From Rhizophlyctis rosea (taxonomy: Eukaryota > Chytridiomycota > Chytridiomycetes > Rhizophlyctidales > Rhizophlyctidaceae): 64,000 bases of DNA. A program made the translations under genes and the position numbers. This document shows positions 1 to 64,000 of the stretch, one piece after another. How positions within the stretch are numbered: the first letter of the stretch is position 1; every line of letters starts with the position of its first letter. The notes under the pieces are model-generated. The model had not been told where the DNA came from and did no database searches. It was given only the letters and a program-made list of their open reading frames with translations. The stretch covers positions 312-64,311 of the forward strand of contig JADGJC010000228.1 of the NCBI GenBank assembly GCA_027596075.1, written 5' to 3'.

Positions 1-26
1 GAAGGGCTCCAAATTGGGTGCCGTAG

Positions 27-1169
27 ATGTCACTGCACACATTTCCTAACGTCAAAGCCGTCCACACGCACGGCAAGAACCCGGGGGATGAAGGTTCAGT
101 GTATATCCCAGCATTCAACAACGTCCTGCTGGTCGGGACTTTGGCATTCGTAGGCAGCTTCCAGTCTAGTGAGCAGTTGGCAAACTTCTCAGGTAGGTTC
201 ATTCGAGAATGCGACATAACGCTCGTTTGAAGTGTCTCTTGAAATCCCCGCCACACCTAATCTGCTACCCCCTCCCCTTCCCCCCACCCCAATCCAGGCA
301 TCTCAATCACAATCTGCATGATAATAACCGCCACCTTCTTCATGCTCGTCCTCCGCTACACCTGGTCCTACTCCCTCTGGCGCGTCATCCTCTTCGGCTC
401 CATCTTCCTAACCTTCGACCTGATCCTCTTCTCCGCCACCATCAAAAAAGTCGCCTCAGGAGGCTGGGTAGTCCTCCTCATCGCTCTCTCCTTCTTCGCG
501 ATAATGTACACCCACTTCTCAACAACAAACGAAGTCAACGATTACCTGCGCGACGAACTGTTGAGTCTAACAGAATTGAGACAGGGCGTAAAGCAGATGC
601 ATCGGACGGGGGGGACGATTGTGTTTGTGGGGAACGCGGATGAGGATGTACCGAATGTGTTGACTGTTTGTGCGAGGCGGTTGAATAGTTTGCCGATGAA
701 TATTGTTTGTTTGACGGCTATGAGTGCTAGTGCGCCGTTTATTGCGGATGAGGAGAGGATTGTGTTTAGGACTATTGATGCTGTTGCGGGGATTTATCGG
801 TTGGTTATTTCTTATGGTGGGTGCTTGTTTTTTTCAACTTCTTTACGAGCCTCTATATTGCACATTTGAATACGACCACCCCCACTCAAATCACTTCTTG
901 TTCTTCCCAAAGGTTACGCCGAACGTTCCATCGACGCCGTAGCAGCCGTCAACCGCGCGCGTAAACGCGGTCTGCGCATGGCACCTGATGAAAAACCTTC
1001 ATTCCTGGTCGGCAAAGAACTCATCAAAAGCGGGCCGGAAAGCTGGTTCTGGCAGCGAATAAGGAGAAGCGCATACGACTTCATCGATAGAAATACTCAG
1101 GGGAAGATCGAGTATTTCAATCTCCCGCCAGATGATACTTTGGAGGTTAGTGAGGTTTTCCATGGGTGA
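27..1169 (+). CDS. HAK/KUP-family potassium transporter, C-terminal part (5' end outside window)
   Basis: Exons read as 27..192, 298..816 and 913..1169; both introns are GT..AG and each splits a glycine codon. An in-frame TAG lies directly before base 27 within a good acceptor (ccgtag), so the first visible exon starts there and the gene continues upstream of the window. The product is the C-terminal part of a K+ uptake transporter of the plasma membrane. It has the family pattern VHTHGKNPGDEGSVYIP, then hydrophobic segments (LLVGTLAFVGSF, ITICMIITATFFMLV, WRVILFGSIFLTFDLILF, GWVVLLIALSFFAIM), then the cytosolic tail with SYGYAERSID. HAK/KUP proteins import K+ by proton symport; that is family knowledge, not visible here. 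Codon use flips from C-rich (311-520) to G/T-rich (600-810) inside exon 2. Confidence 0.88.
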
Positions 1170-1693
1170 CATGTCCTGTTGCTGCAAGAGCGAACGCGGA
1201 CTTTTTTTCTTGGATGAATTTAGTGTTTTGTATTCCGTTTTTCTGATCTGCTTTTGTTTTGTTTACTCGCAATACAGATAGCGGCGCAGATAGTACTCTG
1301 ATGGAATACAGACTTTTCGTGTGTGTTCAATGTTGATTGTTGAATGTGGTGACTTCTGAATGTTGTAAAATAGTACTTGCTTTATAGTGACTGCATCCCC
1401 ACGGTCAGTGGACCCATCAAGGAACGTGACAACGCGAAAGACCCAGTGCTACAACTCAATGTGAAGGGCGGACGCTTGCTACTTGCAAGCGGCGCTCATA
1501 AAGGAGCCGAATGCGATGGACGCAACACACAACATTTGAAGCAACTCAAATCCGTAAGAAAAGTATATATTCCATGCTCCACAGAAGCACTTGACAAAAA
1601 AAAAGTTCGTAAATACACCTAAAAACCACAACCCCAACCATAAACCACAAGGAATTCATCAGTCCCTAAAACTCCCACTACACCTCCACCACT
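1170..1693. other. Convergent intergenic region
   Basis: Lies between the 3' ends of the potassium transporter (+) and the membrane protein (-). It is T-rich just after the transporter stop and A-rich before 1640, as expected for two 3' untranslated regions. I see no gene here. Confidence 0.6.
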
Positions 1694-3629
1694 CTAATCA
1701 ATAACCAAAATATCCGTCGCAACACTCCCCGGCCTACTCCCCTCACTCGACACCGGACTCCTCGTCCTACTAGCCCCCCGCCCCCTCCTGGGCAAGGACT
1801 CCGACCCAAAATCACCCGGCCTCCTAGTCGACAACTTCCTCGCCCGCTCGTGCAGTGGCTCATCTTCGTCTGTGGAGAAGACTTGCGTGTCGTTCCCCAC
1901 CCTGCGACTTCCAGCAGACATTTTAGTGTTTGAACGCGACTTGCGCATGGAGACGTTGCGGGATGGCGATGTCGGCGACGACGCGCCGAGGTTTTGTTGG
2001 AGGGCTTGGAGGGCTACGGTTGCGAGTGGGGCGTCTTCGTCGTCTTCTATGGCGCCTCCGCGGCGGGGGGATGAGCGACCAGATTGGTGGCGTGATGCTG
2101 AGCGGGATAGACCGGTGTTGGAAGCTGAGTGGTGGAGAGATCCTCCTCCGCTGTGGGCAGATCGTTGTTTGCTGACGCTGCGTTTTGAAGAATCTTCTGG
2201 GCTGGCGTCGCGTCGGCGGCTGGAGCTGCGTTGACGGGATGTTCCGCGGCGGCGGGAGGAGTTGGCGCGTAGGACGGAGGAGGGGGTGTCGTCTTCGGAG
2301 GGGGATGTGCTGCCTCTTCTGCCGTCACGCCGACGCGAGGTAGATTGGTTGCGGGTGCGGGATTGGGACCTTTCGCGGGGGCGGACTTGGTCGGAGGGGT
2401 CTTCACGTCGCGCACGGGAAGGACGAGGGAGGGAGCCATTTTTGTCTGTGCCGAGGGATTTGTTGGAACGTTGGCGCATTAGGTCGTGGCTGGGGTTTCG
2501 CGTTGGGGTGGGAGGGTCGACGGTTATGGTGTAAAGGGGTGGTGGTGGGATGGCGGCACTAGCTTCGTAAAACCCGGATTCAGAACCCACTGGCGGAGGT
2601 GAGGCCGGACGATCCCCTGCCCCTTCTCTTCGTTTGTTGTGCTGAGAAGCGCTTCGCTTCGTTTTGGATTTACCGGAAAGTGACCTGTCCAACCCAGTGT
2701 CTGGAACAGACTTTGCCGACTTATTCCGTTGCAAGGTTCCGCTACGTTCATCACTCCGGGCACTACGATTGGATCTCATGGTCGCGAAGCGTTCATCGTC
2801 ATTCAGCACATTGTTGATTGCCGTTCCCAACGATTCCTCCTCGATGCGGATGACTGACCCAGCAGGCAATCCACCAGACAATCCTGATCCCAACCCGAGC
2901 CCACCAGTTCCCGCCGCCCGAGCCCGTGCCGCCGCCAAAACGTGGTAATCGACGTCACTATCGTCCAATGAAGAGTTATCCACATCGTTCCGTGCATATG
3001 GAGGAAGCACAGCCGGAGGAGCATTGCGCACGCCAGTTGGTGAAGCCCTCCCAGCAGCGGCTCTCTTCCTGTCCATCGATGGATACTCCGATGACTTGCG
3101 CGGAAGCGAGTCCCCGTCCTTCCTCCTGTCCCGGCTCTTATCCCGACTTTGAGCCCTCCTAACGCTGTTCCCTTCCCCGCTCCTAGCCGACCGAATGCTT
3201 CTGCTTCTTGACAGAGTATTGCTCCCCCCGGGTGCTCCTGATGCTTCTGCAAGCATGCTCCCTTCCACAAAGACAGGCTCTCCCTTCTTGTTGGTCCATT
3301 CATTTCCCTTCCTCCTCTCTCCGTTCTCCATTTCGATGAACTCCTTCGATTCGGGATTTCCCGCATGTCTCCTGTATATCAGCACGATAATGGCAATGAC
3401 GGCCCCTACGATGATGATAGCCAGCAAAATGACTAGCCATAGCGGTAATACTGTGCCTCCTGTAAGCGGTCAACACGTTTAGCAAACCGGGGATTATTTA
3501 CATAACGAAAAGCCCATTGACTCATCATGAATATTTACCTAAATTTACAGGTGACGTCGCATCAGCGACAACCATATGTGGCAGAGCAATGCCGACGAAA
3601 AGCAGCGTTTTTGCGCTAATGGAATGCAT
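1694..3629 (-). CDS. One-pass membrane protein with signal peptide and long Ser/Arg-rich cytoplasmic tail (unknown function)
   Basis: Two exons on the minus strand, 3629..3539 and 3459..1694, give exactly 619 codons (618 residues). The first exon supplies a signal peptide starting MHSISAKTLLFVGIALPH. After about ten residues comes a single membrane segment (LPLWLVILLAIIIVGAVIAI) with a YRRH stop-transfer end. The remaining 550 or so residues are low-complexity and rich in Ser, Arg, Asp and Pro, with many RSRS, SRSASR and RRRG stretches. This predicts a type I protein with a tiny outside part and a disordered, probably phosphorylated, cytosolic tail. The layout recalls fungal wall-stress sensors or scaffolds, but I do not recognise the family. 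Its 5' end faces a 1.3 kb gap. Confidence 0.75.
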
Positions 3630-4925
3630 TGCGTAAACTGTGCTCGTGCCAGGCAGGTATATGCAGGTGAGTAGCAGTGACAGAGACTGGTCGACAAGCG
3701 GGATGTCTGACGGGAAATGTGGCTGGACCGTTTTGTTTATTTACAATCAGTGGCCAGAAACACGAAACTTGGATGGTGCGGGTCCGGTGGCCAGTGCAGG
3801 AAATTGAGGTGGAAGATGCAGAGGACGTAGGAACGAAATGTCGCCAGCGACGGATGTTGGTAAAGTGGGGAACAGTGAACCAAAACCTTGTTGGGTCACG
3901 TTGCACCAGGCGATATCACTCCTAGCCTTATGTCCGAAGACCTCACTACCAGGTTGAACTTGGAGCTAAAAAAAAAGTCGTCCCAACCTCCGAAATGTGA
4001 GACCGCCACTTCCACTCCCTCGTTCAAACTTCAAACGTCACTATCAGTGGGCACTCGCAGTCTATGGGCAGGTTCGGCACTGGCACTGTCAAGGAAGAGA
4101 GTTCTTCCACATCATTTCGTCCCTTCCCATTTGCGTTCCTCCACGGAGGGGCGCAGCACTCGACTGTCGTGTTTGTGTTCAATTGTGTTACCACCCACAG
4201 CAGAGCCCAACTCCTTCTTTTGGTTGCTCCGACGAAGGTCGCCTGTGATACATGTACGCGCCACAGGTGGTGCAAGTCGGTTGACATACTCACTCTTATT
4301 GTATTGCTATTGGCCCTGATTGGGCCGTCATTGACCCCTTGCAATAGCTCGGATGTGCTCCGAAACTCGCAGTTGCGGTAAAGTCGGTCCTCCTGTTGTG
4401 AAGGACCGACCTTTTGTGTTCTGGGAAACAAAGGCGACAAGTTGTTGGAACCGACTACTATGTGGCACATAGGTGTGACATGGCGTATGTGGCTGGTATT
4501 CTACGAGCGCCACATATGAAAATATGCGCACCGATGATGCGTTGGTCCTGGCTCAGCCCAAAGCCTCAGAAATCAGGCCCAAAACATTCCCATTGAGGAA
4601 TGTGGTACAGCGATGCGTATTACTGTTCGTCGCTTGGGGAATGGTGTGGTGGTAAACGCGGCATACAAAAGCCACCGCATCTTGTGCTGAAACCTTTGGT
4701 TGGGTGTTCGATTCCCGGATCGGACATTTGCCAGAACGCACACGTCGAGCACTGGGCTGCCGTTCTCTTCACATCATCCTGAATAAGGAGGTGTGTTGGG
4801 GTGCTCTTTTCATATTTTTAACAAACTTTTTTCCGGCTTCTTTTCCCTAAGATCGCGCTGCGTCTTTCCACACCCATTCAGCCCTTCTATCAACTATAAT
4901 ATTTCTACCTTTAAGCAACAAAAAT
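3630..4925. other. Intergenic region, 1.3 kb
   Basis: Divergent upstream region between the minus-strand membrane protein and Tad2. It contains open frames up to 148 codons, but none has recognisable motifs or an exon-intron pattern. A short tRNA-like B-box around 4700 does not fold (see rejected items). Nothing else recognised. Confidence 0.5.
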
Positions 4926-5728
<803 letters not shown>

Positions 5729-6073
5729 ATCGATCTCCTTCTGGATAATTTGGAAGTGTATTTGGTTTGCAGCTGGTTCGACGCAGGTAGATCAACGATC
5801 CGTAGTACATCCACAGGATCCATGCCACTGATGCGGGATGCGCCATGGATACTGTCCCGATCAAAGCAAGCGGAGGTAGAGGGAATAGCACACAGCGTCC
5901 AGACAGTGTACATCTCCCGATGCATGACTTGAGGTGCAAAATTGTACAAAAAAAGTCTACAAATCTCTATCTTGAGGTCTACACCCTACCACATCATCTC
6001 GATGAAGGTCTATCCAAACCACTCTACGTAAATCTACATGAACTTCCCTATCTACAAACCGAAATTCCCCCCA
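5729..6073. other. Convergent intergenic region
   Basis: Short gap between the stop codons of the Tad2 gene and the palmitoyltransferase gene. It is C/A-rich on the plus strand towards 6070. I see no gene. Confidence 0.6.
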
Positions 6074-7631
6074 TCAAACCAACTTCTCCAACTCACTCTC
6101 ATCTCCACCCCCAACCACAACCGCAAACTCATACCCATCCCCCTCCATCCGCTGCGGACACAACCACCATGCAACCCTACTCCCCAAAATCGCCTTGACG
6201 TTCCGCAGTGTTCCCATATCGTATGGATCTTTAATTGTTGATATCCCGCCTTCGAAGGCGAATGCGGATTCGCGTTTTTCCGTGTACTCGATGGTGGTGA
6301 GGTTGCGGAGGGTGTAGTGGAACTTTTTGGGGAGGAAGAGTCAGGGGAATGTGAGGAAAGGAGTAATAGGAAACTTACTTGGTATGATGCCAGCATGCCC
6401 AAAATGGTGGTGAGGGGTATAAGGAGGGCGATGTTGATTCCTGCAATCAAAAACTAGTTTGCAAAAAGATGTCAATAACACTGCAGTGGTAAACAAGAAC
6501 GATGCCCTCCAACCAATATTTCTAATATTACAGCATACATACTTGTTGCTCATTCCTTTTCAAATGATCATTCGGTATGGTCCCCATTTGTGTCACAACT
6601 TCCCATATCCGCGCTCCACACAGAAATAAACACATCCCGCATGACACCATGCAGAAGAAGAGAAAACGTACGAAATGGCCTTGGTTGCGGTGGCCTACGC
6701 AGTTGTCTGTTTGTCAAGTCGCGTGAGAAATTTTATTTGAAAGTGCGTGTGGTTCAAGGGAATGGTAGCTCGGTCACATACTTATCCACGGGCCTGATGG
6801 AGACCAAAATGAGTTCGTGGCAAAGATGGGCAACTAAGTGCATGTGTACTCACAATGATGATCCATCCGCAAAACGCATCTGTTACACTGCCTGCAGTGG
6901 TGCGTTCTCGGCGGTTTGAAGACGTTGCACATTCTGATATGATTCTTCAATACATCCAATATTGTGGCTAACAAGGCGATGCAGAGTGTCCTACCGACAA
7001 TACCGTGGTTTGCCATCCTTCATTTTGACTTCCATCCATGAGTCGCTGCAGCGTCAGATGTATGTGAGTGAAGGTGATTACATACGTCGCGTCTTTTGCT
7101 AAAGGCGTGAAATGACTCCTCCTTTAAGTACCACAATAGCTCAGGACACATACTTTGCCATCTCCACCTCACCAAACGGCCCCAGGTTTGCGGGTTGCCA
7201 ATTTGGATCCACGCTGCCTGGGTCTATTTGATGACGCATTCATGAATTGAGGAAACATGCCATCAACATTTGTCCAGGTCGACCGCTACTTCCGATGCCG
7301 GAGAGGAGTTTACGCCTTACCCGTTGTCATAGCGAGCCAGTAATTTATGAGAAGCATCATCAAGGATACGTCGAATATGGATAACAAGAGGAAGGAGGTG
7401 CGATTTAGTGGACTCAGCCATGGTATGAAGACAAATATTTGGCTGCTGAGGGGGATGTAGGTCACTAGAAAGTAGACAGCGTTGGTCAGTGGGAGGTGAG
7501 ACAGAAAGGAAAGGAATATGGTTTGTATGGTAAAAGTAGGCTGGAGGAGTATGAAGCAGTATGGACCAACCTAGGAAGAGGACACAGACAACATATGCCG
7601 GGTTTCCCCGCCTCTTCTTTGGGTTGTTCAT
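6074..7631 (-). CDS. DHHC palmitoyltransferase (Pfa4/ZDHHC6-like)
   Basis: Ten exons on the minus strand: 7631..7571, 7464..7321, 7223..7154, 7121..7086, 7045..7004, 6933..6854, 6793..6782, 6706..6543, 6453..6379 and 6322..6074, giving 311 codons (310 residues). The enzyme S-acylates cysteines of membrane-associated proteins, usually at the ER or Golgi. Visible are membrane helices 1 and 2 ([32 protein letters not shown]), a DPGSVDPNW motif, the Cys-rich domain ([14 protein letters not shown] ... DHHCPWINNCVG), helices 3 and 4, TTIE in place of the TTxE motif, and a [10 protein letters not shown] tail. The catalytic Cys codon is split by an intron, and the next exon is only 12 nt. The first donor (GTTGGT) is weak, so exon 1 is the least certain. 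Confidence 0.9.
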
Positions 7632-8193
7632 TTGCGACTACCGCATCGCCCGGGCTAGCGAGTGCATCAGCTCGGAGGAACGGTGGCGACGCGCAACAAG
7701 TGACAAATGTGAAAGAAGCAGAGGTATGCCCGATGATTGCGTGTCACTGTGAGCCGGACTCTGCCCTTTTAGGGTATTCGTGATGGCAGACGAGGCAAAC
7801 CAGGTAAAGTCGGGAGGATTTCAAGAGGCAGTGAGAGGGACAAAGGTGAGACCTGAGCGAACAGCGGGAAGCAGAACGGTCAACTGGTGGCTTTGTGCGG
7901 CCAGCGCCACGCATGTGCCACAAAGCTTACATATTGTCACGTGAATTTCCCGCAGCAAGTTTCGAATTCACCAGAACCCATGATGGCATAGGCAAGAGCA
8001 ACACAGAACCCAACTGGACACTCGCAGCATCTTTCTCCCTTCTCCACCATCGATTTCCCACGACTTCACCCGCAGCAGGGCGAAACAATTATCCTTTCAT
8101 TTGCACATCCTCACATTAGAACTCAACAGAGTAGTGCAGCGCAGTTTGTGAGAAGGGCGAAAGACCTTTCATCCTGTGGGTGTCAAGTCAATC
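7632..8193. other. Divergent intergenic region between palmitoyltransferase and TFIIB
   Basis: Shared upstream region of two divergently transcribed housekeeping genes, so it probably holds both promoters. I cannot point to a TATA box or a factor site with confidence. Confidence 0.45.
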
Positions 8194-9341
8194 ATGTCGG
8201 CCGGTGTAGCGACTCCCCCTGCCAAAATCGTGCCGCAAAAGAACCTCAACGTACACCTGATATGCAAGAGGTGTCAAGTGCCTACGGAAATCGTTGAGCG
8301 ATTTGCGGAAGGGGACATGCTGTGTGGGGAGTGTGGTAAGTGCCCACTTCTTGAATGTGAGGAACCCATAGTATGAGACGGACAATCAACCCTTTCAACG
8401 AAGGACTTGTTCTGGGAGACCGCATCATCGATACCCGGTCAGAATGGCGTACCTTCGCCAACTCCGAAGACGGGGGCGACGACCCGTCTCGTGTTGGAGC
8501 AGCCGGCGACCCACTCCTCGGGGGCATCAACCAGCTTGAAGCCACCGTCATCAGCGCACGAGACGGCGGCTCAGGGGCCGCACGGGATCTCAGCCGCATC
8601 AACAACAAAATTCAAGGTCAACGCGCAGAAAAGCATCTCGCCCAAGCCTTCAAACACATCCAATCCATGGCCGAACACATGAACCTCGCCAAAATCGTCG
8701 TCGACTCGGCCAAACAGATCTACAAGCTCGTCGACGACGACAAGACCTTCAAAGGCAAATCCCCGGAAGCCATCGCCGCCGCCTGCATCTACATTGCCTG
8801 CCGACAAAACGCCGCAACGAGAACGTTCAAGGAAGTCTGTGGTGCGACCAACGTTCCCAAGAAGGAGATTGGGCGCATGTTCAAACAAATTCAGGCAAAG
8901 GTTTTGTCGAAAGGGGAGGGACAGGAGAAGGTTGAGATCCAGAAGGTCGAGGCAAGTTCGTACATCAGCCGCTTTGCGGACCATCTGAACTTTGACGCCC
9001 AACAACAACGTGCCACCCAAAAAGTGTGTAGCCCTTGAGACTCTGCGCACCATACATATTTAACGTCATACTAACGCGTTTCGCTTCACACAAAGGTGTA
9101 CAATGCCGCTGACAAGAAGGGCACTCTCGCCGGCAAGAGTCCCATCTCGATCGTGGCGGCCTGCCTGTACTTTGCGTGCCAAATGTCCAACAAGCCCACG
9201 ACCCCGGAAAAAATTGCCAATGTGGCTGGGTGCACGGAGGCGACGCTCAAGAATGCGTACAAGTTGTTGTATGAGAATCGCGAGGAGTTTGGGAAGGACT
9301 TGGGGCTGCCGAAGGGGGTGAAGGATTTGCCGGAGCCTTGA
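8194..9341 (+). CDS. SUA7: Transcription initiation factor TFIIB
   Basis: Three exons: 8194..8335, 8404..9023 and 9096..9341, giving 336 codons (335 residues, normal for TFIIB). The protein bridges TBP at the promoter and RNA polymerase II in the nucleus. The N-terminal zinc ribbon is complete: LICKRCQVP and MLCGECGLVLGDRIID, the second pair rejoined by the first splice. It is followed by the B-reader/linker (DTRSEWRTF) and two cyclin-like repeats: residues about 125-210 (KGKSPEAIAAACIYIACRQ) and 225-315 (AGKSPISIVAACLYFACQ). The second intron falls between the repeats. The last 100 nt turn G/T-rich compared with the C-rich middle. Confidence 0.96.
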
Positions 9342-10753
9342 AAATGTGAGTATGGTCTTTGGGGTTGGTTTCTGTCGCGTCAGGGCAATCTTGCAATGGC
9401 GCATATTTGTTTGACGGAGAGCCACCCTTTGCTGTCGGCAGAACAAAGTCCTCATATGACTTTTTGCATCGCCACAGTGTGTCGGGTCTGCTCTTGTCGC
9501 TCTGCTCTTCATGACGGTTCGATTGGAAATCTTCTCATTTTGCAAAAAAGCTCTCGAAACCAGACGGTGCCGGACATGCAAAAACAAGGAAACAAAAGAA
9601 GATTACAAAGTATCATCTGTATTATAATGCATAAAATTTGAAAATATATGAAAAAACAGTTGTTGCAGTATTTACATGTACGCGAAAAGTGGGGATTGCG
9701 CAAGGGAGAGTCTATATTTGAGATTTGTTTGGTTGTTTATGTCTGAGATTGTGGTTGTGTTTGTGCGGTATTTGGTGGTATTACGCCCTTCGCTTGCAGT
9801 TCTGAGATGAAATATGAACGTTAGCTGCTTTTCCTTGATATGCAAATCCTCAGTAGATGCTTGATCATTTCCGCATTACCTTTTTGATCTTCCGCGCTCA
9901 GAGAGAAGAATTCTCTCCGTTTGCCTTCGTACCAACGTCGGAGCTGTTGACAATTATCAAATAATCGATGAGTCATTCGAAACCGTGATCGCAAACCTAC
10001 GATATCTACATACCGGGGAGAAAGCATGCTCCTGTGGTCCCCAATCTGCCCAGAGGGCACAGTATACAAAGAAGCCTGTATTGTTGAAATTCAGCGTTTG
10101 AGGTCTGTTGGAAAGAGCACTTGCAAAGTCGAGCGCCGGAAGTGGCTTCCTACACACCAACAAGGAAGATGTTTCCGCCCACTTGGACTTTTCTTGCTAT
10201 AGGAGGGACTTGTTCCGTGCCTGGATGGAACGGATTATGTGTTGAATATAAGATTTTGGGCGGTTTGCTGAACGGGCGGTGAAAGGGAAAAACTTTTTTT
10301 ACATACGGGAGTTAAGGACCCTTCTTCTGTATTTCATCAGTTTGGGGTTTTCGGCGATAACCGCCGGGACTTTGTCGTCGTAGTGGTTCATTTTCGGGAG
10401 TGGTGGGTTGGTGAAGGGTGGACTTCAGCGGTGTGGAGGGGAGGAGTGATCTTCCACTGGTGAAATAAGCTGAGAGAGGAGAGATGCAAATGAGACGGCG
10501 AGACTCGATTGAGACTCGTGCATTCCATGTGTGAGCCAACTGGAACTCCCAAGCCACATCAACCAAATTGAGGGTGCAAATGGTGCAAATGGTGGGCCGT
10601 TGCAGTGAAAAAATAAAAAAGGCTGAACCCCTAAGTTCCCCCACCTTCGCCCTCTAATATCTCAAACTGAATTTGGAAGTCTCCGACTGACGTTACTGCA
10701 ATCAGCCAGTAGGAGGAGCAACTCTCCCTACTGATCACACTCTTGATAGCACA
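9342..10753. other. Intergenic region, 1.4 kb
   Basis: No recognisable gene. On the minus strand two overlapping frames (about 9821..10163) have protein-like composition, for example RLFDNCQQLRRWYEGKRREF. They lack a start, domains or a consistent splice model, so at most they are a gene relic. This stretch marks the border between the housekeeping block and the F-box array. Confidence 0.45.
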
Positions 10754-12132
10754 GTGACAAGTGACACGTCTACCAACGAGCGCAACGCTGTCCCACGTCG
10801 CCACATCTTGGACCTTCCAAACGAGCTTCTCTTCAACATCTTTGAGTTCATTCAGCCAAATAGTTTCATACGGAATTGTAAATTGACAATCGATGGTGTT
10901 CCCACGGAAGTTCCTTACGAAATACTCCTATCTCAGGTAAGAATTCGTATCTCGTCAGAACGTGCGTCTGTGCAATACGTACTTATGCTAGATGCCAGGT
11001 CTGCAAAACATTCCGTGCCACAGCATTTCGGTTGCGGAACGGGGACTTCTTCGACCTTCCCTACTACCTTTGCCGCGACAAGCTCAACTTGATCGATCAG
11101 GCATATGACATCTTCTCCCGCGACCTTTTGCGAGTGGCATCGGTTCGCACTTTGACCTTGACCCCTCTTACGGGAGCGCGGCCCTTGACGTTTGTCGGTT
11201 TGGGAAGATTGCAGTCCTTCGATCTTCAATTTGACGACGACGACGAGGAGGAACACGGTACCGACATGGATAGGCAAAGTGCGTTTGACCAGATTGTGGG
11301 TGCACTCGTTCTTTCGGCAAATGCCGAACGACCTTCACGTCTCCAAACCTGCAACATATACATCGAAAACGTCAACCTGAGCAACGAGTTTCTACAATTT
11401 CTTCTGACAATGCAAGACGCTCCGCTGAAGGCACTAGACTGGCACTATATTGGAGTCTACACCATACACGAACCCCCGATCTTGCCGGCCGACAACATCG
11501 CATTACGTCTACCCTCGGATCTTACATTCAAATCACTGGGCCAACTGAATATCACCTCCAGCATCAAGGTTCCCGATCTGGCTGCTGCATTCCCAAATCT
11601 GACTGAACTTTACATACAGAAAATCCCTCCATCGCACGACGTCGTCTACCCCGTACCAAGCCTGACAACGTTAACGCAATCCACTCTGACCAAACTCACT
11701 CTTGGTGGCGAAATTTGGACGGACGCCATCCTGACAGTCCCATTCTGTACACTTGCGTTCATCACGTCCCTCACCCTCCTTTGCCACCCTCCATGGAGTA
11801 CCGAGGAACCTCATCCTGCCGCAAACTCCCTATCCCAGTTGCGCAACGTAACATACATGCAATTTCGTCTTGTCGAGTGCGAAACGCTGTGCAGGCTGTT
11901 GTCGTACATTCCAAGCAAGAAGGTGGAGCACCTGCAGCTCTGGACTTACAACTGGAGATTTGAATATATGCGTGAAGTGTTGATGCGATGGCGTGGGGTG
12001 TTGAAGCAAATGGTCATTCTTATCAAGTGGAGCGATGCGAGCAAGGCCGAGCATGAGTTGGTGGCGAGAGATAGGGATAGGTTGCGGAAGGATTTGGGAA
12101 TCAACAGTATTGCCAGGGGGGCTATTAGTTGA
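10754..12132 (+). CDS. F-box/leucine-rich protein, array copy 1 (open throughout; start codon unresolved)
   Basis: Exons 10754..10936 and 10999..12132 give about 438 residues. F-box proteins recruit substrates to SCF ubiquitin ligases through Skp1. The F-box is visible near the N terminus (ILDLPNELLFNIFEFIQ) and continues after the intron as VCKTFRATAFRL. The rest is a leucine-rich region with irregular repeats (ASVRTLTLTPL, FPNLTELYI, FITSLTLL) and the array's C-terminal signature (LLSYIPSKKVEHLQLW ... RWRGVLKQM). The frame opens with GTG, and no in-frame ATG lies between the preceding stop (about 10690) and the F-box. Either a short upstream exon supplies the start or the start has been lost. 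Apart from that the copy is undamaged, one of two such copies here. Confidence 0.75.
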
Positions 12133-12505
12133 TTCGTTGCTGCTTTGGAAGAATAGGGTAGTGGATAGAGGGGTAGCCATCTTGGCTGTTTTTCGAACCT
12201 GTGGTGAATATGTGTCATGAATAGATTTCCTGCGCGCGTGGTCGAACTCTTCGCAATTGACTCATCCGCATGTGTGTGTTCAAGCAAAGCCTTGGGGATA
12301 AAATCATGGTTGGTTGGGTTTTGGTTGGATAAGATGAGATGGGCTAACAACTTGGTCCTTGGGCCATGCAGGCGGGAGACTGCGCGTCTTCTCGGTCTTG
12401 GGCATCGCTCTCGCATGCTTTTCTTTTGACGTTCCCCAGCTCAACGAAAAGAAACAACGCAGCTGACAGGGAAAAGCACACGTTGGTCAACTGACCGCCC
12501 GTACA
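12133..12505. other. Spacer between array copies 1 and 2
   Basis: No gene seen. About 370 bp separate the stop of copy 1 from the ATG of copy 2, a spacing comparable with other gaps in the array. Confidence 0.5.
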
Positions 12506-13852
12506 ATGGCTCAAAGAGTGCCATATACCCATAGCGATGCTGTCCCCTGTTGCTATATCTTAGATCTACCCCAACGAAATTCTATTTTCCCATCTGCTTG
12601 GCAGTTTGTGAGATATTGTACCTTCCATTACGTTGGTGTGCGTAGTGAAGGTATGCCTTGCGAGCTACTTCTCGCTCAGGTAGAAGGCTTTTGTTACTGG
12701 TGCACAGTGCTGGTTGAAATTCTAACTCTCCTCATCCTGCCGTCTGCTTAGGTCTGCAAACGGTTTCGTGCCACAGCCTTTCACTTGCGACAGGGCGATT
12801 GTTTGGAAGTCCCAAGTTAAGTTCCAAGAGGCAAACACGACCTCCTCAAAGAAGCAGACGACGTCTTCCTCCGCGACCCGTTACGAGTGGCAGCTGTCCG
12901 AACCTTGAGCCTCAACGAGTTTTCGGGATCGCAACCACTGACAGTTATAAAGTTGGCCAAATTGGAACTCCTCCGTCTGGAAGTCCACGATGGCTTTGTT
13001 GATGACCAAAGCATCCGCTTCGATCGTGGAAGCGCTTGTCAACGCAACAAAGGTCGAAGGACCAACTCACCTTCAGACGTGCAAGATTCTCATCGAGGCG
13101 GTCACACTTCCCGCCATGTTTTTCCATTTCCTCCGCACGCTGCAAGACGCTCCCCTTCAGTGTTGTACATCTGTCGTATTACTTCGTACGAAAGCAAGCC
13201 AAATCCGCCCCTACACGTCCCCACTGATATCACCTTCCATTCGCTGCGAAAATTGAGAATAGCACCCAACATCAACTTTCCGCATCTGGCCAAAGCAATG
13301 CCAAATCTAGCAGAGATCCATATACATGGGCGCTCAAACCATGAAAGTCGCTATGATGCACCACCTTGGCTGAAAACGTTGACGCAGGCTACCCTGTCTG
13401 AGATCAGCTTGGACGGCGAATTCGGGCAAAACGCCATGACAATCATACCAAACTGCACCCTTGCCTCCATCACAACCTTGAAGATGATGGCCGTCGTCTA
13501 CCAAGACGAAGACCTACCCTGCTTCGTAAAATCCTTGTCCAGCTTGCACAACCTCAAACACCTTTTCATGTATCATTACACCTATGGTTGCGAAACGCTG
13601 TCTAAGTTACTTTCCTACATCCCAAGCGAGAAATTTGAGGAGGTGGAAATTTGCATCCCAGGCTGTTTGTGCGAGCGCTGTAGTATGATTAGAGTGATGG
13701 GGCGGTGGCGTGGGGTACTGAAGAAGGTTTGGGTCAAGGTTGCCTTTCTGGAGAAGGGGAAAGAGAGGTTGCCGGGGTATCAGGAGCGGCTGCAGAGGGA
13801 TTTGGGGATAGCGGATGTGACGGTGACGGGGCACCCATATGCTACCATCTGA
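12506..13852 (+). pseudogene. F-box/leucine-rich gene, array copy 2, disabled
   Basis: Exon 1 is 12506..12679 (MAQRVPYTHSDAVPCCYILD) and exon 2 starts at 12752 (VCKRFRATAFHL), the same intron site as the other copies. Exon 2 meets an in-frame TAA at 12818..12820, 22 codons in. The same frame resumes at once with LLKEADDVFLRDPLRVAAVR, which aligns with its sisters, so the stop is a true interruption. Two further frameshifts, near 13005 and 13165, displace the middle (HLQTCKILIEAVTLPAMFF lies in another frame) before the original frame returns for the C-terminal signature (LLSYIPSEKFEEVEI, RWRGVLKK). The F-box itself is also eroded: PQRNSIFPSAWQF replaces PNEILFAIFELI. Confidence 0.8.
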
Positions 13853-14340
13853 ATGCAGTCTGGAGTGCAGTGTTCCAAAAGCTGCCAGATCGGATTCAAT
13901 TCAATACAAACTCTGCCGCGGATCATTGGCCAATGGTTATACAGATGCAACAAAGTGTATCAACTCAGCTTCCCTACATGGACGGATTTGTATGAGCACA
14001 ACCTGGATGTGGCCGTGATGCGTGCGTCGCTCATCACATATTTGCCCCTGCTTTCGACTATCCTCCGGACCATTGATGTTGATAGCAAAATCGTCTGCAA
14101 GGGAGTCCTGGTTGACTGTGCCACCTATGGCAATCCGCCAGTTGGCAATCGAAGATCTCCCAAGAAGTGCCAAAGCCCAATTTCTTTCTTCGGACGCTCA
14201 AGCTTGTAGAACCGACGGTAATTTTGCAGGTTGTGACCTGATGGTCCACAAATCATCGCACCAGGTACATCCATCTCGATAACCAGAATGCGGTCAACTT
14301 TGTCGGTATGGCGAACAAATTTCTAATGGCTTAGGGACAT
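13853..14340 (+). other. Spacer with a possible F-box relic
   Basis: One frame (13853..14209) reads QTLPRIIGQWLYRCNKV and then FPTWTDLYEHNL, loosely F-box-like (LP...I...L.RCnkV...W..L). It has no start and no continuation. I would treat it as a decayed fragment at best. Confidence 0.3.
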
Positions 14341-14349
14341 AAAAAACAA

Positions 14350-14895
14350 CTCCCAAGAAAACATTCCTTCTTGCTTCATCCTTTCACTGCCCGACGAGGT
14401 GCTCTTGGCTATCTTTGAGTTTGTCCAGCCTCCTAATGAGTTCCCTTCGGCTTCAATGGAACACCCGTTCAGACTTGGTTGCGGGCGCACTCACGCGGCC
14501 TTCGAACTCACACTAGCCCAGGTAGGTCTGTGGGACACCAAATTTATGATACTCTTGTGCACTTCTGGCTGACACAAAGCAACAAGGTGTGCAAAAGACT
14601 CCGTGCTTTGGCGTTTACCCTGCGCAGGGGCCACTGCTTGGACTTGTTTTGGTACATCCCACGGGAAAAATGGTCCCAAGTCACGGATGCCTATGACTTG
14701 TTCCTCCGTGACCCTGTACGAGTGGCATCTATTCGAACTTTACGGTTTCGCCACTTCTTCGGAACCCAGGCCTTGAAAATAGTAGACCTTGCCAACATAC
14801 AGCATTTGGAGCTTAGCTTCTTCAATTCTGTGCCAGGCGCTCTCACCAAAGCGGCGGACGCCCTTACACTTGCGGCTAATCGTAGTTCGCCAACG
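14350..14895 (+). pseudogene. F-box/leucine-rich gene, array copy 3, truncated
   Basis: Exon 1 (about 14350..14521) encodes CFILSLPDEVLLAIFEFVQP up to LTLAQ with no preceding in-frame ATG. Exon 2 starts at 14587 with VCKRLRALAFTLRRGHCLD, followed by the family core (LFLRDPVRVASIRTLRF, LANIQHLELSF, ADALTLAANRS). The similarity then stops abruptly near 14890. The frame stays open to 15048, but that part is the reverse complement of a different F-box sequence (next entry). The leucine-rich half and the C-terminal signature are missing. The copy therefore lost its start and had its 3' half replaced. Confidence 0.75.
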
Positions 14896-15170
14896 TTCCC
14901 AGCACTGGCATCTTTCGGCACCCACGGCCGATTCCAAGCCCACCACAAAGTCGCCAAATCTCTCCAGCTCTCGTGTCCAAACAAAGTTGGTACACAGCCC
15001 TCTGGAAGCGCCTCGACAAGCTTTGGCTTCCAAATCTGCAAGTCGTAGCTACGACTGACGGTGCTCCATTGTTTGCAGACACGTTTGCAGCGGAGGAGGT
15101 CCGGTACGGTGAACCGGGCAAAGAGGGTGGAAAGGACGTCGGGAAGACTTTGCCAGTGGACTGATATCAT
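14890..15170 (-). pseudogene. Inverted F-box fragment of a different subfamily
   Basis: Read on the minus strand from an ATG at 15170, this is a clean F-box: SLPDVLSTLFARFTVPDLL, RCKRVCKQWSTVSRSYDL, QIWKPKLVEALPEG, then HESWRDLATLWWAWNRPW. It follows the classical LPxxVL...LL+CKRVCKxW form, unlike the IFELIQPP form of the array. Beyond about 14890 the minus frame stays open only as the antisense of array copy 3. It is thus the 5' end of a gene joined tail-to-tail to the truncated copy. Without its own 3' part it is probably not functional, although the open frame (159 codons) could still be translated. Confidence 0.7.
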
Positions 15171-15650
15171 GCTAGAGTGCTTTCTATAGTGAGTCTATCC
15201 TACGTTATATTGATGGGCTGAGGGAGGACGAGGAATTAGCAGGTCCTGGCTTTGACTACTGGCAACGCGTTCATGTCATACATACCTACAAGGGCTTGAT
15301 ATAGAACCAAAATTTGAAAACCGGCAACTGCGGGGCCAGTGCGGGCTACCAGCGTGGGAGGCGTTATGTTAGTGTTCAATTTTGGACACGCAACGAAGAA
15401 GATCAGAAGATTGTTGAGGCGAAAGTGAGATTTGAAGGGCAGGGGTGGCGACCGAACTGCCACCCACTACTCACTTATGGAGCTAAGAGAAGATGAAATG
15501 AGCTACGGAGCTGTCTGTGAGCGCAGGTGCACAACTTAACCGCTGCTTGATAAAAACAGCCCAATGTTCATTTCCAATCGGTGTGAACTGGCAACACCCA
15601 GCCGTCACGGTTGCGAGAGACCGTGCCGACACCTAACTCCTGACGGAAAT
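15171..15650. other. Spacer upstream of array copy 4
   Basis: No gene recognised. An in-frame upstream ATG at 15564 would extend copy 4 by 29 residues, but the sister copies start near the F-box, so I prefer 15651. Confidence 0.5.
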
Positions 15651-17032
15651 ATGTTGACCGACAAGTCAGATACGGCCGCAAGGCCATGTTGCGTCATACT
15701 ATCTTTGCCCAATGAAATTCTATTTGCCATCCTCGAGCTCTCACGACTTCAGTTGAAAGACATCGAGTGGACTCCGGCTGGTGTCCACAAGAAAGTTTTC
15801 TTCAATGAGCTACTACTCGCTCAGGTGGGACGTTCGTGTCCCACAGGCTCTTGCAAACTCTTTTGACCAACAAAACTCTATAGGTTTGCAAAACTTTCCG
15901 TGTCTTGGCCTTTGGGTCGAGGAAGGGAAACTGTCTGGATGTTCGGCGATATGTCCGTCGGGATGCCGTGGTCCGCCAAGCATATGATGACTTTCTCCGG
16001 GACCCTTTGCGAGTTGCATCCGTCAGGACACTGAGGTTGGACAATTGGACGGGGACTCAACCTCTCAAAGTAGTCAGCTTGGCTCAGCTTCAGCACTTGG
16101 AACTTGAATTTAGCGAAGACTCCGGCGACGGCTCCAGCGAAGGGTCCAGCCTTGATTTGCAACAAACCTTCACTGAAATTTCGGAAGCACTCATTGCAGC
16201 AATATCCATCAATCAACCAGCACGCCTTCAGACCTGCACCGCTTTCGTGACGGCCTCCACCATGGCTCCCAAATTCTTGAAATTCCTCCGCAAACTGCGC
16301 TACACCCCACTGAGAAAGTCAAACTGGCACTATAGTTCAGCAGGCATTGTTGGGGACGACAACACAGATAACGACATTGACGAGCTGTCTATCTCAGTAT
16401 CGGCTGGTTACCGCTTCCCTTCCCTGCACGAGTTCAGAACTGGACCCAACATTTCCTTCCAAAATTCGGCCACAACAATGCCCAACCTTGTTGAACTCGA
16501 CATTACAGACTGCGAACGCCGCAACGACGTTCCTCCCTTACTTTGGTTGGAATCTTTAACCCAACCCACCCTGAGGAGCCTCAGCTTTGTCGGCATGTTC
16601 TGGAAAGATGCCATTCCCCACGTACCACTACCCACCCTTTCCCGAATCGAATCCCTGCGCGTTCTCCATTACGGCAACCCTCCAGACATCTTCCAGACCG
16701 ACGAGCCCCACCTCTTCGCCGAATCCTTCTCCTCCCTGTACAATGTCACTCAGTTGAAGTTCTCGGCTTTTGACTGCAAGTCATTGTGTCGGTTGCTGTC
16801 CTACATCCCAAGTCAGAAAATCAGTCAAGTAGAGTTTAGTGTCTCTGGGTGGGATTTTGGAGAAGTGTATTCTATGTTGAAACGGTGGCGAGGGGTGCTG
16901 AGGAAGGTGTCCATTTACGTCGAGGGGCCTGGGTTGGGTGAAGATTTAGATTTAGTAAAGGATGCTGATAGATTGCGAAAGGATTTAAGTATTAGAAATC
17001 TGAATGTGAAAGGTGATGGGCGAGGTCATTGA
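15651..17032 (+). CDS. F-box/leucine-rich protein, array copy 4, intact
   Basis: Exons 15651..15824 and 15884..17032 give 441 codons (440 residues). The F-box (CVILSLPNEILFAILELSR) is split by the conserved phase-0 intron after ELLLAQ and continues as VCKTFRVLAF. The family core (YDDFLRDPLRVASVRTLRL) follows, then an irregular leucine-rich region and the terminal LLSYIPSQKISQVEF and RWRGVLRKV. This is the best preserved member, with ATG, splice sites and frame all good. It is presumed to be an SCF substrate receptor; no substrate can be inferred. The last 190 nt turn G/T-rich. Confidence 0.85.
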
Positions 17033-18071
17033 GACTAGGCGTGAAGGCGCACACACTCCTTTGGTGTACAGGACAGACATAAAACCTCGTAATAGTGTGT
17101 GATCCTGAAAGCGTAGTGTGCAAATACTTGCATTTACGAATCATCCCAGATTTGCAGCGATATCAGGGGTAAGATCACAAAATCGGGCATTGCTTTCCGC
17201 TCTTCCCCGCCGAGAGTAAAGAAGTGTTTTCCGTAGTCCGGAGGAAAATGGGAACCGCAAAGCTTCAGAAATGATGTGCAATGGAGTAACGTTTGTTGTC
17301 GATGACACGATTGTCTTTGCGCCGAGGCACCCCAATTGATGCGTCAGCTCTTGCTCAATTGGATACCGTTGGTATGTAGTTTGCAGTTGAGATCGTTGCG
17401 GAAAACGTTCGTCTTTCCCATCCGTGATGAATCTCGCACGTCACAGTACCTAAAGATGTTTACTAGTCCATATGCGGATGCCGCGGTATAAGGCATGATG
17501 AATAGAACAGTTAGAATCACCACTCTTTCAATGAAAATTGACTTGTTCAAAGACAACATGACTTCAAAGTTCAACAATGAATTGACCTCCAAACATAGCG
17601 CTATGTTTCGGAACTGGTTACAAACTTCACGAAATCATGATATGCCTGTCATGTGGTGGCCGACAACACGCATTTTGAGTACATGTTTGTACATATTGAA
17701 ACTGGAATACGATCGTTCCGCATGGAAAGTATAGCTCTACAAACCTTGGCATAATAGCCCCTATCTAGGTGTAACTACAAAAGCAAAGAAGTGATCCACA
17801 CTGAAATACTGACTGCATAAGCAACCGCTGGGCCACAATGGCATCCCGTCTTGAAATCGCATCAGTCGTATTAAGATGATACCCCTATCCAGACTTCGTT
17901 ATTCACATCTACCGGACTGATGAAATCGCACATCAACCAAAGCAATCCCACGCATGAGTCCCAAAAACTCAGCGGAAAGATTCTGATAACCGCAATCCAA
18001 CATCCGGCCTGTCTGCTTCAGCTCGGAATGACGCGTTTTCCGAAGGTCTATGCCGTCCTCCGCACGGAACA
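17033..18071. other. Intergenic region, 1.0 kb
   Basis: Tail-to-tail gap between F-box copy 4 and the antisense TPR gene. Only short frames with no domains. Nothing recognised. Confidence 0.5.
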
Positions 18072-20769
18072 CTATAACATGATGGTCTTATTTGAACCCC
18101 TTCCCTGACGTCCGTTACGTCCCGGCCGCCCAAACCAACCAAATAGCATCTGACCCAGACTACGCATCCCGGTGGTTGTAATCGAATGAAATGCACGAGC
18201 GCGGTGGTCGCGGGAAGGTGGAGTAGGTTTGTCGGTGGAAGGTCCGATTTGAGGAGGATGAACCTGTGTCGTAACAGGGAGCGGTTCCCGATCGTGGATC
18301 AGGGTGGCCTTCTGTAAGTGCAACAAAATCGCTTCCCCACTGAGCGAATCACCCAGGACAGGTGTCTGTTTCGCTTCTGTTGTGGTTGTTTCCCTTGTCT
18401 TTGCCAAGTCCTCGAGCGCCTGTTGCGCCATCTCCATATGAAGTTTTGCATCAAGGGTCTCCTCGTGATCTTTTCCCAACAAGTGTTTGCGCCTCCCAGC
18501 ACTCGCTATATAATGCCTCGGATTCTGCGTATCTCCTTTGGTAATAGTACACATCCGCCAAGTCCTTCAACGAGTAGAGAGTGTGCTCGTGATCATCTCC
18601 CAATGTCTGCTTCCTCCTCACCAAACAATGCTCATGAATGACATCCGCTTCCGCAGATCTGCCCTGACTACAGCGCAGATTTCCCAAATCGCTCCTGAAG
18701 AAGAGCGTCACATGGTGATCCTCTCCAAACACCCGTGTGCCGCGTTCCAAACACTCCATGTATAGTGGTTCGGCTTCCGTAAGCTTGCCCTGCGCGTTAT
18801 ACACATCCGCCAATTCCTTCATTATTTTCAAGGCCTTCGCATCATCGTCTCCCGTCACCTGTCTCCTCATCTTCAAACAATACAACAAGAAAGTCTGGGC
18901 CTTCTCGTACTTCTCCTCGGCTAAGCAGGCCTTTGCACTTTCGTAAGCCCTTTTGAGTAGGCCTGGATGTTTGTCCCCTCTCTTGACACAGTCTGCATAT
19001 AACGGTTCCGCCTCCCCATGCTTTCCTTGCTCACCGTATGAGTCCGCCAACTTGAGGACAAAATCAATAGTTGTGGGATGATCCTCCCCCAGAATCCGCC
19101 TCATCCGCTCCGCACAATCCATGTACAGCACCTGAGCTTGCTCATGCTTTCCCTGGACAGCATATATCCAAGCCAACACGCCAACGTCTCGTACTGTATC
19201 CGGATGATCCTCTCCTAATTCTCGCATGCTTTCAGCTACCCGACTTTTGTACAGCGCCTCCGCCCGGTCATATTCTCCCTTACTGACATGTAACTTTGCC
19301 AAATCAAAGTCACTAGGTTGTCGACGAGCTCTAGCATCAGCAGCCTCCATCCCTGTCAACTGCTCCAAAACTTCTACATATTGTTCCATTAGCGCCTCCC
19401 CTTCCTCCTCATTTCCCTGCAGACTACAGCAAAGCGATATATTGACAGCGGACAATATTGTGATGGGATCGTTCTCTCCCAGCAGTCGCTCTCTGGTTTT
19501 CAAACAGTCCATGTACAGCCCTTTTGCGTGGTCATACAGCCCTTGATCACGGAGTAATGAAGCAAGCCTTCCCTGCCATTCCGCAACTCTCAAATCATTC
19601 CCTGCTACAGACGTTTGCTGTATATGGGTGCGCAGTGTGTCAACCATCCACGTGGACAGGAGCGATATAATCATTGGATCAAGCTTCTCAAACCCAACAG
19701 ACCCTTTAATTGCGTCATGAATGGCCAGCAAGTCACTTCCATCGCTCGCTTGGCTGTTCTCCGATTTGAGAGATGAGATGGTGCGGTAAAATGCCCCCAT
19801 GTCTCGAAATGCAACGATTTGACCTGGTGGCAGGGCGATCTCGAAATTGGATTGAGTTTCGGCGCACGCGAAGAGCTCGAAGACACACCAGGCGCGAGTA
19901 AGAGTCAGAGGTTTGTCCCATGGGGTAAGGATCATGAGGACGTTGCCGATTGAGCGGATGGCAGTGGTGAAAGTGTCTTGCAACCAACCAGAAGGAATAA
20001 TGTCTCGGGAGTGCTGGCTTAAAGAAAAGAGGTCGAACCATACAACGACGTCCGGGGTTTTTTGCTCCGCAAAGAAGGTAGTCACCGCATCCACGACTTC
20101 AAAGAATGGATACTGCCAACAATGGCTGATGAACCAGGTGGCGGGCGCGATGATATTGAGGTTGTTTGTGGGTTGGAAGAAAGAGGAGGAGGAGAGATCA
20201 GCGCCAGAGGTGTTGGAGGAGGAGAGTATGGGGTTGGAGGTGGGCGAGGAGAAGGGATGCTCGGGAATGGAAGAGTTCAAGGACAAATCAGAAGGTTGGT
20301 TGGATGGGATGGAAAGGTCGGAGGAGGGGAGGTCGGAGGAGGAGAGGTTGGAGGAGGCACGGTCGGAGGAGGAAAGGTCGGGTGAGGAAAGGTTGGAGGT
20401 GGCAACAATGGAGGAAACCTCGGAGGCACAGACCCCGTCGGATAGAGAGGAAGAGGAGGGAAGGTCGTCGAAATTCAAGAGACGAGAAGGAAGGTCAACA
20501 GGATGGAATTGCTTCGGTGTGGCAGGCAATGGGAAAACGTCATGGGATGCCAAAGAGGCAAGATGTTCACATAGCGACTTTCCGATCGGTGTTCCGGGTA
20601 TAACAAAAGTGTCGCAAACTTCCTTTGTGGTTAGACCTACCAATCTGTCACGGCCGCCGCATTGTTGGATAAATATTTCAAAGTAGGAAAGACGGACACC
20701 TTGTAGAGAGATCGAACCCGCTTCGGTGTGCAGGGTGGTGGGAGACGGGGAAACGGGTTGGCCTAACAT
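18072..20769 (-). CDS. TPR-repeat protein with N-terminal 'FISHCW...WCVFE' domain; late frameshift
   Basis: From ATG at 20769 one frame runs 772 codons. Residues about 80-190 are Ser-rich with repeated LSSSD units. Residues about 205-320 form a compact domain with FISHCWQYPFFEVVDA, VVVWFDLFSLSQH, SIGNVLMILTPWDKPL and LTRAWCVFELFACAE. I know this pattern from repeat-containing proteins of protists and algae and suspect a TIR-like alpha/beta fold, but that is inference. From about residue 390 come 42-residue kinesin-light-chain-type TPRs (ALYKSRVAESMRELGEDHPDT). The frame ends early, but a shift near 18495 restores the last repeat (HLLGKDHEETLDAKL) and runs to a stop at 18072. This implies a one-base insertion or two-base deletion, real or a sequencing error. 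It may be an innate-immunity-like receptor or a scaffold. It lies antisense inside the F-box array. Confidence 0.7.
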
Positions 20770-21360
20770 GTCGTCTTGAAAGCTGGAGACCAGTTAGCAA
20801 AGGATGTGAGCAAGGTATTCGAAGATTCCTACATACAGTGACGGTAGGTGTTACGCAATCGATTTAGGGAACAAGGTTGCTCCAATGTGGCAGAGCTAAC
20901 TTAAATGGTGCACTTTGACAGCTGCCTGGCGAGAATAGGATACCGTGAGCTTGAGTTCATTGCCCTCAAAGTTTGGGTTTTCGGCACCCATTAAATTCCT
21001 CACCGGTGGATGGAATCCGCGGTCCCCTCATACAAGTCTACCTCTCTAGTTGGTAATCCTAAGATACCGTGGCAGTTGGAAGGTTGGATTGGGGCAGACA
21101 AAGGCAAGCTGGCAAGATGAGAAGGCGGGGAGCAGGTGGGCCGCAATGCCACCGCATCGATTAGGCTCCGGATACAACCTCCGAACTCCGTTTTCGGGAT
21201 TGCACAGCCACACAGAGCAGAGCCAATACTCCTTTCCCACACTGCAAAGCCTGTTTGAGACTTCTTCCCCCCACTTTCATTTCATTTTCATTCCCTCCCA
21301 AACAAATCGCGTTTCCACACACGCTCAAGTACACTTCTGGCACAAAATACGTTTGTCGCA
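20770..21360. other. Divergent intergenic region
   Basis: Lies between the 5' ends of the antisense TPR gene and F-box copy 5. The last 120 bp before the ATG are pyrimidine-rich, as upstream of copies 6 and 7. No gene seen. Confidence 0.5.
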
Positions 21361-22835
21361 ATGGCGCAACAGCCCAACACCACCTCTCAACGCGCTACTC
21401 CCACCTGTTACATCACCTCTCTCCCCGACCACGTCCTCTTCGCGATCTTCGAGCTCATCCAGCCTCCGGACCGGGATTCTGTGAAGAGAGTTCCAATACA
21501 CGTTTCTGGCGAAGAAGACGCCGAAGGTCTTCCGTACGAGATACATCTGGCTCAGGTGAGGTGATTGCTTTCAAACTTTTGACATTTGCTAACTTACGGA
21601 GTGTGCTAGGTCTGCAAAACTTTCCGCGCGACAGCCTTTCGCTTGCGGGCGGGTCACTGTCTTGATATCTTGAACTACACTCCCGAAACCAAAAAACGGT
21701 TCATCAAACGTACCTCAAGGTTCAAACCAATATACAAAGCAGGATGCGAAGTCTTTCTGAATGACCCACTACGGGTGACGTCAGTTCGCGTGCTCTCTCT
21801 AAACGGGTCGATGGGCGTCAAACCTCTAAAACTCATCTACGCCACACAACTGCAGCACTTTGCACTTCGATTCAACGACTATTGTGACCACAAACAACAT
21901 ATGCTTGAGAAGGTTTTCAAAGTCTTTGTCATTTCAGCTCACGCCAAGGACCGTTGCGTCTGCAGACTGTTACAATAGATGCGGATGACGCCACTCTCCC
22001 CCCCACCTTCTTCGAATTCGTCCACACGCTGCAAGACGCTCCACTGAAGAGCCTTCTCTTTATATCGCTCAAATTCGATTCGCTCGTCGAAATTCCTGCC
22101 GAAGTTTCCCTCAAATCACTCCAAAACTTACACGTCACATCCAACATCATTTTTCGAAACCTGGCCACAGCCATGCCGAACCTGGCTAGCCTCCACGTCA
22201 TCAACCCATATGTATCTCTCAGAGATATACAAGCACTCAATGTGCCAATCTCGGCGCCCCCTACCTCTCTCGAAACCCTGACGCAACCCACCATGACCCA
22301 TGTCACCCTCAAGGGTCAATACTGGCCTGAAAGGTTTGCAAAAATCCCACCCTCCACCCTTGCCCACCTGACCTCCATTGAAATCAACCCCTTCACCATG
22401 GAACACGCCGCCTTTGACCTTTTTGGCATCAACTTTGGCACCATCTCAGAAAACACTCTCAACAAATTTGCCAACTTCCTTGCCCACATGCCCAACGTCA
22501 CATCCGTTGTCTTCGGTGACATTGATTGCACCACATTGCGTCGGTTGCTTTCCGGCATTGCGAGTAAAAAAGTTGCAACTGTTCATTGTGAGTTGTCGTC
22601 ATGGGAGTATGGGGAGATTTGGGAGGCTTTGGCGCCTTTGCGTGGGGTGTTGAAGCGTGTGTCATTTGCTATTCTCCCGGAGGTAGTTTTCAGGTGGGGG
22701 TTCGATGCAGCGGGAAGTATTGCAAATATGAGAAAGGATGAGGAGAGGTTGAGGGAGGGATTGGAAATTGCGGATGTGAAGGTGGGGTGGATGAATAAAA
22801 GGTTTGAAGGGGTGCAAGCCTTTGAGAGGGAATGA
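21361..22835 (+). pseudogene. F-box/leucine-rich gene, array copy 5, one frameshift
   Basis: Exons 21361..21555 (ITSLPDHVLFAIFELIQPP ... IHLAQ) and 21610..22835 (VCKTFRATAFRLRAGHCLD). Near 21950 the frame breaks: the first frame ends at 21978, while LRLQTVTIDADDATLPPTFF continues in another frame to a normal end with RLREGLEIADVKV. Sister copies read ERPLRLKT or ERPSRLQT at this point, so a single lost base explains the break. Both halves are otherwise undamaged. This copy is either very recently disabled or intact with a sequencing error. If the base is restored, it would be a functional F-box protein of about 470 residues. Confidence 0.65.
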
Positions 22836-23274
22836 GTAGGTAAAGAAGGGAGATGAGTGCTCTCTTGTTTGATTTTCTTTCCTTTTCTCTTTCTTGGCAG
22901 TTGCAGTAGCTTGAATTATTCGCGAGGAAAACAAGTTTTGCGCCATAGCTGGATCAGAAGGAAAACATCTCGTTCTGTGTAAGAAGCTTAAAAAGTAGTA
23001 TCCCAAACTTTTGCGTGACAAAAGAAAAGCAATTGAAAGTAGGGAGAGCATCTTAGCATCGCCCAATATGAAAATCAATCTGCACATTGCGACACTTAGC
23101 AAATCAATGGGTGATCTCTTGGCCGCGAATAAGGGCCCCGGGGTCTTCAGGACTGAGGCCCTGCATCAGAGGTGGGACCCATTTTCTTCCCTGCCCCAGT
23201 CTTTCCCAAACTTCTCAATGTTCTCATCCTCACCGCACATCCCCTTTCCCATGCACCAAAACAGCAAAGCAGCA
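22836..23274. other. Spacer upstream of array copy 6
   Basis: The frame of copy 6 is open upstream to 23011, giving alternative ATGs (for example 23251). The composition is not protein-like and the sisters start near the F-box. No separate gene seen. Confidence 0.45.
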
Positions 23275-24550
23275 ATGTCCCACGAGCCCAACAACCCTGC
23301 CCTTAACGCCCCTGCTTTCTGCTACTTCACCTCTCTTCCCGACCACATCCTTTTCGCGATCTTCGAGCTCATCCAACCTCCCGATCACGATTATGTGGAA
23401 AGAGCTCCCCCTCGCGGAGGCCAGGCAAAAGGACTTCCGTACGAGATACTTCTCGCGCAGGTGAGACGTCCATTACAATATCTTCAAGAGTCAACGGGGT
23501 GACATGCATTTTCAGGTCTGCAAAACGTTTCGCGTGACGGCTCTTCGCTTGCGAGCTGGTCATTGTCTGGACGTCTTCAATTATTCTTCGCATGTTGAGA
23601 ATCAAATACAACACCGAAAGAAGCCGTCGACGACAACATATGGAAAGGCATACGATGTCTTTCTGGGCGACCCTTCACGAATTGCATCTGTTCGAACCCT
23701 CGTTTTGGAAGGCACTCGGTACCGGCAACCTTTGACAGTCGTTGACGTAACTCAACTCCAACATTTCGTGCTCAAAGGCGATGGTCCCTGCGACCAGGAA
23801 AAATGCACATACGACACCCTTGTGGGTGTATGCTTTCACAAACAGGACGCCCTCGATGAAATCTTGGGAGTATTTGTGGAAGCGGCGAGCGCCGAACGAC
23901 CGCTGCGTCTGAAGACGTGCGAACTAGTCCTGAACGGCGTTCGATCGCTCTCCAACCCATTTTCACGATTCCTTCACCTTCTACAAAATGCTCCATTGAA
24001 AGAGCTTCACATCGAAATAACCTCCGGTCACGGCTTACTATCCGAAGCCAATGCATTTAATCGTACTTTTGACTTGTCCCCTCAGCTCTCCTTCAACCAT
24101 TTAAAAATCCTACACATCACAGCCAACATCATCTTCCCAACCTTGGCCACAGCAATCCCAAAGCTCACAACACTCCACATCACGCAACCGACATGAACGC
24201 TCGTTTCAAGCGGATGGTGCCGATGAAGAACCGGCCCAAACCTACATCACTGTCAATCCTAACACAACCCTCACAAACATCACACTCGAAGGCGACATCT
24301 GGGACCAAGCCTTCAAATCCCAAGCTGTAACGTCCAAACAGTACACTGCGAAGTCTTTGCGTGGAAATACGAGGAGGTGTATGGAGCGTTGGAGGCGTGG
24401 AAGGGAACTTTGAAGGAGGTGTCGTTTATAGTGAATTTCCATTATGGATCAACGTACGAGGCGGAGATGGATATGGATTTGGCGAGGGATGAGGAGAGGT
24501 TGAGAAGGGAGTTGGGGGTTGCGGGTGTTGGTGTTGATTGGTGGGAATAG
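23275..24550 (+). pseudogene. F-box/leucine-rich gene, array copy 6, disabled by stop, frameshift and internal deletion
   Basis: Exon 1 23275..23460 (FTSLPDHILFAIFELIQPPD ... ILLAQ) and exon 2 from 23516 (VCKTFRVTALRLRAGHCLD) are fine up to a TGA at 24194..24196, after LATAIPKLTTLHITQPT. Downstream, family sequence persists in shifted frames (TNITLEGDIWDQAFKSQA, then VHCEVFAWKYEEVYGALEAW and DEERLRRELGVAGVGVDWW, ending at 24550). The block that carries LLSYIPSKK in the sisters is missing between these pieces. The copy has therefore lost roughly 100 residues and its frame. A truncated protein of about 290 residues with an intact F-box could still be made. Confidence 0.75.
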
Positions 24551-25270
24551 GAGTCGAGTTTGTCGTGGTTTTTGTGGATGGGAAGTGTGCATTTGTCATT
24601 TCGGTAGGGGATAAGTGTCGGAATGCTGGTTTCGTTACCGTTGAATGAACAGAAAGCATTTGAAATTGGGCGGGGATATGAGGTATTGGGTGAAACCCTC
24701 TCTCCTCGTCCCAAGGTCTGAGACGGTGACAAGTGACAATGCACTTTACTGCCAGCTTGCCGTCCAGAAAAATGGCCTGGGTGCCTTTAAAGATGGAGTG
24801 GGAAGCAGCGTTGAGGGTTGGGTTTTTTTCGTCTGTGGGGTGTAGAGCTCTGGGCGAACAGGCCATCGATGAAGAATGATGAGACGGGGCAACATTGGAG
24901 AGGGAAAGTGAAGGTAAAACACATCAAGGCATACCTTTATCACGGTGATACAACATGTATACAGATGAAGACATCAGGAAAATGCAACAGCTCAAAACAT
25001 CATTCCCATCAGGGAAATTCCCGAATGCGCATAGAGAGATAGAGGAAGCTTTCCAATCCGTTCTGCTGTCAAACATTCAAGAGTTCTAAGTGGGACAGTG
25101 ACAGTGCCAACATCCCTTGACAACTCCGGAAAAGGGGCTCCAGGCCTCCGGCTCTTCGTATCATTGGCTTCCCCGCCCAATTTTGAAGTGTTTCCAAATT
25201 ATGTCCCACATTTTCTCACGTCCAACTCAACACATCGCCTTTCCCGTGAACCTGCGAAACAATCAGCGCA
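24551..25270. other. Spacer between array copies 6 and 7
   Basis: No gene recognised. Minus-strand open frames here are shadows of the G/T-rich 3' end of copy 6. Confidence 0.5.
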
Positions 25271-26638
25271 ATGTCGGAAGAGCTCAAAACCACAGCCCAG
25301 AACGCTCTCTGCTACCTCACCTCTCTCCCCGACCACATCCTGTTCGCGATCTTCGAGCTCATCAAACCTCCCAATGAGGATTCTGTCGGGAGAGCTCCCA
25401 CCCGCGAAGGCCACGCACGAGGTCTTCCGTACGAGATACTTCTTGCGCAGGTGTGAGATTATCTGCTGCAATATCTCTGATAACCCAACAAGTGAAAGGC
25501 TTTTTGCTAGGTTTGCAAAACGTTTCGCGTGACGGCTCTTCGTTTGCACGCGAGTCACTGTTTAGACGTCTGGTCTTACAATCCCAACGCAAATGGCTCC
25601 CAAACGAATGACCACGAAGCAGAATACAGAACAGCCTACGATATCTTCCTCAGCGATCCTCTCCGAGTGCAGTCTGTCCGAACTCTCGTCGTCACCAACC
25701 ACACGTTCCAGAAACCCCTAACAGAGATTGACGTAACGCAACTGCAGCACGTCGCTCTCTTCAGCTACGGCCACGGCAACAACAATCAACGCAAATTTGA
25801 ACGCGTCATGGAAATATTTGTCGATTCAACAATGGAGAAAGGTCTGTCACGTCTTCAGACTTTCGATATGTGCTGGGCCGGCGTTACTCTCGACGGTTTG
25901 TTCCCTCGCTTCCTAACCGAATTGCAAGACGCCCCCCTCAAATCCCTCCGCTTCGAAAATCCTTCTCAACACCCATTCAAAGCAACCCCGGCCATCATCA
26001 CCTTACCCCCCCAACTGCTTTTCAACCACCTTACATCGCTCCGCATAACATACAGCATCATCTTCCCAAACCTATCCTCAGCAATGCCAAATCTCACAAC
26101 CGTCCACATCACAAAATTTGCGACGCACTCTTTTGCAATGCCAACAGCCTCTGTCCGGCTCTCGCTATCAACCCTCAGACAACCGACTCTAACTCACCTC
26201 ACCCTAGAAGGTGACTTCCTCTTCCAAATCACCCCAACAATCCCACATCGAACCCTGTCCCCCCTCACTTCTCTCAACCTCACATGGACAACCTTTGACG
26301 TCACCATCATCCACACCCTAACCAGGCCCTTATCCCATACACACAACCTGAGATCCATCTCCCTAGGCATGTATCTCTAGTCCACCACGCTACACATGTT
26401 GTGTGATGCCGTCGCCAGTAAGAAGATGGAAAGTGTCGAGTGTGGGATTATCATGTGGGGTTATGATGATGTATATGCGGCGTTGGAGAGGTGGAGGGGG
26501 ACGTTGAAGGTGGTGCAGATTGTGGTCCATGAGCAGGCGTTTGCGTTTTTGGAGGGGAGGGGTGTGGATTTGGGGGGTGTTGAGGAGAGGTTGAGGAGGG
26601 AGTTGGGGGTTGAGGGTGTGAGTGTGAGGTGGGAGTGA
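25271..26638 (+). pseudogene. F-box/leucine-rich gene, array copy 7, premature TAG
   Basis: Exons 25271..25450 (LTSLPDHILFAIFELIKPPN ... ILLAQ) and 25511..26638 (VCKTFRVTALRLHASHCLD). The frame is clean up to TAG at 26378..26380 after RSISLGMYL. The same frame continues for another 86 codons as STTLHMLCDAVASKK, ERWRGTLKVVQIVV and EERLRRELGVEGVSVRW, matching the array's C-terminal signature. A single substitution therefore truncates the last fifth of the protein. The F-box and most of the leucine-rich region remain, so a shortened product might keep Skp1 binding. The switch to G/T-rich sequence falls almost exactly at the stop. Confidence 0.72.
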
Positions 26639-27359
26639 GGATTGGTGAGGAGAAGGAAAGGAGGGGGTGTGGGGTTTTTTGGGGAGGAAGGAGAAGTGTT
26701 GGGGAGGGGGAGGTTTGTGTTGTCGTTTTTCTGGTCATTCTTTTGCACATGCATGTTTTGAGTTTGCTAAAACTCAGCAGAAGGTAGGAAAAAAGTCTCG
26801 ACGTGGGGGTGGGGTTGAGGCTTTTTTATATAGCAAAAAAGTCATTGTGAAAAAGTACAGGGCGGGCAGTTTTCGTGTACATACATAAATACAAGCAATA
26901 TTCACGAAATGTTTAACGCCACTTTGTGGTTCATTCAAGAAACGCTATTGCCCACTGCGAGCTTTGGGTAGAATAATGAGGGCTTGACAGGCCTCCCATA
27001 TCAATTGCACCGGTGTGCTGACATTCAATCAACGTTTTGTATCTGCAGAAAGAAAATTCCCCGCATATCCTCCTCCCATCGCAGCTTGCTTGCAGAAGGA
27101 ACACACACACTCCTTTCCAAAACTGCAGTGAACACGCACCACGCACACACACGCGCAGCGCATCATACATCTATTCTCCGAAACGGAAAAGAAACAAAAG
27201 GGAAAAAACAACAAAGTTTACATATTTACTCCTCACCGTTGCCTTTTCCTCTTCCTCGGTTCTATTTACTCCACCCCAACACTTCAAACTACGACCCAAC
27301 ATACGCAAATCTGTACAAAATAACTCCAGCCTTCCCCACCGACCACCGACCACCCCACC
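26639..27359. other. Convergent intergenic region
   Basis: Lies between F-box copy 7 and the 3' end of the SH3-SAM-PH gene. It has a C-rich, simple-sequence stretch (27240-27460, overlapping the coding end of the next gene) and a CA-rich run near 27100. No gene seen. Confidence 0.5.
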
Positions 27360-29740
27360 CTACCGCGGCCCCAACGGCCTCCTCCCCACCGTCCCCCTCC
27401 ACTCCTCCCCCCCTCCACCACCACCCCCACTAACCCCCCTCCCCCCTTGCGGGAAATACTTGGCCGGCGGGAAATTCCTCCCCCTCTCCGCACTAATACT
27501 CGTCACCCCCGGCTTACCCCCACTCACACGCTGATGCGACGAATGGTTGTTGGAATCCGCATGCGACTCAGACATCGGGATGCGTGAGAGGCGGTCGTTG
27601 TTTTTGATGGGGATCAGGGGGATGGGGCCGGCGCGGGCTTCTTTTTAAATGATAGAATTATGGACGGTGGTTAGATATAACGAGTTGACGAATGGTAATA
27701 CCACCCCTCCAATAGACAACGCTCAAAGATAAAACTTCATTTCCCATTTGCAACTTCCAACCGCCCTCAACTGCCCAACCCAAAAACCAACGAATCAAAG
27801 TGAATACTCACTCTGCTGCCCAGCCCTAACCATAACATTGATCCAGCTCACCATCGCCAACTGCGTCTCCGCCGAAAAGTGCACCGTCTTGTTCCGCGCG
27901 TGCTTCGCCATAAAGCTGAACCGGCTCTTCGAAAAGTCCGAGTCCGGCAGGATCTTGTACCCGCTCGTGAGTGGGATCATCGCGCGGACTTGACTTGGTT
28001 GCTGGAGAGGCGGAGGAAAAATATTAGTGGGATCGTCATGGAAGAAAGCAGGATGTTTGAAAATTGAAGCCCGAGATCTTCCCGCCCGCCCGTCCGTTTC
28101 CCGTCTCCTCCCAACGAAAACAAAGAAAAAGAACAAAAGAGACAAAAACCTACATCCGGAGCTTTAATAACATACAACACATCCTCCTTCAACACACACC
28201 ACCGTCTCTTCCATGCCCGAGACCCAATCTTGACATTCAACCACCCCTCATAATCCGGGTTACTCAAGTTCATCTTCAGCGCCTCCAACTTCCTTTCCCG
28301 AGCCTGTCTCTCCCCTTTACCCCTCGAAAAGCTCCTTGCCAACCCTTTGAGACCCCCGTTTGCTTCCTCCTTCTTTGCGTCCGTGACGGAGGGGTGCATC
28401 CTGTGGTGGGTTGGTGAGTAAATAAACAAAAAGGGAGAGGTGAGAGGAGTAAACAGATAAGACGCTTACGGATTGGACGGCGAGACGGGCGAAGTGGGTG
28501 GACGTAGGATCCCTCCGTCATCGGAGAGATCGCTGGACCCGGAACTGCGGAAATCGTGGTGGTTATGGTCGTCAACGGGGGATTCAAGCTCTTCTCGGAC
28601 AGTGTCGAGGCGGTCGGTGCCGTCCTGTGGGGTGTCCATGTCGTCAATGTAGTCGCTCAGAGTGAAGTATGAAACAGTGCGTTGTTGGCGGACTTCGCGT
28701 TCCTGTTCCGTCATTGGTCGTCGTCGCTGCTCATGTAGGAACAGAATAAGTGACATTGTATATGAAGTTGTAGGAGTCAAAGTGAACAATTACCTCGTCA
28801 TCGTCATCCACGTAACCGGAATCCTGCGACGGAACCTGTGATTTTGATTTGGGTTTTCCCGCATCCGGCCCCGGTCGTCGCCCAATGGTATCATATGTGA
28901 ACGCCTCTTCCTTCGGAGCGTTTGCCCAGTCCTCCTTCAATGCCAGAATAGCATGCAGGATGTTGATCCGGTCTCCCAAAGACTCTACACCCAACTCCCT
29001 CAAACTCGACAAGTTCAGATCTAGCAGGACATCACCGGTGATCTCATGGTCTGCAGTGGCGAGACATATGTGAATAAAACAAGCGACAGATATGAAAAAA
29101 GATGCTTGATTTCGATCCATACCAACGAACTTCTGAGCGGCGGATCCAAACCCAGCACTTTCCAGCCAGTCTGCCACGTCATCGATAGACCATAGCTCCG
29201 GATGCCCTGACCCTTCCTGACCTTGCCCGCCATGCCGTTCATCTACACTCCTCCGGTCATCGATTGACTCAACAGATGGTCTTCTTCCTTCCGAGGGCTG
29301 AGGTTCTGTGAAAGAGTCGTCGTTCTCATCCAAGTTGATCCCACGGAGTGCCAGCGTCAAGTGTTCGACAGAGTCCACGTCAAAGTTTGCGATGTTTTCG
29401 AATGTGATGAAGTTCATTGGGAATAAGCCGATGTGGCCGTCGATGTTGCGACCCTGTTGATCGTGATATACAGTCAGATGAGAGGACACGGATTATGATG
29501 TAGCAATGCAAGGATAATTACCCTCCACCATCCATCTTCGTACGCATCATCCTTTTCCATAACCACTAATGGCTCGCCAACCTTGAAACAGATCTCATCT
29601 TCCTCCTCCTATAGAATCAACAATTTAGGTTGTGTCCTGACGCAGGGAACGCAATTGATGGAAGTACATACGGCAACAAAGTTGTGCTTCCCGTAAACGA
29701 GAAAGGGAGGCTCCTGGCTGACTTTTGTGCTTCCCAACAT
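27360..29740 (-). CDS. SH3-SAM-PH domain protein (Boi1/Boi2-type polarity scaffold)
   Basis: Eight exons on the minus strand: 29740..29672, 29608..29522, 29453..29123, 29050..28794, 28729..28470, 28400..28154, 28001..27812 and 27640..27360, giving 574 codons (573 residues). Domains in order are an N-terminal SH3 (residues about 15-75: VYGKHNFVAEEEDEICFKVG, DAYEDGWWRGRN, IGLFPMNFI), a SAM (about 140-205: WSIDDVADWLESAGF, EITGDVLLDLNLSSLRELGV) and a PH (about 360-465: YEGWLNVKIGSRAWKRRWCVL, RAMIPLTSGYKIL). This order is that of yeast Boi1/Boi2, which link Cdc42 and formins to exocytosis at the growing cortex. The first splice rebuilds the SH3 acidic loop exactly. The C-terminal tail is Gly/Arg-rich, and its last exon is the least certain. 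Confidence 0.9.
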
Positions 29741-30700
29741 CTTCGGGTAAGTTTGGATGAATTGAGTGACCTGTATGTTATGTGTGGCGGACAAGAAGGT
29801 AAGGTAATTGAACTTGGAAGAACAATGGAGAAGCTTTGACAACAACACGCGCTGAACGTTGAAGTCCCAGCATTCCCACACAACATAGTCGTCACCTCGC
29901 CACACGATGCTTACCTGCAAGCCCAGTGATGTTTCGGAACTATGTACAAATTAGAAGATAAGAAGAAGTGTAGCCAGGTCAGCGCCAATGTCAAAGTGTC
30001 AAGGAATATTGCAAATATGTACCTATTGAAGTTGCGTGATATCGAGCACCAGTCAAACGCGGTGATGTATTCCCACGCTCTAACTACGGATACCGTGTAT
30101 GTTTGTGTGTGTGTGCCTACCAGAGTGTATGTGATATGCTCTCCGTACGCCCTAAGTGCCAATGTCAAGTATGATGACTTTCCAGCGATTATCAGTGCGT
30201 GGGAAAAAGCCGACTCCTCCCTCCAGCAAGGAGTGTTTTCCCTGTTGCGAACAAGATTCCATCCATCTTTGTGAATGAATGTGGGGATTGGTGGAGGCAA
30301 CACTGCATGCTCAGACAGACGTGGCGCAGCAACAGGGAAGCTGTCTGTACTCCCAACATGGGATGCCCTCCATTCGGATGCAAGTGTCACACTGTCATAC
30401 AATGTACTACTAATAGGTCATGCTGCCCAAATTCTATTTCCATCATCTCAATGCATTTCATGCGCCCAAACTCATTTAGCCTCTTTGCTAGCTGGGAAAA
30501 GGGTCATTCTCGGGGTATGATCCCCTAATAGCTACAATAACATTTTATTACCACAAATAACACTCACAGTGGGCTGCAGGGGGGTCAAGCCAATCTGTGG
30601 CGTCGCGCCCGGGTCTGGCAAAACCCGCTCCCCTTCGCCAACCTTCCGACAAGTTTCACCTCCATTTCCACATAGATTTAACAAATTACAATCCACGGAA
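29741..30700. other. Divergent intergenic region, 0.96 kb
   Basis: Lies between the 5' ends of the SH3-SAM-PH gene and the SET methyltransferase. Open frames up to about 160 codons show no motif. Probably two promoters; no site called. Confidence 0.5.
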
Positions 30701-32864
30701 ATGTCACCTTCATCAGACATGGTGACATATTTCGCGGCCAACAATGAAACCTTCTTCTTGGAGGAAGAGGTGGCGACCACAAAGGTATCGAAAGACGCGT
30801 CAATGCAGACACATTGAAAACAGTCAGATCTGACCCTTTCCCATTCCCACGCTAGGCTTACTATGACAAACTATGCGCAGGTAGACCGTTTGAGGTTCGC
30901 TACACCGGACCGGAACGAGGGAAGGCTATGTTCGCTACGAAGGCTTACAAGAAGGGCGACACTATCTTGGAGGAATATGGTTGGGTCGGAATGCAGGCAG
31001 TTGTCAACAAGGTGTATGACCGCGATAGAGCAACGCGTCGCGTCAATCGAAGATGCCAAAAACCTAGCTGACACTAACTGGTAGTAGCGCGTCGCCCGAG
31101 TTTGTTCCTTCTGCTATCGGTTTCTGGGAACCGTAGTCTCGCAGTTGGAGCACCTACTGGGACGAGAGCTGTCCGAAACTGAACGACAAGAGGTTGGAGA
31201 AGCAGCCGGGATATCGAGGGTGGAGGCTGAAGGACGGGTGCGCACCGAAGTTCCATGTGGTACGGGAATAATTCCTGCTCTATGCGACGTGTGAATGCCG
31301 TGTATCCGAGCACTGACGAACGCACATCCAGCATGCAACGAAGTTTACTGTTCAGATGAATGCAGGGAAAAGGCGTGGCAGCAGTATCATTCGGTAATGT
31401 GTGGTTCAGCAAGACCGGAAGCGAAGCAGGCTTTTGAGGCGTTTTATGATCATGCGGATGGTGGGTTGCGTTCTTTCCCTCTTGAGGTGTGCATTTCGAT
31501 GGTGTGGGAACAAGTGGTACTCATGGGCGAATTGCTCCTTCAGATACCAACGAAATTTTTGTAATGGCTGCGAAAACGTATGCGCGCATCGCGATTGATG
31601 TGCGTGAGCGTGGTCTTTCTTTGAAGGAGGCGCTGATACCATTGCGATTGTTTGTGAAAGATTATTGGTGGAACGTGCGTATCTTTCAGTGCATCCGGAC
31701 TGTATGGCAGTCGTTGCGAGTTGAAACCGGGGCTGAAAGAGCTTTATAGATCATGGAGATTGACGAAGATGAGGACAGAAACGAATTTGAAGGAACCATT
31801 CAGCAAGTTTTGAGCGACTCCATAAGCCTACTTAGAGCTGCATTGCCATTCCCCGAGATTGAGCCACGTATGTCATCTTCGTGTCTGACACACATTCCAT
31901 TCGCCCTGCCGAACTAATATTCCGCAATCCCACAACAGTATTTTCAGTCGATTTCTACGCTCTGCTCATTGGCCTGTTCGAGCGGAACAACCTCTCCATC
32001 GAAGTCCCCCACCCCATCCTAGGCTGCTTCGACCACCTCCCGCCCTGGCTCCAGAACCACGTTGTAGACTCCATCCGCAAAGCCCTCGAAGATGTCGGCA
32101 CCAGCTGCCCCTGCGGCCACGATCACGCGCAAGGCGACCCGCACCACCACATCGGCCACGTCGACCACGACCACCTCGCCAACCCGCACATCCACGTTCA
32201 TGACGAAACTTGCAACCATGACCACCCGCAACATGGCAACGACAGGAAGAGCTTTGATACACGTAGCACTTCAAGCACTTCAGGCATCCCCCCGCCTCCA
32301 TCCTCATCTTTGTTGCCAGGTGCAGTACCACACCGAGACGCCTCAGACGCTGACGCGGAATCAGATGCCCGCTCCGCCCTCTCAGCAACCCGCACCTTCG
32401 TCTCAACCACAACAGGCTACCAAACCCTCACCAGCGAAAACGACCCCCTCCGCCTCCTCGACGCCCTCCACTGCGAAGGCACAGCCCTCCACCCCCTCCA
32501 AGCAACCATCAACCACTCCTGCTCCCCGAACGCTAAAGTCGTAGCGAAAGATCTCCCTACTCCACACCTGTTACCGGAATCAGCTAGCGGTGTGACGGAC
32601 GGACGGTGGAAGGGAAAGAGTGTTGGTGGTGTTATGCCTGATGAGAGGGTTGGTGGCGGGGATGGGAGGACGGTTGTGGTTGCGAAGGGGGATATTGCTG
32701 TTGGGGAGGAGATTTTGATTAGTTATGTTGATGAGGATGGAGGGGGGGAGGAGGGGGAGGGGAGTGCGGGGGAGGAGGAGGATGTGGAGGAGAAGAGGGA
32801 AGAGAGGAGGAAGGCTTTGAGGGAGTATGGGGTTGAGTGTGGATGTGTTAAGTGTAGGGGTTGA
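30701..32864 (+). CDS. SET5: SET-domain methyltransferase of the Set5/SMYD5 group, with a His-rich insert
   Basis: Seven exons: 30701..30784, 30856..31011, 31088..31259, 31311..31460, 31544..31674, 31750..31867 and 31939..32864, giving 579 codons (578 residues). The family methylates lysines (Set5 acts on histone H4). Visible are the N-terminal SET strand (RYTGPERGKAMFATKAYKKG), a MYND-like zinc module (VCSFCYRFLG ... ACNEVYCSDECREKAW ... YHSVMC), the helical insert (EIFVMAAKTYARIA, DYWW), the SET core (INHSCSPNAKV, GEEILISYVDE) and the post-SET CGCVKC. Between the helical part and INHSCSPN there is an unusual insert with CPCGHDHAQGDPHHHIGHVD and more His pairs, then a Ser/Pro linker. Exons 3-4 use a 51-nt intron chosen because it restores the zinc module. 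An acidic C-terminal run sits before the post-SET cysteines. Confidence 0.88.
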
Positions 32865-33144
32865 GATGTTGGATGGGGTGATGGGGTGGTGTATGTATGC
32901 TTTTGTCTCTTGAAATTGTGGTTTTGCCTTAGTGCAGGTGCAACAGAGGTATTTTTTGTGCTAGAATTGGTGATGTGACTGAGCAGAGGGGCAATACCAG
33001 CGCTGTAGATTCGATTTGCGTCTTGCACGCTGGGTATATTTCTCTTTCTGTTTACGTGTGCTATCAGTGGAAAAACAATAAAAACAATACAGATACAAAA
33101 GAGGGAAGGGTGATGAGAAAAACTGCTCAATCCCCACACCCGCA

Positions 33145-34415
33145 CTACCTACACCTGCAGAAATAACTGCAGGCAGGACACCCATCACCCCACCCAACTT
33201 CACCCCCACGCCAAACTCTCCCACCCCACCCACCCGGCCCCGGGCCCCGGCCCCGGGGGGGCCCCCACCGCCCGCCCCCCCCCCGCCCCCGCCCAACCAA
33301 CCCCCCAACCTCCGTCCCCCCACCAACCATCACCAAATCCACCACCCACCCAACCCCAACCCGCTCCATCAACCTCGCAACATTCACCTCCCCAACCCTC
33401 TCCACCTCCGTCAAGGCCGCAACCGCCGCGATGTACGTCCGTAACGCTAGGACGCACCCGCTTGCACCGCGTGATGTTTGGTGTGGTGGTGTGTAAGAGA
33501 TGTAAGAGACGAGGAGTGTTGTTAGGGATGTTACGATACATGTCATGAAGTAAAACGTCAAAAATTGTATATCGCCTTGGAGGATATGGACTTGCGGAGC
33601 GGTCGTGTAAAGCGTGTAGAGGTTTAATATAAGATGTACGAGTGACGTATGAGCAAATGGGGATGTTATTAGTGTGTGGATGTGTCGTTTACGTAGTGTC
33701 CAGTAACGGGAGAGTGAGAGATGTTTTTCTGTTAGTGCTCGCGGAAGGATGAGTGTTGTTAGGGATGTTGTTAGTGTTAGGAAGAGGATTAGGTCTAGTG
33801 TTCCTATATGGGTGTTCTCGATCGTTTCGAGGGAGGGACGGAGGAAGGGCGGGAGGTATGGTGTTATGTGGGACCAGATTGGGATGAATGTTGGGAGGGG
33901 GGTTGAGCATGTTTGGTCGGTGTGGGAGGGGAAGCAGAGACATGTGTTTTGGGCGATGCAGAGGCCGTTTGTGCAGGGTGGGCTGCATGTTGGTGGGGTT
34001 AGGGTGAGGTCGGAGGGGGGTGTGAGGTGGAGGTCGGAGGGTGTGAGTTGGCCTATTGGGAGGGGGATCCAGGTTCCCCAGAGGCCGAGGAAGTAGGCGT
34101 TGGGTTGGCCGAGGCCTGGGATGAGAGTTGTGAGGGTGAAGAGGTGGTAGTCGGTGTGGGTCATGAATCCTACTGCGTGATGAATTGTTAGTCAGTGGAC
34201 GCGCACCGTGTGTGGACACCTGACTGATACGTACATGGTTGAGCTACGAATGTCGCTGCTCTTGTTAGGAGACCCGTTATGAAACCGCCGTGGACGTCTG
34301 CTTGTTTGTGGACTAGGTGTCGAAAGGATTTCTTGTCTGGGCGGGTGTAGTGGGAGAAGAGGAGGAGGAGGGAGAGGAGGAGGAGGTAGAGAAGCCGGTT
34401 ACGGGAAGGTCGCAT
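33145..34415 (-). CDS. Rhomboid-like membrane protein with EGF-like segment; catalytic His not found
   Basis: Exons 34415..34235 and 34172..33145 on the minus strand give 403 codons (402 residues). The N terminus is a membrane anchor (LLYLLLLSLLLLFSHY). A loop at residues about 115-150 has EGF-like spacing, C-x3-C-x4-C-x5-C-x-C-x8-C (PCTNGLCIAQNTCLC). The rhomboid core follows: SPFAHTSLVHLILNLYTLY carries the HxxxxHLxxN-type helix 2, then FLTFYFMTCIVTSLTTLLV and RGASGCVLAL with the catalytic-type GxSG serine. In active rhomboids a later helix supplies His (HLGG). Here the matching stretch reads VVDLVMVGGGTEVGGLVG, with no His. The C-terminal 60 residues are a Gly/Arg/Pro-rich run encoded by extreme G/C homopolymers. 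It may be an inactive rhomboid (iRhom-like), or the sequence may be wrong in the homopolymers. Confidence 0.75.
33236..33310. repeat. Extreme G/C homopolymer tract
   Basis: Runs of C and G (for example ten or more C in a row around 33280 and repeated ccccggg blocks) lie inside the 3' coding part of the rhomboid-like gene. Such tracts are prone to length variation and to sequencing error, so the frame beyond them is doubtful. The runs are G on the coding strand, and G-quadruplex formation in the RNA is possible. Confidence 0.8.
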
Positions 34416-34718
34416 CGCGTACTATGCTGGAAGAAATATGCTACGTGGTAACGGTGGGCTGTACATGTGCTCTCGTGACGGCAGTGTGGTTTCGGGACCC
34501 GCGCCTATTTATAGCCGTACGTGGGACGATGACAGATGAAAGAAGTAGAAGACGGGAAAAGAAAGCCAGGGGACCATCTTGTGAACCCGTGGCCCCTTGT
34601 TGACATGTTTGACGTGTGGCGTTTCACACGCGCCTTCCATATTTCTGCCCACCTTCCATTTCCTCTCAGAGATCATCTTCCCCGCCATCCCATCGTCCCC
34701 ATCCAACCTCATACAAAA
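34416..34718. other. Short divergent promoter region
   Basis: 303 bp separate the start codons of the rhomboid-like gene (-) and the PIG-L gene (+), so they probably share a bidirectional promoter. The motif tatttatag at about 34505 could be a TATA-like element; this is only suggestive. Confidence 0.4.
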
Positions 34719-35849
34719 ATGGCCTTCATCTATACCCTCATACCAACCCTCCTCCTCCCGTCCCTCCTCCTCTTCTTCCTCTTCACCTACAAACCCCAAG
34801 TCCGCCCCCTCTTCATCCCCCCGCCCTTCCACCCTCCTCAAACAGAAGGCGTACCAACGAAGAAGGTACTTCTCGTCACTGCCCATCCGGATGATGAGTG
34901 TATGTTCTTTTCGCCGACGATTTTGGGGGTGTTGGAGAATGGGAAGGGGAGGGTGGAGGTTAGGGTTTTGTGTTTGAGTACAGGTATTGAGTTGACGGGT
35001 ATGAGTTTAGCGGAGATTGTGGTATTTGATATTGATGGTTTACATCAATAGGAAACGCAGACGGACTAGGCAAAACACGCATAAAGGAACTAGAAAATAG
35101 CTGTGCCGTTCTTGGTATTAAGCGAGAACATGTCACGGTGTTGGATAATCCGTAAGTTTGATGCGTCCCAAGTCTACTGCCTTACCAACCTGACCTCGTC
35201 TGCCATTACTCAACCTCACGAAACGAAATAGAGATTTTCCAGATGATGGAAACAAATGGTGGAAGCCCCAACACATATCGACGGCCGTAGCTACGCACGT
35301 TAAATCTATAGGCGGTGTTGATGCTGTATGTATCCAGCACATCACATCGAGGACCTGATAAAAGTCATCTGATGCGCAACCCGCTCTCATAGATCCTTAC
35401 ATTCGACAACAAAGGTGTATCTGGCCACTTCAACCATTGCGCTCTCTACGACGGTCTAAGGTATAAACTCAAAATTTCACACAGCCTTCTCATCACCGCA
35501 CAAACTCAAGTAAAATGCACCCCGCACCAACAGATACTACCAAAATCTCCCCTCCCCATCCTCCCAACCACCACCAATCTACGCCCTCAAATCCGTCCAC
35601 CTAACCCGCAAATACATCTCCCTTCTTGACCTCTTCCCAACACTCGCGCCTACGATGTCGTTGCTGGTCCTTTCGGCATCTCAGGGCCAGTGGAATGGGA
35701 GCACGGGTGTGTTTGTGGCGAGTTGGGGCCAGTGGAAGACGGCGTGGAAGGCTATGATGTGTCATAAGAGCCAGTTGGTGTGGTTTCGGTGGGGGTGGTT
35801 GGGGTTGAGTCGGTTTCTGTGGGTTAATGAGTTGAGGAGGGTTCGGTGA
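34719..35849 (+). CDS. GPI12: N-acetylglucosaminyl-phosphatidylinositol de-N-acetylase (PIG-L/Gpi12)
   Basis: Five exons: 34719..34983, 35052..35151, 35232..35325, 35393..35460 and 35534..35849, giving 281 codons (280 residues, typical). The ER enzyme removes acetyl from GlcNAc-PI, step two of GPI-anchor synthesis. It has one N-terminal membrane anchor (FIYTLIPTLLLPSLLLFFLF) and the metal-binding AHPDDECMFF. After splicing come LSTGNADGLGKTRIKELENS, DFPDDGNKWW, the second metal/catalytic motif GVSGHFNHCAL, and the C-terminal MMCHKSQLVWFRWGW typical of PIG-L. The start gives the anchor at the very N terminus, as in the family. Exon 5 switches from C-rich to G/T-rich at about 35650. Confidence 0.95.
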
Positions 35850-36067
35850 TGGGCTTTTTGTGAAGGGAGAATTTGAGTGCGGTTTGTTTATTTACATGGT
35901 GTGATGGAGGTAAACTCATGTTCTAGGTTGATGCTTGATCTCTGGAGTTCCAAGTGGAGAATGACAGAACCTGACCGGTTGAAGCAAAGATGCACATGAT
36001 TCTATTGTGTTACATGACATTGACTCTTGCCTCATTCTCACCTGCTTCTCACCCCACAACAATAAAC
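35850..36067. other. Convergent intergenic region
   Basis: 218 bp between the PIG-L stop and the kelch-protein stop; no gene seen. Confidence 0.6.
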
Positions 36068-37179
36068 TCACACGACCTCCAAAACATACACCCCATCATC
36101 CCTCTCCAAACCCGTAAACCCACCACTAACAACCACCTTCCCCTCCCACTCTGCAACCGGGAACCACCCCCTCCCACTAGGTTTCCCCTCTTCCCCCTTC
36201 GCCTTGACCTCCCTCCATCCCTTCCCCTCCTCATAAACCCACACATCATCCCAATAAACCCCACTCCCCGCATGCCCCTGGGCACTCGGTCCCCGCTCCC
36301 CATAAAGACTAACCAACACCCCCCTCTCTTCCAGCCCAATCAACCCATGCACGCTACGTCCACCTGGGGCTGGGGTAACATCGATCTGTGACCAAGTGGA
36401 AGTAGGGATATCAAACACCCAGAGATCAGCCAGTTCCGACCCGTTGAACCCCCCGTGGAGGTATATCTTGTTGTTCAGGTGAGCTAGGCCTGCGCCGCCG
36501 CGTGGGGAGATTGAGGGGTGGGAGGGGAGGGAAGTGAAGTGTGGTGTTGGGGTTTGGGTGGTTGGGGGTGTTAGGCGGTAAAAGTCGGAGAGGCGGCCGG
36601 TTGTTGGGCAGCCTCCAAAGATGTAGATGTGGTCCTACGTAATTTCAGGCATCAATTTTGGAATGAACTTTGGAATTAGGGATTGAGTGTTGGGTTTTCA
36701 CCTTGCTGGCTGTCATGGAGAAGTAAGAACGGGCTGGAGGGATGTCACCGGTTGGAGATAGGCGGGTCCAGTGGTTTGTAGATGTGTTGTATTGGTAGAG
36801 GTCGCTTAGGGGATTCATTTCTGCGCCTGTTCTTCCACCAAAGAGGTAGACATTCTCCCCAATTGCCGCGGTGGCGTGCCCGACGCGAGGGGAGGGGGCT
36901 TCACCGGTGGATTGGACGGATGTTTGCCATTTGGAGGTTTGGAGGTCGAAGACTGTGGAGCAGGGTGGGATTTTCGGTTAGAACTTTGGAGGGGTGAGAC
37001 AGATGAGATGAAGGAAGCGCACTGTGCATTTGGCCGTCAATCGGTTCACGAGGTTTGTTCTCGCCTCCGAAGAGGTAGAGGTTGTTTTTGATGATGGAGA
37101 TTGAGTGGGAGGAGCGGCCCAAGGGGCTTTGGGTGGTTGAGAGGAGTTTGGACCATTTTGAGACAAGGGTAGAGGCCAT
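36068..37179 (-). CDS. Kelch-repeat protein
   Basis: Three exons on the minus strand: 37179..37023, 36952..36702 and 36634..36068, giving 325 codons (324 residues). At least five kelch motifs are visible: SSHSISIIKNNLYLFGGEN, GHATAAIGENVYLFGGRTGA, DHIYIFGGCPTTGRLSDFY, GAGLAHLNNKIYLHGGFNGS and EGKVVVSGGFTGLERDD. Each has the diglycine and the following Tyr/Trp strands (NHWTRLSP, STWSQIDV). The whole protein is one beta-propeller without extra domains, so it probably serves as a binding platform. Similar stand-alone propellers in fungi and plants include tip elongation and nitrile-specifier-like proteins; I cannot choose between them. Confidence 0.88.
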
Positions 37180-37640
37180 TTTTGCTGGTGATGAAGCTAA
37201 GACGGCACAAGGTGTTTGATCTGATTCGCAACTATACGGAGGAGAGCTGATGAGCTCTTATATGGAGATTATGTTGTGCTAATGAGGATGGAGGGAAGGG
37301 TTTTGCGGGGGGCGTGACGAATTCAAACCTTCTTGTCACCAGCAATATCACCTCATTGGTTTAAATATTTCTCCATTAGACCCAATCGGAATGATCGATT
37401 GACGGCTGCGCGTTTTTGTATCACACGAGGCTGCCATTTCGAAAATTCTACAAAGTAAGGTTTCCCTGAATTGCTCTCCAAACCTCTCTCCCACCCAAAG
37501 CTCACAATCCACCAGCATCAAAATTCTCACCGGACCCAGTCACCTAAGCCAACTTTAACGACTAGTGCTGTTACCCACTCATTTGCCAGACACCGAGTAA
37601 GAAGTTTGAACATAACTGTGAATTGCTGCCAAGCAAGTCC
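37180..37640. other. Divergent intergenic region
   Basis: 461 bp between the kelch gene and the ferroportin-like gene start codons; likely both promoters. No specific motif called. Confidence 0.5.
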
Positions 37641-39616
37641 ATGGACGCAATGTCCAACACCAACCCCACCCAGGAAATTCCCATTGGTGAGCCCATGGAC
37701 TCAACAGAGTCTCTAACAATAGAGGAACCCACAGATACACCACCCGAGCTTTCTCCTTCGGAATTCGAAAAACATACTGGATATGTCTTGTGCGGGGTAC
37801 AGTATGCCAAACGACTGGCCTGTTGCCCCTTCCGAGCGTACAACTGTCAAAAAGCCTCACTCCTAACCTGCTCCTGACGGTACCAATTTTTCCAATTCAG
37901 AGCTATTTCTTCACCACATGGAACGTCCGTGCGGACGAGTGGGCAACAGGTAAGAATCTGGACCGCCTACCAATTTGGAACACCGCATCTCAATTGAGAC
38001 TCACTGATTTACCATTCGTCTTCCAAACCCCACCACCAGCCGTATTCCTTTCATACATCTTCCCAACTTCCCTCCTCCCAGTATCACTCTATACCCTCAG
38101 CGTCACACTTTCCGCAATTCTCTTTAGTTCCGCAGTGGGAGGCACCGTTGATCGTTACCCGCGTTTCAAAGGTTTGTATTGCCCATTTCTAAAACCCCGC
38201 TCTTTGATCTCACTCATCCTATCGTCCCTTAGCAAACCGCGCCTTCCTCCTCCTCCAAAAACTAGCAATAGCCCTCTCCGCCCTAGCCCTCTACCTCACC
38301 TCCCGCTCCTCAACACCCCGCATCCACCACACCGGTCTGGCATTCACATGCATAATCGGCATGATTCTCCGGTTAGCCAACATCGGTGCTACAATTTCAG
38401 TGGAAAAAGATTGGGTCATTGTCTTGGCAGGTGGAAGACACAAGTTCCTCACATCATTGAACAGCCATTTACGGAGAATCGATCTGATCTGTAAACTTCT
38501 TGCACCGTTGGCTGTATCGGGGTTGGGCTTGCTTTTGCCGACACCGACGGTCATGTTGGTCGTTGCGGGGATGAGTACGGCAACAGTACCGATAGAATGG
38601 GGGGCATATTATATTGTGTATAAACGCGTGCCGGAACTCCATGTTCCTAAAACCTTACCAGATACATCAAACACCACAACAACACCCAACACACCCCTTC
38701 CCGCTCCAACACAAACTACTGTACAACCGCCATCGCTCCCAGTCCGCCTCTTCACAGGCTTCAAATCCCACATCATAACCTATAAGACCTTCACCCACCA
38801 TCCCCTCTACCTAACAACCCTCTCTATCTCCCTCCTCTACTTCACCGTCCTCTCCTTCAACTCCGTCATGATCTCCTACCTCCTCTTGGAATCTTACTCA
38901 CCCGCCTTAGTCTCCGCCATGCGCTTCCTAGCCGTCCTCTCTGGTCTCTCTTCTACATTCGCATTTTCGAAAATGGTAGCAAGGCTGGGACTTGTGAGAA
39001 CGGGACTGTGGAGCGTGTGGATGGAGTTTGGGTTTTTGGTACCTGTTGTTGCGAGTTTTTGGGTCAGCGATGTGAAGTGGAAGGCGGTGATGATGTTTGG
39101 TGGAGTCGTTGGGAGTCGGTTTGGGCTTTGGTGTTTTGATTTGAGTCAGATGCAGGTTGTGCAGGAGAGGTGAGGTTGTTGGGATCTTTTTGTTTCGTGT
39201 CAATTTCTGTCTTGTTTGTATATTCTGCCTTTGTACTTGTGATCCAATCTCACATCGGCCCTCCCCAACCACAGAGTCAGCATATCAGAAAGCGGAGCAT
39301 TCAACGGCATGCAATCCACATACCAGAACTTCTTCGATCTTTGCGCTTCGGTATCAACCATGGTACGTAAACACACCCTCATTTCCCGACACACAACACC
39401 CCAATTCATCTTTCATCCCTTTCATCAAAGATATGGTCATCCCCCTCCCAATTCCACATTCCCGCCATAATCTCTGCAGGCGCCGTTCTATGCGCCGCGA
39501 TTACGTTCTCAATTTACTCGTTTAGGGAGCGTGGGCATTTGTTCCATGTTGAGAAGTTGGTGAGGTGGGGTGTTCCGGTGAGGGTTGTGAGGAGGCGGGG
39601 GCAGAGGGGTGCGTAG
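37641..39616 (+). CDS. Ferroportin-type iron exporter (SLC40 family)
   Basis: Six exons: 37641..37796, 37901..37949, 38040..38171, 38233..39169, 39275..39362 and 39431..39616, giving 516 codons (515 residues, close to the family's about 570). After a polar N terminus the first helix reads SYFFTTWNVRADEWATAVF, equivalent to the ferroportin FLSTWGDRMW segment. SAVGGTVDRYPR is the helix 2-3 loop. EKDWVIVLA followed by RRIDLICKLLAPLAV is the family signature. A Thr/Pro-rich cytosolic loop splits two bundles of about six helices. The C-terminal half keeps SGAFNGMQSTYQNFFDL (cf. RGIVNGVQ). Ferroportins export Fe2+ or related metals from the cytosol or into vacuoles. All splice junctions rejoin codons cleanly. 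Confidence 0.88.
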
Positions 39617-40236
39617 GGTGGAAGAGGTGGGTGGGACGTTTCGGACGCAGTGTTGATCGGGGTTAAGCTTAGGAGGGTTGTATATATTTGTTGTTCTCTC
39701 CCCCCAAGCTGGAGATCGATGGAAGGAAGGTCAGACGTAGAGAGTGTCCACAAAGAAATTTCACGTGTAAATAGTGTGATTCAATCATCAGTCATCCAAA
39801 TACAAGATGCAAATAGAAGTGCGTATAGCCAGGCCAATTATGCGGGACAAGAACTTACTATGCGCCGCGTACGTACAATGATTGCTTCACCTCATGGAAT
39901 AGGAATCGCAGCCCCGGATGGGGGCTTTTAGGTTTCGTTTGGTGCCCACAAAAGTGGCAACTGTGCCCTGGTTGCGCTGGAAAAAAAAAAACATACGGTA
40001 GACAGTGGGGCATCTTATTTTCCCAGGATAAGGACCCTGAATGACACCACGCATCAAATATATCAAGCCACACGGCGCCCAACTGTGCCTCCACACGTAA
40101 ATCTGCAGAGGGTGTCGCCCTTCCCCCTTTCCATATTGGTATGAGGGTAACCTTTCCTTTCTTCTTTACATCCTGCACCGACACCACCACTACCACTATC
40201 ACCAAGCCTAAGCGGACCCCTTGTCCATGTCTCATA
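39617..40236. other. Region upstream of the dynein gene
   Basis: About 620 bp without a recognised gene. An A-run lies near 39990. An in-frame ATG at 40141 could extend dynein by 32 residues (MRVTFPFFFTSC), but that stretch looks like a pyrimidine-rich leader. Confidence 0.5.
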
Positions 40237-43200
40237 ATGATCACCAGCAACATGCCAAAAGCCGAGCGATCAGGCCACTCGGGAGCAGCAGCCCCAACAG
40301 GAACCACCGAAATAAGTGGCAGTTGGCCTGCGGTCTTCAGACCACATCTTCTGGACACCGACGACGATGATATTCTAAACAGAACACGTGCCTCCCACCG
40401 GTCCAAATCGTTGCCCTTCTCCCTCAATTCTGCTGGCAAGGATGCTGTTGCTGACACAAAACCTTCGACGCCACTGGCGGGCAGGGCCAAAAAGCCAAAG
40501 GATAAAGCAGGAAGCGATGTCTCCATTAGTCTATACAAAAGTACAATCTCGCGAGCAACGAGTTTAGATGGACAGAGCCTTGAAACACATTCGGACGAAG
40601 ATGAAGGGGCGGAAGAAGAGGAGAAGGATGATGGAAATGAGGATGAGGAGGAAACGGATGTTCCAACTATGCGCGACCTACTTGGGAAAGAATTCTATGA
40701 CACAGAAACAGACATCAAAGAGGCTTATCAAACATTGCAAGACGCTCTGGGACCAAACCCGTCGCTTCCTGTTCCGCCAGCCGCGCCGGTGTCGGGTGAG
40801 ATACCTGGTCAAGTGGTGAAGGAGGGAAAGAAACGACCAGCTTCGGCGGTAAGGATCAAACCCACTTCACATAATCATCAGAAGCGGCCCGCATCTGCGG
40901 CTGCTGCTCCACGACGCAGTACATCAGCCATACCTCCAACTGCATCCGGGCAAAAAGCACGACCACAAAGCGCCCTACCTGCAAGCAGACAACATTCAAC
41001 CATGACACGGCCTGCAAGTGCAAAATCCCGACCTGCAAGCGCACTATCGCGACCTGCAAGTGCAAAATCACAACCTACCATTCCATCTCCATTTGATCCG
41101 GGCGCTGCCGCACGGGTTCTGCGAAATGGAGCATCCCAGTTGGACCCCGGTGCAATATTTCCTCAAGAGGGATTTTCCGCATCCGTGGCAAGATCTCGAC
41201 CAGTGTCTGCTGTATGGAGGTCTGATGGCAATCTACCGCGGTCAAGGGTAGAGTCTCGGCAAGCTTCTCGTCCCTCTTCTGCCATATCGGCCAAACCAAA
41301 GATTGACTCCCGGCCCTTGTCGAGGGCGGCAAGTCGGCCTGGAACTGCCAAGTAATGTGCCGATGCAACATCGTTTTTCACTATTCCCTTTGTTTCCCAT
41401 GACTGATTGTGTTCTATCTAGAACCCAAAAGTCGGTCTCGGAAAGCATTCTGTCCCAACTCCTAAAAGAAGAGTCACTTCAACCACCACCATTACGCAAA
41501 CCCGCGTACCCACCGGAATCCAAAATCCTGCCCCTCGAGTGGTTCGACGATCCAGAAATGGAGTCCCACACACCTCAGGAATGGCTCCTAATGGGCAAAC
41601 GACGAGGCCTCAAAGCCACGTCCGCTCACAGCCGATACTTCCACTACCACAAAAACACCGGAACGGACTGGGATTGGGCTCCTTGTTGGGTGACGGACTA
41701 CGACCTTGAAAACGACCGATATACGATTGAATGGCTACCTTCAGGTCCGCAAAAACTTGTCAAACGACTGAACCTCCTGTTTGATGATGAAGACAGGGAG
41801 ATGTTTTACGCCCGGATTGAGAAAGCCATTGTGACACGGGCTAGAGCACAGCAGGAGTTAAGTTACTCAGAGGGTATTGAGAAAAGCACGGGAGAGGATT
41901 TGGCTCCGTTACCACACAAATGGAAGGAGAAGATATTCGGACGGGTCGGTATTCGGGCGCGGCAAAAACGGCGGGTGGGAGTGTTGGATAACGCCTTGAA
42001 GGAGGTTGAAGAGGAGTTTACATTTGCCATGAAGAAAGCTCGTCATGAATGGACTCAAGGCGGTTTCGTGGAATCATTAGAACATTCCACCTCACAATCT
42101 CAACGATTTGCCGAGCTGGCGCTGATGAGATCTGGTGCGCAGGTTGCGGACGAGAGTGGAAGGTTGTTGAACCAAGTTGCGATTGCAACGAGGGACTTGT
42201 CGACTTATATGTTTAGTGCCAACTCCAACGTCCAGAAAGCTATTATTCAAATCCTGGCCGCACAAGCGGAAGTCGTGCCGAGTGATACATCATTCTTTCG
42301 ACGGGATTTTGATTTCCCGACGCCTTTTGGGTTGTTTAGGGAGCGGGCTGAGTCGCAGTGTGGAGTTGTCAGAGCGAGGTTGGGAAATGAGTGGCCACGA
42401 CGTGTTGCGAGTATTATTGAGGAGCTTTTGGGTAGGTTTTTTGATTTGAAGGAGACGAGTGAGAGGAGGTATCTGGACAGTCGGTTGAATGATTTTTTGA
42501 ATCTTGTTGATTTGATTGTTGAGAGTCAGTTGAGGGCTTTGGTGCTGGGTGGATTGAGAGACTTTTTGGGGTTATTTCATGTCAAGGTGGGGAGTACGTT
42601 GGAGGAGGGTGTGACGCTTTCGCCGGCAGAGTGGGGGATGGCTGTGCCGACGTTGTTTGGTGTGCATTTGTCAACGGACTTCATGGCGGATCCACCGCAT
42701 GATCCGGTTTGGACTACAAACCTCACACCGTCATTAGACGAACTCGAAGCATCCATCCTATCACTATTCTACCTCCCAATCCAACAAACCACCAACACCA
42801 TCCCACCAATCGACCACATCGTCTTAGTCGCTCTCTACGGAAACGTAGAAATAACAACATTCCTCAAAACACTCGAGGCCGATGCTCCACTTCTCCGCCA
42901 TGGAGCCGAAATGCTGCGGGGGTTCGTACGAGCTGTCGAAGATCCCGTAAAGAAGTTGGTTGACTCCTACCGCCAATACGACTTCCTCCTCAACACACAC
43001 GAAGACGTCTCCGCCGCCTCCCTGGACCACATCTCCACCCTCCTCTCCACGTACACAACCGCAAAAGCTTCCGTCGGTGAAATCTCTCTTTCCGTAGTGG
43101 ACATTCCGCCACTCTCCATAGATTGCACAGAAGTAAAACAACTCCTAGACGTGAGGGTGGTCGGGATGTTGGAAGAATTGCAAAAAACATTAGCTGCGAG

Positions 43201-46200
43201 GATTGTGGAGAAGAGCAAATACCTGAGCGGAGTGTTTGAAGAACTTTACGGACGTGTTACAAATGATCCTGGATATGATGCTACGAGCTGGAGGGCTTTG
43301 AAAGAAGCGGCGGAGGGGTGTGAGAACGAAGCGAGGAGTTATTCTGCGGGATTCGAAGCTCTTCAGGGCATATGGGACTTGATGCAAGGATATCAAATCC
43401 CACTATCGGATGAAGACATAACAACGTATTGGACAACCATTGCGTGGCCTCGGAAATTGGAGTCGGAGCTGCAATATACCGATCAACGGCTGTCGAATTC
43501 CCGGGGTCAGATTCTGGCGAAATTGCGGATTGATACAGAGTATTTTGAGAGCTCCTTGAGTGCTTATGTCGAGGAAGTGGGTGTGTATGCTAAATGTGCA
43601 GAGCCGGAGCGGAATGAAGAGATGCGGGATAGAGTAGTCAATTTACGTGGAAGGGTTGATCGCTTGGAAGGTGTTGCAAAGACTATTCGGGAACGGTGCA
43701 GCGTGATGGGAGTTCGGGAAGAGATTTCCGTTACGGTTTTGGAAGATCTTATGGTAGAGTTTGGGAGGATCGAAATGCTGTGGAAGTACGCATATTCACA
43801 ACGGACGTCGATAGCGACGTGGCTTTCCTCTTATTTCGTCGATTTGGATGCCAATCTGATGGTTGCGACTGTTGCGGAGTGGAGACGGACTGGGAGGATT
43901 TTGGAGGCGGGGTTGAAGGAAGGTACACCTGGACGTGCGGTTTTGTCTACACTTCAAACGGAACTGGACGGTTTCTCGCGTTACATGCGTGTGATTGAAT
44001 GTCTCCGCAACCCAGCACTGAAAGAAGAACACTGGGAGGATATAGGCAAAGTCGTTGGGTTGGGCTATGGTGATATTGCAGGCTTACGACTGAGAGAACT
44101 CGTCATGTTGGATCTGGAATTGATCCAGGACATTGTTATGGATGTCAGTCGGGAAGCTACGGTGGAGTATCGGCTGGAATGTGAGTTGGACGCTATGCAG
44201 AAGGAGCTTACGAGTCGTGAATTTGCACTGGTTAGTTTTCATGGGTACAAATGGATTCATGCAAGGGATTTGGAAGACGTGGGACAGGTTTTGGACGATT
44301 ACCTTGTGCGGTGCGGAAGACTTGTTGGAGAGACGAGGAGTGCGGTGTTGGGAGGGAAGGTGGAAGGGTTCCGGAATCGAGTTGGAAGGGCGCAAGAGGT
44401 TGTTGAAGGGTGGGGGAAAGTGCAGAAGGGAGTTAGGAGGGTTTGGCCCCTGGTCGGAGTCGGAGGCGGAGGAGGAGGGGAAGAAGAGGATTTCGAAGGT
44501 GTCAAGAAGAGCTTGGGTATTTTGAGTGACGTCTTGGAGAAAACTCGGAAATACATACTTTTCATCCTCCGTGCGGACCTTCTCGACCTCATCACGAAAG
44601 CTAATGCACGAGTCATGGCCATCAGTGAGCACCTTGGAGCATTGATAGAAGTCAAGCGCAATAAGTTTCCCCGACTGTATTTCCTTGATGACGATGCGGT
44701 GATGGATTTGGTAGCTTGTGAAAGCCATGTGCCGGATTTGCAAGGGCGGTTAGTGGACGTGTTTGAATGCGTCGATAAATGGGATTGCGTCCAAGAGATC
44801 GAGAGAGGGGGATGGGTCATACAAAGCTGGCGTAGTGTTGAAGGAGAGACGGTGGCACTGAAAAATGGTGTCAAGTGTGTTGGCGGAGTGGAAGATTGGC
44901 TTGGCGCATTCCAGAAAGGGGGTAGGGAAACGTTGGCAGGGATGATCAGGGATATTTGTGCAGTGGAGTGGCTGGCGTTGTCAGTGGAGGAGGTGTTGGC
45001 ACGATGGCCAGTACAGGTGCTGAGGATTGCTGCATCTATGGTGTTGACTGCCGATGAAAGCGACACAGAAGCGTCCGGGGTGGATGTGAGGAAGAAACTT
45101 GCAAAACTTGTTAACCAGCTTGTAGAATTCGGGCAAAATGGAGAAGCTACACCCCTACAACGGCTGCAAAGTGAGAATCTGATCATGTGGGTCAATCACT
45201 TGCTCGAGTATGGGCAGGAAGGGAATGGGAGTGCCGGCGGCGGTGGTACGGCTGCAACACCCTATCTTCGATACTATTTTGAGGACAATGGTCCAAACAC
45301 TACGCCCGCAATGGAAGCGAAGCTTCGAATTCAAATGGGCTACCACATTGTAAACTATGGGTTTGAATATGGAGGCGCAACGGCTCGCGTAGCTCTTACT
45401 CCGGCAGTTGGTCGCTGCATGCTGCAGATGATGCAAGCAATGAAGCAAGGTGGAAGTCCGGTGCTGCTTGGGCCAGATGACGCGGGAAAAGCAGAAACCA
45501 TCAGCGAACTGAGCTCGTTGACGGGACGAATGTGCTTCTGCGTTGAGTTGCTCTCGGAAGCTGACTATCAACAGTTGACGAGGGTATTTATGGGAATGTT
45601 GAGAGGGTTATGGGTCTGTTTCAAGGGTTTGGAAAGAATGAGGGCGGATCACATATCGGTGCTGAGTCACGAATTCGGAATGCTGCAGAGAAGTATGATG
45701 ATCGCCAGTAAGACGAGGCATGTGCATTCATTGGAGGGACGGGAGATCATTGTGAATCCTGCATGTGCCATGTTTGCTACCTTGACGGAGAGAAATCCGT
45801 ACAGCAAGTGGCGGAAGCTGCCAGCCAACGCGCGCTCGGTATGGAGGCCGATAGCGCTAGCGAGACCGGATGTTGACGTCGTAAAAATGGCGAAGGAAAT
45901 CGGGTCGAGAAAATCGACCACTCAAGCATGGCGGGCACCACAAATGAAGGAAGTGGCGGAGAAATTTGGGGTCGAACTCACACAGTACCATGTGGAGAAT
46001 GTAGTCAGAAAAGTTTGCGATTCAACCGCAAGGGTAGTCATTGTTTACGGCAGTCCTATGGCGGGGAAGTCGGCGGGCATACTGATTGCAGCAACTCTAC
46101 GCAACGCGTCGGTGCAACGCTGTTACCCATGCGCCGGTGGTCCAGCCGCTCTGAGCAATGCTATTCATGCCGCAGTTGAGAAGGCGAATGCCTCTCTGTC

Positions 46201-49200
46201 GTCAGATCAGGAGACGTGGATTCTGGTTGATTTCTTGCGCATTACAGATTTTGAGGTTGGTGGGGCCGCTCATCAGCTCCTGATCCTCAATGGTCGGACA
46301 GTACGATTACCTCCATCATTTCGGATCCTGATTGAGGTGGCAAGTCTGGACCGCGCCGCCCCATCATTGTTGTTGAAAAGTAGTCTAGTTTTCGTTCACA
46401 GGGAGAAGGTTACACTGCGCATGATATTTAATGTGGCAGTGGAGAGGTTGCCGGGTTTCCTTGGACAGACCAGAGAATTTATAAAGGAAGCCTTCAGCCA
46501 CATTGTTCGACCTTGCTTGGACTTCGTACGTTCTTCCTGTCGGAGTGGGAAGCGCTTGATGGATGATGACAGAGTCGTTGTTGCGCACTTGACTATACTG
46601 CTGGCGGGAATCATGGAAGACTTTGGGAGCGAAGGGTTTGAACGTTTGACGGATGAGGAACAATTTTCATGGGTAACAGCTGCTCTGCTGTTTGGATTGT
46701 TTCATATTGTTGGAGCGTTTGCTGATATGGAAAGTCGACGGCGTTTTAATACCTTCGTTAGACAGACCATGTTCACAGATGGATTGGGTGGGCTCAAAGA
46801 AGCAACTGGTCGGGACGTCCTTTCGGTCGCAGAAATGCCAGGAGATGGCCTAATATATGATTACCATTATGACAAAAAGCTGCTGCGTTGGAGACCATGG
46901 AAGTCCATGCCCGCAGAGCGATTGCTCACTCCCGGTGTTATAATCACAGACACAGTGAGAGCGTGGTATATTGCCGACCTAGCAAGATCAAATGAGACTC
47001 CGTTTGTTGTTTCGGGGCCGGCTGGGGTGGGCAAGACCAATATTACGAAGGCGTTGCTGCATACGATGACAAGGGGCGATGCGCAGGAAGCACCGCTGAT
47101 TTTCTCGTACAGTCAGCTATGTACCGAAGATTCATTGCGGAGTCGCATAGAGCAACATTTGCAGAAGAAACGGCGCGGGACATTAGGTACCAGATCTGGG
47201 AAAACAAAGACGGTCCTAATCGATGGGCTAGATGTGGCCTTGGAATCAGCGAATAGATCAGTTGAATTCATAAGGTCGTGGAAGGAGACGGGGCGTTGGT
47301 TCACCGGCACTGCTGCAGAAGAGTTGTCCAAAGTAGAAGATATCATCGTTATGGCCAATATGGACCACGTTCCAGCCAACCATTCTGTCCGTTTCTTGAG
47401 GCACTTTCTACCAATCGTCATTGACGATGATGTAGAAGGCAGAAGTTGTGCAATTGCAGCGGAGATTTTGCCTCCCACCATAGGCTCTTTGTCCCTCACG
47501 GACATGCTGAATGCCACACTGGATGTTTTCTCCTTGGCTCGTCGAACGTTCCCGGTTCTGCCGAAAAAACCATTCCAACTGTTCAATCTACGTAACATCT
47601 TAGCAGTGTTGACTGCACTGAAGGTTGTTAGCAGGACAACGGATATGTCAACTTTGGTGCATAGCTGGGTGCACGCTTGCTACAGATCCTTCTACGATCC
47701 TTTGTCGACTGATAAAGATCGCACAATGTTCAGATATCGATTGAGGGACATGATAGAAAAGCATTTCCACACGGATGCAATGGAAGGGTTGCCTGACAAC
47801 GACCCAATTCTCTATGCTCCGCCGGATGCTGGGAGGGATGGAGCTCCACGTCCTTTAACATCTTTCTCTGATTACGTGGAAGTAACAACTCGATCATATG
47901 CTTTGGAGAATGGTGATATCAGCGGTTCTCCTCGACTGAGTGCTGATGAGGTGCAAACTGCTTTGACAGTATATGACACCATCATCACGCCTGAGGGTCA
48001 TGTTTCTCTGATTGGCTTTGAGCGGGAACCAGGTCTTTCGATAGCGAAGCTGGGGTGCTGGTTCGCAGGATTCAGATGGGTGGAGTATACGATGTTGGAT
48101 AAATGGAATACCTTCTTGCATGCAGCTGCAATGAATGTGATTGAAATAAGTAAACCATTAGTGGTCATTCTCTATGAGAATGCGCTCAACCAGAGTACAT
48201 GGGGCGAAGTGCTGCACATTTTGAGATGGGGCGTAGAACCAAGTAGCGACATGATTACAGCTTATCTGACTCGGATGGAAGGATTGGAAGGGTTCACGCA
48301 TCCACAAGCGCAGCACCAAGTGCAGCAATATTTGTTAGCATTCCTTCGTATCATCATCTTGGGAGAGGTTCCGCCTTTTGAAGATGAAGGCAGCTATTAT
48401 AGGAAAGTCCTGCAACGAGTGCCAGCCTTCGGTCGCCGCACCTCCATCAAAAGCTTCACTCGGTGGTCAATAGAATCCGTCCAAACAAAATTCGAACGTG
48501 TCGCCCACCCAACCATGCGCATTTGTCACAATGCCATATGTAATTTCTTCCATAAGTTCATTGACTATAGTAGCTCGGTACGGGAATTGCAGTACCGAGC
48601 GGAAGGGATCCGGCCGTACATACCATTGGACGTCGACAGCGCGTTAACAGTTTTCTCACATATCTACTACAAAGAATACAACGCAGTTGATGAAGGGCTC
48701 ACCCGCTTCAAGACTGGCATTATCAAAATAGACATCCTTTTGGAAGCTATTGCCCAGGTCGAAGCGGATTTTGCCAAGAGTCGTGATGACTTTGATGCCG
48801 CGGTGGTCCATACACGCGAGTTTTTGACGCAGATGGAGGATGTGCGGACTACCATCGGTCGTATTTCGAATATAGTTAGAAATCAGGGAGAGATTACGAA
48901 TAGCCTGAAGGACGAGCATACCAAATTGAGCAATTCCTTGATGGCGGACCTGGCGACGGTTACGCCCACTTTACATGCCGTACAGAAGCAGGCTGAGACA
49001 CTGACGAAAAACGATATTTATGAGCTGAAAACTATGGTATGTTCATGACTTGTACTTGCGGCTCACCAGTCTTTCGCTGCGTTCTGACCACAGCATTCAG
49101 ATCAACCCACCAAACGGTTTACAGAAAGTGCTGGAAACCATTTGCATTCTGTTGAAGGTGGACGCCAAGCCAAACGAGACAACATGGGAAACTTCCAGAC

Positions 49201-52200
49201 GGATGCTCAATGATTTCCATGGCAAAATTACCACATTCGATTCTGAAGCGGTGACAATACCAACGGTTTTGAGGATCGAGACATACAGCAAAGACCCGGA
49301 TTTCAACCCGCGGGATATCCTTAAGATTTCGAAAGCAGGTGGAATACTAGCGTCCTGGGTCCTGGCTCTGATTCGTTTCCACAACGTGAACTTGGCTCTA
49401 CAACCAAAAAAGCGTCAGGTGGCGGAATTGGCGGCAAAGATGGAAGAGCTTCAACGTAGCTTGGAGGCTAAACGAAAAGAGTTAGGGGAGCTGGAGGTGA
49501 AGTTGGGTGCAATGAGGGGCGAATTTGATGAGGTTGTGAACCGGAAGGAAGGCCTGTTTAGGATATTCAAGGAGGCGGACGTGAAGAACCGCTCTGCGCT
49601 TGAACTACGAGGTCAATTGGTGCACATACGTGTGAGATGGGTGGAGGAGTCTGCGCGCTTGGACAGGGAGCGAGAGGGCGTCCTTGGGAACTGTTTGATT
49701 GCAACAGGGACGGTGATGATGCTTGGAGCGGCCACCACTGACGTCAGGCGGTCTATGCAACGCATTTGGATGAAAGATTTGCGAGACGGCGGCTTGAAGA
49801 TAGCGGAGGAACAGCCGTTCAGCTTATGCGATTTCCTGACACAAGGTCAGACAGTGGACCAGCTAGTGGCGTCCGAGTTCCGGCTGGACGTCGGAGCATT
49901 TGAATCGATACTTATTGCTAGACACCACCGCAGTATGCCCTTGATTTTGGACCCTTTTGACAGATTCCCATTGGCAATGAAGATCTTTCAGCGAGAACGT
50001 GTTATGTATCTTAACGCTGATGACATAGATCTGAAGGGCAACCTGGTTGAGGCATTGAAGAAAGGGTCCCATGTCGTTTTGAGAATAGATGTTGATGTTC
50101 CCGAGATTGTACTTCGGGTGCTAGCAGAGAAAGAGGTAGGGGGCAGAGATGGCGGATTCGAGCTGACAATGGATGACGAGGTCATCGCAGTGCACGGTTC
50201 CTTCCGCATGATCTTCTGCACCCATCGGCGTTCCATTGTGGCACCCTGGGTTCGGCATTTTGTACCGGTTCAAATCCCGATGACCCAAGATGCAAAAGAA
50301 CTCCTCCTGACCAATCTTCTTCCGGTCAAGTTGAGTGAGCAAAGGACGCGGACCACCATGGACAAATTGGGAAGACGGAGCCGGCTGGAACAGTTGGAAA
50401 AACGGGCGTTGGAGTTCGTAAATACCCTTCAACCACATGAATTGAGCGCAACCTCTATTATAGATAACGAACATGAGATGCGGGTTACCCGAGAACAGGA
50501 TGCGGGGGCTAAACAGCTCGAAACGGACTTAGACTCACACATCAAGTGGTATGAGCGTGTCGCTGAGCAAGCGGCAAGTCTGTGGGGGGTGTTGGCAGCA
50601 ATGGGAAAGATAAGCGACCAATACGCGGCAGACCTCGGCGAATTCATCGAAACATGCCGCAAGTACCTAGCATCCGTGCCGGAGAATGATAAACACAAGC
50701 TTGCTGAAGCTCGGAGGGCACTAGTTCAGTGGATGCTATCATTTTACATGCCCATGTTTGAACAAAGCCAGCGGATCTGGTTTGCGTTCAATATCGCAGT
50801 CCAATATCATCGGCAGGTGAAAGGCGAAGCAAACCTGGACGTTCCTCCATCACATTACTACTTCTTGATCAATGGGAAGGCAGATCCGTCCTTACCGGCC
50901 AAAAAGAAATACCACGTTGACGAATTTCCTCCGAATCCACCGACATCATACATAACCAAAAAACGATGGAATAGAATCCTCGAGTTATCCAAAATTCCAC
51001 AATTCTCACACTTTGCGATGGAATTCGTTCGGTTTGCAAATCGATCGACTACACCCGTTTCGGACGCCAGTTGGGAGGATGTATTCAGAGCGATCTCGCC
51101 GTGGAAGCATAAGTTCCCATCGCGGTGGGATAACCTGACCAAGTTTGAGAAGATTCTAGTTGGGATATGTTTGCGACCGGATAGCTTGAAGGGAAGCCTG
51201 GAAGATTATGTGAGCTCAATTTTGTGGGAAGGGCTGCTTGACCAATGGGAGGTCTTGGAACAGCGCTATTTGCTCTCGAGTCCCATTGTGCCGATCCTGG
51301 TTGAGGCGTGGGAGGATGTTTTGCCTCAGATCAGGAGATTGGCAGTTAGAAAAAACGTTATCAATGCTTTTACTGTGCTTCCACTCGGGTACCGTCCTGC
51401 TGGTCATTCGCTAGTGGATCAAGCATTGGAGGATGCGTTGAGCAAGGGCCGGTGGTTAGTTTTGCTCAACTGTGAATTTGACCAGCCCTACATCAAGGCC
51501 TTGCATCAGCGCTTGGAGCTTCTGGCCTCACAACCCGCAAACGCCAAGGAACCTGCCGCACATCCAAACTTCCGTCTCTGGCTCGTCTCATCTAGCCACT
51601 GCAACCTCCCGCCCCGTCTGTCGGCACAAGCGATCAAGGTCAAAACGGACGCATACCTCGGGGTCAAAACAGCCTTCGCCCAAATCTTCCCAACTGTCGA
51701 AGAGAACCTTGTTCCGCACGAGTTCAAGGGCACAATGTCCTACCGCAATTCTATACTACACCTCGCGATATTTCACGCATACATCTCCGCACGTTCAACA
51801 CTCGGCCCCGCCGGTTTCGTCATCCCATTCCGTGTCACCAGTCAAGATTTGGCAATGGCGGTGCGTTTCGTCAGAGACATATATGGTCACGCCAAAGCGG
51901 CGATGAACGAGAAGGCAATTCTGAAAAGAGTAAGCTCCGTCGTGTGCGACTTCAGCTTCGGCTGTCACATACCGTTTGACGCGTCGGATGATAAGCGACT
52001 TCTCGCGGCACTGTTTGCGGATTTCATGTCGTTATCATGGGGATTGGGAGAGGAACAGGGAGGGACCAAGCTGCCGTCTTTGAAGTTTGTGCAGGAAGCA
52101 GTGCAAAGGAATGATATGGACACGGCTTACAAACGGATACAAGAACTGCCGGTTGGCGATCCAAAGGATTTCGAAATGCTGGGACTCCCGGAGAACGTTG

Positions 52201-53462
52201 TACTCTACGTAAACCATGCTAAATCACTACAAATAGCTTCCGCCATGCAATCGAATATCGAGCTGGTGTTTGATCCGCCACGGTGTGTCTATGAAATGTA
52301 TGAGGATATGATGGCCCTTTGTACGAGTGTGCGGGACAGGATTGACAAGGTCATTACGGGATCGATCTTCCGTGATGTGCTGGAGGGCCAGAAAGTAGAG
52401 CTAGATATACCAACGGCGTTGCAGATGCATACTATATACAAATCGCATGGGAAGCATATGGATGAGCTGCTGATTGAAAACGTTGAATCGTACGGTCGTC
52501 TCGTAGAAGTGATAAGTAGAACGATTACGTCGGCGATAGAGCAACTACAAGGCAAAAAATTGTTGGATGATAGGACGTACATGATGTTAGATAGTTTGCA
52601 TAAGAATGCGGTTCCCGAAGTCTGGACACGCAATGGCTTATGTTATTATACGTGTCTTCCATTTGCGCGGTGGATGGATGATCTGATTGTGCGGCTGGGT
52701 TCTGTTCGGGAATGGTACTCGATACGAACGGAGGATCGTGGAGGGACCTGGAGGACGCCCGTGATTTTTGACATATCGAAGACCTTCCATCCAGGACGAT
52801 TGCTGCAAGGTAAGCTTGGAAGAGCGATGCGCTTTACGTGTAGGTTTCGCCTGCTGATTTTTGGCTGAAAATTTAATCCCCCCTCCACAGCTGTTTTGAA
52901 TGACCATGCCATAATCAGCAAGGAGCCGGTTGAAAACTTAGAGATGGACACCATGGTCGTATCAGCAAAGCAGACCGCACCACCCGAGCGCGGGTGCTAC
53001 ATAAGTGGAATGATGCTACTGGGAGCGGCATGGGACAATGCTCGCAACAGACTGAAAGAGTCGAAACCTTACGAACTTTATACGTCAATTCCATGTGTAA
53101 GTCAACAGACTGCAGAAGTCAATTGCCAGAAAGGGACAGCCATACTAACCGCATAAACATCAAATTAGATTTGGCTCCAGCCCACCATTCAATACAATCC
53201 CACCAACACACCATCCACCACGACGCAACAACAAACGTCAACAAAACGCACCTCGCCGAAATACAAATGTCCCTTCTATATCTACAAACCCAATGCATCT
53301 CCAGAAGGCAGAACGGATGTCTCTGATCCTGAAGGGACTGAGGTGTCGCCGCAGGATTTGTTCCTTACTAATGTAGAACTCAACACTGATGTGCCGTCAA
53401 AGCTTTGGACGAAGCGGAGCGTGGCTTTAGTGTGTGAGCTGCCTCATGTTTTCCATACCTGA
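40237..53462 (+). CDS. Axonemal-type dynein heavy chain with degenerate AAA1 site
   Basis: Five exons: 40237..41351, 41422..49036, 49101..52809, 52891..53096 and 53169..53462, giving 4313 codons (4312 residues). Residues about 200-330 are disordered with repeated RPASA units; then a long tail and linker. Motor ring: AAA1 at about 1695-1850 has Walker A GPDDAGKA and Walker B CFKGLERM in place of GPAGTGKT and CFDEFNRI, so it should not hydrolyse ATP. AAA2 keeps YGSPMAGKS (about 1915), AAA3 keeps SGPAGVGKTN (about 2237), and AAA4 has lost its loop (LIGFEREPGLSIAKL, about 2567). The stalk coiled coils flank a recognisable microtubule-binding domain (INPPNGLQKVLETICILL, DPDFNPRDILKISKA). The C-terminal domain is present (SGMMLLGAAWDNARN, KYKCPFYIYK, LWTKRSVALVCEL). 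It resembles a non-catalytic, DNHD1-like dynein; subtype uncertain. Confidence 0.93.
40840..41070 (+). repeat. RPASA-type degenerate peptide repeat in the dynein N terminus
   Basis: Units such as KRPASA, TRPASAK, SRPASAL and SRPASAK recur every 5-15 residues, and the DNA shows matching gacctgcaagtgca units in tandem near 41008-41070. The region is basic and Pro/Ser/Ala-rich, so it is probably disordered. Similar RPxSA repeats occur in other microtubule or cilium proteins; any function here is inference. Confidence 0.8.
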
Positions 53463-54149
53463 TGTATGTAATTGTACTTAGATGTGATGTAATTATGCTT
53501 GAATCAAGTTACGTTGTATATACATTGCTGTAAAATGCAAACAGTTCGATATTTCTGCGTTACTGTATCCCCTTAGTCAATGTGGGAACATTATCAACAG
53601 ACCCTTTGAACAATCTCCATGGCACCAGTCGGATGACTTGTGATGGCATCGCCGATAACTTACATGGAAATCGGAAACTTCATCAGAGACATCCGTTCTG
53701 AACACAAAACCACCTCCTTGTTACGCAAGAATATTCTCCCGAGACTTTTTGATACATTCTGAGGTACAAGTGGCGGAAAGCTGGAACACCCACTCCTAAA
53801 GAAGACTGTATGTTGTACGAATGTGACGAATGTGGAGAGTTCCAAAAATTTGGAACGTTGTTTGCGCGTTCGGTTTTCCTGCCTTGCAGTGACGGATGTT
53901 GATTGCAATACCAGAATACCTACTGGAACAGGACCGGACCCTCCTTGTTGCAGCACGCGAGGGCGTTGAAGAGCCCGAACCCCACAACCAATTGCAAAAA
54001 CGTGTATATGATGAAAACACCGTGGATTGTAGGCACGCGGTCTGCGCAAACAACGTCCTCGAATATAAAACAAGAGAAGCTGACCCAATTCCCCACTCAA
54101 CGCTCGTTTGCCTCCAAGTTATCACTTTAATTTCCCATTCAACGTAAAC
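53463..54149. other. Intergenic region
   Basis: 687 bp between dynein and the AA9 gene. Minus-strand open frames of about 146-149 codons have no motifs. The final 100 bp are the likely promoter and leader of the secreted enzyme, with aatataaaacaag at about 54060 as a TATA-like element. Confidence 0.5.
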
Positions 54150-55397
54150 ATGTACGCCAAAACGCTTTTCGCCCTCGCCTCTCTCCTCGGAGCCGCCCAA
54201 GCTCACTACTGGATTGAGAACATCGATGGCCAGACTTCTTGCCAACGGACGATGCCCAACCCCAGTGTTGAGATGAACCCCATTACTGGTTCTGCTATCC
54301 AGGTATGTACGTCAACAATGCCGCCGAATTTGCCAATATGTCCTGACCTGACTTTGCATCAAAGAGCGACGCCGTCATTTGCAACGCCGCTAAGCCGATC
54401 ACTGCTGCGGACATCAAGCCCCCTTGTTCGTATGCTGCTGGCAGGTTCGTACAATGAGCGCCATTCATCAACTTATTGGTTGTTTTTTATGTTTACTGAA
54501 TTGCCACACCCCGTGATGTTACAGCAAGGTCACAGCCCAATGGTCTGACGGCCTCCAAGAGGGTCACCCCGGACCTTGCGTCGTGTACGCTTCTAAGAAG
54601 CTCAGCTCTCCCATCACCTGGACTAAGATTTACTACGAGGGCTACCACCAGGACACTGGTCTTTGGTGCCACGAGCGCATGTTGAAGAATGGGAACAAGC
54701 TTGAGTGAGTGGGCTTTAGGTTGCGCAGCTATAAGGCAGTCGACTCCTAACTCGTATTTCATAGCTTCCCTATCCCCGCCAACATGGAATCAGGCGACTA
54801 TATCTTCCGTATCGAACACGTCGCCCTCCACGTCGCTTCCTCCCCCAACGGCGCTCAGTTGTACATGTCGTGCTTCGATATTAACGGTGAGTATTGCGCT
54901 GGCCAGATAATCATCCTTCATTATCTTATATGATCTTCACCACCCACTCAGTCACCAACGGCGGCTCCGCATGGGCCGACCAAGGCATTGCCTTTCCCGG
55001 CGAATACCAACCCACCACCCCTGGTCTCTACATCGAATGGTGGCGTGTCGTCCAAGACCCCTCTTACTACCCCGGCCTCCCCGCTCCCGATGTCTACAAC
55101 TTCGGATCTGGCGGTAGCTCTGCTAGCGGGGTGACTGTCCGTACCACAACGACTACTCGTGCTGCCCCCACCACTACAACCACTCGGGCTGTCGTGACCA
55201 CCACCAGCACTTCCCGTGCCCAACCTACTACCACTACGACTGCTGCTCGTACTTCTACTACGACCGTCAGCGGAGGCGGTGCTGACTGCGCTGCCCACTA
55301 CGGCCAATGTGGCGGAAAGGGATGGACTGGGGCAACTTGCTGTGCATCAGGTACAACCTGTAAGGTCTCCAACGACTATTACTCTCAATGTTTGTAA
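54150..55397 (+). CDS. AA9 lytic polysaccharide monooxygenase with C-terminal CBM1
   Basis: Five exons: 54150..54302, 54365..54444, 54525..54704, 54765..54886 and 54952..55397, giving 327 codons (326 residues). This secreted copper enzyme oxidatively cleaves cellulose. The signal peptide [18 protein letters not shown] ends just before His (HYWIENIDG), the residue that must be N-terminal to form the copper histidine brace. The second brace His lies in [10 protein letters not shown]. Other AA9 features are [22 protein letters not shown] and the Cys pairs CNAAKPI and GPCVVY. A Thr-rich linker of about 60 residues leads to a CBM1 ([19 protein letters not shown], ending YYSQCL) with its conserved cysteines and aromatics. 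No G/T switch is seen in this gene. Confidence 0.93.
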
Positions 55398-57953
55398 GCT
55401 ATTCAGAGGTTGCTTGGTCTTTGCCCTGCAGCGGTGGAGCTTAGCGCTATCTTTGTACGGTGGTGTTGCCCACATCACGTTTGTTGGGGGCTGGTCCCCT
55501 TGAATATATCTTCATTTTGTAATTGAGAATCTTTCATTGGTAATGGCCACTATTCGCCACTTCGTAACCGTGCGATTTCATCATGCGTTGTCAACCTTGC
55601 ATTTGTAGGCTTTCTTAGCTCATGACCAGGAGTGCGCACGAGTTCTGTTTTGGGGTCTGAGTGGCTGATCCGGTTAAGGACTGTAACGAGCTGCTAAAAA
55701 TAGGTTTCGATCTAATCTAAGCTTTTCGTTGTTGAAATACGAGCCACGAACCACTGAACGAGATGGCGGTGCGGAGTTTTATTCTTTGGGGGTTCCCTGA
55801 TCTCATCTAAAAGTTTACAATCAAACTGTCTGCAATCGAGCACTGCAGCCGGCCACGCCATTTGAGGTCATTCACTTCGCTCCCCATACAATTCATTGAT
55901 TCAAGTCCAAGAACTGTAGTTTGTAATTGACTGTCATTCCTTAAATTCTTGAATGAACATCCCATTCTATTTACCTCGTGACGGTGCAAAACAACCCCCT
56001 GAACCTCTATCAGATGTGACTCTACGTACAGCTCACAACTCATCGATTCACATAAAGCCCTTCCCTACTGGCTGTCAAATCTGGGTTCCCGCAGTTCCCG
56101 CTTTGCAGTCCCCCAATAGTTCACTTACATCTGCTCTTGGCGGGGCGAACTTCTTGCGGCTCCCATGGCTTGTCGATTGAAAGGCCCGAGACAAAAGATG
56201 TGCATCGAAGGTGAGGGGAAAATGTTGGATCTGCATTTGATTGCACACTTGTCAGCAAGGTATTCATTCGGGACGCGACGCAAGAAAAACACTCACCAAC
56301 TTTTTCTTATTAAAACACGGCCAATAAACGTACCCTGTATCGGTCCAGGGGCAGCGATCTGCACATTGAAAGGAAGAACTCGGAAAGCATCGGTTAGAGT
56401 TAGTTCGCGAGTGAAGACGCTCTCGGTACCCTTTTGTCGCCATGTACCAAAGGAGTGCATCCCAAAGCCCTTGTTCGTCGTCGTTTTCCAGCTTGTGTCC
56501 AAAGTTTTCTTTGTCATCTTCGCTATTCAGCGCTGCTCCACAATGTCCACAAACAGAAGTAGCGAAAGAAGTATGCATACTTTTGCAAATGGTGAAGTCC
56601 AATATGATCGCCAATTGCTCAGTCCAAAATGATATCAGCCCAGAACAAAATCAGGCCAGAACAGATTCAGTCCAGAATGGAGCATAGGTCAGTTGCGCCA
56701 ACTCAGCCCAGACATTCAATTCCACATCTCCAGTACTTCCAGTCCCCACTCCATCCCCTGTCTCTGTGCAACACTACCCCTGGTGCCCGATCGCAACGTT
56801 TGCAACCTTTGCAGTAATTGGCATAACCCCAGCAGGTCATCCCACATTTCTTTCCCACCCTTATTGTGAATGGCTCGGTCAGCCAAGTTCCGTTGCCACT
56901 GTCATCACCACCCTTTTACAGCGATCTCAGCCCAGATTCCACAAAGCGATATGTGGTGATGTGTTCAGCCCAGAGTGTTTCCCAATGTTTCCCAATCGTT
57001 TCCGCAATTGTTGCATCCCCATTTTCTCCCTTGACCTCCAAAAATTGATGTTCTTAACCCACTAACCTGACGGAGTTGAGTGACAGATAGTTGCGTCTGA
57101 CGGCGATCGTGAGGAAGTTAGGGATGATGGGGGCAAAGTGAGACAAGGGCTTAAAGTTGATTAAAATGTCCGATGCGAAGAGGATGGTTTTGATGGCCTT
57201 CAACAAGTTCCGACCTCCCACACTTCCCACCTTTTGTATTTCGCGGGTTGCTGGCAGCCAGCAGGAAGGGAAGTTGTACATCAACCTGCTGGGGGTTCGC
57301 CAAGTCACTCGGATCATGTGTGTCACGTCACAGCTTCATGACTGGGCCACGTTGACCGGGCCGTGGGATGCGCAGTCACACATGCACGAGTCTGCGCTTT
57401 TGCCTTTTGTGGTTTAACTTACCGAAGCCACACATTGCATGTCTTGACTCAACCCAAGGCATCCTCCTGGCCGCACAGATGCTGTCAGACCTTTTCAAAG
57501 TCCGTGACATCAAATCTGGGGGAGGTTAAGACCTTCCCGATCAGGAAGGTGTTAGTGTGGCAATTTCAAAGAGCCGCACTCCGAGACATTGACTCATCCT
57601 GACCGCGGTCTGCAAACACCGTTTATCTTGATATGGTTTAACTGGTGGCTTGGCCGCCACGGCTCCATTGCAACACTCAAGCCGGAGTGATTGGCTCTCA
57701 GGAAGATTTGATGTCACGGACTTTCATCTCTCGCTCACACGAAAATCGCATTATCCAATGACCCAACGGTGTTTCTGAAAGCCCAGTTGTTGACCAGTTG
57801 ATCACAAAGCCGTTGTACAGACGCGTTTGCAAATTTCCCAACAAATAGTTACCTTGTACACCAACGCTCCAGTTTGCCACTTCGTGATGACCAGCACAGC
57901 AGGCACGACACCAAAAATCGACGCGAAAGCATTAGAATAACACACTCTTACAG
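55398..57953. other. Sparse region, 2.5 kb
   Basis: No gene model could be supported. A minus-strand frame at 56293..56517 (LTLTDAFRVLPFNVQIAAPG) has protein-like composition but no start, domain or splice partner. It includes the 16-bp tandem repeat described separately. Possibly a relic of one or more genes. Confidence 0.45.
56619..56682 (+). repeat. 16-bp tandem repeat, four degenerate copies
   Basis: Units tcagtccaaaatgata, tcagcccagaacaaaa, tcaggccagaacagat and tcagtccagaatggag follow each other without gaps (56619, 56635, 56651, 56667). A fifth, weaker copy (aagtccaatatgatcg) lies just upstream. Isolated copies of the core tcagcccaga occur near 56704, 56927 and 56965. Confidence 0.85.
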
Positions 57954-58603
57954 AAAGCTCTGCTCCGCCCTTACCTGCACCCGCACCAATTGGTGCAGAT
58001 ACGACGGCGTCGGGGCTGTCTAAGAAGAAGAAAAAGAAGAAAGCAAAAAATAAGAGTTCCGAGGGAGAAGATGTAGACGATATCGACTGCATAGTGGCCA
58101 GCATAGATAGGTGAGATATATAAGATCACTAATTTGCCTTACCACCATGTGCAAAGGTTAACTATTCCGGCGTCAATCAGTGCATCCGTAGCACCAGCAC
58201 CATCCAATCAATGCGCCGCCGCAAAGTGCACAGAAAAGGTCCACCTAATAGGCGTAACATGTGAATTCTGTAATCGAAAGTTTTGCATGAGTGAGTTCCT
58301 GCAAACATTCCACCCGGAGCGTTTCTTCCGTCCTGAACCACACGTCCAAATCTCATTCCTACAGCCCACCGTCACCCCGAATCCCACTCCACAAAATGCA
58401 CGGAAAAGAAACGCTCCACAACACACTCATCATACAAAGCGGACGCAAAGCTGATGCTTGAAACCGCCAAGCGGGATCCGTCTGCTGCAAATAAGCCTGG
58501 ATCAGTGGCAAAGGAAAGAGAAGATGCGCGGAAGAGGTTGAAGGAGAAGATGGAGGCGGCGCGAAAGGCGGAGGGAAGAGGAGTGGATAAGAAGGGGAAG
58601 TGA
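57954..58603 (+). CDS. AN1-type zinc-finger protein (IGHMBP2 C-terminus-like), 5' end unresolved
   Basis: Visible exons are 57954..58110, 58157..58290 and 58365..58603, with clean phase matches. Reading through, a Lys-rich stretch (LSKKKKKKKAKNKSSEGEDV) leads to an AN1 zinc finger: CAAAKCTEKVHLIGVTCEFC, then NRKFCMTHRHPESHSTKC, which supplies all Cys/His ligands only after splicing. A basic helix follows (EREDARKRLKEKMEAARKAE). The layout matches the tail of the helicase IGHMBP2/SMUBP-2, but no helicase lies upstream. In the same frame an ATG at 57887 encodes 17 codons, then TAA at 57938, then the exon, with no usable GT donor between. It is therefore either a stand-alone AN1 protein with a missed first exon or a decaying helicase remnant. 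Confidence 0.65.
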
Positions 58604-58687
58604 GATTATTTATGGATTGGGTAGACGTTGAGTACTTTGTACACATCTTGCAAAGTCCACTATGAGCAATGCGCTGTCCTTTAATCA

Positions 58688-59143
58688 ATGTCACGGGGTG
58701 GAAAGTCAACACTAAGTTGCGCCAATTTCCTGCTCTTCATTGATGGTGGCCAGGCCCTTTCAGCACTTATTCAAGATAGGGATGACAGATCAGCGTTCAT
58801 CAGGTTGGACAGATGGAAAACCACCAGGCGGAGCCTGCAAGAGATCATTGCATGTAATGATGGAATGTTCAACACTGCTAGGTTCACCAAGCACCTTGTG
58901 ACAATTTACTACAAGTTGTTTGATTTATTGTCCATTGTCAAGCTGAATCCGTTCAAGAATGGTTGGTTAGCTTTTAAAAACATAAGGCGCATTGCCGGCG
59001 AAGTCGATTTGCTTCCGGTTTTGCGAGCCTCATTGTCCAATTCCAAATGGTTCGGCGTCGTCGGCAATCGGATTAGATCTGTTCTGGTGCTGTGGCTAGA
59101 GACAGAAGAAACAGCTCACAAGTGCCCCAAAGGACACTCATAA
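58688..59143 (+). CDS. Unrecognised open reading frame, 151 codons
   Basis: ATG at 58688, stop at 59143, no introns needed. The product (for example FNTARFTKHLVTIYYKLFDL, KNIRRIAGEVDLLPVLRAS) has balanced, helix-prone composition but no family I know. It could be a fragment of a larger gene or a chance frame; nothing nearby supports transcription. Confidence 0.3.
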   Translation: MSRGGKSTLSCANFLLFIDGGQALSALIQDRDDRSAFIRLDRWKTTRRSLQEIIACNDGMFNTARFTKHLVTIYYKLFDLLSIVKLNPFKNGWLAFKNIRRIAGEVDLLPVLRASLSNSKWFGVVGNRIRSVLVLWLETEETAHKCPKGHS

Positions 59144-59421
59144 CAAAGTGCCGATATTGCGCTCTGACCCTCAACAGAGGCACTAAGTAGAAAACGTTCC
59201 AACCAAAGTTCCACTCATGTACCGAACATACAGCCTTTCATGCACGAACACACAAAAACTTTCAATGAGTAAACATCAAAACTGTCACACTGGCTGTATG
59301 GCCGCGCATCCATCAGATGGTACTCATGATGAACGAACCAAGCATCGACGCACAGCTGTGTTTTACGTATGGGATCCCGATGCGTAGCATTTAGTGGTGC
59401 CATTCCCATCCCTCCGTCAGT

Positions 59422-59720
59422 TCATTTTTCTGAAGAGGTAGGCTGCTGTGCTATGAAACCTTTTCCTCGATCTAGACTACTGCCACCCTCGCGCCAACAG
59501 CTTCCATCCATGATGGTAGGGATTCTCACGTTCTCTATGAGGCGCAGGGCACGAAGCGGATTCATTGCTTGGAATATGGATCGTTTCACACAAACATACC
59601 TCCGGTTGTTAGCCTTGCTGAAAGCAACATAATGCCAGCCAAACCCGGAACGCACCTTGCCGTCCCAGAAGAACCAGGGCCAGTCCCTCAAACATTTCTT
59701 CCACCACAACTTGTCAATGG
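59422..59720 (-). other. Trp-rich minus-strand fragment, possible gene relic
   Basis: One frame reads LWWKKCLRDWPWFFWDGKV, GFGWHYVAFSKANNRR and SIFQAMNPLRALRLIENV. The pattern recalls the segment after an F-box (W..LC..DW..W), as in the inverted fragment at 14890-15170, but no F-box precedes it. No start or splice model was found. Confidence 0.3.
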
Positions 59721-59842
59721 TTTTTTCATGATCGTGGGGAGAATAGGAAAATGGAGCCAGAAGATCCTTGGGTTTGTGGAACGGCTGTGATGTCCACTTT
59801 GACTATGTTGCTGGGTGTTGTTAACAGCAAAATAGTAAAATT

Positions 59843-59914
59843 GGGGTAATAGCTCAGTGGTAGTAGCGCTCGCTTCGCATGCGAGAGGCCCAGGGTTCAA
59901 TCCCCTGTTGCTCC
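59843..59914 (+). tRNA. tRNA-Ala (anticodon CGC)
   Basis: A 72-nt cloverleaf. The acceptor stem is ggggtaa with ttgctcc (two G-T wobbles); the A box is tagctcagtgg; the anticodon arm ctcgc-ttcgcat-gcgag gives anticodon CGC, reading GCG (Ala). The T arm ggg-ttcaatc-ccc holds the B box, and the discriminator A at 59915 follows. No intron. A T-rich stretch (gatctttt) shortly downstream can serve as the polymerase III terminator. Confidence 0.92.
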
Positions 59915-59915
59915 A

Positions 59916-60588
59916 TGATCTTTTACAATCCCTTACCAACGAATGGTGAAATTTCATTTACTTCATTTTTGCATGTTGACGGGATTGCAGAGCGGACTTG
60001 CAGTTGTATGGATTTCTGGGTTTGGGGCTTTGCTATATCATGGTGGGAGCGGCAATATTGGCTAACGCTTAAGATTGTTGCGGAATCGGAATGCACGTCG
60101 GCGGAGTGATCTGGAGGAGTGATCCGCGGGTATGAACACATCTGCGAAGTGGGTAATGCTTGGCCTGCAGTGCCAGCCCAGGAAGAATTGAACAGATCTT
60201 GGTACAAAACACGTTGCCAAGAGGTCATCTGCCGTCAGGCTGAACTCTGTACAGTCAGCCAGTCCTTTTATATCTGATTTTTCTGAACTGATTCGCGCAC
60301 CTCTAAGTAGGTTCCTTCAAAGGAATATTTTGGGTGGGTAGTGAAAAATTACGATGGCCCGATGCCTTGGACAAGATTGCCTTTTCATGAACGTGTGGCG
60401 CAGGGGGAACTGCGCCTCCAAAGCTGTCCGGGATGGTTGCAGGTTGGTGCAACTTCTTTTCCCACGCGCCAGACATCTTTTGAATCTGCACGTTATTCCC
60501 TTCGAACGGCTAAAGGTGATGCAATATTATCAAGGGCTCCAAAAGAACCTCAGTAGGGCGCAGCCACGGTCATAGCACGCTTTTCACC
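59916..60588. other. Intergenic region
   Basis: About 670 bp between the tRNA and the coiled-coil gene; no gene recognised apart from the tRNA's short T-run. Confidence 0.5.
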
Positions 60589-63152
60589 ATGCCCGACATC
60601 CATATATCGCCCCGCACAGTTCCAACTCCTACCCGTCCTGTCAAAACTCAAATATTCCTGTCTCACGGCGGAAAGATGGAGCCTAGTCCCGCAGAACAGC
60701 AAGCTCGAAAGATGAACCGGCGGCTGAAGGCGGCACACGTTTTGGTGCGACAGGAACTACGCGTCCTTGAAGGCATCCGGTCATCGTCAGCAGTTCTTCA
60801 AACCAGAGGGCGCGACGCAGAACGTGCGAATTTTGCACCTCCAACCACCCGTAATTCTGAAAAACAAAGCCAGAAGAATACCGATACGGTGGAGAAGGTG
60901 GCCGCAATACTGAAGCAGGAAGGAGGGCAGAACGATCGTAATGACTGGCACCGCCCGCCGAAGCGTGTGACCTTGGAACGGGCCCAACCTTCTCGCCCTG
61001 CAGATGTACCAGTTCCTCCACCTGATGTTATTGTAGAGCCAATACGCAGCGACTTGACAAAGACCACAAACGCTCTTGAGCAATTGCTGGAGGCGCAACG
61101 GTCACAGCAAAAGGAGATGGCAGCCATACGTCGGGCTTTGCAGGTACGACCCAACGCAAATGCAAAATCTCCTGCTGCCGATGTTGCGAAGCGTAATGGT
61201 ATGAGATGCAAAAGTAGTCGGATGGCGGTCCTCATTAAGATGCTGATCTGTTCATGATTACCAGATAACGCCACTCAGGTTGGAGATTTTGATGGTCAGT
61301 GCACCATATCTTCGCTTTGGAAGTTACTAGTCAGACTGATATGTCACTCCTAAATAGATGGAACTACGACAATTACAGCAAGGGCGCGACCTTCTCAAAG
61401 TGAGTTTTATTCCCAAAAGCACTGGGAGCTGGCGACCTGCTGTTACTCACTGAAACACCAGATCCCACGTGGCGCGGGCAACCACTCCCGTCATATGAGC
61501 ACAAAGAAAACCACGTTCCCGAAAGCGTTCCTGTCAAAAAGCGTCGAAAATCACCTACCCGGAAGGACTTTGTCGTCGAACCTGCTACTACGACCACTTG
61601 GAAGACGAGTTCGGGTCTTGTGGCGCGAAATAAGCACACGGATGCAGAGCTGGAGCAGAAATTGAGAGACAATGATCAACGTCTATTGCACATTTGGGAA
61701 ACAGCAACGAAAGCAGTTGTACCTCAAAAGCCGCGACGCCCACGGCCACCGAAGGTGCAAGGACCACCGAAACGTACCAGTGCGCTTCCACGAAAAGTAG
61801 CAAAGATTGATGACAAAACGGGAGTGAGAAACACCTTGGAGGTTGTAAAGGAGGTTAGGAACCCAAAATACGTCAAGCTGCTTTCCCAAAGCACTTGTTC
61901 AATCCCATTACAGGAGCCGCCGGCGTCCACAAAGGACATTGAAACCAAGACCTATCAAGAGACACCTATAGCTCGCTTGGTCGCCGTCGAATTGGCGAAT
62001 TTCAAAGACCAACTTGCAAAGCATAAAGCGGATCAGCGTTCACGCGTCCAAGAGCCACTCGCTAATCCACATCGCAAAGAGTCGCATGAACCTGTCCGTG
62101 CGGCCAGCGAGATTCCGGCAGGCAGAGTGATTGATAGTACTCGGAAAGAACCCACACCTGGTCAAAGCATCTCACATACGACATCGTATGACTCTGTTGT
62201 GGACGAGCTGGCGAAACTGAAGGAGCAGTTGGCGGAGCATATGGCGGATGTGCGGGCTCGGAGGGATGGGAAGGCGGATGGTGGGGAGGAGGTGCTTCAT
62301 GAGAGAGAGGATGGCGGCAGGAGAGGTGGCGGGGAAGTTTCGCATATATTTGGGAATGAAATGTCTCATGGTGCAGTTTTGTGGGAGTCTAGTACGCATA
62401 CTGAGGGGAGGTTGAGGAGTGAGGAGTGGACGCAATCTCCGGTTAAACGGGAGGCGTGGGGTGAGGAAAGGAGGGAAAGGTTGGTGAATCATTTCAATAT
62501 ATGTTCTCTTCATGGATATTTATATATTGGTGCATACAGTGCGATGCCCACCATAATAGCAATACCATCCACCGCCGTCTCACAGCCCCCACACTCATCC
62601 CACACCTCATCTCACGACTCCATCCCAACCTTCCCGCCTCAACAGCGTCACCCTCCGGCAATCGAGATTCGCGCGCCCTCTCCTTCCCGCCCATCGGCAC
62701 CCGTCCCGAACGTTGCAACGAAAGTCGAAGACGTGTCAGCTCAGAGCGAGCCGCGGGGCCCGCCGGAGGTGTTACATTTGCCGGAGTCGGTTATTGCAAG
62801 CATTAGGAAGGGGAAGGAGCGCCAGGCGCGGTTTTTGAGGGAGACGACGGGGATTCCGTTTGAGGTTGGGGATGAGGGTGTGGAGTTGAGAGGAGGGAAA
62901 GGGCCGACGGTTTGGGAGGTTATGGATGGGTGAGTTTCAGGTTTTGTTTGTGTGAGTGGTTTTGAGGAGGGCGTTGGAGGATGTCGTGAGTAACGCATGT
63001 GCATTCCTACGTCTAGTGTTGCGAATGAGATAGTTCGAGATCTTGTTGAGCGGCAGGCGTCGGAGTTGTGGGAGTTGGCGGATGCGTATGTGGAGAGGTT
63101 GTTTGTTGAGGAGTTTGAGCCGGTTGGGGGTGCGGGAGGAGTAGAGGTGTAG
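60589..63152 (+). CDS. Coiled-coil/disordered protein of unknown function
   Basis: Exons 60589..61198, 61265..61294, 61358..61399, 61462..62929 and 63017..63152 give 762 codons (761 residues), all phases matching. The N-terminal part has helical runs (EQQARKMNRRLKAAHVLVRQ; LEQLLEAQRSQQKEMAAIRR), then two tiny exons. A long Pro/Lys/Ser-rich middle contains paired repeats of VAVELANFKDQLAKHKAD and VVDELAKLKEQLAEHMAD. The conserved-looking C terminus is LPESVIASIRKGKERQARFL, then VANEIVRDLVERQASELWEL and YVERLFVEEFEP. The coiled coils and the flagellated host make a centrosomal or ciliary protein (TALPID3-like) conceivable, but I do not recognise it firmly. A possible unspliced intron lies around 62490-62570, where the frame reads an unlikely YLYIGAYSAMPTI. 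Confidence 0.7.
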
Positions 63153-63607
63153 GGGTTTAGGGTGGTCCAGGACGGTATCATGCTGTACATCATCGCTGAA
63201 AAGAGGAATGGGAATGCATATGTGCCTTCCCGTGTTCTTAGAGTCCACTCCCATTACAGTGGGGCGGTGTCTCCGAGGAAAGACATTCCCGTCGTGCGCG
63301 GCATGTCATGATAACGTGAATTGTAACCGGAAACGGCAAAGAATCACCAATCACCAGACCAACTGCGAAAGAATGGCACATTTCCGACAGGCGTAGATAT
63401 GATCACCATTACACCACTGCCGTTAACACCAGTAACATTCTTTACGATACAGAATACCGTAACGGCAATTCGATGAACAGTCTTTACCCTCCCTCCAGCT
63501 GTACTGACAATCTACTGCCTGTAATGAATAGCCGCTCTAAACATGTGCTTAAACTATCACTCTAATCCCTCTACACGCGTATGCTGCTATTGTACAAGTT
63601 CCGTGCG
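63153..63607. other. Convergent intergenic region
   Basis: Lies between the coiled-coil gene and the last minus-strand gene. It contains several taacg-containing short repeats but no gene. Confidence 0.5.
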
Positions 63608-64000
63608 TTAACGCGAGTCGACGTACGTCATCCAGGCATTCATTTCGTCAATGAGGGCTTGGGCGTCGTTTCTGCAGTCAAGATGGTTGCCTGCAAATGA
63701 ATGGGGTTGATCAGTTATGACTGAGGGAGGGGCATTAGAGTAGAATGATTGCACAAATGTGAACGTACCTAGGGCGACGAGAAGACGTTGGATGTTGATC
63801 GCTTCGGATCTGATGATGTTGTTGGCGATACGGTCGGTGATGTGTGAGTGGTGATAGGTGTTGTTGCGGAAGTCGCGGAGTTGGCGGAGGTCGGTTGCGG
63901 AGGTTAGGATTGGATCGCCCGTGGGGAAGTTGAGGAAGCATTTGACCCAACGGCCGGCGCACCACTTGGGTCCCATGTCTTCGGAGGCGTCGAGGGGAGG
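63608..64000 (-). CDS. 3' end of an unrecognised gene (5' end outside window)
   Basis: Minus-strand exons ..64000-63769 and 63690-63608, joined across a canonical gtacgt..ttgcag intron that restores a Gly codon. The product reads KWCAGRWVKCFLNFPTGDPI, LRQLRDFRNNTYHHSHITDR and NIQRLLVALGNHLDCRNDAQ, ending ALIDEMNAWMTYVDSR. The intron length is a multiple of three with no stop, so it could also be retained. The helix-rich composition looks like a true gene, but I do not recognise the family. Confidence 0.65.
   Translation of the reverse strand, partial: PPLDASEDMGPKWCAGRWVKCFLNFPTGDPILTSATDLRQLRDFRNNTYHHSHITDRIANNIIRSEAINIQRLLVALGTFTFVQSFYSNAPPSVITDQPHSFAGNHLDCRNDAQALIDEMNAWMTYVDSR

What the first reader, a model, noticed from the sequence alone, without database searches (positions are those of the whole stretch)
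45450..48060. Dynein heavy chain whose AAA1 ATPase site is destroyed while AAA2/AAA3 and the stalk are kept
Seen: at AAA1 the Walker A reads GPDDAGKA (45470-45493) and the Walker B CFKGLERM (45617-45640), and the loop normally NPGYAGRxELP reads ERNPYSKWRKLP. AAA2 (YGSPMAGKS) and AAA3 (SGPAGVGKTN) keep intact loops; AAA4 does not. The frame is open over 12.9 kb of coding sequence with clean introns, so this is not decay. Known: AAA1 hydrolysis is required for every motile dynein. Inference: a non-motor dynein, perhaps a regulatory or structural axonemal subunit that still binds microtubules, similar in idea to vertebrate DNHD1, with AAA3 as its only likely nucleotide switch.
Basis: partly seen in the sequence, partly recalled or inferred. 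Interest (0 to 1): 0.85.

Follow-up and report, generated by a model that had tools for sequence, protein, structure and literature searches.

The report
Chytrid flagellar dynein without motor site
A chytrid fungus carries a full-length flagellar motor protein whose engine site is wrecked, and relatives carry similarly wrecked versions, so it is probably kept as a docked structural or regulatory part rather than as a motor.

Summary
A five-exon dynein heavy chain (40237-53462, 4312 aa) has lost AAA1 (GPDDAGKA; CFKGLE) and AAA4, but keeps the AAA2 and AAA3 P-loops, stalk and microtubule-binding region. About 90 aa of the AAA1 small subdomain are missing too. Ten of this genome's 12 heavy chains keep a normal AAA1; the other dead one is on contig C603.

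It is not simple decay. Ten homologues (nine from named chytrids, one metagenomic) align over most of their length. All 10 readable members of the 11 lack the Walker B DE pair at AAA1, and 8 of 10 lack Walker A GK[ST]; all 11 keep GK[ST] at AAA2 and AAA3. The N-terminal tail motif is 57-61% identical to three relatives, AAA1 only 24-32%; in canonical pairs AAA1 is the most conserved part.

A tail profile made from chytrids alone matches IDAa-like chains best and DNHD1 not at all; trees do not settle the class, and motor trees pull the family towards other degenerate dyneins. Best reading: a conserved pseudo-motor with an IDAa-type docking tail, unable to make a power stroke, acting as passive cross-bridge or spacer. 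AAA3 as a switch is unproven (Walker B reads DG here). Location, expression and dN/dS are untested.

The parts
40237..53462 (+). whole gene, 5 exons (40237-41351, 41422-49036, 49101-52809, 52891-53096, 53169-53462), 4312 aa; the start ATG is a choice
   Evidence: homologues align from about residue 153 across the exon 1/2 junction towards the C-terminus
40237..41351 (+). exon 1: low-complexity N-terminal extension with RPxSA motifs (8 in residues 200-349)
41534..42674 (+). IDAa-type tail (about residues 410-790), including LEWFDDPEMES...VKRLNLLFD
43739..44950 (+). DHC_N2 region (tail end and linker)
   Evidence: 186 bits in the genome search, 183 bits in the protein scan
45470..45493 (+). AAA1 Walker A position, GPDDAGKA (dead)
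45617..45640 (+). AAA1 Walker B position, CFKGLERM (both acidic residues lost)
45788..45823 (+). AAA1 loop ERNPYSKWRKLP in place of NPGYAGRxELP
45887..45931 (+). site where about 90 aa of the AAA1 small subdomain are missing, within one exon
   Evidence: P-loop spacing 193 aa vs 281 aa; alignment gap
46049..46072 (+). AAA2 Walker A GSPMAGKS (GK[ST] kept in 11 of 11)
46367..46387 (+). AAA2 arginine-finger position for AAA1, LLLKSSL (Arg to Lys)
   Evidence: the role of this Arg is recalled
47015..47038 (+). AAA3 Walker A GPAGVGKT (GK[ST] kept in 11 of 11)
47213..47236 (+). AAA3 Walker B VLIDGLDV (DG; the 9 other readable members have DD)
47390..47407 (+). RFLRHF, AAA3 arginine region facing AAA2 (kept here)
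   Evidence: the role is recalled
48014..48184 (+). AAA4 nucleotide motifs, lost
49001..49385 (+). end of stalk coiled coil 1, microtubule-binding region (93 aa between landmarks), start of coiled coil 2; interrupted by an intron
   Evidence: Pfam MT 66 bits
51450..53462 (+). AAA6 (RWLVLLNCEF) to the C-terminal domain
   Evidence: Pfam Dynein_heavy, AAA_lid_11, Dynein_C

Best explanation
The gene encodes a pseudo-motor: a single-headed inner-arm dynein heavy chain with an IDAa-type docking tail, kept by selection in chytrids although its AAA1 ATPase is dead. Shown by sequence: AAA1 Walker A, Walker B, NPGYAGR loop and the AAA2 finger are gone; AAA4 is gone; AAA2 and AAA3 P-loops, stalk and microtubule-binding region remain; the tail motif is the most conserved part against relatives. 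Inferred: the tail still docks at the dynein-a place near radial spoke 1; AAA2 and AAA3 hold ATP as structural glue; without AAA1 hydrolysis there is no linker power stroke and no ATP-driven release, so the head is a passive cross-bridge, spacer or brake that tunes the waveform.
For: Normal AAA1 in 10 of 12 heavy chains of this genome. Ten homologues picked by me out of 98 proteins returned make, with the window protein, 11 members: Walker B DE absent in 10 of 10 readable (P0186 unreadable), Walker A GK[ST] absent in 8 of 10 (kept in P0177, P0201), AAA2 finger Arg lost in 10 of 11 (kept in P0177), AAA2 and AAA3 GK[ST] kept in 11 of 11. Conservation: tail motif 57-61% between the window protein and P0140, P0155, P0180, AAA1 24-32%, AAA4 14-21%; canonical P0023-P0123: tail motif 68%, AAA1 90%. 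Tail profile A2 (3 chytrids plus P0023, P0123) in PDB: 9e5c_6a 195 bits, 9y6s_6k 'IDAa heavy chain' 181, 8glv_JG 146, DNAH1 92-93. Control with 9 chytrid-family tails alone: P0123 141, P0125 (T. theileri) 141, P0126 132, P0023 122, DNAH1-class 40 or less except P0099 at 87, DNHD1 below 0. P0023 (Percolomonas cosmopolitus) has this tail with intact AAA1. With its tail the only near-full match in the genome is the window gene (109 bits; next C410, 28 bits). A p28/DNALI1 homologue is present. Walton et al. 2023 (PMC10266980, passages): inner-arm N-termini set location; IDAa sits at radial spoke 1 with actin and p28.
Against: Trees do not place the family with IDAa. In the tail-plus-linker tree the family itself is firm (100/100) and apart from DNAH6/14 (100/100), but joining the kinetoplastid and Percolomonas chains has only 65/25 support (re-read). 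In the motor region with DNHD1 and C603 included, grouping with five IDAa-type chains is rejected (p-AU 0.0009) and with the DNAH1/3/7/IDAa set too (0.0024), while grouping with DNHD1 (0.11) or C603 (0.70) is not (the program warns of too few replicates). Only after removing other degenerate chains and the AAA1 columns is the inner-arm placing best. The family evolves very fast: pieces 23-36% identical with named relatives and 20-27% with P0201, against 77-81% for the two canonical chains for which a chytrid match was in the set; so relaxed constraint on the motor part is real. In one pair (P0155-P0171) the linker (62%) exceeds the tail motif (59%). The tail also resembles DNAH1. Codon usage follows background sequence of the window (0.925) more than the canonical C31 gene (0.784), no sign of high expression. 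No transcript, protein or location data.
Confidence: 0.6

Rival explanations
1. DNHD1-like non-axonemal dynein: the chytrid family belongs with vertebrate DNHD1, an old degenerate branch not tied to an inner-arm place.
For: Same kind of AAA1 damage (mouse GRDGLGKA, LLENVN). The FastTree motor tree joins family, C603, DNHD1 and Tritrichomonas-type chains (support 0.98) and the AU test does not reject family plus DNHD1 (p-AU 0.11).
Against: DNHD1 shows no similarity to the family's tail (best 1.0 bit, below 0 with chytrids alone) while IDAa-like chains score 122-141 bits. Joining of fast chains is expected from long branches (inference).
Confidence: 0.1
2. Relaxed constraint on the way to loss: a dispensable inner arm whose ring is decaying slowly.
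For: Very fast evolution, P-loop spacing 193 aa in this species (P0186, 164 aa, is the only member shorter), AAA3 Walker B also changed here. In Leishmania the IDAa deletion had the mildest swimming defect of the single-headed arms (PMC12637542 preprint, passages).
Against: Open frame of 4312 codons with about 158 stops expected; long homologues in six named chytrid genera; AAA2 and AAA3 P-loops intact in 11 of 11; tail well conserved.
Confidence: 0.16
3. A still ATP-gated microtubule binder: AAA3 (with AAA2) opens and closes the stalk without AAA1, a regulated brake.
For: AAA3 Walker A kept in 11 of 11 and Walker B DD in 9 of 10 readable members; the AAA4 arginine kept in the window gene and both Spizellomyces; stalk and binding region kept.
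Against: In the window gene Walker B is DG; the AAA4 arginine is lost in the other 8 of 11.
Confidence: 0.12
4. Gene-model or assembly artefact at AAA1.
For: About 90 aa missing against most relatives.
Against: AAA1 lies inside one uninterrupted exon; independent gene models from other genera carry the same kind of damage.
Confidence: 0.02

Closest known systems
Inner-arm dynein a heavy chain (IDAa; PDB 9y6s_6k so named; 9e5c_6a and 8glv_JG similar in the tail)
   Same: Homologous N-terminal tail, linker, stalk, C-terminal domain
   Different: No working AAA1 or AAA4; against P0023, which has this tail, the motor domains are 13-26% identical
DNHD1 (vertebrate dynein heavy chain domain 1)
   Same: Degenerate AAA1 in an otherwise full-length chain
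   Different: No tail similarity; described as an orphan 'ghost gene' that may be becoming a pseudogene (PMC8754002, passages)
DNAH12 (human IDAa)
   Same: Human IDAa is DNAH12 (PMC10266980, passages); an inner-arm chain that departs from the motor plan
   Different: DNAH12 is described as lacking a microtubule-binding domain (PMC11949491, start of abstract in the listing); here that region is kept and AAA1 is lost
DNAH1 / Chlamydomonas DHC2
   Same: Related tail (91-93 bits)
   Different: Weaker tail match than IDAa-like chains; AAA1 intact in the DNAH1 proteins checked
Second dead chain in the same genome (G000 contig C603)
   Same: AAA1 destroyed, AAA2 P-loop kept
   Different: 20-22% identical over the two long aligned stretches, little tail similarity (8.9 bits)

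Membership tests
Axonemal single-headed inner-arm dynein, IDAa type | IDAa-type N-terminal tail | tested here: met
   chytrid-only control
Axonemal single-headed inner-arm dynein, IDAa type | dynein domain order: linker, AAA ring, stalk, C-terminal domain | tested here: met
   (no AAA_8 match for AAA4)
Axonemal single-headed inner-arm dynein, IDAa type | catalytic AAA1 (GPAGTGKT, CFDEFNR) | tested here: not met
   so filed as a derived relative, not as an active IDAa motor
Axonemal single-headed inner-arm dynein, IDAa type | groups with IDAa in trees | tested here: inconclusive
   tail-plus-linker 65/25; motor rejected, compatible with the DNAH1/3/7/IDAa set
Axonemal single-headed inner-arm dynein, IDAa type | located at radial spoke 1 with actin and p28 | not testable with these tools
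   only a p28 homologue in the genome
DNHD1 | degenerate AAA1 | tested here: met
DNHD1 | homologous tail | tested here: not met
   1.0 bit or less
DNHD1 | sister group in motor tree | tested here: inconclusive
DNAH12 | microtubule-binding region absent | tested here: not met
   93 aa between stalk landmarks vs 103-107 in five canonical chains
Pseudogene | broken frame or splice sites | tested here: not met
Gene under purifying selection | dN/dS below 1 | not tested
   no coding DNA of relatives was obtained

The most novel reading that the evidence does not exclude
In chytrids the dynein-a place of the 96-nm repeat is filled by a conserved pseudo-motor that docks and touches the next doublet but cannot step. 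Vertebrates modified the same place in another way (DNAH12, described as lacking the microtubule-binding domain), so this place would be structural first and motor second.
Probability: 0.4. Interest if true: 0.86.

Novelty: new variant of a known kind. Interest (0 to 1): 0.76.

Why it matters
It would be a conserved axonemal dynein heavy chain stripped of its ATPase while its docking tail and stalk were kept. It makes a standing question testable: how much of an inner arm's work is force and how much is passive linkage. Spizellomyces punctatus, whose protein P0142 is in the family, is a possible laboratory species (its suitability is recalled, not checked). I did not find such a chytrid dynein described in the listings and passages seen (ten searches). 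The 2016 dynein survey by Kollmar is not held. Of the 2026 fungal flagellum atlas (PMC13358043) I saw the passages only; its supplements, with the dynein trees, could not be read.

Tried and rejected
Two earlier homology searches did not show the relatives. One search (AAA1-AAA3 words) listed 120 of 161 proteins, mostly DNAH3/7/12/6 chains, at 21-34% identity; none of the ten later family members was among the 120. One search (tail words, residues 425-545) gave 10 candidates and no hit, although P0023 shares VKRLNLLFD with the query; so negatives of that tool are weak. One search, with a two-sequence profile, found the family.

Considered and rejected: pseudogene (open frame, relatives); missed exon at AAA1 (single exon); cytoplasmic, DNAH2, DNAH10 or DNAH6/14 ancestry (rejected by AU tests on the AAA1-free set; the linker alone agrees; its AAA2-3 part alone rejects only DNAH10, p-AU 0.048); DNHD1 membership (no tail). 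No dN/dS, because no coding DNA of relatives was obtained. Codon usage says nothing on selection. The AlphaFold model of AAA1-AAA3 (pLDDT 72.5, pTM 0.68) matches chains of dynein or axonemal-repeat entries in the 50 rows listed but is too coarse to judge pocket shape. P0099 looked DNAH1-like by its best PDB match but joins the family in the tail-plus-linker tree (97/85); both are long branches and I leave it open.

Dropped rows: P0177 and P0186 from the tail profile and its chytrid-only control; P0142, P0173, P0174, P0177, P0186; P0142, P0173, P0174, P0186; P0173. A2 holds 3 of 11 family members plus P0023 and P0123. Domain identities are for 14 chosen pairs. The ten members were picked by me out of 98 by name and identity.
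Full report
What is there. Pfam finds DHC_N2, AAA_6, AAA_7, lids, the stalk, AAA_9, the D6 region and the C-terminal domain, but no AAA_8 for AAA4. The start codon is a choice; alignments to relatives run across the exon 1/2 junction from about residue 153.

How unusual AAA1 is. The genome that holds the window (44.1 Mb, unnamed) has 12 heavy-chain genes with an AAA_6 match. Ten keep GPAGTGKT and CFDEFNR; the window gene and a second gene on contig C603 do not. By PDB matches, C410, C629 and C6 are DNAH3/7/12-like and C336 DNAH6-like; the names for the other six (DYNC1, DYNC2, DNAH2, DNAH10, two outer-arm chains) are recalled from motifs and only supported by where they fall in trees. No own chain falls in the DNAH1 clade. 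Of 219 proteins put to a region profile, 217 gave a row: 188 keep GK[ST] and DE, 6 are gapped at Walker A (one is the family member P0186), and 23 fail: 10 family members, C603, 4 DNHD1, 2 Tritrichomonas-type chains and 6 animal entries, some of them partial.

Similar damage in relatives. A search with a profile of the window protein and P0023 returned 98 proteins. I picked ten as the family: two Spizellomyces, Powellomyces, three Geranomyces entries, Thoreauomyces, Nowakowskiella, Polyrhizophydium and one metagenomic protein (P0201). Their aligned pieces run from tail to C-terminal region, 23-36% identical for the named ones and 20-27% for P0201 in the long pieces. With the window gene there are 11 members. 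At AAA1, Walker A GK[ST] is missing in 8 of 10 readable members (kept in P0177 and P0201), the Walker B DE pair in 10 of 10, and the NPGYAGR loop in 10 of 10; the AAA2 arginine finger is missing in 10 of 11. AAA2 and AAA3 keep GK[ST] in 11 of 11. AAA3 keeps DD in 9 of 10, the exception being the window gene (DG). The AAA4 P-loop is gone in the 10 readable. The AAA4 arginine near the AAA3 site is kept in the window gene and both Spizellomyces and lost in the other 8. FastTree gives the ten members in its set one clade with support 1.0.

Constraint has moved. In canonical pairs AAA1 is the most conserved domain (90% for P0023-P0123, 72-73% for P0023 against P0124 and P0003) and the tail motif less so (68%, 37%, 20%). 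Between the window protein and three relatives the tail motif is 57-61% identical, AAA1 24-32%, AAA4 14-21%. In the pair P0155-P0171 the linker (62%) is slightly above the tail motif (59%). This is what selection on docking rather than on force would leave (inference). The spacing between the AAA1 and AAA2 P-loops is 193 aa in the window gene, 280-286 in eight members, 252 in P0142 and 164 in P0186.

Which dynein it was. The window tail finds P0023, Percolomonas cosmopolitus with AAA1 intact, at 101 bits over about 360 residues. A tail profile of three chytrids, P0023 and P0123 finds in PDB sequences 9e5c_6a (195 bits), 9y6s_6k deposited as 'IDAa heavy chain' (181), 8glv_JG (146), then DNAH1 (92-93) and DHC2 (91) (9y6s is Leishmania and 8glv Chlamydomonas; 9e5c as Trypanosoma is recalled). 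As P0023 and P0123 are in that profile I repeated it on local proteins with nine chytrid-family tails only: P0123 141, P0125 (Trypanosoma theileri) 141, P0126 132, P0023 122, P0099 87, P0124 79, DNAH1-class P0136, P0129 and P0036 38-40, DNHD1 below 0. With the P0023 tail the window gene is the only near-full match in the genome (109 bits); C410 gives 28 bits. Trees are less clear. Tail plus linker: family 100/100, with P0099 97/85, apart from DNAH6/14 100/100, but with the kinetoplastid and Percolomonas chains only 65/25. Motor region with DNHD1 and C603 in the set: grouping with IDAa or with the DNAH1/3/7/IDAa set is rejected, grouping with DNHD1 or C603 is not. Without the other degenerate chains and without AAA1 columns, the DNAH1/3/7/IDAa set is the best place and DNAH6/14, DNAH2, DNAH10 and cytoplasmic dyneins are rejected. 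I read the conflict as long-branch attraction; that is inference.

How it probably works. Shown: no usable AAA1 or AAA4 site, two remaining P-loops, a stalk with a microtubule-binding region, a conserved tail, and a p28 homologue in the genome. Inferred: it docks at the dynein-a place, AAA2 and AAA3 bind ATP structurally, and the head cannot step or be released by AAA1 turnover, so it is a passive cross-bridge, spacer or brake. Published context: single-headed arms are placed by their N-termini, IDAa sits at radial spoke 1, and human IDAa is DNAH12 (PMC10266980, passages); DNAH12 is described as lacking a microtubule-binding domain (PMC11949491, start of abstract); in Leishmania the IDAa deletion had the mildest swimming defect of the single-headed arms and changed wavelength (PMC12637542 preprint, passages). 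These fit a place in the axoneme that tolerates a non-motor head.

Limits. No dN/dS, transcripts, proteomics or structure of the protein itself. The IDAa assignment rests on tail similarity. The AlphaFold model of AAA1-AAA3 is of middling quality and only agrees with a dynein ring fold. Homology searches were limited to three and two of them missed the family, so orthologues with an intact AAA1 may exist unseen.

Noticed in passing
G000 contig C603, 113.9-121.6 kb, minus strand (2551-aa frame; L053, L054): A second heavy chain with AAA1 destroyed (GIATCSSATGKT, IIFRNLD) and the AAA2 P-loop kept; no Dynein_C match; no close relative seen among the fetched proteins. As no own chain falls with DNAH1, it may be a converted DNAH1-like arm (guess).
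   Followed up: partly
G000 contig C431:136137-136800 (L055): A DHC_N2 fragment with an in-frame stop, closest among 13 query proteins to P0122, which clusters with cytoplasmic dynein (32% over 195 aa): a relic or fragment.
   Followed up: partly
P0209 (Lithobates pipiens), P0212 (Hyla sarda): Frog heavy chains of about 5190 aa with an altered AAA1 (GDPGVGKT or GDHSVGKT with CFDDFH): perhaps another weakened axonemal dynein.
   Followed up: no
P0217 (unnamed), P0218 (Tritrichomonas foetus): Degenerate heavy chains with an altered AAA1 Walker B.
   Followed up: no
window 10882-26380, + strand: A run of related open frames sharing VCKTFR...DPLRVASVRTL-like segments; the one tested has no Pfam match. 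A tandem gene family, LRR- or F-box-like by eye.
   Followed up: no
window 38208-39170, + strand: Ferroportin (FPN1, 245 bits) just upstream of the dynein gene.
   Followed up: partly
window 18454-20793, - strand: 780-aa frame with many TPR repeats; nephrocystin-3 TPR match below cut-off.
   Followed up: no
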